Source: Oscillospiraceae bacterium (lineage in GTDB: Bacteria > Bacillota > Clostridia > Oscillospirales > Ruminococcaceae). Taken from it: a stretch of DNA of 64,000 bases. The translations under genes and the position numbers were made by a program. How positions within the stretch are numbered: position 1 is the stretch's first letter; each line of letters opens with the position of its first letter. Positions 1 to 64,000 of the stretch are shown here, in pieces. Under the pieces are notes generated by a model, which saw only the letters and a list, made by a program, of their open reading frames with translations, was not told the DNA's origin and searched no databases. The stretch covers positions 37,303 to 101,302 of the forward strand of contig JAFUWN010000069.1 in assembly GCA_017483465.1 (NCBI GenBank), in the 5' to 3' direction.

Positions 1-2
1 CA

Positions 3-599
3 AGAAAAAATATTGCTCCGGATTTTATGCAGAAGTTTTATCAGGTTCTTGTTTCTTCCGGACTGGTTTTCAAAAGCGGTTACTGGGGTTCGGAACAGGA
101 TGACCTGCAGACAATCCTGCAATGGAATCAGAAAAAACTGGAACAGGATTTCAAAATCGGCTATTCTGAGCATTTCAGTCATGATTATAAACAGATGTGC
201 TTTGCTCTTGAAAATTTTCAGGAAGTCCGTGGCTTCTGGATGAATCAATATCCGGTGCAGGATGAATTTACATTTGAAATCATCATTCCGGAATATGAAA
301 TCTTCGGAGATGAAGTGTATTCCAAAAATCAGGCCTATATTCCGGAGAAAATGCAGAAAATTCAGGAGATCGCCTGTCAGATATGGGAACGGTTCTCCCC
401 TGTGATGAGTATCCAGACAGAACTGGAAATCATCGGGGCATGTGTTCCGGAACAGGCAGTATTATCCGGACAGAAACTGCCGTCAGCCTATCCGTTTGCA
501 ATTATATCAGAGAAAACGGCTCAAAACAACAATTTTATACAGTTCCGGAAAATCAGCCTCGGCAGAAACGGCATGTTATTACTCTCTCAAACAAATTAA
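3..599 (+). CDS. Hypothetical protein, 5' end outside window
   Basis: The reading frame is open to the left edge. The first ATG in frame (27) has no ribosome binding site, so the gene most likely starts upstream and only its last ~199 codons are present. The visible part is soluble, without signal peptide or membrane segment, and rich in aromatic and acidic residues (for example GFWMNQYP, FTFEIIIPEYEIFGDEVY). I do not recognise a family. It ends in TAA 25 bases before the dCMP deaminase start, so the two may be co-transcribed. A small immunity-like or house-keeping protein is possible but nothing in the sequence proves it. Confidence 0.6.
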   Translation, partial: RKNIAPDFMQKFYQVLVSSGLVFKSGYWGSEQDDLQTILQWNQKKLEQDFKIGYSEHFSHDYKQMCFALENFQEVRGFWMNQYPVQDEFTFEIIIPEYEIFGDEVYSKNQAYIPEKMQKIQEIACQIWERFSPVMSIQTELEIIGACVPEQAVLSGQKLPSAYPFAIISEKTAQNNNFIQFRKISLGRNGMLLLSQTN

Positions 600-624
600 A
601 AAATTTCAGGAGGTCTCGCCTATT

Positions 625-1104
625 ATGAAACGTGAAAATTATATCAGCTGGGATGCCTATTTTATGGGAATTGCCATGCTCTCGGCTCAGAGAAGCAAGG
701 ATAATAACACACAGGTCGGTGCCTGTATTATCAATCAGGATAAAAAAATTGTCTCTGTGGGCTATAACGGAATGCCTACCGGCTGTGATGATAATGCTAT
801 GCCCTGGGAACGTGAGGGCGATTTTCTGAATACGAAATATCCCTATGTCTGTCATGCGGAATTAAATGCGATTCTGAACAGTGCTTCCGTCAGTCTGAAA
901 GGCTGTACTTTATATGTCACACTGTTCCCCTGCAATGAGTGTGCAAAAGCAATTATTCAGTCCGGAATTAAAAAAATTATTTATGCCGAAAATAAATATG
1001 CTGATTCTGATGCAACAAAAGCTTCTGAAATGATGTTCCGCATGACAGGTGTCGAGCTTGAACAATACCAGAAAACCGGACAGGAAATTTCTCTTAGTCT
1101 ATGA
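625..1104 (+). CDS. dCMP deaminase (ComEB-like cytidine/deoxycytidylate deaminase)
   Basis: A 159-residue zinc-dependent deaminase, expected to convert dCMP to dUMP for thymidylate synthesis in the cytosol. The zinc motifs are complete: CHAELNAIL (His ligand and catalytic Glu) and FPCNECAKAI (two Cys ligands). The N-terminal SWDAYFMGIAMLSAQRS and the VGYNGMPTGCDD segment are typical of the dCMP deaminase/ComEB subfamily rather than tRNA adenosine deaminases. I chose ATG 625 because AGGAGG lies at 609-614 and homology starts there; the frame is open further upstream without family similarity. The stop overlaps the next start (ATGA), so translation is probably coupled. Confidence 0.93.
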   Translation: MKRENYISWDAYFMGIAMLSAQRSKDNNTQVGACIINQDKKIVSVGYNGMPTGCDDNAMPWEREGDFLNTKYPYVCHAELNAILNSASVSLKGCTLYVTLFPCNECAKAIIQSGIKKIIYAENKYADSDATKASEMMFRMTGVELEQYQKTGQEISLSL

Positions 1105-1319
1105 CAAGAAAAAAACAGCAGAAATTAACCAGAAAACTACTCCGGAAAAAACAGAAAGAAATTTTGCATCAAAAAACATCCGTATTGAAAAAAGAACGGA
1201 TTAAGAAAATGATGACTCATATTTTGGCTATTATGGTTGGAATCATCTTTCTGGCAGAACCTCTTGCGGAGCTTATCAATTTATTTTGGATATTTTTTAA
1301 AATTATCATGAAAGGATAA
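1101..1319 (+). CDS. Small basic single-pass membrane protein
   Basis: A 72-residue protein with a strongly basic N-terminal half (repeated K/R/Q, residues 1-37) followed by one hydrophobic segment (about residues 41-68, starting ILAIMVGIIFLAE). It would sit in the membrane with its basic part in the cytosol. It overlaps the dCMP deaminase by ATGA and ends 9 bases before trmB, so it belongs to the same transcript. No family recognised. Its composition and tight packing favour a real gene, but it lacks a strong ribosome binding site of its own. Confidence 0.55.
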   Translation: MTRKKQQKLTRKLLRKKQKEILHQKTSVLKKERIKKMMTHILAIMVGIIFLAEPLAELINLFWIFFKIIMKG

Positions 1320-1328
1320 CGGGATTTT

Positions 1329-2009
1329 ATGCGAATCAGATGCAAACCATGGGCAAGACCCGAACTAGAAGCGACAAGCTTTTTTATCGCTGAACCTAAA
1401 AAATATAAAAATCACTGGAGTGAAATTTTTCAGAATCAGAAGCCGGTCTATCTCGAACTAGGCTGCGGAAAAGGCGGCTTCGCAAGTCAGGCCGTTCTGC
1501 ACTGGCAGGATGTCAATTTTATTGCAATTGATATCAAAAACGAAATGCTTGTCCTTGCCAAACGCAAGATTGAACAGGCTCTCGAATCTGAAAATCTGAC
1601 TCCTGATCAGGTCAGAATCATGATTCTGAATATCATGCAGATTTCAGAAGTGTTCGGTCAGGAGGATAATATTCAGCGGATTTTTATTAATTTCTGCAAT
1701 CCGTGGAATAAGCCGAAACATAAAAAACGCCGTCTGACACATCCCCGTCAGCTTGTGCAGTACAAAGAATTTCTCAAAGGCGAAATCTGGTTCAAGACGG
1801 ATGATGATCAGCTTTTTGAAGAAAGTCTGCAATATTTTCAGGAAACAGGCTTTGAAATCAAATATCTCACAAGAAATCTGCATGATTCAGATTTTACTGA
1901 AAATCTTCAGACGGAACATGAACGCATGTTCACTGAAGAAGGCAAAAATATCAAGTTTCTGATTGCAGTACAGGAGGCAGATACCAATGGCGAAAGAAAT
2001 TACAATTGA
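1329..2009 (+). CDS. trmB: tRNA (guanine-N7-)-methyltransferase
   Basis: A 226-residue SAM-dependent enzyme that makes m7G46 in the tRNA variable loop. The SAM-binding motif LELGCGKGGF is near residue 38, and the TrmB signature INFCNPWNKPKHKKRRL near residue 120 matches the family's DPW..KxRHxKRRL region, with Asn in place of the usual Asp, as often seen in clostridial members. The length is normal for the family. The C-terminus overlaps the start of the GH59-like gene by 23 bases, so the latter's ribosome binding site lies inside trmB. Confidence 0.93.
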   Translation: MRIRCKPWARPELEATSFFIAEPKKYKNHWSEIFQNQKPVYLELGCGKGGFASQAVLHWQDVNFIAIDIKNEMLVLAKRKIEQALESENLTPDQVRIMILNIMQISEVFGQEDNIQRIFINFCNPWNKPKHKKRRLTHPRQLVQYKEFLKGEIWFKTDDDQLFEESLQYFQETGFEIKYLTRNLHDSDFTENLQTEHERMFTEEGKNIKFLIAVQEADTNGERNYN

Positions 2010-4617
2010 CGGCTCCAAAGCCAGTGCAAGAGATCAATTCCGTGGCCTGGGCTGTGTCACCGGAAACGGTTCTTCCCGGCTTCTGATGGACTATAAACGG
2101 AAAAATCCGGATGCGTATCAGGAAATTATGAAACTCCTGTTCAAACCGGATTACGGTGCAGGTCTGGTGCATATCAAAATCGAATTCGGTGCGGATGTCA
2201 ATTCTTCTTCCGGTACAGAGCCGTGTGTAAAACGCTTTCCGGAAGAAAGAGCAGATGTCACCAGAGGAGCAGGCTTTCAGTTCGCAGCAGATGCGAAAAA
2301 AATCAATCCGGAAATTACAATTGATCTGCTTCGCTGGGGAGAACCGCACTGGGTTTCCTCTGCGTTTCAGGAGAGTAAGAAAGCAGGCTTTCAGGCCCGC
2401 TACAGATGGTATTATGAAACACTCAAAGCCGCTTATCAGGAATACCGGCTGAAATTTGATTTTATCAGTCCGGATGCCAATGAAACCGATATGCCTGATA
2501 CAGAATGGCTGATCTATTTTTCTGAAAGACTGAAAACAGAAAGACATGCTCCTTATGATTTTTCTAAAATCAAAATTGTCGCTTCGGATGAAGTCGGCAC
2601 AAGAAATATTGCCGCTCTGATGCGTGAAGATGAACGTCTCCGGAATGCCGTGGATGTCATCGGTCTGCATTATACAGCACAGGGCGATGACAATACACGC
2701 TATCTGCATGATTTCTATGAAAAAGAAATCTGGTACAGCGAAGGCATTGCCCCCTGCAACGTATCGGAACTTTCCAGACGTGCTGACGGTACAGGCATTA
2801 CCGGTTCAAACGGAGCGATTAACACAGCCGTCCGGATTATTAATGCGTATGCCAACGGCAGAATGAATCTGTATGAATTTCAGCCGCCGGTATCGGCCTA
2901 TTATGACGGATCATGCTATTCTCCGAAACAGCTGATTACTGCCCGTTCTCCGTGGTCGGGCTATTATACAGTTGATGTGGGATTATGGATTTCTGCACAT
3001 TTTATGTGGTTTGCTGCTTCGGACTGGCAGTATGTTCCGGAAGCCTGCTTCGGTGACGGAGATGAAAACCAGACGATCTGGAATACAAATGATAATTATA
3101 TGACGCTGATTTCTCCGGACAAGAGAAATTTTACCATGCATTTTGCCAATGATACCGATTCTCCCCGTTCTTATCAGGTCAGACTTGAAAATATGGACGA
3201 GCTTCCTGATCTTGTTTCCTGTCTTCAGACAGCCGGAAGTCCTGCCCCTGAGCCGATAGATAAAAATTGGTTCCGGGTTGTGAAAGAAGTTTCTCTGCAT
3301 CATTCTGAATCAGGTTCTTTTTTCAATATCACAGTCAAGCCGTATTCACTTCTGACGGTTACGACTCTCCGGACAGACGATATTGTCGGCACAGAAAAGC
3401 TCAGTCCGATTCCGGAAAACAAACGCCTTGCCCTGCCCTTTGCTCTGCCGATGCAGACGGAAGAAGAAAGAACCGGCTATATGCCTCTCTATACAACCGA
3501 TCAGGGCGGAGCGTTTGAGCTTGTCCGTGCCGAAAATAATAAAATCTATCTGGAACAGAAAATTACAAAAAATATTCTGCCGACAAACTGGCGGTTCCGT
3601 GGCACGCCTGAACCGCTGACCTGTTTCGGTGATGATACCTGGACAAATTATCAGGCAAGTACAATGGTTTATTTTGCCTCTCCGGATGAGGAGAACTATG
3701 CCGGAGTCGGAATGCATTATAATTCCGCTGTGACCTGTCCGGAAAGTTCGGCCTGCGGTCTTCAGCTGAGACTGTATGCCGACGGCAGATGGGAACTCCG
3801 CTATATGGATGAAATTCTCAAAGAAGGCCAGACAGAAGATTATATTTATGAAATCGGCCATAAAATCAGCATTGTTTCAATCGGTATTTTAGTATGCTGT
3901 TTTATAGACAATCATTCTGTATATGAAATGCAGCTGGACAGCAGACCTCTGGTACGTTCCGGCAGAATGGCTCTGTACAGTGCCTATTATCAGAACAGAT
4001 TCTATGATATCAAAGCCGAAAAACTTGCTCTGCCGTTCCCCTGCTATGTTTATCGGCAGGACTGCCTTGCACCGGCTGTGAAATATCTCCAGAACGAAGA
4101 AAGTGAATGGAAACTCAACGGCATGATGGGCTATCAGTATTATCACAGAACCTGTGCGACCGGAAAAGAAAATTCTGAAATGAAAATCCGGTTTTACGGA
4201 AACAGTATCTATCTGCTTGGCCGGGTACGTTCGGCAAGCATGATGTTCTGGATTGATAAAAAATTATATACGGAAGAATATTCCGTCAGCAGCAGCAATT
4301 ACCGGGAAACTTTCTTTGCTCTGGAACATCTGCATACAGGCTGGCATACACTCCGGATGCTGATCACAAAAGGCTCTGTGGAATTTGATGCATTTGAAAT
4401 TCCCACTGATGATGAATCTACAGAATACAAAATTGAAAAATTTCCGGAAGATCCTGTCAAAAAATCCGGAAAAGTCAAAAGCAGAAAAAAAGAAGACCAG
4501 AATTCTGATCTTGCCAAAACTGTGATCCCGGCGGCCGGTATTGCAGCCGGAACAGCAGCAGCATTTACAATCGGCAGTATTCTCAGAAGAAAGAAAAAGA
4601 AAAATAACGATGAATAA
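1987..4617 (+). CDS. GH59-like glycosidase (galactocerebrosidase-like), C-terminal membrane anchor
   Basis: An 876-residue protein. The first ~340 residues read as a GH59 (alpha/beta)8 barrel: RGLGCVTGNGSSRLLMDY at the start, candidate acid/base Glu166 in PDANET, and candidate nucleophile Glu252 in IWYSEG. Known GH59 enzymes cleave terminal beta-galactose from galactolipids and galactans. The middle and C-terminal parts look like beta-sandwich modules as in GH59 proteins. Oddly, there is no N-terminal signal peptide, while residues ~845-868 form a hydrophobic segment followed by RRKKKK, a tail-anchor-like end. I chose ATG 1987 because AGGAGG is at 1972-1977. It is the last gene before the terminator at 4625-4660. 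Substrate is inferred from family only. Confidence 0.78.
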   Translation: MAKEITIDGSKASARDQFRGLGCVTGNGSSRLLMDYKRKNPDAYQEIMKLLFKPDYGAGLVHIKIEFGADVNSSSGTEPCVKRFPEERADVTRGAGFQFAADAKKINPEITIDLLRWGEPHWVSSAFQESKKAGFQARYRWYYETLKAAYQEYRLKFDFISPDANETDMPDTEWLIYFSERLKTERHAPYDFSKIKIVASDEVGTRNIAALMREDERLRNAVDVIGLHYTAQGDDNTRYLHDFYEKEIWYSEGIAPCNVSELSRRADGTGITGSNGAINTAVRIINAYANGRMNLYEFQPPVSAYYDGSCYSPKQLITARSPWSGYYTVDVGLWISAHFMWFAASDWQYVPEACFGDGDENQTIWNTNDNYMTLISPDKRNFTMHFANDTDSPRSYQVRLENMDELPDLVSCLQTAGSPAPEPIDKNWFRVVKEVSLHHSESGSFFNITVKPYSLLTVTTLRTDDIVGTEKLSPIPENKRLALPFALPMQTEEERTGYMPLYTTDQGGAFELVRAENNKIYLEQKITKNILPTNWRFRGTPEPLTCFGDDTWTNYQASTMVYFASPDEENYAGVGMHYNSAVTCPESSACGLQLRLYADGRWELRYMDEILKEGQTEDYIYEIGHKISIVSIGILVCCFIDNHSVYEMQLDSRPLVRSGRMALYSAYYQNRFYDIKAEKLALPFPCYVYRQDCLAPAVKYLQNEESEWKLNGMMGYQYYHRTCATGKENSEMKIRFYGNSIYLLGRVRSASMMFWIDKKLYTEEYSVSSSNYRETFFALEHLHTGWHTLRMLITKGSVEFDAFEIPTDDESTEYKIEKFPEDPVKKSGKVKSRKKEDQNSDLAKTVIPAAGIAAGTAAAFTIGSILRRKKKKNNDE

Positions 4618-4624
4618 TCATAAC

Positions 4625-4660
4625 AAAACTGCTGTACAGCTTATTTGTACAGCAGTTTTT
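4625..4660. terminator. Bidirectional intrinsic terminator between convergent genes
   Basis: Perfect 14-base inverted repeat AAAACTGCTGTACA / TGTACAGCAGTTTT with a 7-base loop and T runs on both sides. It lies between the convergent GH59-like and DUF389 genes and can serve both strands. Confidence 0.92.
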
Positions 4661-4668
4661 AATTTCTT

Positions 4669-5433
4669 TTATTTAGGTGCATGGAGCATCATAATCGTAA
4701 AGAAAATACTGGGAATCAATACAATGATCGTATTCCTGATGATGGCTCTTTTCAGCCGTCTCCACTGTTTTTCATTGATCTGGCCGATTTTCGGGATTTT
4801 CAGAACATCCAGAATCACAACCGCTGAAACAAAAATAAAATAACAGTTTACAATAAACAGATAAGCCGCTCCGGAGAGCATTTCCCATTCTCTGTTGGCG
4901 ATGGAATAGCCGCATGTGCAGACGGGCGGCATCAGAGCCGTTGCAATTGCCACACCGGGGATAATATTATTGGCCTTATCCGCTCTGGTACTGCCAATAA
5001 TTCCGGCAAAACCGCCGGCTGTTGCAATAATGACATCATAGAAAGTCGGCTGTGTTCTGGCGATAATTTCGCTTGTCGGTTCTTTGACCGGAGAAAGCAG
5101 AAAATAGACTGTTGCGACTAAAACGCTGATGATCAGCTGTAAAATAAAGCCATAAAAATTTTTTAATAACTGCGATTTATCTGCCGAGGCAACTCCGAAA
5201 GCCATTGCCAAAATACTGCCCATCAGCGGAGAAACCAGCATTGCACCGATAATAACCGCTGTTGAACCGACATTCAGTCCGACGGAAGCAATCAGGATGG
5301 CACAGATCAGAATACACATATTGGTTCCTGTGACTTGTCCGCCGCTGATGATTCTTTTCCGGATTTCTTCATGACTTGCGGTATCTTCTGACAGAGAAAA
5401 CACACGGCTCAGAATATATTTGAATTCATTCAC
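4669..5433 (-). CDS. DUF389 family integral membrane protein
   Basis: A 254-residue polytopic membrane protein of the DUF389 (TIGR00341-like) family. Recognisable family features are the GLNVGSTAVIIGAMLVSPLMG segment (residues ~53-73) and PGVAIATALMPPVCTCGY later. About six hydrophobic helices are visible. The function of the family is not established. The start is GTG at 5433, with GGAGG nine bases upstream; the ribosome binding site and start overlap the 3' end of the GH42 gene by 8 bases, so the two genes are one transcript. Confidence 0.85.
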   Translation of the reverse strand: MNEFKYILSRVFSLSEDTASHEEIRKRIISGGQVTGTNMCILICAILIASVGLNVGSTAVIIGAMLVSPLMGSILAMAFGVASADKSQLLKNFYGFILQLIISVLVATVYFLLSPVKEPTSEIIARTQPTFYDVIIATAGGFAGIIGSTRADKANNIIPGVAIATALMPPVCTCGYSIANREWEMLSGAAYLFIVNCYFIFVSAVVILDVLKIPKIGQINEKQWRRLKRAIIRNTIIVLIPSIFFTIMMLHAPK

Positions 5434-7483
5434 TAAGTATTTCCTCCTTTGTTCTCAGAATCCGGAAAGAAAAACCGCTGATTTCAATTTTATCTGTGCA
5501 GAGTTCTCCGGAAACAAGATCTTCATACACCTGATCAAGATAAATTTCATTGACAGATTCTGCATAATTCTGGATAAAAATAATTCTTCTGTCCTGATCG
5601 TCCTCACGCCATGTCACGGAACAGCCCTCCGGAACGGTAGTTTCCATAGCTCTTTCTATATTTAACTGAGGAATCAGCTCGGAAAAGAAATCATCAAAGA
5701 ATGATTCTTCTGCCGAAGCAGCAATATGATAAGCAAGTCCCCTGCCGAATGCGTTGAGCGTGAGTGCCGGAGTATTTTTATAATAATCTTTCTGATAAGT
5801 TCCCAGTATTTTACAAGTCGTCGGATGCAGAATTTCACATAATTCTGATAATTGATATTCCCTGTCATGATAAGATAATAGATTATGTTCCTGATCATAG
5901 AGAGCATCGGTTTCTTCAATCCAGAATCCCATGACATCACTGAGTTTTTCTTCTGTTGCCTCTCCGAGGAAGCACAGATCTGTTTCGTTCACAATTCCGG
6001 AAAAGACGGTTGTCACGAGTGTTCCGCCGTTTTCTACGAATTTTCTTAATTTCTCCTGAATTCCGGAACGGAACATATATAACATCGGAGCAATTACCAG
6101 TTCATACCCGGAGAAATCGGCAGTTTCATCAACAATATCTGTATTGATGCCGTTTTTCCAGAAATAGCGATAGCATTTCTGAATCGCTCCGAAGTAATCA
6201 AGACCGGCATTGCGGGGGCCTTGAATCGCATCGAGTGCCCATTTATTTTCCGTATCGAAAATGATTGCTGTTTTGACCGGGGTGGATGTGCCATAGACGG
6301 CAGAATCTATTTTTTCGAGCATAGCACCTGTCTGAGAAACTTCACGGAATGTTCTTGTATTTTCGGTTCCGGTATGGGAAATCACGGCAGAATGGAATTT
6401 TTCACAGCTTCCCCGGCTCTGGCGAATCTGGAAATACATACCGGAATCCGCACCGTGAGCGACGGCATTTACAACAGATAATTCATGCATACCGGGCTTT
6501 TTCAGCTTGCTGATACTTCTCCAGTTGGTAGTATTCGGCGTACACTCCATTAATAAAAACGAACGCTGTTTCAAGGCTCTGGACATATCATGCGACAGGC
6601 TTTCAATCAAAGCAACATTATGATTCCCCCAGAGTGCGTGCCATTCCGGATAGCAGTCCCAGGAGATGACATCCAGTTTCCGGCTCATCGCCGTATAATC
6701 AAGCCCGTAGGCATACATGCCCATAAAATTCGTTGTCACCGGAATCTCCGGATTGACGGCTTTTACAGCATCGATTTCAGCATTCATGAAATCTGTGCTC
6801 TGATCCGTCACAAAGCGTTTCCAGTCGATTGTCAGGCCGTGAACGGAATTTTCTCCGATCGGAGAAGGGCTGTGTATCTGCTTCCAGTCGGTGTAGGTAT
6901 GTGACCAGAAATGTGACCACCAGGCATGATTTAAATTCTCTAAATTCTGATATTTTTCTTTCAGCCAGTTCCGGAAAGCATTCTGACAGAGTTCACAGTG
7001 GCATTCTCCGCAGAATTCGTTTGAGATATGCCAGAGAATCACAGCAGGATGTGAAGCATAGCGTTCTGCAAGTCTGGTATCTATGATTCTGACTCTCTCC
7101 CGATAGGCCGGAGAAGTATAGCAGTGATTTTCTCTCTGACCGAAAAAGGCTTTTCTTCCGGTATCATCCGTGCGGAGCACTTCCGGATATTTTTCAGCGA
7201 GCCAGTGCGGTCTTGCACCGGACGGGGTTGCCAATACAGTATAAATCTGATTCTGATATAACTGATCAATCACATGATCTAAAAATGCAAAATCGAACTG
7301 ATTTTCCTCGGGTTCGATCTGTGCCCATGAAAAAATTCCCAGACTCACACAGTTGATATTTGCTTTTTTCATTAATACAATATCCTGTTCCAGTACATCA
7401 GGATACGCTTTCCATTGCTCCGGATTATAATCCCCCCCATGGAGCATATGCGGAAATTTAGGTGTCACAGGTATGTGTTTCAT
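5426..7483 (-). CDS. GH42 beta-galactosidase
   Basis: A 685-residue GH42 enzyme, cytosolic since no signal peptide is present. Family landmarks: MLHGGDYNPEQW near the N-terminus, SLGIFSWAQIEPEEN, ILWHISNEFCGECHC (acid/base Glu in NE plus the cysteine cluster that binds zinc in many GH42 enzymes), and LLMECTPNTTNWR (nucleophile Glu). C-terminal trimerisation and beta domains follow. I chose ATG 7483 because GGAGG precedes it; an in-frame start 14 codons upstream has no ribosome binding site. It hydrolyses terminal beta-galactosides, probably galacto-oligosaccharides imported from plant galactan or milk sugars. Co-transcribed with the DUF389 gene. Confidence 0.93.
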   Translation of the reverse strand: MKHIPVTPKFPHMLHGGDYNPEQWKAYPDVLEQDIVLMKKANINCVSLGIFSWAQIEPEENQFDFAFLDHVIDQLYQNQIYTVLATPSGARPHWLAEKYPEVLRTDDTGRKAFFGQRENHCYTSPAYRERVRIIDTRLAERYASHPAVILWHISNEFCGECHCELCQNAFRNWLKEKYQNLENLNHAWWSHFWSHTYTDWKQIHSPSPIGENSVHGLTIDWKRFVTDQSTDFMNAEIDAVKAVNPEIPVTTNFMGMYAYGLDYTAMSRKLDVISWDCYPEWHALWGNHNVALIESLSHDMSRALKQRSFLLMECTPNTTNWRSISKLKKPGMHELSVVNAVAHGADSGMYFQIRQSRGSCEKFHSAVISHTGTENTRTFREVSQTGAMLEKIDSAVYGTSTPVKTAIIFDTENKWALDAIQGPRNAGLDYFGAIQKCYRYFWKNGINTDIVDETADFSGYELVIAPMLYMFRSGIQEKLRKFVENGGTLVTTVFSGIVNETDLCFLGEATEEKLSDVMGFWIEETDALYDQEHNLLSYHDREYQLSELCEILHPTTCKILGTYQKDYYKNTPALTLNAFGRGLAYHIAASAEESFFDDFFSELIPQLNIERAMETTVPEGCSVTWREDDQDRRIIFIQNYAESVNEIYLDQVYEDLVSGELCTDKIEISGFSFRILRTKEEILSE

Positions 7484-7509
7484 AAAATAAAAACCTCCGA
7501 TTCGTCTTT

Positions 7510-7545
7510 TTGAACATTTTACCATAGATTTATGTTTAAAAGCAA
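7510..7545 (-). promoter_or_regulatory. Probable promoter of the GH42-DUF389 operon
   Basis: Reading the minus strand, TTGCTT is followed after about 18 bases by TAAAAT, 30-40 bases ahead of the GH42 ribosome binding site. It is weaker than other promoters in the window, as would fit a regulated sugar gene. Confidence 0.45.
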
Positions 7546-7603
7546 TTGGCAGATTTCACAAAATTTGAGCTAGATTTTATTGATATTGCCAATGCATTCC
7601 GGT

Positions 7604-7632
7604 TTGACTTTCAGATTAAAATCTGTTATAAT
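7604..7632 (+). promoter_or_regulatory. Sigma-A promoter of the EAL gene
   Basis: TTGACT (7604-7609), 17-base spacer, TATAAT (7627-7632), about 20 bases ahead of the start codon with AAAGGAG between. Near-consensus. Confidence 0.85.
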
Positions 7633-7655
7633 AATAACATGAAAGGAGTGAGCCT

Positions 7656-9620
7656 ATGAAAGATAACATAATACGCTGGCTCGGCATAGATAAAAAATCG
7701 CCGTATGTCCGGGATTATTTCTATGCGGTCAATATGCGGGCGAGTATTTATATGTCCCTGATTGTCGTCGTGCTGGAAATCTGGATGATCATCCGCATGA
7801 CAAAGACAATTCTGGAGCTTCCTCCGGATGTGGTCAAGCCGTTTGCATATTATTTTCAGAAATATTATCTGAATTATCTGATTCTGCTTGCCGCAGGAAG
7901 CTGTATGCTGATATTTGCAGTAAGATTTGTCAAAGGCAGGAAAGATAATCCTGTGATCGGAAACGTGATCAAATGGATTTTTTCGTTTGTCTGCATTTAT
8001 TTCGGAGAGATCATTTCTTATAATGACTATGCCAAAGGGGAACAGATTCTGACTTTTCTCACAATGGAATTATTTGTTGTCTGCCTGCTGATCTGGCGGC
8101 CGTTGATTTCATTTTTGATTTTATCAAGTTCTTATCTGATTTTCTATTTCCGGATTGATATGATTCCGCCGCCGAACAGTACAGAAATCGGCACGACTCT
8201 TGCAACACAGATTAACATGTTCACAATGTATCTGTCTACTTTGTTATTCAGTTTTGCGAATTATACAAGAACGCTCTCACAGGCCAGAAAAGACGAAAAT
8301 CTGGAACAGCTGAATGAACATCTCAGCCGGATTTCTGTCGAAGATGAACTGACAGGCATTCATAACATGGTCTATTTCCGGAGCGAAGCTGAAAAAATGA
8401 TGAACTATGTCACAACGGATAAAGAAAATATTGTATTTTTATTTTTCGATATTGAAAATTTCAAATCCTATAACGAAAAATATGGTTTCCATGAAGGCAA
8501 TATTTTATTAAAGAAAATTGCTCACCTGATAGAAGAAGCTTTTGAAGGTTCGCTGGTATCCCGTTTTTCAGATGATCATTTTGTCGTCCTGACAAGATTT
8601 CATGACTGTCAGAAAAAGATTCAGCAGCTTTCTCATGAAATCAAATGCTGTCAGGGAGAAGTACATCTGGAGCTGAAATGCGGTGCCTATAAACCTGACG
8701 AAACCGAGAAAGACCCCAGTCTTGCGTGTGACCGTGCCCGGTTTGCCTGCAACAGTATCAAGAAACATTATGACTGCTATTATCAGCTTTATGATAAATC
8801 CCTCGAAGACCGGTTTCATCTCAAGCAATATATCGTCAATCATATTGATACTGCCATTGCCAACGGCTATATCAAAGTTTTCTATCAGCCTGTTGTTTCC
8901 ACGGAAAACAGTCAGGTCTGCGGTCTGGAGGCTCTTGCAAGATGGCAGGATCCGAATTATGGATTGCTTCCGCCGGGGGCATTTATTGAAATTCTGGAAG
9001 AATACAGGCAGATTTATAAGCTTGATCAATGCATTATCGAACAGGTCTGCCGTGATTATCAGAAAGCTAAGGAAAAACAGCTGCCGTTTGTACCGGTTTC
9101 CCTGAATTTCTCAAGACTTGATTTTGAACTCTGTGATATTGTCGGATTTGTCAGTCAGATGTCTGAAAAATATCATGTACCGCATGAATTCTTAGATATT
9201 GAAATTACAGAAAGTGCCCTGACCGAACAGCAGAATCTTCTGACAAATGCTGTCAGAAAACTGCGTGAAACCGGTTTCAAAGTCTGGCTTGACGATTTCG
9301 GAAGCGGCTATTCTTCTCTGAATGTTCTGAAAGATTATCAGTTTGATGTTCTCAAGATTGATATGAAATTCCTCTCCGGATTTCCGGATAATGCCAAAAC
9401 ACAGCCGATTCTGACAAGTATTGTAAATCTGACCAAACAGCTTGCCATGGTTTCTCTGACAGAGGGCGTGGAAACACAGGAACAGTTTGAATTTCTTCGT
9501 TCGATCGGATGCAGCCGTGCTCAGGGCTATTTATTCAGCAAGCCCGTACCGCTGGAAATTCTCCGTGAAAAGATCCGGTCAGGAGAGTTACAGATTTTGC
9601 CGGAATATCTGAACATTTAA
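7656..9620 (+). CDS. Membrane c-di-GMP phosphodiesterase (degenerate GGDEF + EAL)
   Basis: A 654-residue protein. Residues ~1-205 hold about six membrane helices (a membrane sensor region). Residues ~225-380 are a GGDEF fold whose signature is FSDDHF (304-309) instead of GGDEF, so it is expected to be inactive as a cyclase. Residues ~392-645 are an EAL domain with catalytic landmarks intact: GLEALARW (EAL 425-427), SLNFS, EITES, WLDDFGSGYSSL (DDFG 546-549) and TEGVETQEQ. It should hydrolyse c-di-GMP. It is transcribed towards the minus-strand Cache-GGDEF/solute-binding pair and shares a terminator with it, so opposing c-di-GMP activities are neighbours. ATG 7656 follows AAAGGAG. Confidence 0.9.
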   Translation: MKDNIIRWLGIDKKSPYVRDYFYAVNMRASIYMSLIVVVLEIWMIIRMTKTILELPPDVVKPFAYYFQKYYLNYLILLAAGSCMLIFAVRFVKGRKDNPVIGNVIKWIFSFVCIYFGEIISYNDYAKGEQILTFLTMELFVVCLLIWRPLISFLILSSSYLIFYFRIDMIPPPNSTEIGTTLATQINMFTMYLSTLLFSFANYTRTLSQARKDENLEQLNEHLSRISVEDELTGIHNMVYFRSEAEKMMNYVTTDKENIVFLFFDIENFKSYNEKYGFHEGNILLKKIAHLIEEAFEGSLVSRFSDDHFVVLTRFHDCQKKIQQLSHEIKCCQGEVHLELKCGAYKPDETEKDPSLACDRARFACNSIKKHYDCYYQLYDKSLEDRFHLKQYIVNHIDTAIANGYIKVFYQPVVSTENSQVCGLEALARWQDPNYGLLPPGAFIEILEEYRQIYKLDQCIIEQVCRDYQKAKEKQLPFVPVSLNFSRLDFELCDIVGFVSQMSEKYHVPHEFLDIEITESALTEQQNLLTNAVRKLRETGFKVWLDDFGSGYSSLNVLKDYQFDVLKIDMKFLSGFPDNAKTQPILTSIVNLTKQLAMVSLTEGVETQEQFEFLRSIGCSRAQGYLFSKPVPLEILREKIRSGELQILPEYLNI

Positions 9621-9626
9621 AAGCAA

Positions 9627-9667
9627 AAACAGTCTGAATTTCTTACAATTCAGGCTGTTTTATTTTT
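9627..9667. terminator. Bidirectional terminator
   Basis: A 14-base stem (AAACAGTCTGAATT with AATTCAGGCTGTTT, one wobble pair), 6-base loop, followed by a T run. It separates the convergent EAL gene and solute-binding gene. Confidence 0.85.
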
Positions 9668-10950
9668 TAGTTTTTCAGAATTTCAAGAGCCTGCTGATAT
9701 AAATCCTTTGCTGCCTGTTCAGATGTTTTCTTTTCATACAGCACGTCATTGCAGGCATCTACAAAATCAGAGAGAATTTCTGTATTTTCCATAAACGGGT
9801 CTATCTGGGAAAGTTTTGAATTTGACTCCATTTTCATGGCCGCTTCATACTGTAAGCCTGCAAGCATTCCTTCTTCTTCGAGATAAGTTCTTGCAGAAGT
9901 ACTGAGCGGAATGCCCTTTTCAATTCCCTGAAGCAGAGCCATTTCTTCGCTGTTCAATAAAAAATCCAGTAAGATGGCGGATTCTTTCGGATGATCTGTA
10001 TTCACACTGACTGCATACAGTGTAGCCGGTTTTGCATACCAGCCCTCACCGCTCTGCTCCGGGGAGAAAGCGGTATAATCTGCGACAATGACAGTATTTC
10101 CGTTTTTGATGGCATTGCCAAGATAATTCATGGCATCGCTGACCCAGGCAACCGTACCGCCGTAACCGCTGTTATCAATATTCAGCCTGTCGAAATACTC
10201 TACCTGCGGCATGACATTTTCCTGAATCATCCGGACATATAATTCCAGCATCAGCTGAAATTCCTCCGGTTTGAAATTCAGTTTTCCGTCAGAAGTCAGA
10301 ATGGATTTGCCGGACTTCTGCTCGGCATATGTAATAAAATACAGCCATACGGATTTGGAAGCCGCTCCGAACGGATAAACACCGTCTTTTTTCATAATTT
10401 CAGCGGCTCTGAACAAATCCTCCCATATCTCCGGAACGGAAAGACCATATTTTTCATAGAGTGTCTGATTGATATATACAGTTTCTGCATTCATAGCGAT
10501 CGGAATCGCATTGAGAATGCCGTTTCTCCGGCCGTAGGCGAGCATATCTTCGGAAAAATTGGACAAATCCACATAATCTGCCAGCTGTTCTATATCATAA
10601 TAGCCTGTTCCGTCAGGAGAATACTGACTCAGCCAGCTGAAATTGATCTGCATGACATCGGCTTCCGTGGCAGAAACCATCTGCACACGGCTTCTTGCCT
10701 CATAGCCTGACCATTCAGAATAATTGCACTTGACTTTGATATCCGGGTGCAGTTTCTGAAATTCCTGTACGGCTTCGAGGGTATATTCTGTTCTGGTATC
10801 ATTACCCCACCATGAGAGTGTAATTTCTGTCTGTTCTGCCTGTGATTTGACGATCTGCCTGTCACCGCAGCCGGTACACAGAACGGGAAGCATACAGAAC
10901 AAAATCAGCTTATTCAGATTCCGGCGTTTCTGCTGTTTCTGTTTTCTCAT
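9667..10950 (-). CDS. Extracellular solute-binding lipoprotein (family 1, sugar type)
   Basis: A 427-residue lipoprotein: basic N-terminus, hydrophobic stretch and lipobox LCTGC, then EITLSWWGNDTRTEYT typical of ABC sugar-binding proteins. Later landmarks include DVMQINFSWLSQYS and EKGIPLS. It would sit on the outer face of the membrane and bind an oligosaccharide. No permease or ATPase gene is nearby. I chose ATG 10950 (GGAGG upstream); it overlaps the upstream Cache-GGDEF gene by 41 bases, implying coupled synthesis. It is a clear paralogue of the protein at 60344-61603. The inferred job is to present a ligand to the Cache domain of its partner; a role with a distant permease remains possible. 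Confidence 0.88.
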   Translation of the reverse strand: MRKQKQQKRRNLNKLILFCMLPVLCTGCGDRQIVKSQAEQTEITLSWWGNDTRTEYTLEAVQEFQKLHPDIKVKCNYSEWSGYEARSRVQMVSATEADVMQINFSWLSQYSPDGTGYYDIEQLADYVDLSNFSEDMLAYGRRNGILNAIPIAMNAETVYINQTLYEKYGLSVPEIWEDLFRAAEIMKKDGVYPFGAASKSVWLYFITYAEQKSGKSILTSDGKLNFKPEEFQLMLELYVRMIQENVMPQVEYFDRLNIDNSGYGGTVAWVSDAMNYLGNAIKNGNTVIVADYTAFSPEQSGEGWYAKPATLYAVSVNTDHPKESAILLDFLLNSEEMALLQGIEKGIPLSTSARTYLEEEGMLAGLQYEAAMKMESNSKLSQIDPFMENTEILSDFVDACNDVLYEKKTSEQAAKDLYQQALEILKN

Positions 10951-12463
10951 GATTTGATTCCTCCTGTTCCGGAAGTTCCTGACTAAAGAAAGTATACGTA
11001 TCTTTTCCCTGATGTTTGGAGAAATACAGAGCCTTATCCGCCTGTGCATAGAGTTCCGGGAAAGTACTTCCATGATCGGGGAAGAACGCCACGCCGAGAC
11101 TTGCGGAAATTTTATAGTTTCCGTCATCGCCTGTATAGTGATTCCGGAAGCCTTCACAGAGTTCTTCGCATTTGATTCTGACATAACCCTGATAGTTAAT
11201 GCTGATTTCTGTCGGCAGAGAATTAATAAATACTGCAAATTCATCGCCGCCGATTCGTCCGAGATAATCGGCTTTCGGGAAAGTATTCCGCATCAGTGTA
11301 CCGATATCTGCAAGTACTTTATCGCCGTAGGCATGTCCGAGCGTATCGTTAACGCCTTTGAAATTATCGACATCAATCAGAATCAGTGCATGATTCTCGA
11401 TTGTCAGAGAGTTGGAGAGCCTGTTTGCAGTATATTCTTCAAACGAGAGCTTGTTTAAAATGCCTGTCAGCTGATCAATATGGGCTTTGGTATCCAGAGA
11501 AGAAACAATATCTGTCACAGGTTCGGCAAGTTTTACAGAAAGAACCGCACCCATTCCGATTGCCAGTACTGCCGCAAAGAGTGCAATCATATAGATATAC
11601 AGCTGCATTTCGTTTTTTTCGCTGAGAATAATTTTTGTAGGAACCGAGCTGATGACATACCATTCGTCACCGCAGCTGTTTACAGAAACGACATACTGAT
11701 TATCAATGACTGTTGCAGAACTTTGTGCCTGTATGCGTTCGAGCAGATAATCCTGCAAAGGCTGTCCGACCTCGCCGGTTTCCGAAGAATAAATAATATG
11801 ATAATCCTGATTTGTCAGATAAATTTTCATGCCGTTGAGTGTTTCCGGATTATCAAATACACTTTCGAGTTCTGTTGCATAGAATGAAATTACGAGCAAT
11901 GCATTTTCGTGAATCTGCTTGACATAGTAGATTCTTTTGAAATTATCCTGATAGCCTGCCGACCAGCCGTCTTTGGTACGCTGACGGGAAACGATCAGAC
12001 TCAGATCTTCAAAAAGCCTGTCTCCGAACAAGGTCACTGTACCGTTTGAAATTTTCCCGACAGTATGATTATTCCGGTATACAATGCCATAATCCACAAA
12101 ATTTTCCATAATACACAGACTATATAATTTATCAGAAATAATTTTTTCTGTGTTCAGAGCCTCATATTCGTCATTAGTCGGATCAGTTGCATCATATGTA
12201 TAGGCTTCTTCGGCAGCAAAAGCCAGTGTTCCTATTGTTTCCATACGTGACAGATAGCTGTTGAAATTCAGTTTCATCTGCACATTCAGAGAAGAGACCA
12301 TGGAACTGACTTTATTTTTCAGAACAGTATCTGTTTTTTTCACGGCCAGTATTGATACAAAAACGACTGCAATAATCACAATCACCGCATAGCCGGCAAT
12401 CAAAGAGACTTTCAGCCAGCGGACATTTTTTATATCCGGTTTGACATCCTTCTTTTTGGTCAT
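10910..12463 (-). CDS. Membrane diguanylate cyclase with Cache-like extracellular sensor
   Basis: A 517-residue protein: TM1 (~18-40), extracellular Cache-like sensor (~41-280), TM2 (~288-312), then a GGDEF domain (~325-490) with intact GGDEF (405-409). The inhibitory RxxD site is missing; the position reads PKAD. It should make c-di-GMP from two GTP in response to an extracellular signal. It is followed, with overlap, by a solute-binding lipoprotein gene. The N-terminal 310 residues are paralogous to the protein at 61600-62613 (shared IMENFVDYGIVYR, RQRTKDGW, VYYVKQIH-type segments). Start ATG 12463 follows GGAG. The C-terminal 30 residues are a Glu-rich tail. Confidence 0.9.
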   Translation of the reverse strand: MTKKKDVKPDIKNVRWLKVSLIAGYAVIVIIAVVFVSILAVKKTDTVLKNKVSSMVSSLNVQMKLNFNSYLSRMETIGTLAFAAEEAYTYDATDPTNDEYEALNTEKIISDKLYSLCIMENFVDYGIVYRNNHTVGKISNGTVTLFGDRLFEDLSLIVSRQRTKDGWSAGYQDNFKRIYYVKQIHENALLVISFYATELESVFDNPETLNGMKIYLTNQDYHIIYSSETGEVGQPLQDYLLERIQAQSSATVIDNQYVVSVNSCGDEWYVISSVPTKIILSEKNEMQLYIYMIALFAAVLAIGMGAVLSVKLAEPVTDIVSSLDTKAHIDQLTGILNKLSFEEYTANRLSNSLTIENHALILIDVDNFKGVNDTLGHAYGDKVLADIGTLMRNTFPKADYLGRIGGDEFAVFINSLPTEISINYQGYVRIKCEELCEGFRNHYTGDDGNYKISASLGVAFFPDHGSTFPELYAQADKALYFSKHQGKDTYTFFSQELPEQEESNHEKTETAETPESE

Positions 12464-12495
12464 GGAAATACTCCTTTCCTGTATGATGTAATATT

Positions 12496-12524
12496 ATTAT
12501 AGCATATTCTCACAAAAAAATCAA
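12496..12524 (-). promoter_or_regulatory. Sigma-A promoter of the Cache-GGDEF/solute-binding pair
   Basis: On the minus strand TTGATT (12519-12524), 17-base spacer, TATAAT (12496-12501). Confidence 0.82.
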
Positions 12525-12574
12525 TGTTTATTTTATGAATATTTACACAAATACTGCTCTGCTGTGATCTTTGC

Positions 12575-12613
12575 AGATAAAAAAATAAAGTTCCGGCCTG
12601 ATACCGGAACTGT
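12575..12613 (-). terminator. Terminator of the valS-to-C39 operon
   Basis: On the minus strand AGTTCCGG, 7-base loop, CCGGAACT, then TTTATTTTTTTA. It follows the dockerin-C39 gene by 6 bases. Confidence 0.85.
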
Positions 12614-12618
12614 TATTT

Positions 12619-13467
12619 TTAATCATCAAAATATAGAATTCTGCCGCCCATTTCATCAAAAATTGTCTGGAATACAGATTGTTTCATTGTCTGGGAAGAA
12701 CCTGTGTTCGGGTCACGGTAAGTCAAAGTATCTGCATCATGACCGCAGACAACAACGGCATGTTCTCCGGACGGCCACTGGATAAATTCGCCTGTTTCGT
12801 AATCATACCAGCTCCGGCGGTAAGTAATACCCTTTTCCGGGTTAGAAGCATACCAGACCATCACGGGTGTTCCCTGATTCAGAAGCAAAATCACTTCTTT
12901 CAGAGAAGCTCCTTTTTTGGTATTCACACCGCTGCGGAATGCGACTGCTGTAGAAGCGATCGGTCTGTTGAATACGCCGTAAGAATTGGAATCGCTCGGA
13001 TGACCGACAAACTCCCGTTCAGGATTTGCCCCGTATAATTTTCCGTTTACTGTATAGGGCAGAGGGCCTTTCGGCAGAACTTCCACAATCTGTTCCATGC
13101 TGACATTGACATCATAGTAATGCAGGAGCATATACAGAGCCGCACTTTCACAGCCTGTCGGCCAGTCCGGATGCTGATTGAATTCCGGAACATCCAGTAT
13201 CACTTCTTCGGGCGGATAAATCATTTTCTGTTTCAGCAGACAGAGATCAAAAATATTAACAGTATGATCATGATTCAGATCTGCTGTCTGATATTGCTGA
13301 TAATTGAAATTTATTTTTCCATGAAGATAATCTTTCAGAAGCAGAACATCTTCTGTATGCAGTTCGCCGTCAGAGTTCAGATCGCCGAGCAATTCCGCCT
13401 GTGCATGAAGCGGACTGCATAAAAGAATCAGAGCCGACAGCACAGCAAAAATTTTTATTTTTTTCAA
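12619..13467 (-). CDS. Secreted dockerin + C39-like cysteine peptidase domain protein
   Basis: A 282-residue exported protein. Residues 1-25 are a signal peptide. Residues ~26-84 are a type-I-like dockerin with two calcium loops (GDLNSDGELHTED and DLNHDHTVNIFD). Residues ~90-280 are a Peptidase_C39_2-like domain with candidate Cys106 (DWPTGCES), His236 (SGEHAVVV) and Asp252 (YRDPNTG). The start is TTG at 13467, eight bases after AGGAGG; no better start exists in frame. It is the last gene of the operon that begins with valS, 32 bases after the ATP-grasp gene. Inferred role: a cell-surface or cellulosome-attached peptidase; substrate unknown. Confidence 0.82.
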   Translation of the reverse strand: MKKIKIFAVLSALILLCSPLHAQAELLGDLNSDGELHTEDVLLLKDYLHGKINFNYQQYQTADLNHDHTVNIFDLCLLKQKMIYPPEEVILDVPEFNQHPDWPTGCESAALYMLLHYYDVNVSMEQIVEVLPKGPLPYTVNGKLYGANPEREFVGHPSDSNSYGVFNRPIASTAVAFRSGVNTKKGASLKEVILLLNQGTPVMVWYASNPEKGITYRRSWYDYETGEFIQWPSGEHAVVVCGHDADTLTYRDPNTGSSQTMKQSVFQTIFDEMGGRILYFDD

Positions 13468-13499
13468 ATGACATTCCTCCTGTATTTACTATGACGGTT

Positions 13500-14354
13500 T
13501 CAAATGCCGGAATGTGACAGCAATTGATATAATTTCTGATAATATTTCTGTATCTTTTCTGTTTCTGCAAGGCCAGAGACCGAACCGTCACCGGATTCCA
13601 GAATTTTCCATGAATGATCAGATAACTCAGCAAAATCGAGGGTATAATAATTACTGTCCAGATTCTGATATTTTTTAATCAGATTTTCAGGCGGAACGGG
13701 AGCCGTTTCCTCCTGTCCGGAATTCCGGCAGACTGACAGGATTTCATGTCCGGCATAGAACACTCTGTATTCGTTTTTATGATTCTGATAGAATTTCAAA
13801 TCCAGATATTTTTTGATACAAATACCGCCTGTCAGCAGATCGCCACGATACTGATAAAAATTCTGCATATAATTTTCAAAATCTTCCTGACTGGTATTTT
13901 GATCAAAATAATTCTGAAATCTGGGGTCTTTGAGCGATTTTACATAATCTTTTATCATAAACTGCTCAAATTTTATATCCCTGATATTTATCTTTTCATA
14001 GAGAGGATACAGCAGAATTTCTGCTGTATCCTCTTTGAGTTCCGGATAGATTTCAGGAAACAGATGCATTCTCTGATACTGTTCCGGTGTGTTGAGTAAT
14101 TTAATTTTATATTTCAATAATTCCTGATAAAAATGCTGATACTGTTCCGGCTTCATCATCCAGCCACGATAGATGCCGATTTCCGGATTTTCCGGTTTCT
14201 GTGATAATCTGATCTGATTTTCATGGAAAAATTTTTCATAATCAAATAAAATTATCTGATATAATTTTAAATTTTCAGCAGTCTGATATTCTTCTTTCAG
14301 ATCGGCATCCACCTGATTTTTATCAAAATAATCCGACGGAAACAGTAAAATCAT
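13500..14354 (-). CDS. ATP-grasp domain protein (R2K clade-like)
   Basis: A 284-residue soluble protein resembling the ATP-grasp R2K clade (DUF4343-type): an N-terminal part beginning MILLFPSDYFD, YRGWMM, LLNTPEQYQRMHLFP, the lysine segments FMIKDYVKSLK and GGICIKKYLDLKFY, and a C-terminal TLDFAELSDHSWKILESGDG that fits the metal and phosphate-binding end. Such enzymes make amide or peptide bonds using ATP; the substrate is unknown. It overlaps the DUF368 gene by ATGA and precedes the dockerin-C39 gene. The assignment rests on motif order, not on a search. Confidence 0.65.
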   Translation of the reverse strand: MILLFPSDYFDKNQVDADLKEEYQTAENLKLYQIILFDYEKFFHENQIRLSQKPENPEIGIYRGWMMKPEQYQHFYQELLKYKIKLLNTPEQYQRMHLFPEIYPELKEDTAEILLYPLYEKINIRDIKFEQFMIKDYVKSLKDPRFQNYFDQNTSQEDFENYMQNFYQYRGDLLTGGICIKKYLDLKFYQNHKNEYRVFYAGHEILSVCRNSGQEETAPVPPENLIKKYQNLDSNYYTLDFAELSDHSWKILESGDGSVSGLAETEKIQKYYQKLYQLLSHSGI

Positions 14355-15280
14355 GCGGATTCTCCCTGACTCTCTTTACTGCTTTTCATCATTCCTAAAA
14401 ATTGCAGACCGATGATAATTACACCGCCGATCACAAAAAATACAAAACTGAATGTCGAAAAACTCAGCGGTTCTAATCCGAGAGGATTCTTATCCGCATC
14501 GGTAAGAGTCGTTGCTCCCATTGCTACCGGATATAACGAGCCGATCATCATGCCGATGATGAAAAATACTGTCGCACTTCTCCATTTTTCGAGAGCTGTC
14601 CGGATTAATCTGACGATCGAAACAATGCCGATAATCACACCAATTCCGAATGTAAACAAGATCGGAATATATTGCAGATTCAGATGCAGTGTTTCTTTAA
14701 TCGCACTGATAATCGGGATATATAATCCGAATACCAGCAGGAGTGTCGAACCGGATATGCCCGGCAGTACCATAGCACAGATGGCAATTGCTCCGGCAAT
14801 GAATACATAAAGATAGGTTCCTGCTCCGGCATGTTCGAGCGATACTGCCGTATTTTCTCCGCCTGTCGTGAAGTAAGTCAGTGCAAAGACTCCGCCGGCT
14901 CCGAACAGAATCATAAACATTGTCCAGAGCTTTTGTTTCAGGCATTCCCGTTCTTCGTAGATCACGACCGGAATGGCAAATAAAATAAAGCCGATAAACA
15001 GTGAAGAAATCTGATAAATATGCTTTTCAAACACGGCTGACAGCACCAGCACGGAGGATAAAAATCCGATTACCCAGCCTGCTCCCAGCTTGACTAAATA
15101 TACCAGAGCTTTTTTCTTTGCCTCCAGATTTCCTGTCAGAAGATCATTCAGCGAGCCGATAAAATTATCATAAAATCCCATTAAAAATGCAACTGTTCCG
15201 CCTGATACTCCCGGCACACTGTCCGCAAGAGCCATGCAGAATCCGTCAAACATTGTCATGATAAGCTGTTTTGCTTTCAT
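14351..15280 (-). CDS. popT: DUF368 family undecaprenyl phosphate transporter
   Basis: A 309-residue polytopic membrane protein of the DUF368 family. The diagnostic N-terminal segment ADSVPGVSGGTVAFLMGFYD (residues ~19-38) and its internal repeat VLPGISGSTLLLVFGLY (~167-183) are present, as in the inverted-repeat fold of this family. Members (PopT) have been shown to return undecaprenyl phosphate across the membrane for envelope synthesis; I infer that role here. Start ATG 15280 follows AAAGGAG. Overlaps the downstream ATP-grasp gene. Confidence 0.85.
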   Translation of the reverse strand: MKAKQLIMTMFDGFCMALADSVPGVSGGTVAFLMGFYDNFIGSLNDLLTGNLEAKKKALVYLVKLGAGWVIGFLSSVLVLSAVFEKHIYQISSLFIGFILFAIPVVIYEERECLKQKLWTMFMILFGAGGVFALTYFTTGGENTAVSLEHAGAGTYLYVFIAGAIAICAMVLPGISGSTLLLVFGLYIPIISAIKETLHLNLQYIPILFTFGIGVIIGIVSIVRLIRTALEKWRSATVFFIIGMMIGSLYPVAMGATTLTDADKNPLGLEPLSFSTFSFVFFVIGGVIIIGLQFLGMMKSSKESQGESA

Positions 15281-15307
15281 GTCATTCTCCTTTCTTTCTC
15301 TTAACTA

Positions 15308-15772
15308 TCATTGTATCACGCTCCACATCAGAAGCAAGCCTGCCAGACCGAGGCCGGCCATCAGACTGAAGACAGGCAGTCCCACGGCAATGACTATCAC
15401 ACTGTACCAGTCAAGCAGAATATATTTTTCCGGATCTTTCCTGCTTTTCCAGATTCTGATTTTACAGATTTTGCCCTCGTGATAAATTTTATCAACAAAC
15501 ATGATTTCTGCCGGAAAAGAATTATCATACTCTCTGTCATCCATCCAGTAGACCGCATGTGTGCCTACACCCTCGTTCGGGTCGATTCTGAGATATTTTG
15601 CTTCTGTGGGTTTTGTCATCATGAGCAGAATCAGACTGATGACAAAAAACAAAGCCATCAGAAGTAAAAACAGTTCCACTAAAGACAATGCTCCGAGTAC
15701 AATCATCATCGGCGGAACACCGAGAATCAGAAGTAAAAGAATAATCACTGCTGCTCCGATGATAAATTCCAT
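15308..15772 (-). CDS. Hypothetical membrane protein (NfeD-like topology)
   Basis: A 154-residue protein with hydrophobic segments at ~3-22, ~26-52 and ~125-152 and a soluble stretch between (residues ~55-115, including KYLRIDPNEGVGTHAVYWMD). The start codon follows AGGTG and lies 5 bases past the folC stop, so it is co-transcribed with folC. I do not recognise a named family; the topology is loosely like small NfeD-type membrane proteins. Confidence 0.7.
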   Translation of the reverse strand: MEFIIGAAVIILLLLILGVPPMMIVLGALSLVELFLLLMALFFVISLILLMMTKPTEAKYLRIDPNEGVGTHAVYWMDDREYDNSFPAEIMFVDKIYHEGKICKIRIWKSRKDPEKYILLDWYSVIVIAVGLPVFSLMAGLGLAGLLLMWSVIQ

Positions 15773-15777
15773 TTAGT

Positions 15778-17025
15778 TCACCTCTGATTCAGATAATAGC
15801 TTGCTAAATACAGCGAACCGCAGATCACGACCGCTCCGTGAGAGCCTTTTGCCCATTTCAGGGCATACGGCAGAGCCTCTTCTAAATTCATTTCAGAAGC
15901 CATTGCATGTTGACGGATAAACGCATCCCGAAGCTGTTCTTTTGACAGAGCGTTTGGCGTAAAGCCATCCACACACAGAACTTTGCTTAAAACAAGAGAT
16001 AACTGGAATGCGGCCGCATCAGCATCTTTAGTATTTGTCATTCCGCAGATGCCGATCCAGTTTTCAATTCCGGATTCGCTGAGCAAATCCGTCAGAACTC
16101 CGACACCATCCGCATTATGACCGCCGTCCAGAATCACTACAGGATTTTTCTGTAAAATCTGGATTCTTGCCGGAACGGATGTTTCTGAAAGTCCTGATCT
16201 GACGGCTTCTTCCGGAATTGCAAAGCCCTGTTCTCTTAATGCCTGAACGGTTTCGATCGCAGTCAGAGCATTGTCAATCTGATGCAGACCGCCCATTTTA
16301 GTTTGATATTCTGTATTCTGATAGCCGAACCGACAGCCTTCTATGCCAAATTCTTTTCTGTCGCACTGCGATTCTTCAGGAATAAAAATCTGACAATGCT
16401 TTTCTTCGGCAGTTTTTCTGAAAATCTCCTGAGCTTTATTATTCGGTGAGATAATCACAGGGCAGTTATTTTTAATAATTCCGGCTTTCTGATAAGCGAT
16501 TTTCTCGATCGTATCGCCTAAGATTTCCATATGATCTTTTGATACAGATGTCAGTACAGAAGCTAAAGGCTTTTCAATGATATTTGTCGCATCGAGCAGA
16601 CCGCCGATTCCGGTTTCCATTACAACAATATCTGTCTGTTCCCGGACGAAATATAAAAATGCGATTGTCAGTGTAATTTCAAACTGAGAATAGCTTTTTT
16701 CTGTAATAATCTCCTGTAAGCCCTCACAGATTTCACAGAGTATTTTTTCCGGAATATCCTGCTTGTTAATTCTGATTCTGTCCTGATAATGCCGGATATA
16801 CGGAGAAGTCAGCGTTCCGGTTCTATAGCCGGACTGGATTAAGATATTTGTCAGATATTCCGCTACAGAGCCTTTTCCGTTTGTTCCTGCAATATGAATA
16901 AATTTTAAATTTTTCTGCGGATTTCCGACCTGATTCAGCAGACCGGCAATCCGGTCAAGATTCCTGACCGGTTCACCGCTTTTTGTAAAACTGCTGATAA
17001 ACTGCATTGCTTTCTCGAATGTCAT
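15778..17025 (-). CDS. folC: Folylpolyglutamate synthase / dihydrofolate synthase
   Basis: A 415-residue Mur-ligase-family enzyme that adds glutamate to folates using ATP. The P-loop GTNGKGSV is at residues 47-54, and VVMETGIGGLLDATN, SVSKDHMEILG (folate and metal contacts) and DGGHNADGV are all present. Length is normal. It starts at ATG 17025 after AGGTG, 15 bases downstream of valS, an arrangement common in Firmicutes. Confidence 0.95.
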   Translation of the reverse strand: MTFEKAMQFISSFTKSGEPVRNLDRIAGLLNQVGNPQKNLKFIHIAGTNGKGSVAEYLTNILIQSGYRTGTLTSPYIRHYQDRIRINKQDIPEKILCEICEGLQEIITEKSYSQFEITLTIAFLYFVREQTDIVVMETGIGGLLDATNIIEKPLASVLTSVSKDHMEILGDTIEKIAYQKAGIIKNNCPVIISPNNKAQEIFRKTAEEKHCQIFIPEESQCDRKEFGIEGCRFGYQNTEYQTKMGGLHQIDNALTAIETVQALREQGFAIPEEAVRSGLSETSVPARIQILQKNPVVILDGGHNADGVGVLTDLLSESGIENWIGICGMTNTKDADAAAFQLSLVLSKVLCVDGFTPNALSKEQLRDAFIRQHAMASEMNLEEALPYALKWAKGSHGAVVICGSLYLASYYLNQR

Positions 17026-17040
17026 ATACTATCACCTGAA

Positions 17041-19656
17041 TCAGCTGTATGCCTTGATTGACTGCATAATCTTATCCATTTTATCCTGAGCTTTGGCGAG
17101 TTTAGCCTTTTCTGCTTCGATCAGCTTTTCGGGAGCTTTGGATAAAAATCCCTGATTATTCAGCTTATTGCTTAAGAAATCAATATCTTTCTGAACTTTC
17201 TGTCTTTCTTTATCGAGTCTTGCGAGTTCTTTTTCTTTATCAACAAGTTCATTCATGGGGATGAAGATTCTTGCGGCGGCTGTGACTGCTCCGGCAGAAT
17301 CCGGAATCTCAAATTTTTCACCGATTTCGATTTCAGAAGCAGAAGCTAATTTTTCAAAGAATAATCCTGCTCCGGAGAATAATTCTGTATCTTTGGTTTC
17401 GATATAGAGTTTTGCCTTGACAGACGGCGGAACATTGAGTTCTGTTCTTGTATTTCTGACTGCTTTGATCGCAGCGATGATTTTTTCAAAAGCCGTTTCT
17501 TCTGCGGAGAAGTTCAGTTTTTCATCATAAACAGGATAATCGGAGAGCATGATCATAGAACCGTCATTGACGAGCACCTGCCAGATTTCTTCCGTAATAA
17601 ACGGCATGAACGGATGCAGTAATTTCAGCATACCCTGCATTGTCCAGACAAGAACTGCCTGAGCGGATTCTTTTGCTGTTCCGCCGGCCTGAATTCTGGG
17701 CTTAGTTAATTCAATATACCAGTCGCAGAAAACGTCCCAGATGAAATCATAGAGCTTCGAGCAGGCAACACCGAGTTCAAAGGCTTCGAGATTCTGATTG
17801 ACTTCTTTTGCTAACTGATTAAATTTAGAAACGACCCATTTATCTTCCATAGTGAGATTTTCCGGCAGACCTGTGAATCTGAAATCTTCCGGCAGATTCA
17901 TCATGATAAATCTGGAAGCATTCCAGAGCTTGTTTGCGAAGTTACGGGCAGCCTTGACTTTATCATCAATATAACGCATATCATTGCCCGGAGCGTTGCC
18001 CGTTGCGAGCATGAAACGGAGTGCATCTGCACCGTACTGTGAGATTACTTCCAGAGGGTCAATGCCGTTTCCTAAAGATTTCGACATTTTCTGACCTTTG
18101 GCATCTCTGACAAGACCGTGAATCAGAACGGTATCAAACGGCACTTCTCCCATGTTTTCCATAGCGGAAAACATCATTCTGATGACCCAGAAGAAAATAA
18201 TATCATAGCCGGTTACAAGCGTATTGGTCGGATAGAAATATTTCAGTTCTTCGGTCTGTTCCGGCCAGCCTAACGTGGAAAACGGCCACAGAGCAGAGCT
18301 GAACCAGGTATCCAGTGTATCAGGGTCTTGTCTCATAGGCTTTCCGCATTTCGGACAGTTGCAGGAAATTTCTTTTGTAACGGTCATTTCATTGCAGTCA
18401 TCGCAGTAGAAAGCCGGAATCTGATGACCCCACCAGATCTGACGGGAAATACACCAGTCTTTGATATTTTCAAGCCAGTGATAATAAATTTTATCGAAAC
18501 GCTCCGGAACGAATTTTGTTTTCTTATTCTTGACAGCATCAATGGCAGGCTGAGCGAGGGGCTTCATCTTAACGAACCACTGTGTAGAAACTTTCGGTTC
18601 TACAGTAGTACCGCATCTGTAACATGTGCCGACATTGTGATTATAATCTTCTGTATAGACAAGAGCACCCTCTTCTTCGAGGTCTTTGACGATTGCTTTA
18701 CGGGCTTCATATCTGTCCATACCGGCATATTTCGGATAATCGTCATTGATTTTTGCATCGTCAGTCATAACGTTGATGACTTCAAGATGATGACGTTTGC
18801 CGACTTCAAAGTCATTCGGGTCATGAGCAGGGGTGATTTTTACGACACCTGTACCGAAATCCGTTTCAACATAGTCATCAGCGATGACGGGAATTTCTCT
18901 GTGAACCAGAGGCAGAATCAGCATTTTGCCGACTAAATGTTGATATCTCTTATCCTCCGGATTGACTGCAACAGCCGTATCACCGAGCAGAGTTTCCGGT
19001 CTTGTCGTAGCTAATTCGAGATATTCATCAGAATCTTTAAATTTATATCTTAAATGCCAGAAATGGCCTGCCTGGTCTTCATAGTTGACTTCTGCATCAG
19101 AAAGCGAAGTCAGGCATTTCGGACACCAGTTAATAATTCTCTCGCCTCTGTAGATCAGGCCTTTTTCGTAATACTTGACAAACACTTCCTTGACAGCTTT
19201 GGAACAGCCTTCGTCCATCGTGAATCTTTCTCTGTCCCAGTCGCAGGAAGAGCCTAATTTCTTGAGCTGTTCGACGATACGGCCGCCGAATTTCTCTTTC
19301 CATGCCCATGCACGTTTCATAAAGGCTTCACGGCCGATTTCTTCTTTTGTGATACCCTCTTCACGCATGGCAGCGACAATTTTCGCTTCTGTCGCAATGG
19401 CAGCATGATCGGTACCGGGGAGCCACAATGTGCAATAACCGGACATTCTTTTCCAGCGGATCAGAATATCCTGTAAAGTTTCATCAAGGGCATGACCCAT
19501 ATGCAGCTGACCTGTGATATTCGGGGGCGGAATTACGATCGTATAGGGCTTTTTTTCTCTGTCAATTTCGGCATGGAAGCAGCCGTTTTTCATCCAGTTC
19601 TGATAGATTCTGTCCTCGAATTCTTCGGGGGCATAAGTTTTTGCGAGTTCTTTCAT
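17041..19656 (-). CDS. valS: Valyl-tRNA synthetase
   Basis: An 871-residue class I aminoacyl-tRNA synthetase. Landmarks: [16 protein letters not shown] (HIGH motif), the editing domain with [36 protein letters not shown] (KMSKS motif), and a C-terminal coiled-coil arm with [16 protein letters not shown] chose ATG 19656 because GGAGG precedes it; the longer frame runs into the T-box leader. First gene of a six-gene operon and controlled by the T-box upstream. Confidence 0.97.
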
Positions 19657-19689
19657 AAAATAAATACTCCTCCTGATTTTCTTGATTCC

Positions 19690-19952
19690 GGACAATAGAA
19701 AAACGCCCTGAAAAAATTTTTCAGGGCGAACAGATTTTGTCCGTGTTACCACCTGAATTCAGATAATAAAAACTATCTGCACTCAACTACCCGATAACGG
19801 GAGTACCCGTCAGGAACTAATTTATAAAAATTATATTTCATCCCTGAAGCTCCGGAGCTACCTTCGGCCATTCTGCATACGTCCTTTCAGCAGCCGGACG
19901 CTCTCTGCAATGCAGGAAACAGCTTACTCCTCTCTTTCACAGCCTTTGATAA
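19690..19952 (-). ncRNA. T-box leader of valS
   Basis: The minus-strand leader of about 260 bases carries the T-box sequence AGGTGGTAACACGG (plus-strand 19741-19754), followed by a strong terminator hairpin at 19704-19728, the standard antiterminator/terminator arrangement. Upstream pairings of stem I are visible, with AGTA-type motif near the start. GAAGGTAGC (19857-19865) contains GTA, a plausible valine specifier codon. It would let uncharged tRNA-Val switch on valS. Confidence 0.9.
19698..19728 (-). terminator. T-box terminator hairpin
   Basis: CGCCCTGAAAAA / TTTTTCAGGGCG on the minus strand, followed by GTTTTTC. Competes with the antiterminator. Confidence 0.88.
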
Positions 19953-19959
19953 TATATTT

Positions 19960-19988
19960 ATTATATCGCATTGCACAGAATTTGTCAA
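19960..19988 (-). promoter_or_regulatory. Sigma-A promoter of T-box-valS operon
   Basis: Minus strand TTGACA (19983-19988), 17-base spacer, TATAAT (19960-19965). Full consensus. Confidence 0.9.
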
Positions 19989-20008
19989 GAGAAAAATCAA
20001 ATAAATTC

Positions 20009-20037
20009 TTGACAGCATTTTCAAAGCCTGTTATAAT
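20009..20037 (+). promoter_or_regulatory. Sigma-A promoter of the 20072 gene
   Basis: TTGACA (20009-20014), 17-base spacer, TATAAT (20032-20037). Divergent from the valS promoter, 20 bases away. The 415-base gap between the two genes holds only the T-box leader and these two promoters. Confidence 0.9.
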
Positions 20038-20071
20038 AAAATTAAGATATTTCTGAATGGAGTGAATTTTC

Positions 20072-21178
20072 ATGAATCGAATCAAAAGCAAAACAATCGG
20101 GATTGCTTTCGGCATTATTCTGCTGATCATTCTTCTGGTTGTTCTGATTTATAAAGCCATCGAGGGCAGTGCCCCTGTTTCCATACCGCCTGTATATGTC
20201 ACCGATTCTGCCGATATTACTGACGGTGACATCCGCACGGATGTTGTTCTTTGTTTTCAGTTTAAAGATGATGCAAAATATCTGCTCAATCTTTCTTATC
20301 AGAAATCTACAGGCTGGCTGGATGATTATTCGGCCGAACCTTTCGAAGCTTATGACATCCGGCCCGGAGATTTTGCAGAAATGACCTATCAGGCTGAATA
20401 TTCTGTCGGCGGTGAAGACGGTCATAATCAATGGATTAAAGAATTAGGCGATTTTAAACAGATTTATGCGATTGAAGCACTTTCTAAGCGAAATCTGACA
20501 TCTGTTTCCGATATCTGGCATACTGTCAGAGAAGCCGATTCTTATCCTGTCCGGATTTATCAGAATCCTTATGCCGATTTTGTTATGATTCCGGCAGATG
20601 AGAAATATAAACTATTCCTGCCCGATCAGGATAAAGCCGTCAATTTTGACGAATACAGACAGATTACCAAAGATCTGTCAATCAACGGTGAAACCAAAAC
20701 GCTCCGGATATGGGTGCTCTGTAATTCTTCTGTCTCTGATGAGGAAATTTTTAATGCTCTCTATACAGCCGATGTTACGGAAAATCCTGATATTTTCTTT
20801 GTCGGCTATGATTCGCCTTATCCGTTCTCTTTCACGGCCAACGGCATGGAGCAGAACTGTTTATATCATGCCCGGAAATTTGTAATTTCAAAAGATTCTC
20901 CGGAATCCTGTGCTTATCATTTTATGGCTCAGGAGCTGGAAAATCCGGAAGTATTCACGACTCTGCCGGAAGAGATTCAGCAGGAATTAATCACCGGCTG
21001 GAATCATGCAGATGATGTTCTGCTGTTCGGAGGGAATTATGACGAATCATCAGAACTGACTTTCAATGACAATAATCAGCTTGCTTTAATGCCGGGAAAT
21101 GAAGAAGCTTCCGGCTATGTGCTGATTTATCTGGAATCCGGCTTTTTTGAGAATATCTGCTCGAAAATTGCAGAATAA
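20072..21178 (+). CDS. Membrane-anchored extracellular protein of unknown function
   Basis: A 368-residue protein with one N-terminal membrane anchor (~8-30) and a large extracellular part. I do not recognise a family, but it is a distant paralogue of the protein at 21513-22487: both have DAKYLLNL/DDYLLNL, GDFAEMT/GNFAEIT, EALSKR/EALAKR and the pair RIYQNPYADFVMIP / QIYQNQEADFVMFP in the same order. Start ATG 20072 with GAATGGAGTG upstream. The three genes 20072, 21200 and 21513 are probably one transcript. Confidence 0.7.
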   Translation: MNRIKSKTIGIAFGIILLIILLVVLIYKAIEGSAPVSIPPVYVTDSADITDGDIRTDVVLCFQFKDDAKYLLNLSYQKSTGWLDDYSAEPFEAYDIRPGDFAEMTYQAEYSVGGEDGHNQWIKELGDFKQIYAIEALSKRNLTSVSDIWHTVREADSYPVRIYQNPYADFVMIPADEKYKLFLPDQDKAVNFDEYRQITKDLSINGETKTLRIWVLCNSSVSDEEIFNALYTADVTENPDIFFVGYDSPYPFSFTANGMEQNCLYHARKFVISKDSPESCAYHFMAQELENPEVFTTLPEEIQQELITGWNHADDVLLFGGNYDESSELTFNDNNQLALMPGNEEASGYVLIYLESGFFENICSKIAE

Positions 21179-21199
21179 TAGCTATGAGGTGAATATTTT

Positions 21200-21415
21200 A
21201 TGATTTTAAATCTTGATCAGATTATTAATTTAAAAAATCAGCTTTCTGAAAATTTTAAAATCACTCTGCATCTGCATGATGCCTGCGGAAGTCAGTCTTT
21301 CTCGTTTGATATGCCCGTCAGCGATGAGATTCAGAAATATATCTCTGATTATATTCAGAATCTCGGCGGAAATGTGCAGTTTTCTCAGTCCGGTATGCAG
21401 TTTATTGTAAAATGA
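21200..21415 (+). CDS. Small 71-residue protein (possibly RDAC-type family)
   Basis: A 71-residue soluble protein with the segment LHLHDACGSQSFSFD and a C-terminal GGNVQFSQSGMQFIVK. It is reminiscent of a small protein family seen in related Firmicutes (RDAC-type), but this is from memory of the motif only. AGGTG precedes ATG 21200. It sits between two related secreted proteins and could be a cytosolic partner or independent. Confidence 0.55.
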   Translation: MILNLDQIINLKNQLSENFKITLHLHDACGSQSFSFDMPVSDEIQKYISDYIQNLGGNVQFSQSGMQFIVK

Positions 21416-21427
21416 TACAGAAATATC

Positions 21428-21464
21428 TCTGAATTTTTATGCAAAATTTCCCATAAAATTCAGA
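21428..21464 (+). terminator. Hairpin between 21200 and 21513 genes
   Basis: TCTGAATTTTTATG pairs with CATAAAATTCAGA with one bulged T and a 10-base loop. No good T run follows, so it may be an attenuator or RNA-stabilising hairpin rather than a full terminator. Confidence 0.45.
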
Positions 21465-21512
21465 TTCTTAAAACGTATCATCATAAAAGCAATCTGAAAG
21501 GGGAAATTTCTC

Positions 21513-22487
21513 ATGAAAAAAAGAAATCTTATTATCACAGCTGTCTGCGGAATCTTAGCAGTTTCGGCAGTATTCGGTGTGAATGCCTATGCACAGCAGC
21601 AGAGAAAATATCTTATGCCTGCATGCACTTCCGAAAATACATTCGAGGATATGACGGCTGTGATCGCTTATTGTTCAGGCAATCATGGAGATGATTATCT
21701 CCTGAATCTGGCAGATAATGAATTTGTCGGCCGTCCGGATACGTACCAGATCAGCAGACAGGCAGAAAAACAGCTTGAAAAATCCGGTATCCAAGCCGGA
21801 AATTTCGCTGAAATCACTTTTTCCGGCTGTGCAATTATCGGCTGTGCCGGAACAAGCGTAACAGTCAATGAAATTTCATCTTGTCAGAAGCTCGCTCCGA
21901 CAGAGGCTCTTGCCAAGCGGACACATGAATTGATTCCGTCAAATCCGGCTTTTACAGAACAAGTTCAGATTCAGATCTATCAGAATCAAGAGGCTGATTT
22001 TGTGATGTTTCCGGTAAAAAATCAAATTTATGCCTATACGCCCGATTCTGATGAAGTCCTGATTTTTCAGGATGTTCCGGAAACTCTGCAATATTTTAAT
22101 ATTAACATTCCTGAACCTACTGACCCTGAACTGACTTGCCCTTATACGATAGAGGCTCATTATTTCAAATCCGAACATAAGCAGAACATGAAACAACGCT
22201 ATTCTTCTCTGCTGAATCCGGAGGAATATCAGAGAGATAAAAATTCTATGCCGCAGGAATTACAAGATTTTATCGAATCAACCTGGAACGGCTCTGACGG
22301 TATGTTCATCATGGAACGCAATTCTGATTTTGATCTGACGGATGAAGCAACGATCTATTACCCTCATGATTACAGCGGATTGTTTAACTGCTGGGAAGGC
22401 CACGGAAATCCCGTCGATTATGCCGTTTTGTATATTCCTGCTGATGAGTTCAAAATCATGGAGGACAGATTTTATGGAAGAAATTAA
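21513..22487 (+). CDS. Secreted protein of unknown function, paralogue of 20072 gene
   Basis: A 324-residue protein with a signal peptide (residues ~1-28, ending VNAYAQQ). The mature part shares an ordered set of short motifs with the product of 20072-21178 (see there), so the two arose by duplication. It has four to six cysteines in the middle (CAIIGCAGTS, SCQKLAP) not seen in the paralogue. ATG 21513 follows AAAGGGG. No catalytic motif recognised. Confidence 0.68.
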   Translation: MKKRNLIITAVCGILAVSAVFGVNAYAQQQRKYLMPACTSENTFEDMTAVIAYCSGNHGDDYLLNLADNEFVGRPDTYQISRQAEKQLEKSGIQAGNFAEITFSGCAIIGCAGTSVTVNEISSCQKLAPTEALAKRTHELIPSNPAFTEQVQIQIYQNQEADFVMFPVKNQIYAYTPDSDEVLIFQDVPETLQYFNINIPEPTDPELTCPYTIEAHYFKSEHKQNMKQRYSSLLNPEEYQRDKNSMPQELQDFIESTWNGSDGMFIMERNSDFDLTDEATIYYPHDYSGLFNCWEGHGNPVDYAVLYIPADEFKIMEDRFYGRN

Positions 22488-22525
22488 GAAGAAGCTTCAT
22501 GATCATAACAGACAATGGATTTATT

Positions 22526-22543
22526 GCGGATTAAAAAATCCGC
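22526..22543 (+). terminator. Short hairpin ahead of glyS promoter
   Basis: GCGGATT-AAAA-AATCCGC, 7-base stem directly before the glyS -35 box. Weak T run; may end the upstream transcript or act as an operator. Confidence 0.35.
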
Positions 22544-22545
22544 TC

Positions 22546-22574
22546 TTGACAATTGATTTCTGATATAGTATAAT
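22546..22574 (+). promoter_or_regulatory. Sigma-A promoter of glyS
   Basis: TTGACA (22546-22551), 17-base spacer, TATAAT (22569-22574). The leader is only ~50 bases, too short for a T-box. Confidence 0.9.
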
Positions 22575-22631
22575 AATAACAGATCCGTCACATGCCGGTG
22601 CCGGAAAATCTAAGAAAGAAGTGATTCAAAA

Positions 22632-24020
22632 ATGCTGAAGAACAGCGAAAAAAACATGGATAAAATCGTCAATCTCTGTAAAGGCAGGGGGTTTGTCTAT
22701 GCAGGTTCTGAAATTTACGGAGGTCTTGCTAATACATGGGATTACGGCCCTCTTGGTGTGGAACTCAAAAATAATATCAAAAATGCATGGAGAAAAAAAT
22801 TCATTCAGGAATGCCCCTATAACGTAGGCCTCGACAGTGCCATTTTAATGAATCCTGAAACATGGGTAGCCTCCGGACATCTGGGCGGATTCTCTGATCC
22901 GCTGATGGACTGTAAAGCCTGTAAAACCCGTCACAGAGCCGATAATCTGATTGAAGACTTTGACGGTACGAATCCGGCAGGCTGGAGCAATCAGCAGCTG
23001 ATGGATTATATCCGTGAAAAACAGATTCCCTGTCCGAAATGCGGTAAGCATGATTTTACTGACATCCGTCAGTTTAATCTGATGTTCAAGACATTCCAGG
23101 GTGTCACAGAAGATACAAAATCTGAATTATATCTCCGTCCGGAAACTGCTCAGGGTATTTTTGTCAATTTCCAGAATATCCAGAGAACGACCAGAAAGAA
23201 AGTTCCGTTCGGTGTAGCACAGATCGGTAAATCTTTCAGAAATGAAATTACTCCCGGTAATTTTATTTTCCGTGTGCGTGAGTTTGAACAGATGGAACTC
23301 GAATTTTTCTGCAAACCCGGTACTGATCTGGAATGGTTCCAGTACTGGAGAGGCTATTGTAAAGATTTCCTGCTTGGCTTAGGCATCAAAGAAGAAAATC
23401 TCCGTCTGAGAGATCACAGTGCAGAAGAATTATGCTTCTATTCCAAAGCAACAACTGACTTTGAATATTTATTCCCGTTCGGCTGGGGCGAACTCTGGGG
23501 CGTTGCTGACAGAACAGATTATGATCTGACACAGCATCAGAATCATTCCGGCAAGTCTATGGAATATTTCGACCCGGAAGATAATTCCAAATATATTCCG
23601 TATGTGATTGAACCGTCTCTCGGTGTGGAACGTCTGTTCCTGAGCATTCTCACAGAAGCTTATGATGAAGAAGTTCTGGATGCTGAAAAAAATGATGTCC
23701 GTACCGTGATGCATCTGCATCCGGCATTAGCACCGTTTAAAGCCGCTGTTCTGCCGCTGTCGAAGAAGCTTTCTGACGAAGCAAGAGAAATCTTCACGAA
23801 TCTCTCTAAGAAATTCTTAGTAGATTTTGATGATGTCGGTGCCATCGGCAGAAGATACCGCCGTCAGGATGAAATCGGCACACCGTTCTGCATTACTTAT
23901 GATTTCGATACGAAAGAAAAAGATCAGTGTGTAACTGTCCGTGATCGTGATACAATGGAACAGGTGCGTATGCCGATCATAGAACTTGAAACATATCTCG
24001 AAGAAAAACTTGCTTATTAA
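22632..24020 (+). CDS. glyS: Glycyl-tRNA synthetase (dimeric, single-chain type)
   Basis: A 462-residue class II synthetase of the alpha2 (GlyQS/eukaryote-like) type that charges tRNA-Gly. Landmarks: [20 protein letters not shown], a zinc-binding pair CKAC and [23 protein letters not shown] (motif 2 region), [31 protein letters not shown] (motif 3) and a C-terminal anticodon-binding domain. Start ATG 22632 follows AGAAAGAAGTG. Monocistronic between its own promoter and terminator. Confidence 0.97.
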
Positions 24021-24038
24021 TCAATTAATTTTATCATG

Positions 24039-24073
24039 AAAAGTCCCCTGCCGGAATCCGGCAGGGGCTTTTC
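24039..24073 (+). terminator. Terminator after glyS
   Basis: AAAAGTCCCCTGCCGG / CCGGCAGGGGCTTTT, a long GC-rich stem with a T run; the A run on the other side would also serve the convergent pectate lyase gene. Confidence 0.9.
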
Positions 24074-24102
24074 TGAATATGGGAGACAGAGAAGAATTGA
24101 TT

Positions 24103-26817
24103 TTATGCATTGAGATTCAGCAGTCCGACAATATGTTTCATGATCATCAGAGAATCTGTAGAAGTCGGCGTACCATCACCATCGACATCCGCATTTTTAC
24201 GGCCCTGTTCTGACAGGGATTCTTTACCGAGGATGGCTTTATTCAGTGTGATAACATCAAGAATATTAATCACGTTATTGCCGTCAGCATCGCCGAGGAG
24301 CATTTCTGCAACAGGTTCTGTTTGTGATTCTGTTTCAGGCGGAAGTGTTTCTGTAGATTCTTCGTATGTTTCTGTTTCAGTGGGAACTGTTTCTGTTTCG
24401 GTCTCTGTGGGAACAGTTTCTGTTTCAGCAGTTTCTGTCTGTGTTTCGGTTTCAGATTCTGTTTCTGTCGGGTCTATATGACTGAACTCACGCAGAAAAA
24501 CAGTATAATTCACGCAATAAGCAGACTGTCCGTTAGAACCGAATGTAATAGTTTCACCAGAAGCAAAATTCTGCTGATAGATCACAAAAGTCACATCATT
24601 AGAAGATTTCGCTGTCAGATCTGTTTTTGTCCAGTCTGTCAGGAATGCAGGAGTATTCTCAACTCTGGAATCGACAGCTACATAAACTGTAATATCTTTG
24701 ACAGGAACAGCTGTAGCAGCAATATCACCTGTATAATTTTTAGAATCGCAGGCTGTCAGAATCTGTTCTGCACCGTTCAAAGCTTCCGGAAGTTCTGTAA
24801 ATGTGAAATCTCTGTCGCCGAATACGAAAGAACCAACTCCGGCATTTTCAGCAAATTTCCAGTCAGAACCGTTTTCCGTATCGCTGACAAGCAGATTTTC
24901 TGCTAAGATACCATTCACCGGAACGGCTTCTTTATCGAATTTGAACCAGTTCATATTGACAAGATAGCCCTCTCCGCCTGTGAACTTGATATATAAATTA
25001 TGCTTGCCTGTGATTGCCGGAATATTGAATGTGACTGTTTCCCATTTGGAGAAGCTTCCTGTTCCGGCATAGGAAATCTTTGCGGCAGGTGTATCTAAAC
25101 TGTCAAGATATAATTCAATTCCTGCGGCATTGCCGGATAATCTTGCAGTAAAGCTTTTTGCACCGTCCTCGAAATCAAGCCGCTTATACATGAGATAATC
25201 GCCGTTCTCGACAAAGCCGATATTCTGATTTCCGGACTCATCGGAAGTATCTTCGGTTCTGATACCCTCCTGAGCGGAGAAATCTTCTGCTTCGATCTGT
25301 TCAAAAGGCGAATTGTATTCCAGTGAACCGGTTTCCGGAGAAAGTTCTACAACACCTTCAGGGAATGCATTGACAGTCAGGTCATTGATATAATATTCAA
25401 TATTAGTATAGCCTAATCCGCAGTAGTCGCCGTTGATATCAGTCGGATCGTTCGGATTCAGGCCTCTGAGTTCTTCCCATTCGTCATCCATGCCGTCATT
25501 ATCGTTATCAGTAATTTCTTTTGTTGTCACAGCTGACGGATAAGTATATGTCACACCGCATTCGATATGATATTTATCAAGATTTGTCTGAGAAGAATCA
25601 TAAGCAGATGTACCGCTGCAAGAGCCTGTACCATTTGCAGTTTCATAAGCACACTGCTGATCAATCGCAGTTCTTTTATCGGAAGAAATACCGTTTCCGG
25701 CAAAGCTGATCACATGCTGGTAAGAATCAGCAGCACTCTCACAGGTAGATGCTGTTGAAACATCCTCGCCGTTGAGAGTCGTCTGGAACGGAGATGCACT
25801 GTATAAATCATCTTTTGTGATACCGATCGCTTCTTTTACAGTCACACCTGACCAGTTATCATTTGTGATACTGTTCAGACTGCCGTCCTGCATGATCATC
25901 TGATTGCCTGCACAGTAGACTTTGAAATTTTCCGGTTTCGTGCCGCTGTCGACATACATCCAGTGATAGCCGCCTGTGGTACTGTTTCCGGCTTTGAGGG
26001 TATTATTGACATAGTTCAGATGGCCGATTGTACCGTAAGCAGTCTGATACCCCCAGTCATAAATAATATTATTCGTGAAGTCAGCGGTCTGCTGCCCTTC
26101 GACTTTGCCCCGGAAGTTTCTGGAAACGTTATGAATAATCAGGTTATGATCAAAAGTCAGATAGCCTTTGCCCATCATGATTCCGAAACCGTGCAGACCT
26201 TTGGAATGTCCGCCCCAGGAATCGGCAGGGCCTAAAACAGAGTACTGTACTGTATAATACTGGTTATTAGAATACAAGCCCCATTGTTCGTCAGTTGTCC
26301 AGCCCATAGAGCAATGGTCAATAATGGAATTGGAACCCTTTGCACCGCCCCATGCATCATTGCCGGAACTGGTAGAAGCATACGGCCCCGGACGGGAACT
26401 GATAAAACGGCAGATAATATTATCACCGCTCATACCCATTTTATAATTTTTGAGCGTAATGCCGGAACCGCCGGGGGCAGTCTGTCCGGCGATGGTGATA
26501 TTACTCTGACAGAGAATATTGCTTTTTAATTCGATTGTACCACTGACATCAAAAACGACAATTCTGCCGGATTTGCTGACGGCATCACGAAATGAGCCTG
26601 TACCGGAGTCGTTCAGATTAGTAACATGATAGACTTCTCCGCCACGGCCGCCGGTTGCATATTTACCTGCACCGACTGCACCGGGGAAAGCGATCAGATT
26701 TCCGGCGGCTTCTGCTTTCTGAGGGCTTTCTAAAGACAGGCCTGCCATCGGCATGACACTGAGCAGAGCCGCACAGAAAGCAGCAAGATTTTTTCTGAGT
26801 TTTGTTTTTTTCATCAT
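24103..26817 (-). CDS. Secreted dockerin-bearing pectate lyase (PL1) with CBM6-like module
   Basis: A 904-residue multi-domain enzyme. A signal peptide (1-~38, ending AEAAG) is followed by a right-handed beta-helix PL1 pectate lyase region (~39-470, with GGRGGEVYHVTNLNDSG, TIAGQTAPGGSGITLK and IIDHCSMGWTTDEQ), a CBM6-like module (~505-640, EQIEAEDFSAQEGI), a second beta-rich module (~650-790), a Thr/Glu-rich linker built of repeated TETET units (~795-840) and a C-terminal dockerin with two calcium loops (GDADGNNVINILD, DVDGDGTPTSTD). It should cleave polygalacturonan and dock onto a cohesin scaffold. GGAGG precedes the two adjacent ATGs. It has its own promoter. Confidence 0.93.
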   Translation of the reverse strand: MMKKTKLRKNLAAFCAALLSVMPMAGLSLESPQKAEAAGNLIAFPGAVGAGKYATGGRGGEVYHVTNLNDSGTGSFRDAVSKSGRIVVFDVSGTIELKSNILCQSNITIAGQTAPGGSGITLKNYKMGMSGDNIICRFISSRPGPYASTSSGNDAWGGAKGSNSIIDHCSMGWTTDEQWGLYSNNQYYTVQYSVLGPADSWGGHSKGLHGFGIMMGKGYLTFDHNLIIHNVSRNFRGKVEGQQTADFTNNIIYDWGYQTAYGTIGHLNYVNNTLKAGNSTTGGYHWMYVDSGTKPENFKVYCAGNQMIMQDGSLNSITNDNWSGVTVKEAIGITKDDLYSASPFQTTLNGEDVSTASTCESAADSYQHVISFAGNGISSDKRTAIDQQCAYETANGTGSCSGTSAYDSSQTNLDKYHIECGVTYTYPSAVTTKEITDNDNDGMDDEWEELRGLNPNDPTDINGDYCGLGYTNIEYYINDLTVNAFPEGVVELSPETGSLEYNSPFEQIEAEDFSAQEGIRTEDTSDESGNQNIGFVENGDYLMYKRLDFEDGAKSFTARLSGNAAGIELYLDSLDTPAAKISYAGTGSFSKWETVTFNIPAITGKHNLYIKFTGGEGYLVNMNWFKFDKEAVPVNGILAENLLVSDTENGSDWKFAENAGVGSFVFGDRDFTFTELPEALNGAEQILTACDSKNYTGDIAATAVPVKDITVYVAVDSRVENTPAFLTDWTKTDLTAKSSNDVTFVIYQQNFASGETITFGSNGQSAYCVNYTVFLREFSHIDPTETESETETQTETAETETVPTETETETVPTETETYEESTETLPPETESQTEPVAEMLLGDADGNNVINILDVITLNKAILGKESLSEQGRKNADVDGDGTPTSTDSLMIMKHIVGLLNLNA
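24315..24478 (-). repeat. Degenerate tandem repeat coding the Thr/Glu linker
   Basis: Repeated units close to ACTGAAACAGAAAC (minus strand) encode the TETET-type linker of the pectate lyase. Similar linkers join catalytic modules to dockerins. Confidence 0.75.
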
Positions 26818-26873
26818 AGCGAGTCATTCCTCCCAAATTATTTATTTTCTGTGAATAAATTTTATCTCTTTTT

Positions 26874-26902
26874 ATTCTATCATATTTTGTTCAGAAATGC
26901 AA
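26874..26902 (-). promoter_or_regulatory. Sigma-A promoter of pectate lyase gene
   Basis: Minus strand TTGCAT (26897-26902), 17-base spacer, TAGAAT (26874-26879). Confidence 0.7.
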
Positions 26903-26944
26903 TTGCAATTCTGACTTTTTTTATTGCATTTTTTATCCTGCCTG

Positions 26945-26980
26945 TGATAAAAAAAGTTTCCGTCATCAGACGGAAACTGA
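26945..26980 (-). terminator. Terminator after rhomboid-like gene
   Basis: AGTTTCCGTC / GACGGAAACT with a 4-base loop, followed on the minus strand by TTTTTTT. Confidence 0.88.
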
Positions 26981-26986
26981 AAAGCT

Positions 26987-27673
26987 TTATTTTTTCCAGG
27001 GATTATTCTGATCATCTTTCCACCAGTGATTTTGTTTCTGTTGTTTTTTTCTCCGGAGAGCCATTTTAATTTTATTAATCAGATCTTTGCCAAAGAATAA
27101 AATAAAATTCAGAACAGAAACTAAAATCGCTATTTTTTCCGGTACGGTGCCGAGAATCAAAGAGAAAAGCAATAAAGCACCGTCCAGCATTCCGAGAAAT
27201 TTGATCTTGACCGGAATAAAGAAAAATAATAATACTTCAAAATTGGGAAACAGCATTGCAAATGCCAGAAACAGAGATAAATTCAGATAGGTATTTGTTG
27301 TCATTCCGGTAATGATTCCGCCGATGATCGTTCCGATCACACCAATGAAATAATATACATTGAAACGAAAACTTCCCCACTGATGTTCCAGAGATTTCCC
27401 GATCAGCCAGTAAAAATACAAAGCGAATACTACAAACAGCGGACTGGAATCCGGAGGCAGAAACAAAAATGTCACAATCCTCCATACTTGTCCCTGCATG
27501 ATGGCAGCACGGTCAAAATACAGCAGATCTGTTAAATAATATTCATAATTGGGATTCGCTGCTGTGAACGTATCCAGCAGAAATACTAATGCCATACCGA
27601 ATACTAAAATTGTCATCAGATTGGGAATTGCATAGTTTCCGAATTTTCGTTCTAATTGATTCAGCCATTGCAA
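26987..27673 (-). CDS. Rhomboid-like membrane protein lacking the catalytic Ser/His
   Basis: A 228-residue protein with six hydrophobic helices and a basic, Trp-rich C-terminal tail (NHWWKDDQNNPWKK). The order of features (GQVWRIVTFLFLPP, WLIGKSLEHQWGSFRFNVYY, GGIITG) resembles rhomboid and Der1-like folds. The GxSG active-site loop is not present and no helix-6 His is seen, so it is probably a pseudo-protease. The start is TTG 27673 after GAGG; upstream an in-frame TGA closes the frame. Regulated by a promoter that contains a perfect palindrome. Confidence 0.7.
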   Translation of the reverse strand: MQWLNQLERKFGNYAIPNLMTILVFGMALVFLLDTFTAANPNYEYYLTDLLYFDRAAIMQGQVWRIVTFLFLPPDSSPLFVVFALYFYWLIGKSLEHQWGSFRFNVYYFIGVIGTIIGGIITGMTTNTYLNLSLFLAFAMLFPNFEVLLFFFIPVKIKFLGMLDGALLLFSLILGTVPEKIAILVSVLNFILFFGKDLINKIKMALRRKKQQKQNHWWKDDQNNPWKK

Positions 27674-27721
27674 GTCATATCATCCTCTTTCCTGAAATTA
27701 ATATAAATATATATATAATTA

Positions 27722-27750
27722 AGTATATCACAAATCGGCCGATTTGTCAA
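27722..27750 (-). promoter_or_regulatory. Promoter with embedded 18-base palindrome
   Basis: Minus strand TTGACA (27745-27750), 17-base spacer, TATACT (27722-27727). The perfect palindrome ACAAATCGGCCGATTTGT (27730-27747) fills the spacer and overlaps the -35 box, the geometry of a repressor operator. Confidence 0.78.
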
Positions 27751-27835
27751 GAAACAAGCCGGAATCCTGAAATTTTGTAAAAAATAAACAAAAAAATATG
27801 TTGAAAACATAGGATAAATCTGCCTTTTTGGGTCA

Positions 27836-27864
27836 TTGTAATTTTTTCCGATTCGCTGTATAAT
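27836..27864 (+). promoter_or_regulatory. Promoter of beta-helix surface protein gene
   Basis: TTGTAA (27836-27841), 17-base spacer, TATAAT (27859-27864). Confidence 0.75.
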
Positions 27865-27902
27865 AGATAATAGCAAGCAAAATTTTGATTGGAGAGATAA
27901 AC

Positions 27903-29423
27903 ATGAAATTACAGCGTATTTTTGCAGCCGCACTTTCCGGTTTTCTGCTGATGGCCTCCGTTCCGGCACTGGAATCTGATGCCGCTTTCGTTCCGGATGG
28001 TGCCGTTGCCTCTGTGACTGTCAACAATGTGACTTCTTATTATTATGACAACCCCTCTTCAGGCGGTGCAGAAGCAATGTGGAATACTGCTATGACAGGC
28101 ACATCCGCAACAGTTATGCTCTATGCTGATTGGAATTCTTCTTACGGCACAAGATTCGGCACAGGAGCCGGCTTTATCTATGACGGTGCTCTGAATGTTC
28201 CCAGCGGTCATGAAATCACGATTGATCTGAACGGTTACAGTATTAACCGGAATCTGGAATTTGCCGTTGAACACGGTGAAGTAATTCATGTCGCCGGAGG
28301 CGGTACGCTTAACCTGACAGATACTAACCAGGCTGTCGAAAGCGGCAGCATTACAGGCGGCAACAGTCAGAACGGTGCAGGCGGTATTTATATCGAAGCC
28401 GGCGGCACTGTCAATATGTGGGGCGGCAATCTGACAGGAAATAAATCCGAACTCAGCGGCGGTGCTGTTCTGCTTGCCGGTGAAGGCAGTCTGTTCAGCA
28501 TGAGCGGCGGTAAAATTTTTAATAACAGTGCCCAGCAGTGCGGCGGGGGTGTAGCCGTTTCTGACGGTACATTCAAGCTTGCCAACGGCGATATTACCAA
28601 CAATACCGGACAGGACGGCGGCGGTATCTACGCACAGGCCGGCGAGGTCAGTCTTTCCGGCGGTACTGTTGCACAGAATACCGCAGTTCACGGCGGCGGG
28701 GTTTTATTAAACGGCACTGCGGCATTTACTTTAAAAGGCAAAACTGCTGTGCAGAGCAATATTGCATCCGGTGAAAACCGTGTCGGCGGCGGCATTCTGG
28801 CAATGGGCAGTATGCCGATCAAAATCGGCGGCAAGCCGACTGTTCTGAATAACAGTGCTGACGGTGTACAGAGCAATCTGGTATTCTGGCAGGAAAATGC
28901 AGAGAGCAATACTGTACTCCCCTGTCATATCCAGAATGTCGGTACAGATATCGAAGCCAAAATCGGTGTCAGTCTTGCGGGGAATCTGAAATCTGCAATT
29001 TTTGCTCCGGACTGGTCAGGCTCTGACTGTTTTATCTGTGATGCGATGGATTATGCCCTTGAAAATCAGGATGGAAATCTTGTACTGAAACGCAGTTTAA
29101 GTTATTCTTCTGTAGTCGGCAATAAAAAAATGCTGCTGCTGATTGTCACCTGTGTTCTGATTGCACTGGCTGTCATTGCAATTCTGATTCTGGCATTCAA
29201 GAAGAATACGAAAGAAGAGGAAAAACCGAAAACGAAAAAGAAAGTTACTGCCGTCAAGGTCTCTAAAAAGCCGAAAAAAGAAGAACCCGCCGAAGAAGAA
29301 GAACTTGATGATGATGACGAAGATGAAGATGAGGAAGATGTTGAAGATATCGAGGATGACGAGGAATATGAAGACGACGAGTATGAAGATGATCTGGATG
29401 ACGAGGATGAAGAGGAAGAATAA
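27903..29423 (+). CDS. Surface right-handed beta-helix repeat protein with polyacidic cytoplasmic tail
   Basis: A 506-residue protein: signal peptide (~1-30), an extracellular region rich in Gly-Gly turns that reads as a right-handed beta-helix (GGIYIEAGGTVNMWGGN, LSGGAVLLAGEGSLFSMSGG, GGGIYAQAGEVSLSGG and so on, ~120-330), a membrane helix (~412-435), a Lys-rich stretch and a last ~50 residues almost entirely Asp/Glu with a few Tyr. The topology puts the acidic tail in the cytosol. Such helices often bind or cleave polysaccharide or act as adhesins. ATG 27903 follows GGAGAG. Flanked by its own promoter and terminator. Confidence 0.82.
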   Translation: MKLQRIFAAALSGFLLMASVPALESDAAFVPDGAVASVTVNNVTSYYYDNPSSGGAEAMWNTAMTGTSATVMLYADWNSSYGTRFGTGAGFIYDGALNVPSGHEITIDLNGYSINRNLEFAVEHGEVIHVAGGGTLNLTDTNQAVESGSITGGNSQNGAGGIYIEAGGTVNMWGGNLTGNKSELSGGAVLLAGEGSLFSMSGGKIFNNSAQQCGGGVAVSDGTFKLANGDITNNTGQDGGGIYAQAGEVSLSGGTVAQNTAVHGGGVLLNGTAAFTLKGKTAVQSNIASGENRVGGGILAMGSMPIKIGGKPTVLNNSADGVQSNLVFWQENAESNTVLPCHIQNVGTDIEAKIGVSLAGNLKSAIFAPDWSGSDCFICDAMDYALENQDGNLVLKRSLSYSSVVGNKKMLLLIVTCVLIALAVIAILILAFKKNTKEEEKPKTKKKVTAVKVSKKPKKEEPAEEEELDDDDEDEDEEDVEDIEDDEEYEDDEYEDDLDDEDEEEE

Positions 29424-29441
29424 TAACCTTGTCTGAAATCA

Positions 29442-29483
29442 GCCTCCTTTTGTCAGAACTGACAAAAGGAGGCTTGTTTTTTT
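29442..29483 (+). terminator. Terminator after beta-helix protein gene
   Basis: Perfect 15-base stem GCCTCCTTTTGTCAG / CTGACAAAAGGAGGC, 2-base loop (closing pairs will open), then TTGTTTTTTT. Confidence 0.95.
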
Positions 29484-29529
29484 ATATACAGTATAATTAT
29501 CTCCTTTTTTGTAGAATTGCACCCCTCTA

Positions 29530-29558
29530 TTGCATAACAGGAGATTTTATGCTATAAT
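29530..29558 (+). promoter_or_regulatory. Promoter of NSS transporter-azlCD operon
   Basis: TTGCAT (29530-29535), 17-base spacer, TATAAT (29553-29558). Confidence 0.8.
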
Positions 29559-29602
29559 AAAAACATCTGCCAAAAAATCATATACAGGAGGTTCTTTTTA
29601 TT

Positions 29603-30982
29603 ATGAACGAAAATCGAAATTCTTTCTCAAGTTCGCTTGGGTTTGTCCTTGCCGCCGCTGGCAGTGCGGTCGGACTGGGCAATATCTGGCGATTTCCTTA
29701 TCTGGCCGCTAAAGACGGCGGCGGCCTGTTTCTGGTAATTTATCTGATACTTGCCCTGACATTCGGGTTTACCATGATTGTGAGTGAAACTGCAATCGGC
29801 CGTAAAACCAAACAAAGTGCCCTGACTGCTTATGGAACGCTGCATAAGCCCTCGAAATGGATCGGGGTTTTTGCCTGTCTGGTGCCGTTCATGATTCTGC
29901 CGTATTATTGTATTATCGGCGGCTGGGTGCTGAAATATGCTCTGGTTTTTGTGACCGGAAACGGCCTCGCCGCCGCAGATGACAGCTATTTCGGAGCATT
30001 CATCACGAGCTATGCACAGCCGATTCTGTTTGATATTGTCTTTTTGGCAGCAACTGCAATTATTATCTATCAGGGTGTGAATAAAGGCATTGAATCGCTT
30101 TCTAAAATTCTGATGCCGATTCTGCTTGTACTGGTGATCGGAATTGCTGTCTTCTCTCTGACGATCAAAGAAAATGAAGGACGTTCCGGCCTGGATGGTC
30201 TGAAAGTCTATGTGATTCCCAGCCTGTCCGGTATGGGTATCAAAGATGTGTTCATCACAATTTTAGATGCCATGGGTCAGCTGTTTTATAGTATCAGTGT
30301 CGCTATGGGGATTATGATTACTTACGGTTCTTATTTTAAAGATGACAGCAATCTGCTGAAATCTGTGAATCAGATCGAATTTTTTGATACACTTGTTGCA
30401 TTTCTTGCCGGAGTGATGATTATTCCTGCGGTTTATGTATTCTTAGGAGAAGAAGGTATGCGTTCTTCCGGCCCGGGGCTGATGTTCAAGGCTCTGCCGA
30501 AAGTCTTTTCTCAGATGGGCTTTATGGGAAATATCATCGGAGCAGTATTTTTTATTATGGTATTATTTGCCGCTCTGACAAGTGCAATGTCTGTTCTTGA
30601 AGCCGTTGTTGCCAGTCTGATCGACTGCTTCGGATGGAGCAGAAAAAAAGCGGTTCTGATTGAAACAGCAATTGCCCTGGTAATCGGCATTATTATCTGC
30701 TTAGGCTATAATGCACTTTATTTTGAAATCACACTTCCGAACGGTTCTGCTGCTCAGATTCTGGATATTATGGATTATATCAGCAATCAGATCTTTATGC
30801 CTGTAGTAGCAATCGGGACATGTATTCTGGTCGGATGGCTGATCAAGCCGGAGACAATTATTCAGGAAGCGACAAAAAACGGTGAAACATTCGGCAGAAA
30901 AGGCTTGTTTATAATTATGATCAAATATATTGCCCCGGTTATGCTGTGTGTACTTCTGCTGGTATCTCTGGGGATTGTGTAA
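29603..30982 (+). CDS. Sodium-dependent transporter (neurotransmitter:sodium symporter family)
   Basis: A 459-residue protein with 11-12 membrane helices of the NSS/SNF family. The sodium and substrate site in helix 1 is intact (GFVLAAAGSAVGLGNIWRFPYL), as are GGLFLVIYL and the helix 6 unwound region near FYSISVAMGIM. Bacterial members import amino acids such as tryptophan, leucine or tyrosine together with Na+. AGGAGG precedes ATG 29603. The azlCD genes follow within 2 bases, so an amino acid importer and exporter are co-transcribed. Confidence 0.93.
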   Translation: MNENRNSFSSSLGFVLAAAGSAVGLGNIWRFPYLAAKDGGGLFLVIYLILALTFGFTMIVSETAIGRKTKQSALTAYGTLHKPSKWIGVFACLVPFMILPYYCIIGGWVLKYALVFVTGNGLAAADDSYFGAFITSYAQPILFDIVFLAATAIIIYQGVNKGIESLSKILMPILLVLVIGIAVFSLTIKENEGRSGLDGLKVYVIPSLSGMGIKDVFITILDAMGQLFYSISVAMGIMITYGSYFKDDSNLLKSVNQIEFFDTLVAFLAGVMIIPAVYVFLGEEGMRSSGPGLMFKALPKVFSQMGFMGNIIGAVFFIMVLFAALTSAMSVLEAVVASLIDCFGWSRKKAVLIETAIALVIGIIICLGYNALYFEITLPNGSAAQILDIMDYISNQIFMPVVAIGTCILVGWLIKPETIIQEATKNGETFGRKGLFIIMIKYIAPVMLCVLLLVSLGIV

Positions 30983-30984
30983 GC

Positions 30985-31683
30985 ATGAAAAAATCTGATT
31001 TTCTGAAAGGCCTGATACATGGCATTCCGATTGCACTCGGCTATTTATCCGTATCATTCGGGTTCGGGATAACGGCAGTAAAATCCGGCCTGACCGTACT
31101 GGAATCGACTTTGATTTCACTCACAAATCTGACATCAGCGGGACAGGCCGCCGGAGTGGATATCATCGCTTCCGGCGGAACGCTGTTGGAAATGGTTCTG
31201 GTTCAGCTGACAATTAATATCCGCTATGCACTGATGGCATTATCTTTATCGCAGAAATTAGACAAAAGTTTCACTTTTCCGCACCGGATGGCAGCAGCAT
31301 ACGGCATTACAGACGAAATTTTCGGAGTCTGTGCGGCACAGACAGAACCGCTCCGGCCGGCGTATATGTACGGTATGATTTTTATCGCCACACTGGGATG
31401 GATTTCCGGAACTTTTCTGGGAGCATCTGCCGGACAGCTGCTTCCGGCAGCGGTGAGTGCAGCTCTGGGGATTGTCTTATACGGTATGTTTTTAGCACTT
31501 ATTATTCCTCCTGCCAAAAAGCAGAAAAGTGTATTATGTGTCATTCTGACGGCGGCTCTGCTGAGTATTTTATGCAAATATCTGTTTCCGCAGATTTCCG
31601 GCGGTTTTGCTGTAATTCTGTGTGCAGTATCGGCCTCTGTAGTGGGAGCACTGGCATTTCCGAGAGAGGAGGAATCGGCTTGA
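30985..31683 (+). CDS. azlC: AzlC family branched-chain amino acid exporter subunit
   Basis: A 232-residue membrane protein of the AzlC/YgaZ family, the large subunit of the branched-chain amino acid exporter. Landmarks: GIPIALGYLSVSFGFG, SLTNLTSAGQAAG, QLTINIRYALMALSLSQKL and GITDEIFGVC. I chose ATG 30985, just after the transporter stop; upstream in-frame codons overlap that gene. Its TGA stop overlaps the TTG start of azlD. Confidence 0.92.
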   Translation: MKKSDFLKGLIHGIPIALGYLSVSFGFGITAVKSGLTVLESTLISLTNLTSAGQAAGVDIIASGGTLLEMVLVQLTINIRYALMALSLSQKLDKSFTFPHRMAAAYGITDEIFGVCAAQTEPLRPAYMYGMIFIATLGWISGTFLGASAGQLLPAAVSAALGIVLYGMFLALIIPPAKKQKSVLCVILTAALLSILCKYLFPQISGGFAVILCAVSASVVGALAFPREEESA

Positions 31684-31979
31684 GTACAGCAGTCTATATT
31701 CTGGTTATGGCAGGTGTAACCTATCTGATACGTGTGATTCCGTTCGGATTTTTCCGGAAAAAAATCACATCAAAATTTCTGAGAAGTTTTTTATATTATA
31801 TCCCCTATGCCGTACTGAGTGCGATGACGATTCCGGCGATTTTCTACAGTACTGACAGTATTGTTACAGCCGCTGCCGGAACGCTGACCGCTCTGGTACT
31901 TGCATTTTTAGAACAGCCTCTGATTATTGTCGCATTAGCGGCATCCGCAGCGGCATTCCTGACCGGATTATTTTTATAA
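31680..31979 (+). CDS. azlD: AzlD family branched-chain amino acid exporter small subunit
   Basis: A 99-residue protein with three to four membrane helices; VTYLIRVIPFGFF and LRSFLYYIPYAVLSAMTIPAIFY are typical of AzlD. The start is TTG 31680, seven bases after GAGAGGAGG, and overlaps the azlC stop (TTGA). Longer in-frame extension upstream is an out-of-frame reading of azlC. Confidence 0.9.
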   Translation: MSTAVYILVMAGVTYLIRVIPFGFFRKKITSKFLRSFLYYIPYAVLSAMTIPAIFYSTDSIVTAAAGTLTALVLAFLEQPLIIVALAASAAAFLTGLFL

Positions 31980-31983
31980 CATA

Positions 31984-32014
31984 CAGCCCGGAAGTCGGTC
32001 ATACTTCCGGGCTG
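31984..32014. terminator. Hairpin between azlD and the minus-strand operon
   Basis: CAGCCCGGAAGT / ACTTCCGGGCTG, 12-base stem, 7-base loop. Weak T run on the plus strand; it lies between convergent genes and may stop both. Confidence 0.7.
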
Positions 32015-32043
32015 ATGATTTATCATAACTGCAAAAAAATCAG

Positions 32044-33024
32044 CTATTCCTGCGGCTTCTGCATCTGATAGGTTCTGTGCCGGAGGATTGCAATTTTTCC
32101 GGCGGTATCGCTGATATACTCACGGGTAAAACCGGAAATTCCTAAATCATAGCCGTCATAAGTCCCTGCATATTTTCGGGAAGGCGAGACATCAAGAATA
32201 TTTTCCAGTAAAACAAATTTTTCTTCTGCATGACTTTCTCCGGCAATGCAGGCATCATGTTTCAGGCAATAATCATCAAAGCACGAAGCCGAAGCCATTT
32301 CATTGCCGCCATATAATAAATAATCCATAGAAGCCTGATAAAACACACCGTTTTCGTTCAGATAGAAATAAAAAGCATAGAATTCCAGATCTTCCCGTGC
32401 TTCGATCAGATAGACATAATACATATCCGGATTGCCCTTGCTGTCAGAAGTATGGCCGATCTGTAAATTTTCAGAAGCTGTATAGGGAGAAAACAATTTC
32501 CGGATAAAAGCTTCTGCGGAACCGGTATAGAGTTCTGTCGGAGATTCCCAGCTTTCCGGTGCCGTTTCTTTGACTGTTTCTGTTTCGGAACGGAAAATAT
32601 GCTCTGTATAGCTGTCATATTCTGTTGCAGAATCGCCGTCTCCTTCCAGTACACCCCGCATTAATAAAATCGGATTCATAGCAATTTCCCCCTGATGCTG
32701 ATATAACACAGAGGCCATTGGAGAATAATTCTGGACAGAAACAAGAGTTTCCGGAAAGATACAGCATATTTCATTCATATAGGAACTTTTTCCTACAATA
32801 TGATACATTGTCTGTTCATACGCATCTGCCCAGAGATGAAATTCAGAATCGAGAGTTTCGAGCTGTGTATCATCAGGAACAGCTGTTCCGGAGATACTCT
32901 GACAAACAGGCAGATACTGATAATATCTCTGTGCTCTTGTTCTGTCCGCACCGGAAACGGCAGTGCCGCAGCCTGTCAGAGCAAGGCATGTGAGCACAGG
33001 AAGCAGAAAAAATTTTTTATTCAT
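32044..33024 (-). CDS. Lipoprotein of unknown function (last gene of envelope operon)
   Basis: A 326-residue lipoprotein: signal sequence with lipobox LTGC (Cys19). The mature part is acidic with aromatic patches (EFYAFYFYLNENG, DYLLYGG) and four to six cysteines. No family recognised. It overlaps the preceding gene by 8 bases and is the last gene of the eleven-gene operon that starts at 45268, so it likely sits on the outer face near the SEDS/transpeptidase proteins. Confidence 0.75.
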   Translation of the reverse strand: MNKKFFLLPVLTCLALTGCGTAVSGADRTRAQRYYQYLPVCQSISGTAVPDDTQLETLDSEFHLWADAYEQTMYHIVGKSSYMNEICCIFPETLVSVQNYSPMASVLYQHQGEIAMNPILLMRGVLEGDGDSATEYDSYTEHIFRSETETVKETAPESWESPTELYTGSAEAFIRKLFSPYTASENLQIGHTSDSKGNPDMYYVYLIEAREDLEFYAFYFYLNENGVFYQASMDYLLYGGNEMASASCFDDYCLKHDACIAGESHAEEKFVLLENILDVSPSRKYAGTYDGYDLGISGFTREYISDTAGKIAILRHRTYQMQKPQE

Positions 33025-34525
33025 AAAGCATCACCATCACAAGCCGGATACAGGAAAGCAGAATCAATAAAAATGCAGTTCCCGATACAGCGAGTATTCT
33101 TTTTTCTGTCCGGCCGAGTTTTCCTTTCTGGAACAGTGTATTCAGCCGATATTTGGCCGAAAGCTTTTCCGCAAGCAGAAGACTCCGGCTGTATTCCGGA
33201 AGATTGCGGATTCTTTCCGGGATTCTGAGCTGACAGGCTTCCTCTTTCATGTGTTCGGCAGTTTCTTGGGAATGATAATATTTTTCGAGTTCTTCTTCGC
33301 TGACGAGTTCACTCCAGTACAGCATAGCCGGAAGCAGATTTTTTTCAGGATTTTTTATTTTTTTCTCCGGATGTTCATGCCATGAGACAAAATGCAGCAG
33401 ATCAGAAATTTCTGTATTATTTTTATTTTCCTGAAAAAGTTTTTCCAGCACCGGAGCAGGAATTTCTTTTTCTAAGATATAGGCATAAATATCATCTATC
33501 GTATCATAAGAAATATCATCTGTGATAAAATGACAGCCTGTATTTTCCTGCACGGCTCTGACAAATGCCGGATAGGTCAGTATGACAGAGTCCTGGTATC
33601 TGACCGGCATTTCTTTGATCGCATGATATTCCTGCTCCCATGTTTCGAGCATAGGCAGAAGCAGTTCCGGAGAAATCCGGAAACATGCAAACAGATGCAG
33701 AAATTCCCGCAGTTCTTCAATTTCATGAATTCCGTAAACCGAAATATACTTTTCTGCCATCAGGCTGACAAATCCGCTTTCTATGCCGAATCCGGAAACA
33801 ATGCCGGAATCTGATTTGCTTTGTGTTTCAGAAATAAAATTATCATCCACGGACAAGAGCAGATATTCTACAGCTTTTTCAATCATATTCTGATCAAAAT
33901 ATTTTTCATAATTTTTCTGGACTTCCGAACCGGAAGCAAGCATGGCAATAAACTCCAGCATACTCACAGCCGGAGCACCGTACCGGAAGCATAACGCTCT
34001 GAAAATCCGGTTATCTTCCCGGAAAACAGGCAGTTTTTTCAGAAACCGGAGAGATTCTGTATCATAAATCATTTTTTTATGGCTGGTATTGAAAAATTTA
34101 TAATTCTGCCGGGAATCTTCATCAATCACCAAACCGGAGATCAGATCTTCCGGCAGATGTCTGGCAAAACTCTGGAGCAGTCCGGCAGTCTGATTCTGAC
34201 TATATTCAATCCGATGAAACGGCGAACAGCCTGTCAGAAAATTTTCAATCATCTGCGGCCATGCCTTATTTCTGGTATCTGAGGCAAAAACGCCGTCCTC
34301 GTTGCGGAAATCATCCACAGTATAGAGAAAGGACAGTCTTTCACCGGAATCAGGATTTTCTGCTTTCTGTACTTTCAGGACATTGCCTCTGTGGAAAATA
34401 TAATACTGATGTGAAATATTTTCGCACTGCATTAATAAATCCGTAAGTTCCGAAAAGCTGTCCGGAGCATTTTTCTCCCATGCATAGCCGTCACGGGACT
34501 CAAATACAGTATACTGATAAATCAT
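33017..34525 (-). CDS. Tail-anchored cytosolic protein, possible GTPase partner (GAP1-like N-terminus)
   Basis: A 502-residue, mostly helical soluble protein with one C-terminal membrane helix (~474-497, VSGTAFLLILLSCIRLVMVML), giving a tail-anchored topology. The beginning (YQYTVFESRDGYAW) recalls the N-terminal domain of GTPase-associated proteins found next to P-loop GTPases in some bacterial systems; this likeness is weak and needs a profile search. It overlaps the GTPase gene by ATGA, which supports a joint function. Confidence 0.6.
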   Translation of the reverse strand: MIYQYTVFESRDGYAWEKNAPDSFSELTDLLMQCENISHQYYIFHRGNVLKVQKAENPDSGERLSFLYTVDDFRNEDGVFASDTRNKAWPQMIENFLTGCSPFHRIEYSQNQTAGLLQSFARHLPEDLISGLVIDEDSRQNYKFFNTSHKKMIYDTESLRFLKKLPVFREDNRIFRALCFRYGAPAVSMLEFIAMLASGSEVQKNYEKYFDQNMIEKAVEYLLLSVDDNFISETQSKSDSGIVSGFGIESGFVSLMAEKYISVYGIHEIEELREFLHLFACFRISPELLLPMLETWEQEYHAIKEMPVRYQDSVILTYPAFVRAVQENTGCHFITDDISYDTIDDIYAYILEKEIPAPVLEKLFQENKNNTEISDLLHFVSWHEHPEKKIKNPEKNLLPAMLYWSELVSEEELEKYYHSQETAEHMKEEACQLRIPERIRNLPEYSRSLLLAEKLSAKYRLNTLFQKGKLGRTEKRILAVSGTAFLLILLSCIRLVMVMLYE

Positions 34526-35853
34526 GCTTTCGCCTCCGATGCATATTGAATAATTCTGTGCAGAAGGCTGTCCACATGCCGGGGCTGGTATAATTCTGCC
34601 TGAATTTTTCCGTTTTCAGCCGGAGTCCCCAGCGGAGCAATACACATAATATCCACTTTCCGGCCGGAAATCTGATTGCAGCAGGCAATAATATCCTGTA
34701 CAATTCTGTAGATTGTCTGATAGATACCGGAATTTTTCTGCTGCATTTTGGTACTGAGTTCGCTGCACATTGCCCGGAGAAGCGTTTCGGTATTATCCAT
34801 AAAATGATAATTCCGGATAACTCTGAGCTTATCATGGTCATAGCTGTTTTCTTTTCCTTTCAGCGGATAGAGCATAATATTATCTGCCGTATCAGGATAG
34901 AGATCGCATTTTGTGAAACACAGGATAATCGGTTTTGTTTCGTTTCTGGTACGGCAGTGCCGCTCCAGATCAGAGAGATACTGCCGGAGTCTTTTCAGGC
35001 CGGCAGTCTGCTCGGATTCTGAAACTTCATAGACAGAGGCAATATCCAGCAGGACAATGAGCATATCCGACCAGACAGCACGGTCAATACGGATTTCTTT
35101 GGTTTCTTCTCCACGGGTATCAATAATATTAATATCCTGATTTTTATCCGTCCGGAATGTAATCGGCGGCTGCGGAGAAAGTGTAGTTTCCGGTACTTTG
35201 CCTTCCCCGAGGGCTTCTTCTGCCTGTGTGAAATGCTGTTCAATAAAGGGTTCTTCCGTCATCAGCCGGAGATGTACCCGATTTTCAGGCTTTCTCATAG
35301 CGAGCAGAAGATTAGTCTTTCCGGCCTTGCTTCCGGCGATCAGAGAAACTGTAAAATTACTTTCCTGAGCTTCGTCGATCGACTCCCATACAGTTTCCGA
35401 TCCGACTGCTGTCCGGACGACATTCCGGGAAGACAAGATCAGATGACAGTTTTCGCATACCAGTTCGGTAGCGGCCATCGGCCGGAACGGCTGATAGATA
35501 AATAATGCTTTGCCGTCTATTGTAGCGGCATTTTCCAGCTCTTCGATACTGTCCGGATATTCTTTCTGGAGTTTCTGAACAGATTTTACAATAATTTTCA
35601 GACCGCTTTTTAATCTGAGTGTTTTTTCAGCAGCATCACAGCTTAATCTCTGCGGCTCGTCATCAGAAACAGAAATGCCGTAATAATTCAGTTTTGTTTT
35701 CATAATGCTGTCAGTCCGGGAACTGTCGAGGCCGATAATATCCGGAGAGCATTCAAAATAATTGGCATTCAAAGCCTCGAAATGAGCCGGAATCAGAAAC
35801 CGGGGATTCGTGACATCTTTCAGACAGTGAATGCAGACACATTTGTTGATCAT
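34522..35853 (-). CDS. Zinc-ribbon P-loop GTPase-like protein
   Basis: A 443-residue cytosolic protein. Two CxxC pairs (Cys7/Cys10 and Cys133/Cys136) suggest a split zinc ribbon. A P-loop AGSKAGKT at 173-180, DTRG at 245-248 (G3) and TKCD at 314-317 (G4) make a complete TRAFAC-type GTPase core. It may switch between GTP and GDP states to control the membrane proteins encoded in the same operon. ATG 35853 follows AAGGAAG; 22 bases after the preceding gene, and overlapping the next by ATGA. Related GTPases are found in mobile conflict-type systems and also in secretion or envelope clusters; the context here favours the envelope. Confidence 0.78.
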   Translation of the reverse strand: MINKCVCIHCLKDVTNPRFLIPAHFEALNANYFECSPDIIGLDSSRTDSIMKTKLNYYGISVSDDEPQRLSCDAAEKTLRLKSGLKIIVKSVQKLQKEYPDSIEELENAATIDGKALFIYQPFRPMAATELVCENCHLILSSRNVVRTAVGSETVWESIDEAQESNFTVSLIAGSKAGKTNLLLAMRKPENRVHLRLMTEEPFIEQHFTQAEEALGEGKVPETTLSPQPPITFRTDKNQDINIIDTRGEETKEIRIDRAVWSDMLIVLLDIASVYEVSESEQTAGLKRLRQYLSDLERHCRTRNETKPIILCFTKCDLYPDTADNIMLYPLKGKENSYDHDKLRVIRNYHFMDNTETLLRAMCSELSTKMQQKNSGIYQTIYRIVQDIIACCNQISGRKVDIMCIAPLGTPAENGKIQAELYQPRHVDSLLHRIIQYASEAKA

Positions 35854-35875
35854 ATTCTTACTTCCTTTCTGTCTG

Positions 35876-36994
35876 TTATCCGTGCAGACGGATATCCAGT
35901 TTGATTTTTACAAGTACTTCTTTCTGATTCAGCTCAGATTCGACATGATTGAACTGATGATAAAAGCTGATCATATCATGATAATGACAGGAATTATGAT
36001 TTTCTTTTTCTGTAAAATCTTTTCTTGCAAGTTCAATACTCTGCTGTGTCTGTCCGGAAAATTCCGAAGTCAGTGATTTGGAAGTCCGTTCGCCGTAAGT
36101 TTTGAAAGAAATTTTCAGGCTGTCCGGGAACAGTCTTAATAACAGGCCGTCATCCTGAAGATTGCCTTCTCTCGGCACACCGAAAATATTTTTTGCTAAG
36201 CTGATATATTCGTCCGGAAGATGATTTTCCGGAAACAGGGGTTTCCAGTCAGAAACCCGGAACGCCTGCTGATAAGTGATAATTTTATTTTTACGGGAAA
36301 TTCTGTCCCAGAAATGCGGATAAATTTCTTTTCGTCTGAATGCATTTTTATTCGCAAGATAATATTGCAGAATCAACGAGCCGGAATCAGGGTCTTCTGC
36401 TGTAATTTTAATTACTGCTTCAATATTTTTATTTAATTTTTTCTCATCTTTTTTGGAATCCGTACCGGAAGAAGAAAAATAAATTTCTTCCAGTGTTTTT
36501 CTGGCCGGAACTGTCCGTTTTTTTACCGGCTGAGGGCGAGGCTGTTCTTGTTTAGGAGCTTCCGGATTTTTCTGTTTCGTCTTTGTTTTTCTTTTCAGAG
36601 GCGGAACAGAAGCAGTTTCTTCCTGCTGATTCTGCGGAATAATAATCACAGTCTGCTGGTCTTCCCTGACAAGTCCGGTACGAATCAGATAATCCACACT
36701 CCGGTTAAAATCTTTCAGAGCCTCCTGAATCTGTTTCATATCTGTCCGGAGTGACTGAAAATCCTGATTCTGTGTGTATTGTTTCAGGGCATTCACAAAT
36801 TTTTTAATTTCCGGAAGCAGATCGGAATGATAACAGTTTTTTGCTCTTTGTTCTTCAATATGTTCCATTCTTTCACAGCTCTGGCGGAGTGCAGTTTCTG
36901 CCGGCTGTACAATGCGATAGGCATCTACTTCATCATGACGGCGGAACAAACCGACTGCATTTTCAATTTCATGCAGATCTTCCTGAATATTCAT
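35876..36994 (-). CDS. Cytosolic protein of unknown function in envelope operon
   Basis: A 372-residue soluble protein: an N-terminal helical, probably coiled region (~1-110), a Pro/Lys/Gln-rich linker (~125-170, PPLKRKTKTKQKNPEAPKQE) and a C-terminal domain (~185-372) with YLANKNAFRRKEIYPHFW. No family recognised. It overlaps the upstream membrane-protein gene by ATGA and lies 22 bases before the GTPase gene, so it may bridge the two. Confidence 0.7.
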   Translation of the reverse strand: MNIQEDLHEIENAVGLFRRHDEVDAYRIVQPAETALRQSCERMEHIEEQRAKNCYHSDLLPEIKKFVNALKQYTQNQDFQSLRTDMKQIQEALKDFNRSVDYLIRTGLVREDQQTVIIIPQNQQEETASVPPLKRKTKTKQKNPEAPKQEQPRPQPVKKRTVPARKTLEEIYFSSSGTDSKKDEKKLNKNIEAVIKITAEDPDSGSLILQYYLANKNAFRRKEIYPHFWDRISRKNKIITYQQAFRVSDWKPLFPENHLPDEYISLAKNIFGVPREGNLQDDGLLLRLFPDSLKISFKTYGERTSKSLTSEFSGQTQQSIELARKDFTEKENHNSCHYHDMISFYHQFNHVESELNQKEVLVKIKLDIRLHG

Positions 36995-38364
36995 GTCATA
37001 TCATCCTTTCTGACTTCCTGATTAATCTGCTCTGCACAGGTGCGGACAGCATCCAGAGCACACTGTAAATTCTGTGTATCATGACTGCTCAGGGAAACAT
37101 CACATTGTCTGTGCTGAGTTACGGAAAAGATATTCAGATAATATAAATGCCATATAAACGCTCCGGATTCCGTCTTTTTTTTCAGAGTTTCATAAGTCTG
37201 TCCGAATTTTTCCGGATAGGCGGAATCTTCCGGAAGGTACATTCTATAGGCATTCTGTATAATTCTGTAATGTGATAACAACTGCTGAAGCAGGAGCTGT
37301 TCTGTATCGGCAATACACTCGCAGAACAGGCCGGTGCATTTGTCATAGGCAGAAGCAACAACGGCATAATTCCGGAATTTTTCAAGATAAGAAAGATATT
37401 TTTTCTGTGATTTCTTATCTTTCTGTGCAGATAATTCCAGTAATTTCTGACTGTCCGGAATCCGGTTCAGAAGTGTCTGTGCCTGACTGAATTTTTTTTG
37501 CAGTTCTTCCGGCAGAGGTTCGGCCTCTGTTTCAGAGACGGCATTTTCTGCCAGAATTTCCGGATAATTCTGTATGACATATTCTGCGATAATCTGTAAA
37601 TCTCCGGCAAGGACTGCAAGAGGTTCGTACATCTGTGCCAGCATCAGGCAGGTATCAGAATCATAAGGATTTTCTTTAAAATATCTGCCTGTGATGTTAT
37701 GAGCCGAAACGGCTTTCAGATAGCCGTCAATTCCCGTCAGACTTTTTTTCGTCTGCTCCGGATAGCAGCGGTTGAGCAGATCGGCCGAATTTGTCAGATA
37801 GCTCCGGAAATCATGCCGGAGCATTTGAGCGAATTCCTGTTCGCTGTGAGCCTCATGAAAGGCATCACATCTTCTTGTCAGTTCCTGAAATTCTTTTTCG
37901 AGACTGCCGCACTGCCGGAGATTGGAAAAAATTTTAGTTATCTTTTCCGGCCGGAGACTCTGGGCATCTTTTTGCAGCAATTCGATCCGGCTTGCAAAAT
38001 AGGTGGTCTGTGCGATAGTTTCCCGCTGTTCGGGATAATGCTCCTGAAAATAGTCTCCGGCATTTCCGCAGAGATTCTGGATATTCCGGATATATTCCAG
38101 ATACTTCATGCTGCTATATTTGACAACGGCAGTATTTAAAATACAGAGCAGAAACGGAATGCCGACATAGATTTCCATCGAAGAGATCAGAAAATCTTTT
38201 GTTGCAGAAATAAATTTCCGGTTGAGAAACAAGCCGTCATCATAGAGAAACACCGGAAATTTCACAAAGCAGACATAGATCAGAAACAGTATAATCAGCA
38301 GCATATGCAGTAAGAATACAATAACAGCAGCTTTATTCCCCTTCGGAAACGGTTTCTGTTTCAC
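36991..38364 (-). CDS. Membrane protein with helical cytoplasmic domain, unknown function
   Basis: A ~457-residue protein with two N-terminal membrane helices (~13-37 and ~55-85) and a long helical, Gln/Leu-rich cytosolic region. No family recognised. The start is uncertain: GTG 38364 lies at ideal distance from AAAGGAG, while ATG 38370 is only two bases after it; I took the GTG. It begins within the last 32 bases of the pseudo-transpeptidase gene. The long helices suggest a scaffold for the cytosolic partner and GTPase. Confidence 0.68.
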   Translation of the reverse strand: MKQKPFPKGNKAAVIVFLLHMLLIILFLIYVCFVKFPVFLYDDGLFLNRKFISATKDFLISSMEIYVGIPFLLCILNTAVVKYSSMKYLEYIRNIQNLCGNAGDYFQEHYPEQRETIAQTTYFASRIELLQKDAQSLRPEKITKIFSNLRQCGSLEKEFQELTRRCDAFHEAHSEQEFAQMLRHDFRSYLTNSADLLNRCYPEQTKKSLTGIDGYLKAVSAHNITGRYFKENPYDSDTCLMLAQMYEPLAVLAGDLQIIAEYVIQNYPEILAENAVSETEAEPLPEELQKKFSQAQTLLNRIPDSQKLLELSAQKDKKSQKKYLSYLEKFRNYAVVASAYDKCTGLFCECIADTEQLLLQQLLSHYRIIQNAYRMYLPEDSAYPEKFGQTYETLKKKTESGAFIWHLYYLNIFSVTQHRQCDVSLSSHDTQNLQCALDAVRTCAEQINQEVRKDDMT

Positions 38365-39688
38365 TCGCATTACTCCTTTCCTGAGCGTATTCTTTATTGA
38401 TAAAATAAACAATACTGTCTGTGAACTGTAAAATTTTCTCATCTTTGCTGTAAAGCGTAAATGCTTTCTGGATTTTCTTATCTTTTGAGAGAATCACACC
38501 AGTGATATATTTAAAATCTGCATATTTTTCCGGCTGGTATTTCATGACAGAAATCTGATAGTCTTTATGACTTTCAGAATGATACGCTTCATATTCAGAT
38601 TTTAATCTGTTCTGTATGGATAATTCTGAAATTTCTGTCACAGGATAGTCCGGCAGAAGTCTGACTTCCCTGCCCTGCTGATCAAGAATTTTATCAATCA
38701 GCAGAGGCGTACCGGAGATACCTGAAAAAATTCTCTGTGTGATACTGTTCAGATGCAGAGGACTGATTTCAGAATCATCAGATTTTTTCATATTATCCGG
38801 CTGTTCAAAAATCAGATCAAAATCTGTTGTAAAGCAATATTTAAGAATTTTCTGTTGTTCTTCTGTTTCCGGGTCTGTTTTTGAAAATTCCGCACTCTGA
38901 ACCTGATAATCAAAATATTTTTTAATTTTCTCCTGTTCTTCCGGAGCAGCATTTTGAATTGCTTCTGATAAAAAATCAGAATTCAGACAGGCTTCGAGCT
39001 GAGTCAGACCGCTTTTTTCGCTTTCTGTACTGGTAACGCTGGTTGCTGTCATGACTTCAATCTGGCCTGTCGGCAAATCCTGTATGATACAGCCGCCTTT
39101 GATATGATTGATTTCAAGTAAATCATAGATCTGCATTTCCAGCTCCGGATTCAGGAATAACTGAATATCATAGCCTGTCGGGAATTCCGGAAGCGTATCG
39201 GCAAGGGAATCCGGATTGATATTCGGCACGGCTCGCATCAGAGGAGAAATCCCCTCTGTTCCGGGGAGATCGCCGTAAAGATATTCACATACTCTGTTCC
39301 GGCTCTGTTCGTAAAAAGAAGTATATAATACAGGCTTTGTCTCAATAGAATAGATCACATCTCCGTTTTTATCCAGGAGTCTGCCTCTCTGTGCGTAGAA
39401 ATTATAATCCGTATACTGAATATTATAGCTCTGAAATTCTTTGATAAGATTCTGTCTGGCATTTGCGGTCAGGTCATAGCCGTTATATTTCAGAGCAAAA
39501 CTGCTTTTTGACGGAACTGTTTCTGTAGTTTCGTCTTCATAGAAACTTGTAAAAAAGGCATAGACAGTATCATAAAAAATTGTACTGAATAAAATAAAAA
39601 TAAATATTAATATTAAAAAAATAATAAATAATCTGTGTTTCGGCCTTGTGAGGCGGATTTCAGATTCTTGTTTCTGATGATGTATCAT
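38333..39688 (-). CDS. Pseudo-transpeptidase (degenerate class B PBP-like membrane protein)
   Basis: A 451-residue protein with one N-terminal membrane helix (~20-46) and an extracellular region built like a class B penicillin-binding protein: RGRLLDKNGDVIYSIETKP matches the PBP dimerisation region (RGxIlDrNGevLA) and ELEMQIYDLL...GGCIIQDLPTGQIEVMTA the start of the transpeptidase fold. No SxxK, SxN or KTG motif can be found where expected, and the domain is short, so it should be catalytically dead. It follows the SEDS gene, the usual place for the cognate PBP, and may be its regulatory partner. ATG 39688 follows GGAGG and overlaps the unbroken SEDS frame by 29 bases. Confidence 0.75.
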   Translation of the reverse strand: MIHHQKQESEIRLTRPKHRLFIIFLILIFIFILFSTIFYDTVYAFFTSFYEDETTETVPSKSSFALKYNGYDLTANARQNLIKEFQSYNIQYTDYNFYAQRGRLLDKNGDVIYSIETKPVLYTSFYEQSRNRVCEYLYGDLPGTEGISPLMRAVPNINPDSLADTLPEFPTGYDIQLFLNPELEMQIYDLLEINHIKGGCIIQDLPTGQIEVMTATSVTSTESEKSGLTQLEACLNSDFLSEAIQNAAPEEQEKIKKYFDYQVQSAEFSKTDPETEEQQKILKYCFTTDFDLIFEQPDNMKKSDDSEISPLHLNSITQRIFSGISGTPLLIDKILDQQGREVRLLPDYPVTEISELSIQNRLKSEYEAYHSESHKDYQISVMKYQPEKYADFKYITGVILSKDKKIQKAFTLYSKDEKILQFTDSIVYFINKEYAQERSNASETETVSEGE

Positions 39689-41150
39689 GAAAACTCGCCT
39701 CCCTCAGACAATAGATCACCGGAATCAGCAGCATGAGCATAATAATAATATTCATAAAGCCATTGCTGATAAACGGCAGAGTCACACCGGTAAAGAAAAT
39801 CAATCAGAAATTGGACAGCACATGCACTGCTCCGGATGAAAACAACAGCAGACAGCCCGTTTCTGCCAGGGTAAACAAAGAACTGCTGATATATTTTCTG
39901 TTTTTTAATTTATAATTATGCAGATAAATACATGACAATAACGGTACAAGCAGATATAATAAAATCAGAGCAGCCGCACCCAGTCTGCCGAATACGGAAA
40001 TTAAATTCAGATAAGAAAAATCTTCGATTCTTGTATAGAGAGAACCGACCATATCCACAGCATAGGGAGTCGTACTCATCCCGGCACTGCTCTCCAGAAT
40101 TGCCTGATTCATATCCCGTATCTGCTGATAGCTCTGTAAATTGAATAATCTGTTCAGAATCTCCAGAGAAACAAACTGATTCAGCACCCAAAGACTGCAA
40201 TAACCGATCAGTGTCACGCTCAGGGCAATACTTCCGGCTTCTTTTCGGTATAACAGAAACAGCATCAGAATCAGAGTCAGGAGCATGACAATCATTGTAC
40301 CATGTTCACCGAGGATTAACAATCCTGCCATCAGACTGACAAATAACAAGCCGAGTTCCCAGTATTTCACATAAGGTTCTGACTGTTTTTTTCGTTTCTT
40401 GTCATTCCAGAGCATCAGGCAGTAAAAATTGAAGAAAAATAATAATTTATCCAGTTCCACAACCGCAACCCGCATAGACAGATTATGATTCAGCCAGCCT
40501 CGCAGAATAAAAAACAAAGGCAGATTCAATATGAAATAACTTCCGAACAGCAATGGTCTGCCGTGAGCCAGTCTTCTGCACCAATAGCGAATGGTATCTG
40601 CATCCGGATTATGCACCGGCAGAATCAGCGTAATGCCCCATAACATCACAGCAATGCCGAACGATTCCAGTCCGGCGACTGCAAAACGTTCCGGATTACA
40701 GCCGCTGATAGTGATAAAATTTAAAATCATTACGAAAAATGCAATCACAATATATTTTTTTCTCTGATAGAACTCTTTCAGTGCATAATACAGCATCAGA
40801 AAAATACTGATCATGAGGGAAACCGGTTTCAGCAGTCCGAGCAGATATTCCACTACTGCATGAAAATTCCCCGTCCGGAAGCCGACAATATATAAATTCA
40901 TAAAACAGCCGATATTCAGCATTAAAATCAGATAGGTGATAAAACTGCACTGTCTTGTATAGGTCGTTTCTGTTGCGAGCAGTTTCCGGAAAATCAGAAA
41001 TTTTACACCGCACATCAGAGCAAGAAATAATGCATAAATGCCGAATACACTGCACTGATAGCTGATTTTTTCTCCGGAGGTAAACAGCAGCGGTGAACAC
41101 AGCAGAAGCATCAGAACTTCCGGCAGAAATAAATTGCTTATCTTTTGCAT
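39660..41150 (-). pseudogene. SEDS (FtsW/RodA/SpoVE-like) protein interrupted by in-frame TGA
   Basis: The frame gives 448 residues up to TGA at 39804-39806 and continues in the same frame for 47 more codons to TGA at 39660. The part after the stop (LIFFTGVTLPFISNGF and a last membrane helix) is the conserved C-terminal LPF(I/F)S region of SEDS glycosyltransferases, so the stop is inside the gene. Ten helices and RIEDFSYLNLISVFGRLG, with the Asp of the extracellular catalytic loop, are kept. Intact, it would polymerise lipid II with a PBP partner. By alignment the stop replaces a residue that is usually Gly. It may be a nonsense mutation, a sequencing error or a readthrough site. AGGTG precedes ATG 41150. 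Confidence 0.82.
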
Positions 41151-41166
41151 GATCTCACCTCCGTGA

Positions 41167-42606
41167 TTAATAATACAAAGCCTGAATCATCCGGTATCTC
41201 AGAACAGAATCCGGCACATACCGGGAAGAGACATCCAGTCTGGTGCAGTCTTCCGCAGACGGCAGGACAGTACTGTATTTTTCCTGATAAAAACAGTTCC
41301 GGTAACGGGATTCTGACAGCATCAGCGTATCATAGAGCTGTTTGATTTCTGACTGTGTCATGGTAGTCCGGAAAGGTTTGCTTTCAGATACCGGGATATT
41401 TCCCTGTACGGCAGAGGTCAGCAGAGATAATATAAATTGATTCTGCATCACAGCAAGCTGATTTTCTGATAAAATTTTTCTGTCATACTCTTCACTGGCA
41501 AGATACTGTTCCAGACCTTTCAGAATGCCGTCAGTTTCTCTGATTGTATAAATACCGGATTCCTGCCATCCGATTCCGGAACATGCCGACTGTTCCGGAG
41601 AAAGTTCCAGAGTGATACTCTGTTCCGGCGGAATTGCTGTCAGGAGCCTGTCATTTTCAAGCGTAATAATATGATCAACCGCAATTCCGAATATATCCTG
41701 AAATGCAGTTTTGATCTGACTGAAATCTTCTGTATTAAAAATATCTTTCAATAATTTATAATCAGAAGTTTTTTGAATCAGATCAGGCTGAATTGTAATA
41801 ATTTCAATTTCTGCTTTTTCGGTATTTAATTTCAATAATTTTATTGCCTCGACAGCCGTTTCTGATTTTGTGATCACAAGTGTCAGAAAATTTTCATGCC
41901 GGTAAGTCTCGGCGGAAGATTCCGAAACAGCTGTGACAGAAGTTTCGGCCTGATATTTCAGAAAATGTTCCAGATTTTCAGAATTCTGCCGCAGCATGGA
42001 AACAGACAGCACCGGAATTACAAGCAGAGTGATCAGAACCGTATATAACAGATGTTCCGCACAGGGAAAGAAATGCTTTCTGTGATATGCCGATAACGGA
42101 AGTTTTCTGACATCTGCCGTACCGATCACAAGGCAGTTCTGTTTTTTTCCGTCAAGCAGATAAGAATAATTTGTAAACTGATAAGCAAAAAATTCTTCCT
42201 CCGTATCCGGACAGCGGAGCATGATAAAATCATCCGGAGTCCGATAGGCATGTAATTCTTTTTTATGCGGAAATGCCTCCGGAGATGAATAAATTTCTTT
42301 CAGTTCACAGGAAAATCTTCCGAATTTCCGGAATGAAAAAACAAGCAGTTTCCTGTCCGGCTGATATTCTGCCTCTTTATGGCAGATCAGATAAAATAAA
42401 TAAAAAAAGAAAAAGGCCGTCAACAGCACAGAAAACAGCATTTTCCGATAAGAAAATGATAAGATCAGCAGAATTACAGATAAAATTCCCTCTGCTGTCA
42501 GCAGAACCGGCATTATCCGGACAGATTTTTCCGAGGCGATTCCTGTCAGAATCCATGCAAATCCTAAAATCAGACACAGAATTAAAATTAAAATACGAAT
42601 AGTCAT
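41167..42606 (-). CDS. LCP-like (LytR-CpsA-Psr) membrane protein, degenerate
   Basis: A 479-residue protein with three groups of membrane helices (~3-22, ~33-75, ~185-205) and a C-terminal extracellular domain. The segment ILLKLNTEKAEIEIITIQ to AFQDIFGIAVDHIITLENDRLL (about 265-325) follows the layout of LCP domains, which attach glycopolymers to peptidoglycan, but the catalytic Arg-Asp (IPRDT-like) site reads IQPDL, so activity is doubtful. The soluble insert between helices 3 and 4 (~85-180) is unlike classical LCP proteins. Overlaps the transpeptidase lipoprotein gene by ATGA. Confidence 0.6.
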   Translation of the reverse strand: MTIRILILILCLILGFAWILTGIASEKSVRIMPVLLTAEGILSVILLILSFSYRKMLFSVLLTAFFFFYLFYLICHKEAEYQPDRKLLVFSFRKFGRFSCELKEIYSSPEAFPHKKELHAYRTPDDFIMLRCPDTEEEFFAYQFTNYSYLLDGKKQNCLVIGTADVRKLPLSAYHRKHFFPCAEHLLYTVLITLLVIPVLSVSMLRQNSENLEHFLKYQAETSVTAVSESSAETYRHENFLTLVITKSETAVEAIKLLKLNTEKAEIEIITIQPDLIQKTSDYKLLKDIFNTEDFSQIKTAFQDIFGIAVDHIITLENDRLLTAIPPEQSITLELSPEQSACSGIGWQESGIYTIRETDGILKGLEQYLASEEYDRKILSENQLAVMQNQFILSLLTSAVQGNIPVSESKPFRTTMTQSEIKQLYDTLMLSESRYRNCFYQEKYSTVLPSAEDCTRLDVSSRYVPDSVLRYRMIQALYY

Positions 42607-44255
42607 GCCGTTTCACCGCCTTCAATGACTCGCCGGAGAATCTGCTTATAGACATCTGTATAGCCGGAAGCAAATTCAGAATCCAGTTCTGTTCCGTTAT
42701 GAATATACAGCGTAACAGCCCAGCCTTCAGGAATTTCGGTTTCTTCCGGTTCTTCGGATTCCGTGATGAATCCGGTCAGCAGAAACCGCTTGAAAGTCGA
42801 GCCGTCATCGGCAGTACCCGTCTTGACATAGGCAGTATAGCCATCGTAAGTATACGGCATAATTTTTTTCATGCCTGCCCATAAAGATTCTCTGTAAGCC
42901 AACGGGATAGATTCTATTTCCGTTCCGGTATCATTTTCTGAAATTTCAGCATTTTCAGAATGATTATATTCCATATCTTTGAGTTTTGCTTCTGTAGAAT
43001 CGCTCTTGATTCTAAAGCGATACATATCGCCGGTTGCGACCGCACTTGTGACGGCATTCAGAAACAACGGTGAAGCATCGAAATAATTTCCTGTCGGCTG
43101 ATCGTCAATAATCTGACCGTCACTGCACATGCCGATCGCCATACGAGCAATCAGGAATTCCCGTTCTCTGGCATTTTCACGGGCTGTATCAATTGCATTC
43201 AGAGAGGGCTGCCGGAGATCCATCCAGTCGCACGGATAGAGATAGCCTGTTTTCTGTGAGCCGAATTCATTAAAGCCGAAATATCTGTTCATGATTTTAC
43301 AGATCGTCCGGAAGCCGTTTTCAGAATCGAGCAGTTCAGCGGCATTTTCTTTCTGAATTTCAAAATCTTCATAAAAGCTGCCTTTTGCGATGCTTTCATA
43401 GCCTGCGGCGAAGAAAGTATTATAAGAATTTACAAGAGAAGTTTCCATATTATGCCATGCCGGATAACTGCCTTTTGTATAATTATGATTAAATATATTT
43501 TTATTATAGCCGTAATTAATCACACCGGAATCGTAATAAGAAGTATCTTCAAAACTCATTCCGGCTTCCATCAGGACAATGCTGGACATCAGCTTTGCCG
43601 TACTGCCGTAGTAAACGCCGTCAGAATGATATGTCCGGCCGTTATGACCGATATACATCTTGTCAAACGGAATGATTTCATCTTCCGCACCGGAAGTATG
43701 ATGCAGAATATAATTCTGACTGCTCTCATCTTTTTCCAGAAGCGAATCAAACTGTTCGTGATCGGCACTGAGTTTGAATGCTCCGTCAGCATAATACTCG
43801 ATCGTATTGGTATAATCAGCAATCGCCTGAATTTTTCCGTGCATATCGCTGACAATGATACAGCCGTCAAGTTCATGCTCTTCTAAAATTTCCAGACAGT
43901 CCTGTGTCAGACCGGTATCAATATCAATTGCGTAGCGGATATCAGGGCCTATAATACCGTTATTGGTAATTTCCGAAATCAGCCCGTAGATCTGCTGACC
44001 GGTTTCGGAAACATGCCATGCTCCGTCACGGCGTTCTGATAAGATATTTCCGTCCTGATCAGTAACTTTGGTATCATAATCATATTTGGACTGTAAATCT
44101 TCCGTTTCTCTTTCCAGTTCTTCCGTACTCAGCAGATACGAAGCATCTACAGTTTCGGAAATTGTATGCAGCTGATAAGATTCTGCACTGTCTGCCTGAC
44201 TGCATCCTGTCAGCACACAGCAGACTGCCAGCAATAAAAACAGTTTTCTTTTCAT
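42603..44255 (-). CDS. Lipoprotein penicillin-binding transpeptidase
   Basis: A 550-residue lipoprotein (lipobox LTGC, Cys18) with a penicillin-binding transpeptidase fold. All three active-site motifs are present in order: S218-T-A-K221 (SxxK), S277-Y-N279 (SxN) and K478-T-G480. The N-terminal part includes QDGNILSERRDG and GCIIVSDMHGKIQAIADY, corresponding to PBP regions. It would crosslink peptidoglycan or hydrolyse D-Ala ends outside the membrane. A transpeptidase held by a lipid anchor instead of a membrane helix is unusual for class B PBPs. It is encoded with a SEDS protein, a pseudo-PBP and an LCP-like protein. ATG 44255 follows a weak GGAG. Confidence 0.82.
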   Translation of the reverse strand: MKRKLFLLLAVCCVLTGCSQADSAESYQLHTISETVDASYLLSTEELERETEDLQSKYDYDTKVTDQDGNILSERRDGAWHVSETGQQIYGLISEITNNGIIGPDIRYAIDIDTGLTQDCLEILEEHELDGCIIVSDMHGKIQAIADYTNTIEYYADGAFKLSADHEQFDSLLEKDESSQNYILHHTSGAEDEIIPFDKMYIGHNGRTYHSDGVYYGSTAKLMSSIVLMEAGMSFEDTSYYDSGVINYGYNKNIFNHNYTKGSYPAWHNMETSLVNSYNTFFAAGYESIAKGSFYEDFEIQKENAAELLDSENGFRTICKIMNRYFGFNEFGSQKTGYLYPCDWMDLRQPSLNAIDTARENAREREFLIARMAIGMCSDGQIIDDQPTGNYFDASPLFLNAVTSAVATGDMYRFRIKSDSTEAKLKDMEYNHSENAEISENDTGTEIESIPLAYRESLWAGMKKIMPYTYDGYTAYVKTGTADDGSTFKRFLLTGFITESEEPEETEIPEGWAVTLYIHNGTELDSEFASGYTDVYKQILRRVIEGGETA

Positions 44256-44271
44256 TTCTCACTCCTGACTG

Positions 44272-44649
44272 TTACTGTGAATGATCATAATAGGTATTGC
44301 GATAGGCTTCCAGGCCTTTGAATGACCATGACTCATGATTGGCAAGATATAATAATATTGCCGTATCTTCGTTATCAATCATACCGTCCTGATTCAGGTC
44401 GGCACATTCTATATCCTGTTTGGTATAGACACTTCCTTCCGGCAGATACAGTTCCTGCATTGCCGTGACATCCTCCCAGGTAATCTGAAAATCGGCATTG
44501 ACATCACCGAGATACCGGCTCACCTGAGAGGCATTTCTGACCTGATAGCTGTAAAATGCATGATACGTAAAAAAAATCACAACTGACAGCAGCAGGCATA
44601 TAATCGTGATAATAATCGCCATGATGACATAATTTCTGATCTGTTTCAT
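44272..44649 (-). CDS. Membrane-anchored dockerin-like protein
   Basis: A 125-residue protein: one N-terminal membrane helix (~7-33) followed by a dockerin-like domain (~46-105) with two calcium loops, GDVNADFQITWED and DLNQDGMIDNED, each followed by a helix. Type I dockerins bind cohesins; here the domain would stand at the cell surface, tethered to the membrane. It lies one base after the first lipoprotein gene and 16 bases before the transpeptidase gene. It could recruit a cohesin-bearing protein to the envelope machine, or be a calcium-binding structural module. Confidence 0.78.
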   Translation of the reverse strand: MKQIRNYVIMAIIITIICLLLSVVIFFTYHAFYSYQVRNASQVSRYLGDVNADFQITWEDVTAMQELYLPEGSVYTKQDIECADLNQDGMIDNEDTAILLYLANHESWSFKGLEAYRNTYYDHSQ

Positions 44650-44650
44650 T

Positions 44651-45268
44651 TTACTCTCCCCGCATCCGGAATGTGTTGATAATCCTGAGCATGGTTTCTA
44701 TATTTTCGGCGGTTGATTCGACGGAAACAATTCCCGTCCCGCTCTGATGAGAATAGGCCGCATGTTCCGGAGATTCCGGAATATCAAAAAACCAGTAGCT
44801 GATCAGCCTGGTTTCTGTGCCGGTATACAGACGGAAATCCAGTCTTCTGGCCTGAAAGCCGTTGATTTCAAAAATTTCTTCATATTCATGAAAACTGTTC
44901 AGATCTGACAGACTGGCACAGACATCATGCAGATACTGCTGATAACAGCGTTCATATTGTTCTTTGAATCTGGTTTCGAGCGTAATCAGATTTTTTCCGG
45001 AACGATCAGAAAACCGGACTACACCGTCACTGCTGCCTTTGTCGTATAATTCAGCCGCTTCCGGCAGATCAACAGTAAAATATAAATTTTTATACAATTC
45101 CGGAAATCTGTCTTTCAGAGCATAATACTGATCTGACAGTTCCGGTGTCACAGAGCCGTCAGCTGTTTCCAGATATACAAGATGTTCCGTTTCTTTCTGA
45201 CAGGCTGTGCAGACAGACAGGAATAAAATCAGCACAAAACAGGCTGTATATTTTATATAACTTCTCAT
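44651..45268 (-). CDS. Lipoprotein of unknown function (first gene of envelope operon)
   Basis: A 205-residue lipoprotein (lipobox VCTAC, Cys23) with a mixed alpha/beta mature part, including VVRFSDRSGKNLITLETRF and RLISYWFFDIPESPEHAAY. No family recognised; the fold may be like small PsbP- or DUF-type lipoproteins. It is the first gene after a consensus promoter at 45324-45352. Confidence 0.75.
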   Translation of the reverse strand: MRSYIKYTACFVLILFLSVCTACQKETEHLVYLETADGSVTPELSDQYYALKDRFPELYKNLYFTVDLPEAAELYDKGSSDGVVRFSDRSGKNLITLETRFKEQYERCYQQYLHDVCASLSDLNSFHEYEEIFEINGFQARRLDFRLYTGTETRLISYWFFDIPESPEHAAYSHQSGTGIVSVESTAENIETMLRIINTFRMRGE

Positions 45269-45323
45269 TTCATCCCACCCTGAAAAATAAAAAAATCTGA
45301 TTCTTTACGCAGTTTTCGTCTTT

Positions 45324-45352
45324 ATTATACCATGTTATGACAAATAAGTCAA
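45324..45352 (-). promoter_or_regulatory. Promoter of the eleven-gene envelope operon
   Basis: Minus strand TTGACT (45347-45352), 17-base spacer, TATAAT (45324-45329). No other strong promoter or terminator is visible until 32014, so one transcript of about 13.3 kb is expected. Confidence 0.85.
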
Positions 45353-45413
45353 GTTCATTATTAGTTTCAAATTTTTGCAGAACAGAAACAAAAGTGACAG
45401 AATAAAAAACAGC

Positions 45414-45442
45414 TTGCTTTTTTCTGAAAAATATGGTAGAAT
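45414..45442 (+). promoter_or_regulatory. Promoter of the transcobalamin-like/ECF operon
   Basis: TTGCTT (45414-45419), 17-base spacer, TAGAAT (45437-45442). The leader is under 50 bases, so there is no room for a cobalamin riboswitch. Confidence 0.65.
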
Positions 45443-45486
45443 TAAATAAATAAACGCAGATTCACAGGAGGAATTTTTTATTCATC

Positions 45487-47367
45487 ATGAAAAGATTATT
45501 TTCTCTTTTGAGTTCGGTTCTGATTCTGCTCTCAGGGAATTTCAGTTTTATCGTCCATGCCGAAGATGTTTCGGACGAGCTGAACGGTATTATTTCCTAT
45601 CATCTGACACAATCCGGTTCTGATTCCGTTCAGAGCTGGATTGATACGGCTCTGACTGAAAATGCCGGTATCTCCTCAGAATGGTATATCCTCGCACTGA
45701 GTCAGAGCGGAAGCTACAATTTTTCTTCTTATCAGAATGCATTACATGCCTATCTGGACAGCCATGAAATTTATTCTGCTTCTTCCAGACTGAAATATGC
45801 TCTTGTACTCGCTTCGACCGGAGAAGATTCGCCTTATATCACTGAATCACTTGCAAATTCTATTGGTCAGCAGGGCATTATGAGCTGGGTCTATGCTCTG
45901 CATCTGATGAATAACGGCTATACTTGTGAGAATTATTCTATTGACGATGTGATCAGTCAATTATTATCCATGCAGTTGTCAGACGGCGGCTGGGCTGTTA
46001 TGGGAACTGTCGGCGATATTGATGTAACTGCAATGACAATACAGCCTTTAGCTGTATATTATCACAGCAATTCAGAAATTCAGAATGCCTGTGACAGAGG
46101 ACTGCAATTTCTCTCGGAACATCAGCTGGATTACGGAGGCTATCAGAGTTTCGGAACAGAAAATCTTGAAAGCACTGCTCAGGTTGTGACAGCTCTTGCA
46201 TCGCTCGGAACGGATGCTTTCTCTGATGAGAGATTTATCAAAAACGGAAATACACTTTTAGACGGCATGAATGTCTATCGGCTTTCTGACGGAAGCTACA
46301 GTCATACACATGACGGCATTTCTAATCCTACCGCTACGATACAGGCATTTTATACTTTTGTTGCGTATCAGAGATTTCAGAACGGCCAGAATCCTTTATA
46401 TATCCTGGATAAACCCGAAATTCCGGAAATTATCCCCGAACCGGAACCGGATTTCCCTGCCAATGAACCTGCCGTTCCTGAACCGGAACCGGATTTGATT
46501 CCGGAGATTCCCGAAACGACTGTGACAGAGCTTTCTCAGATTCCGGAAACAGAAACTTCTATGACATCCGATTCCGTACAGACTTCGGTATCTTTATCAG
46601 TCTCGGCATCAGTATCAGAAACTTCGGCTGTAATTTTCAGCGATACAGAAAATACAACTGTCTCACAGACGGAAACAAGTATCTCTGCTGTTTCGGATAC
46701 TTCTGTATTTTCCTCTTCGACAGAAACAAGTCTGACTGTCATCACAGAAACTTCCGTTATTTCTCCGGAATCACAGGAGATAAAAAAATCTGAACAGATC
46801 AGCCATCAAAAACTCATCATTCTTGCAGTTCTCTGGAGCATCGGCCTGCTGATTTCTCTGATACTCTGGATTCTGAAAAAAAGAAGTTTCAAGAATTTTA
46901 TCTTTATCGGCATAATCTGTCTGATTGGTTCAGGCATCATTCTGTTTATCCGGATTCAGTCAGCCGAAGAATATTATCATAAAAGTCCGGTTCAGAAAGA
47001 AAATGCCATTGGTACTGTCATAATTACAATCCGCTGTGATACGCTGATTGATAAAGCCGATTCTGAATATATTCCGGAAGATGGCATTATTCTTGATCAA
47101 ACTGAAATTCCTCTCTCTGACGGTGAAACGGTTTATGATATATTAATGCAGTCGGCTCAGGCCTATGGAATCCAGACGGAGCATAACAGTTCTTATTATA
47201 TTTCCGGTATCAATTATCTGTATGAAATGCAGTACGGCGATCTTTCCGGCTGGATGTACCGTGTCAACGGTGAACTTCCTTCGGTGGGCTGTGCAGAATA
47301 TCATCTCAAAGACGGCGATTTCATAGAATGGCTGTACAGCTGTGAAATCGGCAATGACCTGAAATGA
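45487..47367 (+). CDS. Transcobalamin-like surface protein (alpha/alpha repeats + DUF4430)
   Basis: A 626-residue protein: signal peptide (1-25), an alpha/alpha-barrel of terpene-cyclase/prenyltransferase-like repeats (~30-310, with LQLSDGGWAVMG, DYGGYQSFGTENLESTAQVVTAL), a Pro/Glu then Ser/Thr-rich linker (~315-430), two membrane helices (~440-462 and ~467-490) and a C-terminal DUF4430 domain (~515-622, with GWMYRVNGELPSVGCAEYHLKDGD). An alpha/alpha barrel plus a DUF4430-type beta domain is the plan of human intrinsic factor and transcobalamin, which clamp vitamin B12 between them. Both halves would be outside the cell. The next gene is an ECF S component, so corrinoid capture and uptake is the best inference. 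AGGAGG precedes ATG 45487. Confidence 0.8.
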   Translation: MKRLFSLLSSVLILLSGNFSFIVHAEDVSDELNGIISYHLTQSGSDSVQSWIDTALTENAGISSEWYILALSQSGSYNFSSYQNALHAYLDSHEIYSASSRLKYALVLASTGEDSPYITESLANSIGQQGIMSWVYALHLMNNGYTCENYSIDDVISQLLSMQLSDGGWAVMGTVGDIDVTAMTIQPLAVYYHSNSEIQNACDRGLQFLSEHQLDYGGYQSFGTENLESTAQVVTALASLGTDAFSDERFIKNGNTLLDGMNVYRLSDGSYSHTHDGISNPTATIQAFYTFVAYQRFQNGQNPLYILDKPEIPEIIPEPEPDFPANEPAVPEPEPDLIPEIPETTVTELSQIPETETSMTSDSVQTSVSLSVSASVSETSAVIFSDTENTTVSQTETSISAVSDTSVFSSSTETSLTVITETSVISPESQEIKKSEQISHQKLIILAVLWSIGLLISLILWILKKRSFKNFIFIGIICLIGSGIILFIRIQSAEEYYHKSPVQKENAIGTVIITIRCDTLIDKADSEYIPEDGIILDQTEIPLSDGETVYDILMQSAQAYGIQTEHNSSYYISGINYLYEMQYGDLSGWMYRVNGELPSVGCAEYHLKDGDFIEWLYSCEIGNDLK

Positions 47368-47377
47368 AAGGCTTTTT

Positions 47378-48064
47378 ATGATTTATATTCAGAATCCCGT
47401 ATATCGAAATATATTAAAAAAATTGATTCCGTTTCTCTTGTTTCCTTTGCTGGTTTTTATCGGCTCTGTAACACTCAGAGGCGAATACTATCTGCCTGTT
47501 TCCATGACCGGAGCAGTACTGGCTATGATTTTATTTGCCTCCGGATTTGAGAAGAAAAAAACAGGTACTCGCCGGATGGTGATTGTCTCCGTCATGACGG
47601 CTCTGTGTTTTATCGGCAGATTTCTGCCGATTCTGAAGCCTATGATTGCCCTGACAGTGATTACAGCGATGTATCTGGGCTGTGAATCCGGATTCCTGAC
47701 CGGTTCACTGACGGCAGTATTATCCAATTTCTATTTCGGACAGGGGCCATGGACAATCTTTCAAATGCTGACGTGGGGCATGATCGGCTATCTTGCCGGA
47801 ATATTCGCTGAACCTCTGAAAAAAAGCAAGTTTATTTTAATTTCTTATGGTATCATAGCAGGCATTTTCTATTCTTTCTCTATGGATGTCTGGACAGTTC
47901 TCTGGTATGCAAAAGGCTTTGACTGGAATTTATACGGTTCGGCATTGATTACAGCAATTCCGTACACAATTTCTTATGTGATTTCTGATATTGTATTTTT
48001 ATTGTTATTAGCTCCGGTTTTCGGAGAAAAACTGGAACGCATCAGAATCAAATACGGCATATAA
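47378..48064 (+). CDS. ECF transporter S component (probably corrinoid)
   Basis: A 228-residue membrane protein with six helices and the features of energy-coupling-factor substrate-binding subunits (RRMVIVSVMTALCFIGRFLP, KPMIALTVITAMYLG, LSNFYFGQGPWTIFQMLTWG). It follows the transcobalamin-like gene by 10 bases. The shared EcfA/EcfT module is not in the window and would be supplied by another locus. The substrate is inferred from the neighbour. Confidence 0.82.
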   Translation: MIYIQNPVYRNILKKLIPFLLFPLLVFIGSVTLRGEYYLPVSMTGAVLAMILFASGFEKKKTGTRRMVIVSVMTALCFIGRFLPILKPMIALTVITAMYLGCESGFLTGSLTAVLSNFYFGQGPWTIFQMLTWGMIGYLAGIFAEPLKKSKFILISYGIIAGIFYSFSMDVWTVLWYAKGFDWNLYGSALITAIPYTISYVISDIVFLLLLAPVFGEKLERIRIKYGI

Positions 48065-48065
48065 T

Positions 48066-48092
48066 AAAAAGTCCGGCATCACCGGACTTTTT
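48066..48092. terminator. Bidirectional terminator containing the stop of the GGDEF gene
   Basis: AAAAAGTCCGG / CCGGACTTTTT, 5-base loop. The TGA stop of the minus-strand GGDEF gene (48079-48081) lies in the loop. Confidence 0.9.
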
Positions 48093-49950
48093 TATGTTTT
48101 TCCTGTTTCTGTTCATACATAGCGGCATCGGCTTTCTGAATCATCTGGCCGAATTCTGTTTCAGCTGAGAGTTCTCCCGTATAGCCGCCGACACTGGAAG
48201 AAACTTTATATTCCAGGCCGGAATGCTGATTATATTCATCCAGATAATCATGAATTTTCTGAATAATATCAGGCACATGATATTCTCCGGCGATTACAGC
48301 AAGCATTTCATCACCGCCGAACCGGACACACAAGGCATCCAGCGGACAGGCATGTTTCAGGGCTTCGGCAGCTGTCCGGATGGCATTGTCTCCGGCATTG
48401 TGACCGAAACGGTCATTGATTTTCTTCAGTCCGTCCAGATCGGAGAGAATGACTGCCATCGGAGCAGTTTTTCCGTGCAGACTTTCTTTCAGAGCCGCAA
48501 ATTCTTTACTGAAACATAATCTGTTGAGCAGACCTGTCAGAGCATCGTATTTATAAATAAATTCCAGCTGTTTCATCAGATAATGCTGATACTGCCAGTT
48601 CATGAAACCGCCCAGCCCCTGACCGATAATATTTACAAGCTGTGGAATCTTGCAATAATTTGTGAGTTCATAATTATCAAAATAGAAGCACAGATACCCG
48701 AGAGGCACACCTAAAAAGCTGACGGCATCAAAAATCAGCGGAAAGCCTTTCTGCATGATCTGTTCCAGATCCGGAACAATATCTGTCCGGCGGAAGGCTT
48801 TCTGCTGAAAGCCCAGTGCACCGGCATGGAAAAACAGGAACATGTCTTCATCAAACGGCTGTTCCGGAGGATTCTCGAAATAATTCACAGAAGAATCTAT
48901 ACACCAGTGATTGACGATCAGGGCAGTATCCTGAATCTGATCACAGAACAGACAATAGCCGGCGGCTTCCGGAGTGGCACAGCCCTGCATTTTTTCAGCA
49001 ATTGTATACAGTACCTGTGTATCGTCCTGATAGCGATAGAATTTATCATTGAAATTAAAATTCTGTCTGTTTCCTTCGGGTGTTCCGCAGCCGCAGGAGT
49101 CATTCAGCAGAAGAACCGGTTCTGCATAATTTCTTTTCAGCGTTTTCTTATCTGCAAGACAGGCCATCACGGTCTGATAAATACTTTCTGTCAGGCCGCT
49201 GCTGACGCATTTGGCAGAAGTAATAGTCGGCACAGAAAAATAGATTTCATCAATGCCGTCAAATCCTGTTACAATCACCTGCTCCGGAACAGAAATTCCA
49301 TGATTCCGGAATACAGAAGCGACATTGATTGCCATAATATCATTGGCACAGATGACAGCATCGGGCAGTTTTTCTCTATGCAGCAGCTTTTCTGCGGATT
49401 CAGCGGCAGGCTGTGCCCAGAAAAAACCGTAACTGACCATAGAGACTTCATCAAACTCTATCCCATATTCAGCAATTACTTTTTTAAATACTTCCATTCT
49501 TTCATCAGAAAACGGATTGCCTTTGATTCCGGCCATAAAATGGGGATTCCGGACATGATGTACTTCCATCACATGCCAGACAATTGCTTCAAAGCCGGAG
49601 CGATAGTCAAAACATACAGAAGAACAGTCCGGATACTCGGCATCCACGGTAATCACAGGCACCTGACTGGCATGAGCCTGTGAAATGACCTGCTGTGAAA
49701 TGGTCCGGCTTTTGATTTTCTCATCCATCAGAATCACAGCATCTGCTTTCTGATAATCAATCAGATCAAACACAGAAGATTCTGCATGAAGATTATCTTC
49801 ATCCCAATACAGATCTGTACTGATATGATAAATCCAAAGGCTGATTTTTTCTTTTCTGAATTTTTCATTCAGCTGCATGACAAATTTTTGATGTTCCGGA
49901 TCAAATAACCGGGACATACACAGAACAACAATTTTTTGACCATTCAGCAT
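48079..49950 (-). CDS. Cytosolic diguanylate cyclase with LacI-type sugar-binding sensor
   Basis: A 623-residue soluble protein. Residues ~5-290 are a periplasmic-binding-protein/LacI-type ligand domain (GQKIVVLCMSRLFDPEH, ADAVILMDEK, DAVICANDIMAINVASVFRNHGI, VTGFDGIDE) but with no DNA-binding helix-turn-helix. Residues ~300-455 are a linker/GAF-like region with several Cys. Residues ~460-620 are a GGDEF domain with intact FGGDEM. It should make c-di-GMP in response to an imported small molecule, likely a sugar. I chose ATG 49950 after AAGGGGGAAA; a longer frame lacks a binding site and overlaps the promoter. It has its own consensus promoter just after the solute-binding gene. Confidence 0.88.
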   Translation of the reverse strand: MLNGQKIVVLCMSRLFDPEHQKFVMQLNEKFRKEKISLWIYHISTDLYWDEDNLHAESSVFDLIDYQKADAVILMDEKIKSRTISQQVISQAHASQVPVITVDAEYPDCSSVCFDYRSGFEAIVWHVMEVHHVRNPHFMAGIKGNPFSDERMEVFKKVIAEYGIEFDEVSMVSYGFFWAQPAAESAEKLLHREKLPDAVICANDIMAINVASVFRNHGISVPEQVIVTGFDGIDEIYFSVPTITSAKCVSSGLTESIYQTVMACLADKKTLKRNYAEPVLLLNDSCGCGTPEGNRQNFNFNDKFYRYQDDTQVLYTIAEKMQGCATPEAAGYCLFCDQIQDTALIVNHWCIDSSVNYFENPPEQPFDEDMFLFFHAGALGFQQKAFRRTDIVPDLEQIMQKGFPLIFDAVSFLGVPLGYLCFYFDNYELTNYCKIPQLVNIIGQGLGGFMNWQYQHYLMKQLEFIYKYDALTGLLNRLCFSKEFAALKESLHGKTAPMAVILSDLDGLKKINDRFGHNAGDNAIRTAAEALKHACPLDALCVRFGGDEMLAVIAGEYHVPDIIQKIHDYLDEYNQHSGLEYKVSSSVGGYTGELSAETEFGQMIQKADAAMYEQKQEKHKKVR

Positions 49951-50020
49951 TCCGTTTCCCCCTTGTCGGACTGACAGAATCAGATTCCGGAAAATTCCGT
50001 ATAGATTTACACTATTGTCT

Positions 50021-50049
50021 ATTATAACATATTTTACCCTTTTTGTCAA
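50021..50049 (-). promoter_or_regulatory. Consensus promoter of the LacI-fold GGDEF gene
   Basis: Minus strand TTGACA (50044-50049), 17-base spacer, TATAAT (50021-50026). Confidence 0.9.
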
Positions 50050-50076
50050 ATCTATTTTGTGTTTTATTTTTCTGTT

Positions 50077-51318
50077 TTACTGATTGGTATTGACTGGAAT
50101 AATAATCTTTCCGACCATTTTATCAAGCAGTTTCTGTAAATCTTCATTTCCGGGGTTGCCTTCTGCAATGGTAGTTCCGAACTGACTGGAAGCATCCCAG
50201 AACGGATCAGCCACATGCTGAATGTAGGCATACGGTGCTTGTTCTGCTGTCGCTGCCACTGCCGGAGAAGCCTTGACTTCTTCGGAACCGGCCGCCCGCA
50301 AATTGGCCGGACACTGACCGATCGTTTCAAAGCATTTGAGCTGTGTTTCTTCATTGGAGAGATATTCTGCCAGCCGCATTGCCCAGACAGGATTTTCAGA
50401 ATAAGCATTGACACCTACAATACGATACCCGGTAAAGCTTGCCATCTGAACTTGTTCGCCGTCGAGCGTATAAGTCGGCAGTTTGGCAGCAGCATAATTA
50501 TCTCCCCATGCCTGAGCGAGTTCTTCAGCGTGCCACTGACCGCTGACACCGGCAATGACATCATCGTTAGAGGCATATTCTACAAAATCGCCGTTCGGCA
50601 GATTCAGAAAGCCGTCATTGCCTGTGATATTCAGCATAGCCTGTGTGACGGCAACCCCGGTATGTTCTGTGTTAGTGGCATTCCAGTTGCAGAGATTAGC
50701 GGCTTTGTCCTCCTGATAATCCAGATTCAGCCCTGCACCCTTGAAGAAAGAAAACAGATACCAGCCGCTGCTGAAATCCATTGTGAATTTTTTACCGTTC
50801 TGAGCGGCAACAGATAATATATTATCCAGGGAAGAAATATCATCTTCTGAAAGATAGGCTTTATTATAATACAGAAAATAGCCGTTTCCGGAAGAAAGCG
50901 GATAGCCGTACAATTTCCCGTCACGCATGACTGTCTGAGCGGCTGTGGAAGTTTCTCCGCCGACGGAAGAAATTACATTTTCCTGATTTTCTGTAATTTC
51001 CAGAAGTGTTCCGCTTCTGTAAAGTTCATCTACCTGATCATTGGCAATATTGAAAATATCCGATGCCTTGCGGGGAGCTTTGACAATATCGTCTTCTTCC
51101 TGATTCTTGATAGTATAATTCAGATTGACTTTATCTGCATACAATTGCTGAAATTTTGTAATCTGCTCAACAAGGACATCTTCCGGAGCAATATCGCTTG
51201 CAATTGTCAGATGAATATTCTGAAATTTCTCTTCCGGTTCCTTCTGGCTCTGCGAACAGCCGACGGTCATCGAAGCAAACAAAGTGACTGCCAGCATCGT
51301 ACTTACATATTTTTTCAT
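50077..51318 (-). CDS. Extracellular solute-binding lipoprotein (sugar type)
   Basis: A 413-residue lipoprotein (lipobox TVGC, Cys21) of the ABC family-1 binding-protein type: IHLTIASDIAPED, SDIFNIANDQVDELYRSG, GKLYGYPLSSGNGYFLYYNK and GVSGQWHAEELAQAWGDN fit maltose-type proteins. It is not closely similar to the two paralogues at 9667 and 60344. No permease gene is nearby; the next gene encodes a sugar-sensor-type diguanylate cyclase. ATG 51318 follows GGAGG. The leader is about 200 bases long. Confidence 0.87.
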   Translation of the reverse strand: MKKYVSTMLAVTLFASMTVGCSQSQKEPEEKFQNIHLTIASDIAPEDVLVEQITKFQQLYADKVNLNYTIKNQEEDDIVKAPRKASDIFNIANDQVDELYRSGTLLEITENQENVISSVGGETSTAAQTVMRDGKLYGYPLSSGNGYFLYYNKAYLSEDDISSLDNILSVAAQNGKKFTMDFSSGWYLFSFFKGAGLNLDYQEDKAANLCNWNATNTEHTGVAVTQAMLNITGNDGFLNLPNGDFVEYASNDDVIAGVSGQWHAEELAQAWGDNYAAAKLPTYTLDGEQVQMASFTGYRIVGVNAYSENPVWAMRLAEYLSNEETQLKCFETIGQCPANLRAAGSEEVKASPAVAATAEQAPYAYIQHVADPFWDASSQFGTTIAEGNPGNEDLQKLLDKMVGKIIIPVNTNQ

Positions 51319-51562
51319 AACATTTCCTCCCATAATCTGATTTTGTAAATTTTTTGTGAATTTCAGAAACAGAAGAAATTTATCTTTCTGCTTCTGCCGT
51401 CTCTGAACTGCGGATAAATTTTCTGTGAAAAATCTATGAATTCCGGAAACTGTTCTTATTTTCCCGGAGTATAATTTTTTCTGGTTCTGCGTACTTTTCT
51501 GTAATGTCTGGTCAAAATCAGGTCTCTGTCATTATTATAGCATAAAACACAGATTTTTGCAA
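51319..51562 (-). promoter_or_regulatory. Promoter and long leader of the 50077 solute-binding gene
   Basis: Minus strand TTGCAA (51557-51562), 17-base spacer, TATAAT (51534-51539). About 210 bases of leader follow before the start codon. I see no known riboswitch or terminator in it, only A/T-rich sequence with short inverted repeats. Confidence 0.72.
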
Positions 51563-51583
51563 GTCTGCCGGAATGCATAAAAC

Positions 51584-51612
51584 AATCCGCAGCAGGAAAC
51601 TGCGGATTGCTT
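51584..51612 (-). terminator. Terminator after AIM24 gene
   Basis: AATCCGCAG / CTGCGGATT stem on the minus strand followed by GTTTTATG; it ends the XRE-to-AIM24 operon. Confidence 0.75.
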
Positions 51613-51618
51613 TTCAGA

Positions 51619-52410
51619 TTATCTTAAATTATTATACAAATTACTCATGTCATTGATTGTCTGTCTGGCACTGATCGAACTCTGTGAAGAAGGTCTGCTG
51701 CCGCTTCTTCTGCCGTCCATAGAAACATCCACACCGGAAGTACGTTCCATAGGCTGAATCAGAACAATCGCCGGATTGTTTTCTTTCCACTCGAACATAT
51801 AAGATTCACCGGAAGCCTGTCCGATCAGATTTCGCCAGGACAAGTCTGTCCGGACTTCCGGATCACCGCCGATCCAGCAGACAACGGCATCCGGGTCAGC
51901 CTCGATTGTAGTACGATTCTGGGAATTGCTGAGAACCAGCGGATTGCCGTCCACCAGAATTGCCACATAAGCTTCCGGCCCTTCTCCGGTCAGCGTGGAA
52001 GTCGCAAGACCTTTCTGGGAAATGACACCCTGAGCCATAAATCTGACACCATATTTGCAGTCATGGGTAAATGCCAGAATGTTTTCGCTTTCGACAGAAA
52101 TTCTCTCTCCGTTCTGAAGATGATAGACAACTACATGCTGCTGATTATTCGCATAGTATGTCACAGAATCGCCGTCAAACTCCACTTTCATCAGCGGAAG
52201 ATTTTCGCCTGTGAAGCGTCTGCCGATCTGGTTCAGAAGTGCCTGACCGAAATTTTGTTCAGGGCCGAGCATAACTTTTGTAAATTTATAATTTTTGGGG
52301 CCATAGCATTCACCTGCGATAAATGCACCCATTTTCGAGAAAATATAATCTCTGCTGCCCTGACAGGTAATTTTCAGGGTCAGTTCGTTGAGTGTTTCAA
52401 ATGTAATCAT
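51619..52410 (-). CDS. AIM24 family protein
   Basis: A 263-residue protein of the AIM24/TIGR00266 family: a beta-rich, tryptophan-attenuator-like fold with KMGAFIAGECYGP, LPLMKVEFDGDSVTYYA and VCWIGGDPEVRTDLS. Residues ~225-263 are a Ser/Arg-rich tail. The molecular function of this family is not established, but bacterial members are often encoded next to TerD-type stress proteins, as here. ATG 52410 follows AAAGGAGA at a long spacing (12 bases); 25 bases after terD. Confidence 0.82.
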   Translation of the reverse strand: MITFETLNELTLKITCQGSRDYIFSKMGAFIAGECYGPKNYKFTKVMLGPEQNFGQALLNQIGRRFTGENLPLMKVEFDGDSVTYYANNQQHVVVYHLQNGERISVESENILAFTHDCKYGVRFMAQGVISQKGLATSTLTGEGPEAYVAILVDGNPLVLSNSQNRTTIEADPDAVVCWIGGDPEVRTDLSWRNLIGQASGESYMFEWKENNPAIVLIQPMERTSGVDVSMDGRRSGSRPSSQSSISARQTINDMSNLYNNLR

Positions 52411-52435
52411 ATAAAAATCTGTCTCCTTTCTGGAA

Positions 52436-53281
52436 TCATCCTGCTTCGATGCCGTACATGGCACAGAATCCGGCTAAATCCCTTGCAACGCCTGAACCGA
52501 CTGCATTGAATTTCCATGCTCCTTTATAGCGATACAATTCACCGACTACAAGAGCCGTCACACCGGCAGTACAGTCTGTCAGTTCGATTCTTGCCAGTTC
52601 GGTATTTTTCATCTGATCGAAAATTCTTGCCGAGACATTCTGCACCATGCCGAAGTGCAGTCTCTGCTGAATGGCTTCATAAATTGTCACAGCAAACGTG
52701 ACTTTCTGAATCTGCGGGCTGATCTGATTTAAATTAATCAGCACAGAAGCCCCTTTTCCGGTATTGCCGGAATAGCGGATACTGTTATCCGGGCTGGACG
52801 GCTGTCCGTAAAATACGAACCAATCTTCACCGGGGACTTTCTCGTTATCGGCAAGAAGAAAGGCCGAGGCATCCAGATCACATTGCGGATTGATCACCTG
52901 CCAGTCAAGGACAAGTTTCAGATTCTGCGGAACAGCACCGATTTTATCTGCAACAGTGAATTTCTGTCCTCTGCGGAGCAGCGTACTGGTTGCCGGAAGC
53001 GGAGGCAGAACCGGAGCCGCATTCTGACTGACAGGTCTTTGTACAGGCGTTGCAGAGCGGGCTGCTGCCGGCTGCGGAACGGGTCTTTGCTGTACATTCT
53101 GCTGTACTGCCGGACGGACAGAAGAACCTGTATGAGAATTATTATTTTGCCGGGGATTCTGTGTTCTGGTTCCTGCCTGGCTGATATTGGCTGATGTAAA
53201 TGCCGGTTTGATTATTTCCCGTCCAATGATGGTATTTTTATCCATCGCACCGGTAATTTTCATTGGAATATCTAATCCCAT
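52436..53281 (-). CDS. TerD family calcium-binding stress protein with extended linker
   Basis: A 281-residue protein: a short N-terminal segment, a long Gln/Pro/Asn/Arg-rich linker (~30-95) and a C-terminal TerD domain (~100-280) with the calcium motif CDLDASAFLL, FVFYGQPSSPDNSIRY and a typical VTFAVTIYEA core. TerD proteins act in tellurite, phage and stress responses, probably as calcium-dependent scaffolds at membranes. ATG 53281 follows GGAGAGG and overlaps the MazF-like gene by 44 bases. Confidence 0.88.
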   Translation of the reverse strand: MGLDIPMKITGAMDKNTIIGREIIKPAFTSANISQAGTRTQNPRQNNNSHTGSSVRPAVQQNVQQRPVPQPAAARSATPVQRPVSQNAAPVLPPLPATSTLLRRGQKFTVADKIGAVPQNLKLVLDWQVINPQCDLDASAFLLADNEKVPGEDWFVFYGQPSSPDNSIRYSGNTGKGASVLINLNQISPQIQKVTFAVTIYEAIQQRLHFGMVQNVSARIFDQMKNTELARIELTDCTAGVTALVVGELYRYKGAWKFNAVGSGVARDLAGFCAMYGIEAG

Positions 53282-53750
53282 GCCGCCTCTCCTTTTTTTG
53301 ATTTCTTGTATTTTCATTATGTACTGACGATTTTCTGGAAGTCCTCAGCTCTTTCAGGCCGAACTGTTCCATAAAATTAGCTTCTACTTCCCGAAGTGTC
53401 GGAAGATCAATTTTTTCAATGCCCCGTTCCGTAAGAATCCAGGATTTGTCAATAGGAATAATCTGTTCTGCAAGAATATACTGATCACGATGCCGGACAT
53501 GCAGTTTCATATGTTTTCTTTTACGGGAACAAGGAATAATATAAATCAGATCTGAAAACAGATTATTGACATCATTTGAAAAAATCAGTCCTCTGCGGAC
53601 ACCTGCCTGAATATGTGTATTTCCTTTCCATTCGTCCGGAATCTGTACCCAGACGATATTTCCCCGCCGGTAAGGGAAATTTTCATCTGCAAACATTTCC
53701 GCAATTTCCTGTGCGTATCTGGATTTTACCTGTGAAGATATTTTATTCAT
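53238..53750 (-). CDS. MazF/PemK-like RNase toxin family protein
   Basis: A 170-residue protein with a PemK/MazF-type SH3-like barrel: RRGNIVWVQIPDEW (first strand), AGVRRGLIFSNDVNN (catalytic Arg loop), DLIYIIPCSRKRKHMKLHV (the S/T position) and ILAEQIIPIDKSWI, then a family-like end KIDLPTLREVEANFMEQFGL and a basic tail. It is longer than usual MazF toxins (~115 aa). Such enzymes cut RNA, leaving 2',3'-cyclic phosphate and 5'-OH ends. There is no classical MazE; the XRE and ImmA-like genes upstream may replace it. ATG 53750 follows a GGAG-type site. Confidence 0.82.
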   Translation of the reverse strand: MNKISSQVKSRYAQEIAEMFADENFPYRRGNIVWVQIPDEWKGNTHIQAGVRRGLIFSNDVNNLFSDLIYIIPCSRKRKHMKLHVRHRDQYILAEQIIPIDKSWILTERGIEKIDLPTLREVEANFMEQFGLKELRTSRKSSVHNENTRNQKKERRHGIRYSNENYRCDG

Positions 53751-53784
53751 ATCATGACTCCTTTCTGTATCTCTGTATCACAAT

Positions 53785-54342
53785 TTATTTTCTGTTCTGA
53801 CGGATAAACGGAAGAAACTGCAAATAAACCCGCCGTTCCAGAGGATGAGAAAGAAATTTTTCTCTTTCATATAAAAGCTTCATCCGCTCGGCACGGAAGC
53901 GGGCTGCCTCCGGTGAAATTTTACATAACTCTGAAATTTCCTCAGCTGTACGGATTTTCATTCCCCACAGCACACAGGCAGGAGCAAGCATATCAATTGC
54001 AAACTTATCTGCGGCCTGTTCCTCTGCCGGGCGGCAGTCATCCTCACTGCGGGAAAACGGAATTTCTCCCAGATGTCCGAGCAGGAAATGTCCCAGTTCA
54101 TGCATGGCAGTAAACCTCTGCCGCAAGGGCGGTTCCTCTCTGTTGATCAGAATCAGTGTTTTTTCTTCCTCATGGAAGATCATACCGGATTTTCTGCCGA
54201 TTTCTTCAGAAGTCTGGTATTTGCAGCCAATGTGATAATATCTTACGATTGGTGAAATTCTGATTGGCAAAGAGCTGATCTGACAGTCAAGCAGACAATT
54301 TCATGAAGCATTCCTGGCCTGTTTATAAATTCCATAATCCAT
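53785..54342 (-). pseudogene. ImmA/IrrE-like metallopeptidase, in-frame TGA near the N-terminus
   Basis: The frame from ATG 54342 encodes 185 codons with one TGA at codon 14 (54301-54303). The peptide before it, DYGIYKQARNAS, is the usual start of ImmA-like proteins, in which Trp normally follows; TGG to TGA is the simplest change. After the stop the family continues: zinc motif HELGH, EEQAADKFAIDMLAP. A shorter product could begin at TTG 54270. ImmA proteases cleave XRE-type repressors, and the XRE gene is directly upstream. Either the gene is broken, or translation restarts at the TTG, or this is a sequence error. Confidence 0.75.
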
Positions 54343-54365
54343 AGAACAATCTTTCTGTTATATTT

Positions 54366-54851
54366 TTATTCATCATCTGAGAAATCTTCTGCATTCTCGA
54401 AATCCTGTATATGCTTTGATAAAATATCAGAATCATTTTCAGAAGAATCTTCTGTATCACGGCTTGCCGCTTTCAGACCCTGTGTTTTCTGGATTGTTCC
54501 GGAGCCGGAAAGTCTGTTTACAAGAACACGGACATTACCTTTGTCATACTGTTTTAGACTGCGATATTTCAGAATGATTTCTTTTTCATCAGCAGAAACT
54601 TCGATATAGCGTTCCGGAAGAGGCTTATAAAAAATCTCATTAATAGAAACATCAAATAATTCGGCCAATTTTATCAGCTTTTCCAAAGGAATACCACGTT
54701 CTCCTCTTTCATACTCTCCATAAGTACTTAGAGGCATTTGCAATGCTTCTGCAACATCTTTCTGAATATTTCCATTTTTCTTCCGAAGTTCAGAGAGCTT
54801 ATTTTCCGGATTTTTTTTTTCATCCTCTTCTTCATTCTTTTTTTTACTCAT
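54366..54851 (-). CDS. XRE-family transcriptional regulator
   Basis: A 161-residue protein: a Lys/Glu-rich start, an XRE helix-turn-helix (~18-75, with KLSELRKKNGNIQKDVAEAL and STYGEYERGERGIPLEKLIKLAELFDVSINEIF) and an acidic C-terminal tail. It probably represses its own operon and, through the shared dyad at 54909-54925, the divergent hen1-pnkp operon. ATG 54851 lies nine bases after AAAGGA; longer in-frame starts run into the promoter. First gene of the XRE-ImmA-MazF-TerD-AIM24 operon. Confidence 0.88.
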   Translation of the reverse strand: MSKKKNEEEDEKKNPENKLSELRKKNGNIQKDVAEALQMPLSTYGEYERGERGIPLEKLIKLAELFDVSINEIFYKPLPERYIEVSADEKEIILKYRSLKQYDKGNVRVLVNRLSGSGTIQKTQGLKAASRDTEDSSENDSDILSKHIQDFENAEDFSDDE

Positions 54852-54885
54852 AGGAACCATTCCTTTTTTATCAGAATACAGCTTT

Positions 54886-54914
54886 ATTATAACACAAACA
54901 GGATAGTTTGTCAA
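54886..54914 (-). promoter_or_regulatory. Consensus promoter of the XRE-ImmA-MazF operon
   Basis: Minus strand TTGACA (54909-54914), 17-base spacer, TATAAT (54886-54891). Confidence 0.9.
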
Positions 54915-54925
54915 GCGACTTGACA
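54909..54925. promoter_or_regulatory. Dyad TGTCAAG-CGA-CTTGACA spanning both -35 boxes
   Basis: A perfect 7-base inverted repeat with 3-base centre that contains the -35 elements of the two divergent promoters. A regulator dimer bound here, such as the XRE protein, would control both operons. Part of the symmetry is inherent in two facing TTGACA boxes, so it is suggestive only. Confidence 0.6.
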
Positions 54926-54948
54926 TTCCGGAAAAAATATGCTATAAT
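54920..54948 (+). promoter_or_regulatory. Consensus promoter of hen1-pnkp operon
   Basis: TTGACA (54920-54925), 17-base spacer, TATAAT (54943-54948). Confidence 0.9.
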
Positions 54949-54984
54949 ATTCTGTTAATCATCAAAGAAAGGAGAGATAACGCT

Positions 54985-56382
54985 TTGTTACTCACAATCA
55001 CTTACACCGGGCAGAACACAGCGGAACTCGGGTTTCTGCTGCATAAGAGGCCGGATAAGATTCAGAAATTTTCCCTGAATTACGGAACAGCTTATGTATT
55101 CTACCCGGAAGTTTCCGAACAGAAAACAACTGCTGCATTACTGCTCGAAATTGACCCGATTGATCTCGCCAGAGGAAAACTAGGCTCAAAAGACGGCGGC
55201 CTATTTGATTATGTCAATGACCGTCCCTATGCGTGTACTTCATTCATGAGCACAGCAATTTCCAGAGTATTCGGCACAGCAATGAGCGGCAGATGTGACA
55301 GTCATCCGGAGCTTGCTCAAACACCCCTCCGGCTGACAGCCTGTTTATCGGCACTCAAAGATAATACCGATACAGAACTTGCCGAACAGCTGTTTGCACC
55401 GCTCGGCTATGAAGTCCATACCGAACGGGAAACGCTTGACAACTCCTTCCCGGAATGGGGAGTGTCTCCGTATATCCGGCTGACAATTACCGGAACTGTC
55501 AGATTATCAGAATTATTAAATCATCTTTATGTCCTGATTCCTGTATTTGATAAACAAAAGCATTATTATATTGCTGAAGACGAAATTCAGAAACTGCTTT
55601 CACACGGCGAAGGCTGGCTTTCTTCTCATCCGTTCAGGGAAAAAATTGCCAATCGCTATTTTACGGCGAAACGCAGCTATGCCAGAAAAGCAATTGATAT
55701 TCTGCTTGCTGATGAAGAACTTCCGGAAACTTCCGGCGAACTTGCAGAAAATTCTGAATCTGAAAAAATATCTTATACGCCATTGAATACTCAGCGTATG
55801 GAAACGGTTAAAAATGCCGTACTGCAATCCGGAGCTTCGAGCGTGATTGATCTGGGATGCGGAGAATGCCGTCTGACCTCTCTCCTGCTGAATGAACCGC
55901 AGATCAGGCATGTCACCGCCTGTGATGTCTCTGTTCATGAGCTGGAAAAAGCCGCTCAGAAACTCCATCTTGACAGAATGCCGGCATATCGTAAAAACAA
56001 GCTGACTCTCATGCAGGCTTCTCTGACGTATCTGGACAAGCGTTTCGGGAACTTCGACTGTGCCTGTGTGATCGAAGTCATTGAACATATCGAACCCATG
56101 AGAATTCCGGCCTTTGAGCGTGTAGTTTTCGAGTTTGCACATCCGAAGACTGTGATTCTGACAACGCCTAACCGGGAGTATAATAAAAATTATCAGTTCA
56201 TGCAGGAAAATGAGCTTCGTCACGGCGATCACAGATTTGAATGGACAAGAGCAGAATTCAAAGCCTGGACGGAGCATATCTGCGAAAAATTTGATTATCA
56301 TTGTGAAATCAGCGGTATCGGGGAACTTGATGAAACTTCCGGTCAGCCGACACAGATGGGGGTGTTTACAAGAAATGGATAA
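54985..56382 (+). CDS. hen1: Hen1: 3'-terminal RNA ribose 2'-O-methyltransferase
   Basis: A 465-residue protein with the bacterial Hen1 plan: an N-terminal domain (~1-245) and a SAM methyltransferase domain (~270-460) with VIDLGCGECRLT and the metal-binding EVIEHIEP...FEFAHP region and RHGDHRFEWTRAEF. Bacterial Hen1 methylates the 2'-OH at the break of a ribotoxin-cut RNA before Pnkp seals it, protecting the repaired site from re-cleavage. The start is TTG 54985 after AAAGGAGAG. It overlaps pnkp by 8 bases. Confidence 0.95.
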   Translation: MLLTITYTGQNTAELGFLLHKRPDKIQKFSLNYGTAYVFYPEVSEQKTTAALLLEIDPIDLARGKLGSKDGGLFDYVNDRPYACTSFMSTAISRVFGTAMSGRCDSHPELAQTPLRLTACLSALKDNTDTELAEQLFAPLGYEVHTERETLDNSFPEWGVSPYIRLTITGTVRLSELLNHLYVLIPVFDKQKHYYIAEDEIQKLLSHGEGWLSSHPFREKIANRYFTAKRSYARKAIDILLADEELPETSGELAENSESEKISYTPLNTQRMETVKNAVLQSGASSVIDLGCGECRLTSLLLNEPQIRHVTACDVSVHELEKAAQKLHLDRMPAYRKNKLTLMQASLTYLDKRFGNFDCACVIEVIEHIEPMRIPAFERVVFEFAHPKTVILTTPNREYNKNYQFMQENELRHGDHRFEWTRAEFKAWTEHICEKFDYHCEISGIGELDETSGQPTQMGVFTRNG

Positions 56383-58930
56383 TTACAGAATCGAAATTCC
56401 GGAATTCTGTCTGGTTGCCCTGATCGGTGCGACTTCTTCCGGGAAAACAAGCTTTGCACATCAATATTTCAAATCTACCGAAGTTCTTTCTTCTGATTTT
56501 TTCCGTGGCATGGTCTGTGATGATGAATCCAGTCAGACCGCCTCCGGCGATGCCTTTGATGTGTTATATTATATCGCTGAAAAGCGTCTCAGCAACATGA
56601 AACTGACTGTCATCGATGCGACTAACATTCAGCAGAACTCCAGAAAAAAGATCATCGACCTCGCCAGAGAACAGAATGTCCATGCAGCGGCGATTGTCCT
56701 GAATCTTCCGGAATCTCTGCTTCAGGAGAGAAATAAAAACCGTCCGGAACGGAATTTCCCGGAACATGTCATCCGTCAGCACTGCCGTGATGTCAGGAGA
56801 AGCATCCGGAATCTGAAACGGGAGGGTTTCCGGTTCGTCTATGTGATTGATTCTCCCGAACAGCTTGCACATACAGAAATCATCCGGACAAAACTCTGGA
56901 ATGATAAAAAATCCGAACACGGGCCTTTTGATATAATTGGTGATATTCACGGCTGCTGTGATGAACTGGAACTGCTTCTTGAAAAATTAGGCTATCAGAA
57001 AACGGAGCAGAACTATGCCCATCCGGATGGCAGAAAAGCCGCTTTTCTCGGAGATTTCTGCGACCGTGGAAACAGAAATGCAGATGTTCTCAGAATCGTC
57101 ATGGATATGGTAAAATCCGGAAATGCTATTGCTGTTCCCGGAAATCATGATGTCAAGCTTCTGAAATATCTCAAAGGCAAGAGCGTTGCCATGACACACG
57201 GCATAGACAAGACCATTGCCGAACTCGAAGAAAAAGGCGAAGCCTTCAAAGCCGAAACAGCAGGCTTTCTTGACAGTCTGATCAGTCATTATGTTCTGGA
57301 TGACGGAAAGTTAGTGATCGCTCATGCCGGACTCAAACAAGAGTATATCGGCAGAGGTTCGGCAAAAGTCCGTGAATTCTGTCTCTACGGCGAAGTGACA
57401 GGTGAATTTGATTCTTACGGACTGCCTGTCCGCCTCGACTGGGCAGCGGATTACCGTGGCAGAGCAGCTGTTGTTTACGGACATATCGCCGGAACAGAAG
57501 TGAAATCGCTCAACGGTACACACTGTATTGATACCGGATGTGTCTTCGGCGGTAAACTGACAGCTTACCGCTGGCCGGAAAAAGAAATTGTCAGTGTCGA
57601 GGCCTTACAGGAATATTATACACCCGTCAAGCCGCTGGAATCTCAGGAAAATCAGAATATCGGAGATCTTCTGACAGTCGGGGATTATAATCATAAAATG
57701 CATCTGACAACAGAATTATTCCCTGCGATCAATATTCAGGAGAATCATGCTGCTGCGGCTCTGGAAATCATGTCGAGATTCGCTGCCGATCCGCACTGGC
57801 TGATTTATCTGCCGCCTACGATGTCGCCTTGTGAAACCAGTACTCTGGAAAATTATCTGGAACATCCGTTACAGGCTTTTGCGTATTATAAAAATAAAGG
57901 CATTCAGAATATCATCTGTGAAAAGAAACATATGGGTTCAAGAGCCGTGGTCATTCTCTGCCGGACTCCGGAAACGGCTCGGAACCGCTTCGGCATTACC
58001 GATCAGACCAGAGGTATTATCTATACCAGAACCGGACGGAGATTTTTTGATGATCTCCGGATTGAAACAGAACTGCTTGACAGATTGGATACTGTCCTGA
58101 CAAATTCCGGTTTCTGGGAAGATTTCAATACAGACTGGCTCTGCCTCGATACGGAATTAATGCCCTGGTCAGAGAAAGCACAGGCTTTAATCCGTTCGCA
58201 GTATGCTCCAACCGGAAATGCCGGAATTATGAGCCTTTCTTCTACAGTACAGGTTCTGGAACAGCTTTATCAGAATCATATTGTCTCCGGAACAGAATCA
58301 GAAATCAGCCCTGAAGCACTTCTGACAAAATATCAGAATAAACTGCATGATATGCAGAATTATAAAAAAGCCTATCAGGAATACTGCTGGACTGTGAAAG
58401 CAACGGATGATTTCAGAATCGCTCCGTTTCATATTTTAGCATGTGAAAATAAAGTCTTTTCTGATCAGAAACATCTCTGGCATATGCAGACGATTCAGAA
58501 ATATATCACCGGAACTGACCCCGTTTTCATGGCAACGCCTTATCTTTGTGTGGATACTTCTGATGAATCCAGCATCGAACAGGGTGTGAACTGGTGGCTT
58601 TCTCTGACGGCCTCCGGAGGAGAAGGCATGGTCGTCAAACCGGAAACTTATATCGCAAAATCCAACGGCTCTCTTCTCCAGCCTGCCGTGAAATGCCGTG
58701 GAGCAGAATATCTCCGTATCATCTACGGTGCGGAATATCTTGAGCCGGAACATCTGAAACGTCTGAAAAAACGTTCTCTCAGCCGGAAGAGAGCACTTGC
58801 CCTGAAAGAATTCGCTCTCGGTATGGAATCGCTTTCCAGATTTGTCAGAAACGAACCGTTATATAAAATTCATGAATGCTCTTTCGGCGTACTCGCTCTC
58901 GAAAGCGAACCCGTTGACCCCAGACTGTAA
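56375..58930 (+). CDS. pnkp: Pnkp: polynucleotide kinase-phosphatase-ligase
   Basis: An 851-residue three-part RNA end-healing and sealing enzyme. Kinase: P-loop GATSSGKT at 18-25. Phosphatase: GDIHGC (189-194), GDFCDRG (226-232), GNHD (256-259). Ligase: KHMGSR (518-523) with Lys518 as the adenylated residue, and the later ligase motif GGEGMVVKPE. It repairs RNA with 2',3'-cyclic phosphate and 5'-OH ends together with Hen1. The start ATG 56375 overlaps the hen1 end and is preceded only by GGGGGTG, so it probably depends on translation of hen1. Confidence 0.96.
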   Translation: MDNYRIEIPEFCLVALIGATSSGKTSFAHQYFKSTEVLSSDFFRGMVCDDESSQTASGDAFDVLYYIAEKRLSNMKLTVIDATNIQQNSRKKIIDLAREQNVHAAAIVLNLPESLLQERNKNRPERNFPEHVIRQHCRDVRRSIRNLKREGFRFVYVIDSPEQLAHTEIIRTKLWNDKKSEHGPFDIIGDIHGCCDELELLLEKLGYQKTEQNYAHPDGRKAAFLGDFCDRGNRNADVLRIVMDMVKSGNAIAVPGNHDVKLLKYLKGKSVAMTHGIDKTIAELEEKGEAFKAETAGFLDSLISHYVLDDGKLVIAHAGLKQEYIGRGSAKVREFCLYGEVTGEFDSYGLPVRLDWAADYRGRAAVVYGHIAGTEVKSLNGTHCIDTGCVFGGKLTAYRWPEKEIVSVEALQEYYTPVKPLESQENQNIGDLLTVGDYNHKMHLTTELFPAINIQENHAAAALEIMSRFAADPHWLIYLPPTMSPCETSTLENYLEHPLQAFAYYKNKGIQNIICEKKHMGSRAVVILCRTPETARNRFGITDQTRGIIYTRTGRRFFDDLRIETELLDRLDTVLTNSGFWEDFNTDWLCLDTELMPWSEKAQALIRSQYAPTGNAGIMSLSSTVQVLEQLYQNHIVSGTESEISPEALLTKYQNKLHDMQNYKKAYQEYCWTVKATDDFRIAPFHILACENKVFSDQKHLWHMQTIQKYITGTDPVFMATPYLCVDTSDESSIEQGVNWWLSLTASGGEGMVVKPETYIAKSNGSLLQPAVKCRGAEYLRIIYGAEYLEPEHLKRLKKRSLSRKRALALKEFALGMESLSRFVRNEPLYKIHECSFGVLALESEPVDPRL

Positions 58931-58939
58931 GGTGATCGC

Positions 58940-60313
58940 ATGGCTGAATCCATTCCGAAAGAAGATAAGAGAATTTTTATTCTAAGTCAGGAAAAACCTG
59001 CAAAAGCTGTAATCCGTCTGGGTGTGCCGCTGATTGCCGGCATGTTCATCATGGTATTATATAACCTGGTCGATACGTATTTTATCGGCCTGCTGAAAGA
59101 TGACTATCAGCTGGCGGCAGTGAATCTTGCTTATCCGGTCATGATGATTTCAATCGCAATTTCCAATATGATCGGAGCAGGAGCTTCTTCACTGATCGCC
59201 AGAAGTCTCGGAGCTTCTGATACAGAAAAAGCCTGTCATACACTGACATCGGGCTTTGTTCTGACGGTTCTGAACAGTATTATTGTGACACTTGCCGGAT
59301 TGCTTTTTCTTCCGGCGATTGTGGCAGGCCTCGGAGCACAGACAAATACTTACGAATATACGAAACAATATGTATCTGTGATTTTATACGGCAGTATCTT
59401 TACAATGGGAAGCTACACATTCGGACAGCTTCTCAGAGCAGAAGGCTCTGTCAAGCAATCTATTGTCGGTATGATTGCCGGAACTGCTGTGAATATGATT
59501 TTAGATCCAGTTTTTATTTTTACTCTGCATATGCAGATCAAAGGTGCGGCAATTGCGACTATCTTAGGGAATGCCGTCAGTATGCTGATTTCTCTGTTAT
59601 TTTATCTCAGCAATAAAACGCTGTTAAAGCCGTCTGTGAAATATATCCGTCCGACTGCCGAAATTCTGAAGGAAATTTTCTGGGTTGGTGTTCCGGCGAC
59701 ACTCGAAACGCTTCTGACATCAGCGGCTTATATCGTGAATAATAATTTGGCCGTAGCTTATGATGAACTGACTGTTGCTGCTATGGGAATTGCTCAGAAA
59801 ATCTTATCATTAGGAAATTATGTTTATCAGGGATTTGCTTCCGGAACACAGCCGTTGATGGGCTTCAATTACGGAGCGAAAAATTATCCCCGTATGATGA
59901 GTGTATTAAAAGCCAGTATTCTGGTCACAAGCGGAACGGAATTATTTATCATGGCGATATACAGTATCTTTGCCCCTGCATTGATCGGAATATTTACAGA
60001 ATCCTCGCAGGTAATCGAAACCGGAAGTATTGTATTAAGAACTATCATGTGGATTCTGCCGTTTGTCGGAGCGGTCTCCATGAGCCGGATGTCTTTTCAG
60101 GCAATGGGAAAACCGCAGTATGCGTTTATAATTACACTTGTCCGGCAGTTGTTTTTATATGTTCCTCTGCTTCTGCTTCTGAATCATGTATTCGGATTCA
60201 CCGGCATGATCTGGGCACAGCCTGTAACAGAACTGATTATGATGATCGTCTCTGTGATTTTATTAATCAAAATTATTCAGAACGAACAAAAAAATATAGA
60301 AATCCGGTCATGA
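58940..60313 (+). CDS. MATE family efflux transporter
   Basis: A 457-residue protein with 12 helices of the MATE family (AVIRLGVPLIAGMFIMVLYN, YFIGLLKDDYQLAAVNLAYP, and the repeat in the second half GVPATLETLLTSAAYIVNN). It exports drugs or metabolites using Na+ or H+. It follows pnkp by 9 bases and is in the same transcript, though a functional link is uncertain. AGGTG precedes ATG 58940; its stop codon lies in the terminator stem. Confidence 0.93.
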   Translation: MAESIPKEDKRIFILSQEKPAKAVIRLGVPLIAGMFIMVLYNLVDTYFIGLLKDDYQLAAVNLAYPVMMISIAISNMIGAGASSLIARSLGASDTEKACHTLTSGFVLTVLNSIIVTLAGLLFLPAIVAGLGAQTNTYEYTKQYVSVILYGSIFTMGSYTFGQLLRAEGSVKQSIVGMIAGTAVNMILDPVFIFTLHMQIKGAAIATILGNAVSMLISLLFYLSNKTLLKPSVKYIRPTAEILKEIFWVGVPATLETLLTSAAYIVNNNLAVAYDELTVAAMGIAQKILSLGNYVYQGFASGTQPLMGFNYGAKNYPRMMSVLKASILVTSGTELFIMAIYSIFAPALIGIFTESSQVIETGSIVLRTIMWILPFVGAVSMSRMSFQAMGKPQYAFIITLVRQLFLYVPLLLLLNHVFGFTGMIWAQPVTELIMMIVSVILLIKIIQNEQKNIEIRS

Positions 60314-60335
60314 ACGCCATGACCGGATTTTTTGG
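60301..60335. terminator. Bidirectional terminator with the MATE stop codon in its stem
   Basis: AATCCGGTCAT / ATGACCGGATT, 7-base loop, T run after it and an A run before it; it separates convergent genes. Confidence 0.9.
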
Positions 60336-60343
60336 GATTCTGA

Positions 60344-61603
60344 TTAAAAATAAGTTTTTAACTGTGTATATAATTCCTTGCTGGCCGTATCAATATCTTT
60401 GACATCATACATCACGTCATTGCAGAATGTAAAGAAATCGTCAATCATCGCTGTTTTTTCAAGTACGGGGTCGAGTTCACCGAGCGTACAGCCTTCCATT
60501 TTCTGCGAGGCTTCATACTGAATGCCGGTCAGGGTATTGTTATTTTTCAGAACTTCCTGAGCAGCAGCACTCAGCGGAATTCCCTTTTCAATTCCCTGCA
60601 ATTCAGCCATCTGTGAACTGTTCATGAGATAATTCAGCAGAACAGCGGCTTCTTTGGGATGTTCGGTATTCTTGCTGACGGCATACATTGTAGCAGGTTT
60701 TGCATACCAGCCCTCACCGACATGATTGCCGTCCATTGTCGTATAGTCAGCAGCAACGATTTCACGGCCTCTGGAGACCGCATCTCCGAAATAATTGACA
60801 GCATCACTGATCCATGCCACAGAACCGGCATATTTTTCATTATCCAGTTCCAGACGCTGATAAAAATCCACCTGCGGCATAACATGTTCGTCAACCAATC
60901 TCTGATAGAACTCCATCATGATTTTGAGATCATCCGCAGTAAAATTCAGCTTTCCGGAATCGCTGATAATTTTCTTGCCTGTTGCCTGTTCTGTATAAGT
61001 AATCAGATACAGCCACATCGCCTTGGAAGCGGCACTGAGCGGATAAATATCATCTGCTTTCATGACCTCGGCGGCATGGAACAGATCATCCCATGTTTTG
61101 GGAACAGCCAGACCGTAATTATCATAAATGGATTTATTAATATAAACTGTCTGGGCATTCATTGCAATCGGAATAGCATTCAGATGTTCATTTTTCAGGC
61201 CGTAGCGGAGCACATCTTCACTGAACTGGGAAATATCCATTGCATCAAGGGTATAAATATCATAATAGCCCTCGCCGTCAGGGGAATACTGTTCCAGCCA
61301 GCCGTAGTTAATCTGCATGACATCGGCTTCCGTATCGGAGATCATCTGAATCCGGTTTCTGGTTTCATAGCCTGACCATTCTGAATAACTGCATTTGACT
61401 TTGATTTCCGGATGTATTTTTTCAAACTGTTCCACAGCCTGGATTGTATATTTATTTCTTGCATCATTGCCCCACCAGGAAAGGGAAATTTCTGTCTGCT
61501 GCACCTGTTCTGTTACAACAGGTTCACTGTTGCATCCGGCAGCGGTGAGCAATGTCAGACTGCAAAACAGAGCAGTCAGTTTTTGAAAATAACGAAATCT
61601 CAT
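60344..61603 (-). CDS. Extracellular solute-binding lipoprotein, paralogue of the 9667 gene
   Basis: A 419-residue lipoprotein (lipobox AAGC, Cys24). It matches the 9667-10950 product along the whole length: ISLSWWGNDARNKYT, KVKCSYSEWSGYETRNR, AIPIAMNAQTVYIN, GEGWYAKPATMYAVS and GIEKGIPLS. It overlaps the Cache sensor gene by ATGA. No ABC permease is nearby. The close pairing with a Cache sensor in both copies suggests a ligand-presenting protein for the sensor, as in LuxP-LuxQ type pairs; this is inference. Confidence 0.88.
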   Translation of the reverse strand: MRFRYFQKLTALFCSLTLLTAAGCNSEPVVTEQVQQTEISLSWWGNDARNKYTIQAVEQFEKIHPEIKVKCSYSEWSGYETRNRIQMISDTEADVMQINYGWLEQYSPDGEGYYDIYTLDAMDISQFSEDVLRYGLKNEHLNAIPIAMNAQTVYINKSIYDNYGLAVPKTWDDLFHAAEVMKADDIYPLSAASKAMWLYLITYTEQATGKKIISDSGKLNFTADDLKIMMEFYQRLVDEHVMPQVDFYQRLELDNEKYAGSVAWISDAVNYFGDAVSRGREIVAADYTTMDGNHVGEGWYAKPATMYAVSKNTEHPKEAAVLLNYLMNSSQMAELQGIEKGIPLSAAAQEVLKNNNTLTGIQYEASQKMEGCTLGELDPVLEKTAMIDDFFTFCNDVMYDVKDIDTASKELYTQLKTYF

Positions 61604-62613
61604 AATATCTGTTTCCTTCCTTTCTCTTCTTTGTCTTCATCATCAAGATTCAGAGCGATCATGCTGATAGGGTCAGAAAGCATGAATGAGAATGCACTTC
61701 CTGCGGCGGCAGCCAGCAGAGCAGCAATGATTGTTACAATTCTGACAGAATGTTTTGTCTGTTCTTCTTCCCGAAGAATGACTTCAGTAGGAACAGTACA
61801 GATAATTTTCCAGCCGCCGTCACAGATATTGACGGTCGTCAGATTATCTTCATCCAGAACGGCACCGGCAGTATTATCCTCAGCAGCCGGGCTGATCTCT
61901 TCCGGCAGAGGATGACCCAGCTCGTCTTCTTCGGAAGAATAAATAATTTTATAATTCTTGTCTGCAAGGCGGATTTGCATATCATTGAGTGTTTCGGGGT
62001 TATCGAACACATCTTCCAGTTCTGTGGTGTAGAATGACATGACTAAGATGGCATTGTCATGAATCTGCTTGACATAATAGACACGTTCGTAATTATTTTT
62101 ATAACCGGCAAACCATCCGTCATGTGTCCGCTGTCTGGAGATCATTGCTTTCAGGTCGATAAACATGTCATTGCCGAACAGTTCGAGTGTACCGTTGGAG
62201 ACTTTGCCGAGTTTGCTGTTATCACGGTAGATAATGCCGTAATCGACAAAATTTTCCATCAGACAGAGCTTGAATAATTCATCAGAAATATTTTTTTCCA
62301 GATTGAGTTTATCATATTCTTCAAGTGTGGAAGTTGTGGCATCATAAGTATAGGCATCTTCAATAGAGAAAGCGAGCGTTGCCACACTTTCCATGCGTTC
62401 AAGATAACTTTCCAGGTTCATTCGCAGCTGCACATTGAGAGAAGAAGTCATGGAGCTGACTTTTTCTTTCATAACCGTTTCATTTTTCCGGGATGTAAAC
62501 ATGGATACGAAAACCAGTGCCGCAATGACAATGACAGAATAGGCAACAATCATCCAGATACGCATTTTCCGGAGTTTCATTAATCCCTGAATTCGTCTTT
62601 CCTTTGGAGTCAT
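61600..62613 (-). CDS. Cache-type membrane sensor without output domain
   Basis: A 337-residue protein: TM1 (~18-40), Cache-like extracellular sensor (~41-275) and TM2 (~285-307), then only ~25 acidic residues (LDDEDKEEKGRKQIL end). The first 310 residues are paralogous to the diguanylate cyclase at 10910-12463, but the GGDEF domain is absent. The truncation is clean at the end of TM2 and the stop overlaps the next gene, so this looks like a stable form, not recent damage. It may dimerise with the full-length cyclase and modulate it, or act with the binding protein alone. ATG 62613 follows GGGGGA. Confidence 0.85.
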   Translation of the reverse strand: MTPKERRIQGLMKLRKMRIWMIVAYSVIVIAALVFVSMFTSRKNETVMKEKVSSMTSSLNVQLRMNLESYLERMESVATLAFSIEDAYTYDATTSTLEEYDKLNLEKNISDELFKLCLMENFVDYGIIYRDNSKLGKVSNGTLELFGNDMFIDLKAMISRQRTHDGWFAGYKNNYERVYYVKQIHDNAILVMSFYTTELEDVFDNPETLNDMQIRLADKNYKIIYSSEEDELGHPLPEEISPAAEDNTAGAVLDEDNLTTVNICDGGWKIICTVPTEVILREEEQTKHSVRIVTIIAALLAAAAGSAFSFMLSDPISMIALNLDDEDKEEKGRKQIL

Positions 62614-62662
62614 AACTATCATTCCCCCTGTTAAAATAAATTTTTTCATACATGATAGTATT

Positions 62663-62691
62663 ATTATATCATATACAGAAAGAAAAGTCAA
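62663..62691 (-). promoter_or_regulatory. Promoter of the Cache/solute-binding pair
   Basis: Minus strand TTGACT (62686-62691), 17-base spacer, TATAAT (62663-62668). Confidence 0.85.
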
Positions 62692-62805
62692 TAGATTGTA
62701 AAAAATAGTGATATTGCACAAAATTGGTGTACATTATCCGGACATTTATTTTTTTATTTGCCGTTTTATCTAAAATTTCTGTAAGATTACATCCGAAAAT
62801 TATAA

Positions 62806-62834
62806 TTGACAAATAAAAGCAGACATGCTATAAT
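62806..62834 (+). promoter_or_regulatory. Consensus promoter of the YgjV-like gene
   Basis: TTGACA (62806-62811), 17-base spacer, TATAAT (62829-62834). Confidence 0.9.
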
Positions 62835-62874
62835 AATGGATGTATGAAAAAAATAAGAAAGGACTGGTCTTTCC

Positions 62875-63447
62875 ATGGATTTCACAAGCCCGTTATTCCT
62901 CGGCAATCTGGTATCACTGATTGCATGCAGTATCTCTGCGGCAAGCGGCTATGTCAAATCGAAAAACAAAACTCTCATCATGCAGACAATTCAGCAGGCA
63001 ATGAGCATGACTGCCTGTATCATTCTGCAATCCCCCTCCGGAGCGGTATTGAATGCCCTCTCTGTGCCGAGAAATCTGCTTGCCTGCAAGAATAAGCTGA
63101 ACTTTCCGGTCAAACTGATCTTGTCAGTTCTCTCCGGCGGATTCGGCTTGTTTTTCGCTGTTTCCGTATGTCTCCAGCGGCAGACTTTTGTACTGGCCGG
63201 ATTTCTGCCGATTATTCCGACTATTTTATATACCGTCTTTCTTGATACACAAGATCCCGTAAAATTCAAGCTTCTTGTCATTCAGATGATCACATTCTGG
63301 ACAATTCATGATTTTTTAATCCAGAGCTATACATCATGCTTTTTTAATCTGTTTCAGATCATCTTCTCGATCTCTGCAATCATCCGAATCCGCAAAGAAC
63401 AGGAGGCACAGCAAAATGAATCCGTCAAACAAGAAACAAGCGTTTAA
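62875..63447 (+). CDS. YgjV-like membrane protein
   Basis: A 190-residue protein with about six hydrophobic helices, resembling the YgjV (Imp-YgjV) family in its repeated short helices and NKTLIMQTIQQAMSMTACIILQ / GAVLNALSVPRNLLACK segments. Function of the family is not known. ATG 62875 follows AGAAAGGAC. Ends in a Gln/Glu-rich tail that overlaps the next gene. Confidence 0.72.
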   Translation: MDFTSPLFLGNLVSLIACSISAASGYVKSKNKTLIMQTIQQAMSMTACIILQSPSGAVLNALSVPRNLLACKNKLNFPVKLILSVLSGGFGLFFAVSVCLQRQTFVLAGFLPIIPTILYTVFLDTQDPVKFKLLVIQMITFWTIHDFLIQSYTSCFFNLFQIIFSISAIIRIRKEQEAQQNESVKQETSV

Positions 63448-63634
63448 AATTCTCAAAATTCTCGAAGAAGATTACGGATGTGAAGGCGTTCCGGATGACG
63501 AAGAGCCTCTTTGCCGGGTTCTTCTCGAAGATCAGAATCAAAATCAGATCTGGAAGAAAATTCCTGACAGCTATCTGACCGCTCATCATCTGAATGAAAA
63601 TGATACACTCTGCCTTGATCTTTCAGAATTTTAA
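63416..63634 (+). CDS. Small acidic protein of unknown function
   Basis: A 72-residue acidic, soluble protein (ILEEDYGCEGVPDDEEPLC, LNENDTLCLDLSEF). It overlaps the YgjV-like gene by 32 bases in another frame and has its own AGGAGG nine bases before ATG 63416. The last segment resembles a beta-hairpin as in small DUF proteins of Clostridia. No family named. Confidence 0.65.
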   Translation: MNPSNKKQAFKILKILEEDYGCEGVPDDEEPLCRVLLEDQNQNQIWKKIPDSYLTAHHLNENDTLCLDLSEF

Positions 63635-63639
63635 AATAA

Positions 63640-63673
63640 AAACACTGTGCTTTTTCTAAGCACAGTATTTTTA
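63640..63673 (+). terminator. Terminator after the small acidic protein gene
   Basis: ACTGTGCTT / AAGCACAGT stem, short loop, flanked by A and T runs. Confidence 0.85.
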
Positions 63674-63727
63674 TACCTGATTTCAAAAAAATAAAAAATC
63701 CCGGCATTACTACACCGGGACTTTACA

Positions 63728-63805
63728 TGGGGTGGATAATCGGATTCGAACCGATGGTCTTCAGTGCCACAAACTGACGCGTTAACCAGCTACGCTATAC
63801 CCACC
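63728..63805 (-). tRNA. tRNA-His (GTG)
   Basis: Full cloverleaf on the minus strand with anticodon loop TTGTGGC (anticodon GTG), T-loop GGTTCGAATCC, an extra 5' G pairing with C73 as in histidine tRNAs, and encoded CCA. Confidence 0.95.
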
Positions 63806-63811
63806 ATAGGA

Positions 63812-63885
63812 CGCGCCTTGCTGGACTCGAACCAGCGGCTTACTGCTTAGAAGGCAGTTACTCTATCCAGCTGAGTTAAAGGCGC
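63812..63885 (-). tRNA. tRNA-Arg (TCT)
   Basis: Cloverleaf with acceptor GCGCCTT/AAGGCGC, anticodon loop CTTCTAA (anticodon TCT) and T-loop GGTTCGAGTCC. CCA is not encoded (GTCC follows). Confidence 0.95.
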
Positions 63886-63906
63886 ATAGTCATGATTATG
63901 AGAAAA

Positions 63907-63980
63907 TGGAGCGGATGACGGGAATCGAACCCGCATACTCAGCTTGGGAAGCTGATGCTCTGCCACTAAACTACATCCGC
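63907..63980 (-). tRNA. tRNA-Gly (CCC)
   Basis: Cloverleaf with acceptor GCGGATG/CATCCGC, anticodon loop TTCCCAA (anticodon CCC), T-loop GGTTCGATTCC and encoded CCA. Confidence 0.95.
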
Positions 63981-63988
63981 AATTCTAA

Positions 63989-64000
63989 TGGAGCGGGTGA
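63989..64000 (-). tRNA. Partial tRNA (3' end only, Gly-like acceptor)
   Basis: The last 12 bases read, on the minus strand, TCACCCGCTCCA: the 3' acceptor strand plus T and CCA of a further tRNA. A matching 5' strand would be GCGGGTG, as in many tRNA-Gly genes. Identity cannot be proven from this fragment. Confidence 0.7.

Follow-up and report, generated by a model that had tools for sequence, protein, structure and literature searches.

A conserved eleven-gene operon in Oscillospiraceae that may encode a dedicated, GTPase-switched SEDS-bPBP peptidoglycan synthase with a split PBP

Eleven genes on the minus strand of a 64,000-nucleotide stretch of DNA from an Oscillospiraceae bacterium (hereafter the window, whose numbering is used throughout) form a real and conserved operon. 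We put at roughly one in two the probability that its products make up a third, dedicated SEDS-bPBP synthase of peptidoglycan, with the PBP split between two proteins and a GTPase switch gating its activity. Descriptions of SEDS-bPBP pairs usually place them within elongation, division or sporulation machineries, and the synthase proposed here would stand apart from the elongation and the division/sporulation synthases.

The open reading frames run from 45268 to 32044 behind one strong promoter (45352-45324), the arrangement that a first-pass annotation of the window had described, and are collected in Table 1. In gene order their junctions measure 1, 16, -4, 16, 115, -110, -4, 22, -4 and -8 bases. 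The spacing originally given, gaps of 1-22 bases or overlaps, holds for nine of the ten and fails between the SEDS gene (P0005) and the pseudo-PBP gene (P0006), where the gap of 115 bases arises because an in-frame TGA at 39806-39804 ends the SEDS reading frame early. The 110-base overlap of P0006 with P0007 shrinks to 38 if P0007 begins at its Met25, which has a better ribosome-binding site than the annotated start. Identity of the promoter in all six aligned sequences (the window and five relatives) rules out a chance match. A longer form of the conserved upstream box had zero matches, the window included, which is one base shorter there, and an Rfam search at gathering scores returned nothing inside the operon.

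Table 1. Features of the operon and its flanks, in window coordinates; topology calls in the proteins are hydropathy-based
Feature	Position	Strand	Basis
Upstream box TTGTTTCTGTTCTG, conserved, perhaps a regulator site	45378..45391	-	Window and five relatives; pattern count over loci
Promoter TTGACT-17-TATAAT, extended -10 (TG before -10)	45324..45352	-	11/12 consensus match
P0001, lipoprotein-type, 205 aa, no known family	44651..45268	-	
P0002, one TM helix and dockerin type I (paired EF-hand)	44272..44649	-	Pfam PF00404
P0003, lipoprotein class-B-type PBP, STAK / SYN / KTG	42603..44255	-	PF00905, hhalign
P0004, membrane protein, LCP-like domain without catalytic Arg/Asp	41167..42606	-	Profile to 3pe5
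P0005, SEDS-like glycosyltransferase, ended by in-frame TGA	39804..41150	-	hhalign; PF01098 in homologs
SEDS frame beyond the TGA, open, conserved, 47 codons and stop	39660..39803	-	
P0006, TM-anchored pseudo-PBP, PBP framework without catalytic motifs	38333..39688	-	hhalign, motif audit
P0007, large soluble portion plus two TM helices; start probably at 38370	36991..38442	-	
P0008, soluble, without TM, no known family	35876..36994	-	
P0009, zinc-ribbon P-loop GTPase, DO-GTPase family	34522..35853	-	PF19993, hhalign
P0010, tail-anchored partner, no known family	33017..34525	-	C-terminal TM 475-502
P0011, lipoprotein, no known family	32044..33024	-	Homologs in alignment A8
12-pair hairpin 3' of operon, candidate terminator whose T run on the minus strand is weak	31984..32014	-	

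The in-frame TGA, 47 codons before the SEDS end in this assembly, was missed in the first-pass annotation, and is what one would expect of a cluster decaying into pseudogenes in this genome. We regard such decay as very unlikely: the frame past the TGA still holds the conserved stretch TGVTLPFIS, its 47 codons show dN of 0.019 and dS of 0.453 against the relative L015, the ten other genes are open, and so are all 12 remaining SEDS copies found. The stop is therefore recent or an assembly error. The truncated SEDS protein as assembled may be inactive.

Evidence that the operon is a unit comes from its relatives. It is present in 13 genomes whose titles read Ruminococcus or Oscillospiraceae or which are placed in that family, and whereas scattering of the genes had been named as the outcome that would speak against a unit, all 13 hold the gene order over the stretches that were covered, even though protein identity to the window falls to 15-38% in the complete loci that have diverged most. 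Across all eleven genes dN/dS is 0.06-0.31 for the window versus L015 and 0.05-0.21 for L019 versus L020, placing every one of them under purifying selection, and for nine genes the distance matrices over 28 locus pairs correlate with one another at 0.95-0.99.

Within the genus the operon is found in 10 of 38 genomes, and in the family in 4 of 297 sampled; the system is therefore dispensable. The carriers are Ruminococcus-like gut bacteria, though not all of them. Flanks differ among the loci that carry it. Four loci were fetched from operon-less members of the genus: two (L130, L132) have the window's transporter gene with an AzlC-type neighbour, L129 has the transporter alone and L131 the AzlC-type gene alone, flanks too different to define a clean empty site. 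Several candidate carriers were set aside, namely G083 (E 1e-3, but in a frame without the surrounding operon), G122 (E 7.7e-4 over 65 positions) and 20 weak matches at class level (17.9-25.6 bits), the last two being counted as non-system; on the strand inspected, 11 of these 20 yielded a frame, and nine of the 11 had all three PBP motif patterns somewhere. A mobile element was likewise rejected, as P0009 had no match in the plasmids, P0006 none in the phages and the A11 profile none in the viral contigs searched. So was membership of an anti-phage family: a PADLOC scan of ten operon proteins (P0002 left out) gave a single match, Cas11 at 15 bits.

What might such a unit make? P0005 appears to be a divergent relative of the SEDS glycosyltransferases. 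Against the three ordinary SEDS proteins of the same genome it scores 1e-8 over 225 columns in hhalign, in a comparison where unrelated pairings reach 0.17 or worse. The catalytic-loop Asp already noticed in the window is invariant (11/11), and the TGxxxPxxS motif is present in 10 of 11 rows, absent only from the truncated window copy; the roles of both we take from ordinary SEDS proteins. Against this relation, PF01098 matches only two of 11 operon SEDS homologs (best 4e-5), and a PDB profile search ranks an acetylcholine receptor (0.026) above FtsW (1.2).

The two PBP relatives differ in what they have kept. P0003, first described as a lipoprotein with SxxK, SxN and KTG, has these motifs in 9/9 aligned proteins of its type. 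PF00905 matches eight of nine homologs (best 2.7e-21), the window copy falling below the cut-off (19.7 against 22.1 bits), and hhalign to PBPs gives 2.7e-16 over 299 columns and 5.4e-10 in a second comparison. Since by eye it bears a lipoprotein signal instead of a TM anchor and merely a short pedestal-like stretch, it is best called a transpeptidase of bPBP type rather than a standard bPBP. P0006 is in all likelihood a bPBP relative that has lost its catalytic motifs, much as it had been annotated: among eleven pseudo-PBPs no SxxK column is common to six or more, and the KTG position reads [ILVA][TA]G with the Lys gone in 11/11 (a K-S-G common to 9/11 lies at another position). By hhalign it scores 9.2e-6 against the four PBPs of its own genome (53 columns), 5.5e-5 against the operon PBPs and 5.3e-4 against the PBP on contig C113 alone. 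A further value of 1.7e-8 is flattered, because five members of that PBP profile, drawn from the 20 weak class-level matches, had themselves been retrieved by the pseudo-PBP profile; the first two values are the independent comparisons added beside it. Against the relation, PF00905 matches only one of the 11 pseudo-PBPs (E 0.12). Elsewhere in the genome lie three ordinary SEDS genes and, above the Pfam cut-off, five transpeptidase genes apart from the operon set; among the SEDS and PBP loci fetched, the SEDS-PBP pair on contig C113, the third such pair of the genome, is the best match for operon SEDS, PBP and pseudo-PBP alike.

P0004 had been called an LCP-like protein with an altered active site, and its profile is indeed similar to the LCP structure 3pe5 (E 2.2e-4), with the Arg and Asp positions, which we take to be catalytic in LCP proteins, not conserved in the alignment; the LCP Pfam family gave no match in ten P0004 members. 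This loss, and the far divergence of all three wall-enzyme relatives from ordinary ones, would suit a polymerase for another surface polysaccharide, in which SEDS, PBP and LCP relatives have been repurposed and no peptidoglycan is made. Such repurposing is decidedly unlikely in our estimation, given that the SEDS loop Asp is invariant and that the PBP motifs are intact in 9/9, which points towards a peptide substrate. Nonetheless, the product of the proposed synthase could be other than peptidoglycan.

P0009 keeps its GTPase motifs, as expected from its first description as a P-loop GTPase, which overlooked its family. All nine P0009 proteins share DTxGE, with Glu at Walker B, and two CxxC pairs of an N-terminal zinc ribbon. 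Of the DO-GTPase families PF19993 and PF19975, the former matches seven of nine homologs (all but L016 and L022); L021 and L024 pass the PF19993 cut-off, and the window protein lies below it (14.6 of 27 bits). Compared by hhalign with four DO-GTPases of GAP1 loci, each of which passes a DO-GTPase cut-off, P0009 gives 1.1e-8, 4.4e-8, 1.1e-6 and 3.5e-5, versus 3.2e-4 or worse for seven P-loop frames of its own genome (mostly ABC-type, two of them short pieces). Judged by sequence, P0009 belongs with the DO-GTPases of Kaur et al. 2020 (PMC7159879). The GTPase half of the operon therefore has a described relative; for the gene set as a whole the literature searched yielded no description, in agreement with the initial statement that none was known.

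The partner gene product, P0010, has the C-terminal TM of a tail-anchored protein, as annotated. It occupies the place of GAP1 in DO-GTPase systems. GAP1 sought in nine P0010 members gave no match, hhalign against nine GAP1-N2 proteins gave 0.02 or worse, and we retain the positional analogy alone, P0010 being ruled out as a GAP1 on sequence. FNIII had no match in P0001-P0010, searched up to an E of 1, or in P0011; among ten relatives of P0004, a single one matches, at 0.052, a family whose name refers to an Fn(III) domain.

The kinship of P0009 invites a different account, in which the operon is a DO-GTPase system for conflict or envelope stress, as Kaur et al. 2020 understand these, that has adopted wall enzymes as its output, its GTPase turning on wall synthesis or reinforcement upon damage or invasion. 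Patchy spread and differing flanks accord with this, as do the membrane-proximal location, variable partners and peptidoglycan-binding domains that Kaur et al. report for DO-GTPase systems, and a membrane-stress role predicted for one DO-GTPase in a passage of another paper. We nevertheless hold it to be rather unlikely, since P0010 has no GAP1 similarity and an FNIII protein was not found, the plasmid, phage, viral-contig and PADLOC searches gave nothing beyond the 15-bit Cas11 match, and the wall genes are constant over 13 loci, whereas effectors vary.

On the outer face, the membrane dockerin reported for P0002 is borne out by a PF00404 match above cut-off (1.5e-6), with the calcium-loop positions of its duplicated loop conserved in 9/9 aligned rows. 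Three lipoprotein-type signal sequences are visible by eye, that of P0001 being atypical, consistent with the three lipoproteins first listed. P0001 has homologs in alignment A13 and a best PDB profile value of 0.025, and P0011 had no match in Pfam. Nine cohesin matches lie above the Pfam cut-off in the genome, five of them in one 1466-residue frame. Together with the conserved calcium loops, these cohesins might point to a machine that assembles or anchors a surface structure such as a cellulosome or fibre, wall synthesis opening or marking the site and the dockerin docking a cohesin. This, too, we find rather unlikely: a dockerin beside a wall operon is no proof of cohesin binding, its fold may merely bind calcium, and the cohesins were sought in one genome, where the operon lies on contig C42 and the scaffoldin-like gene on C41.

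For the favored reading, a dedicated SEDS-bPBP synthase, a division of labor can be envisaged. P0005 would polymerize glycan from lipid II. In ordinary bPBPs, the membrane helix and pedestal region contact the SEDS protein; P0006, which appears to retain both, may act as the non-catalytic activating partner of P0005, leaving crosslinking to P0003, such that the usual bPBP would be divided into an activator and a catalyst. P0004, catalytically dead, could bind polyprenyl-linked substrate or nascent wall. The P0009 GTPase, held at the membrane by P0010 and P0007/P0008, would gate or position the synthase, while P0002 and the lipoproteins P0001 and P0011 may serve as sensors of, or tethers to, a partner outside the cell, perhaps a cellulosome cohesin. 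Of the first-pass proposal of an apparatus distinct from divisome and elongasome, the analysis supports a conserved unit apart from the three ordinary SEDS and five transpeptidase genes; the complex, its enzyme activity, the gating and the dockerin role we infer, GTPase control of wall synthesis being predicted from gene neighborhood. Most specific, and unlikely in full, is a third wall machine with a split PBP, steered by a membrane DO-GTPase assembly and not by FtsZ or MreB, at a cellulosome held by the dockerin.

With a SEDS protein, a split PBP and a GTPase behind one promoter, the operon would make two questions testable, namely whether bPBP pedestal and transpeptidase can reside on different polypeptides and whether wall synthesis can be directed by some GTPase besides FtsZ, and it would supply DO-GTPases with a definite biochemical output. 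Like RodA-PBP2, FtsW-FtsI, SpoVE-SpoVD and the C113 pair, it encodes a SEDS protein that has the loop Asp, with a PBP nearby, similar in profile over 225 (SEDS) and 299 (PBP) columns. Unlike those synthases, its transpeptidase is lipid-anchored, the pedestal region and TM helix belong to a second, dead PBP, the neighboring genes encode a GTPase, an LCP-like protein and a dockerin, and the sequences are far diverged. P0004 resembles LCP (LytR-CpsA-Psr) proteins in profile, but differs in its catalytic positions and its several TM stretches. With the DO-GTPase/GAP1 systems, described computationally in PMC7159879 as supposed conflict systems, the operon shares the PF19993 zinc-ribbon GTPase with Glu at the DTxG motif, a partner gene directly after it, TM-bearing partners and occurrence in Firmicutes; it departs from them in having no GAP1 or FNIII found and in partners that are wall-synthesis proteins, and the main text of that paper uses FtsW, RodA, transpeptidase, penicillin and dockerin 0 times each. 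A parallel is offered by PcdA of Staphylococcus aureus (PMC10602043), an NTPase with relatives in a defence family that now serves in division; it differs in being an AAA+ protein working through FtsZ, with no dedicated synthase operon.

The eleven-gene minus-strand operon proposed in the first-pass annotation was recovered as eleven consecutive open reading frames, running from 45268 to 32044. It is real and conserved: a variant of the pairing between a SEDS glycosyltransferase and a class B penicillin-binding protein (bPBP), encoded together with a DO-GTPase. A consensus promoter had also been claimed, and the site listed in the table is letter-for-letter unchanged in the window and five relatives (L015, L018, L019, L020 and L102); among five diverged loci examined, L021 and L103 have good promoter-like sites and the remaining three weaker ones. 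The conserved box upstream, present in six of six aligned sequences, is a possible regulator site. Its letters also occur once within the L022 locus, distant from the promoter.

Features of the operon (P0001 to P0011 in transcription order), of the rest of the window and of contig C41 of the same genome (G000). TM predictions come from a simple hydropathy scan, lipoprotein signals from inspection by eye.
Feature	Location	Strand	Remarks
Promoter TTGACT-17-TATAAT	45352-45324	-	consensus site
Box TTGTTTCTGTYCTG	45378-45391	-	25 bases upstream of -35; candidate site
P0001	1st gene	-	lipoprotein
P0002	2nd gene	-	TM-dockerin
P0003	3rd gene	-	lipoprotein PBP
P0004	4th gene	-	LCP-like membrane protein
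P0005	5th gene	-	SEDS-like
In-frame TGA in P0005	39806-39804	-	47 further open codons follow
P0006	6th gene	-	pseudo-PBP
P0007	7th gene	-	two TM helices
P0008	8th gene	-	soluble protein
P0009	9th gene	-	GTPase
P0010	10th gene	-	tail-anchored protein
P0011	11th gene	-	lipoprotein
Divergent neighbour	45487-47367	+	weak squalene-cyclase-like match, Ser/Thr-rich linker, DUF4430
GGDEF-EAL protein	7656-9620		
GGDEF + periplasmic-binding domain protein	48079-50049		
Dockerin + C39-type peptidase protein	12619-13467	-	
CBM6 + dockerin protein	24103-26817	-	
T-box leader	19719-19949	-	137 bits; upstream of large minus-strand gene
Hen1 + Pnkp RNA-repair pair	54985-58930	+	Hen1_L 4.1e-99, PNKP_ligase 1.5e-166
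Five cohesin modules, one frame	C41, about 27404-34291		Pfam

Across 84,980 species genomes, a profile of the pseudo-PBP P0006, the PBP-like protein without catalytic motifs, gave 38 pattern matches and 10 true loci, all in MAGs titled Ruminococcus or Oscillospiraceae; a source is named for four (roe deer rumen twice, goat omasum and horse faeces). Family genomes carried the system in four of 247 by the GTPase search and four of 297 by the pseudo-PBP profile (five matches each, with G083 and G122, respectively, set aside as not the system). The genus search found it in 10 of 38 genomes and contributed two extra loci (L102, L103), and the class search returned one full-length match in 391, which came from the window's own genome, together with 20 matches that were weak and partial. 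With duplicate places merged (L006 = L016, L007 = L023, L008 = L024) and each genome counted once, 13 carry the gene set: the window, L015-L024, L102 and L103. The run is complete on a single contig in nine of these, and contig ends cut four (L016, L017, L018, L103).

Scattering of the genes among relatives had been named as evidence against the proposal; they are not scattered. Gene order is identical in all 13 within the covered stretches, save that a single gene replaces P0007-P0008 in L021, L023 and L024, and with P0004, P0007 and P0008 (in some cases P0002 or P0010) assigned in the most diverged loci by position and alignment, without a BLAST match. Flanking genes differ from locus to locus, and L021-L024 share 15-38% identity with the window over nine genes. 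In L015 and L018-L020 the operon has genes resembling the divergent neighbour close by, as judged by eye and, for L019, by BLAST. Pairwise distances for nine genes across eight loci correlate at 0.95-0.99, a figure driven largely by one close group standing apart from the diverged loci, so that what it shows is joint descent rather than direct contact.

Local decay is one rival explanation, and the SEDS gene is where it bears. The annotation's SEDS-type protein stands as a family relation but not as an intact gene in this assembly, given the in-frame TGA. Beyond it the frame runs into the P0006 start, likewise in the relative L015, and 13 codons there differ between the two (dN 0.019, dS 0.453), so this stretch was under selection until recently, if it is not so even now. 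All 12 remaining SEDS copies found are open; the window copy is freshly broken or misread in this assembly, and intact copies exist elsewhere. All 11 genes have dN/dS below 0.32 in two genome pairs, the GTPase being lowest (0.059 and 0.051).

In RodA/FtsW the loop Asp is catalytic, and the pedestal activates SEDS proteins. The P0005 profile matches the genome's three ordinary SEDS proteins at 1e-8 over 225 columns, and two of 11 operon SEDS proteins reach the Pfam family; counting against the assignment, a PDB profile search ranks an acetylcholine receptor (0.026) above FtsW (1.2). P0003 matches PBPs (2.7e-16 over 299 columns by profile comparison; 5.4e-10 against the genome's four PBPs; PF00905 in eight of nine homologs). 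The pseudo-PBP matches the same four PBPs at 9.2e-6 over 53 columns and operon PBPs at 5.5e-5 over 109; a four-row profile reaches 4mnr at 0.0032, and Pfam matches one of 11 (E 0.12). A score of 1.7e-8 over 250 columns against a six-member profile is not independent, because five members were found through the pseudo-PBP. Unrelated pairings gave 0.17 or worse. Among own-genome SEDS and PBP loci fetched, all three proteins find their best match in the SEDS-PBP pair of contig C113 (5.3e-4 for the pseudo-PBP against its PBP; 24 columns only in the SEDS local match). In alignments to the C113 PBP, the pseudo-PBP falls on the pedestal region at the N-terminus and the lipoprotein PBP on the catalytic domain, an arrangement that leads us to read P0006 and P0003 as a putative split bPBP.

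In this genome, three SEDS and five transpeptidase genes score above the Pfam cut-offs. The operon PBP falls slightly under, and the operon SEDS protein is not listed for PF01098 at E up to 1; Pfam-based annotation would thus miss the system. P0004 matches 3pe5 at 2.2e-4 with catalytic positions lost, in keeping with the LCP-like protein of altered active site that had been described, and no Pfam LCP match arose among 10 members. P0001, P0007, P0008 and P0011 gave no known-family match at a useful score. Another polymer as the product is a further rival explanation.

Another rival, a surface-structure (cellulosome) machine, turns on P0002, whose dockerin matches PF00404. Nine of 11 cohesin matches in the genome exceed the cut-off, and five of these nine lie together in a frame of 1466 residues; these domains make a cellulosome likely here (for background, PMC12484212) and a cohesin partner for P0002 possible.

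P0009 carries a split zinc ribbon, a P-loop, DTxGE and [TS]KCD. Nine GTPase members matched PF19993 (DO-GTPase2) in seven cases (best 1.4e-6), PF01926 in five (0.002) and PF14331 in four (0.0061); the copies in L021 and L024 score above the DO-GTPase2 cut-off, the window copy lies under it, and the L016 and L022 copies have no such match. Against four proteins of two GAP1 loci, each over a DO-GTPase cut-off, the GTPase profile scored 1.1e-8, 4.4e-8, 1.1e-6 and 3.5e-5; seven own-genome P-loop frames, a limited control of mostly ABC-type frames with two short pieces, scored 3.2e-4 or worse. A search for GAP1 similarity in P0010 detected none. Five other loci (L047, L048, L050, L051, L053) have GAP1-N2 genes with no adjacent zinc-ribbon GTPase seen; they share their surroundings, which include a PyrG-like gene and two genes resembling those of ABC transporters.

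The best supported reading is a dedicated SEDS-bPBP synthase with its PBP split and the GTPase on its inner side; the families and motifs are observed, and we infer activity, a complex and gating. The remaining rival is a system for envelope stress or conflict that uses wall enzymes as its output; PMC11237479 predicts a membrane-stress role for a DO-GTPase. In PMC10602043 a defence-family NTPase was recruited to division. A literature search with little coverage of subscription papers found no description of this gene set, in agreement with the annotation. PMC10693644 gives background on SEDS-bPBP pairs in Firmicutes; the main text of Kaur et al. 2020 (PMC7159879) contains FtsW, RodA, transpeptidase, penicillin and dockerin zero times each, and peptidoglycan nine times. 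P0010 directly follows the GTPase, with a four-base overlap, a position that resembles that of GAP1 after DO-GTPases in Kaur et al.
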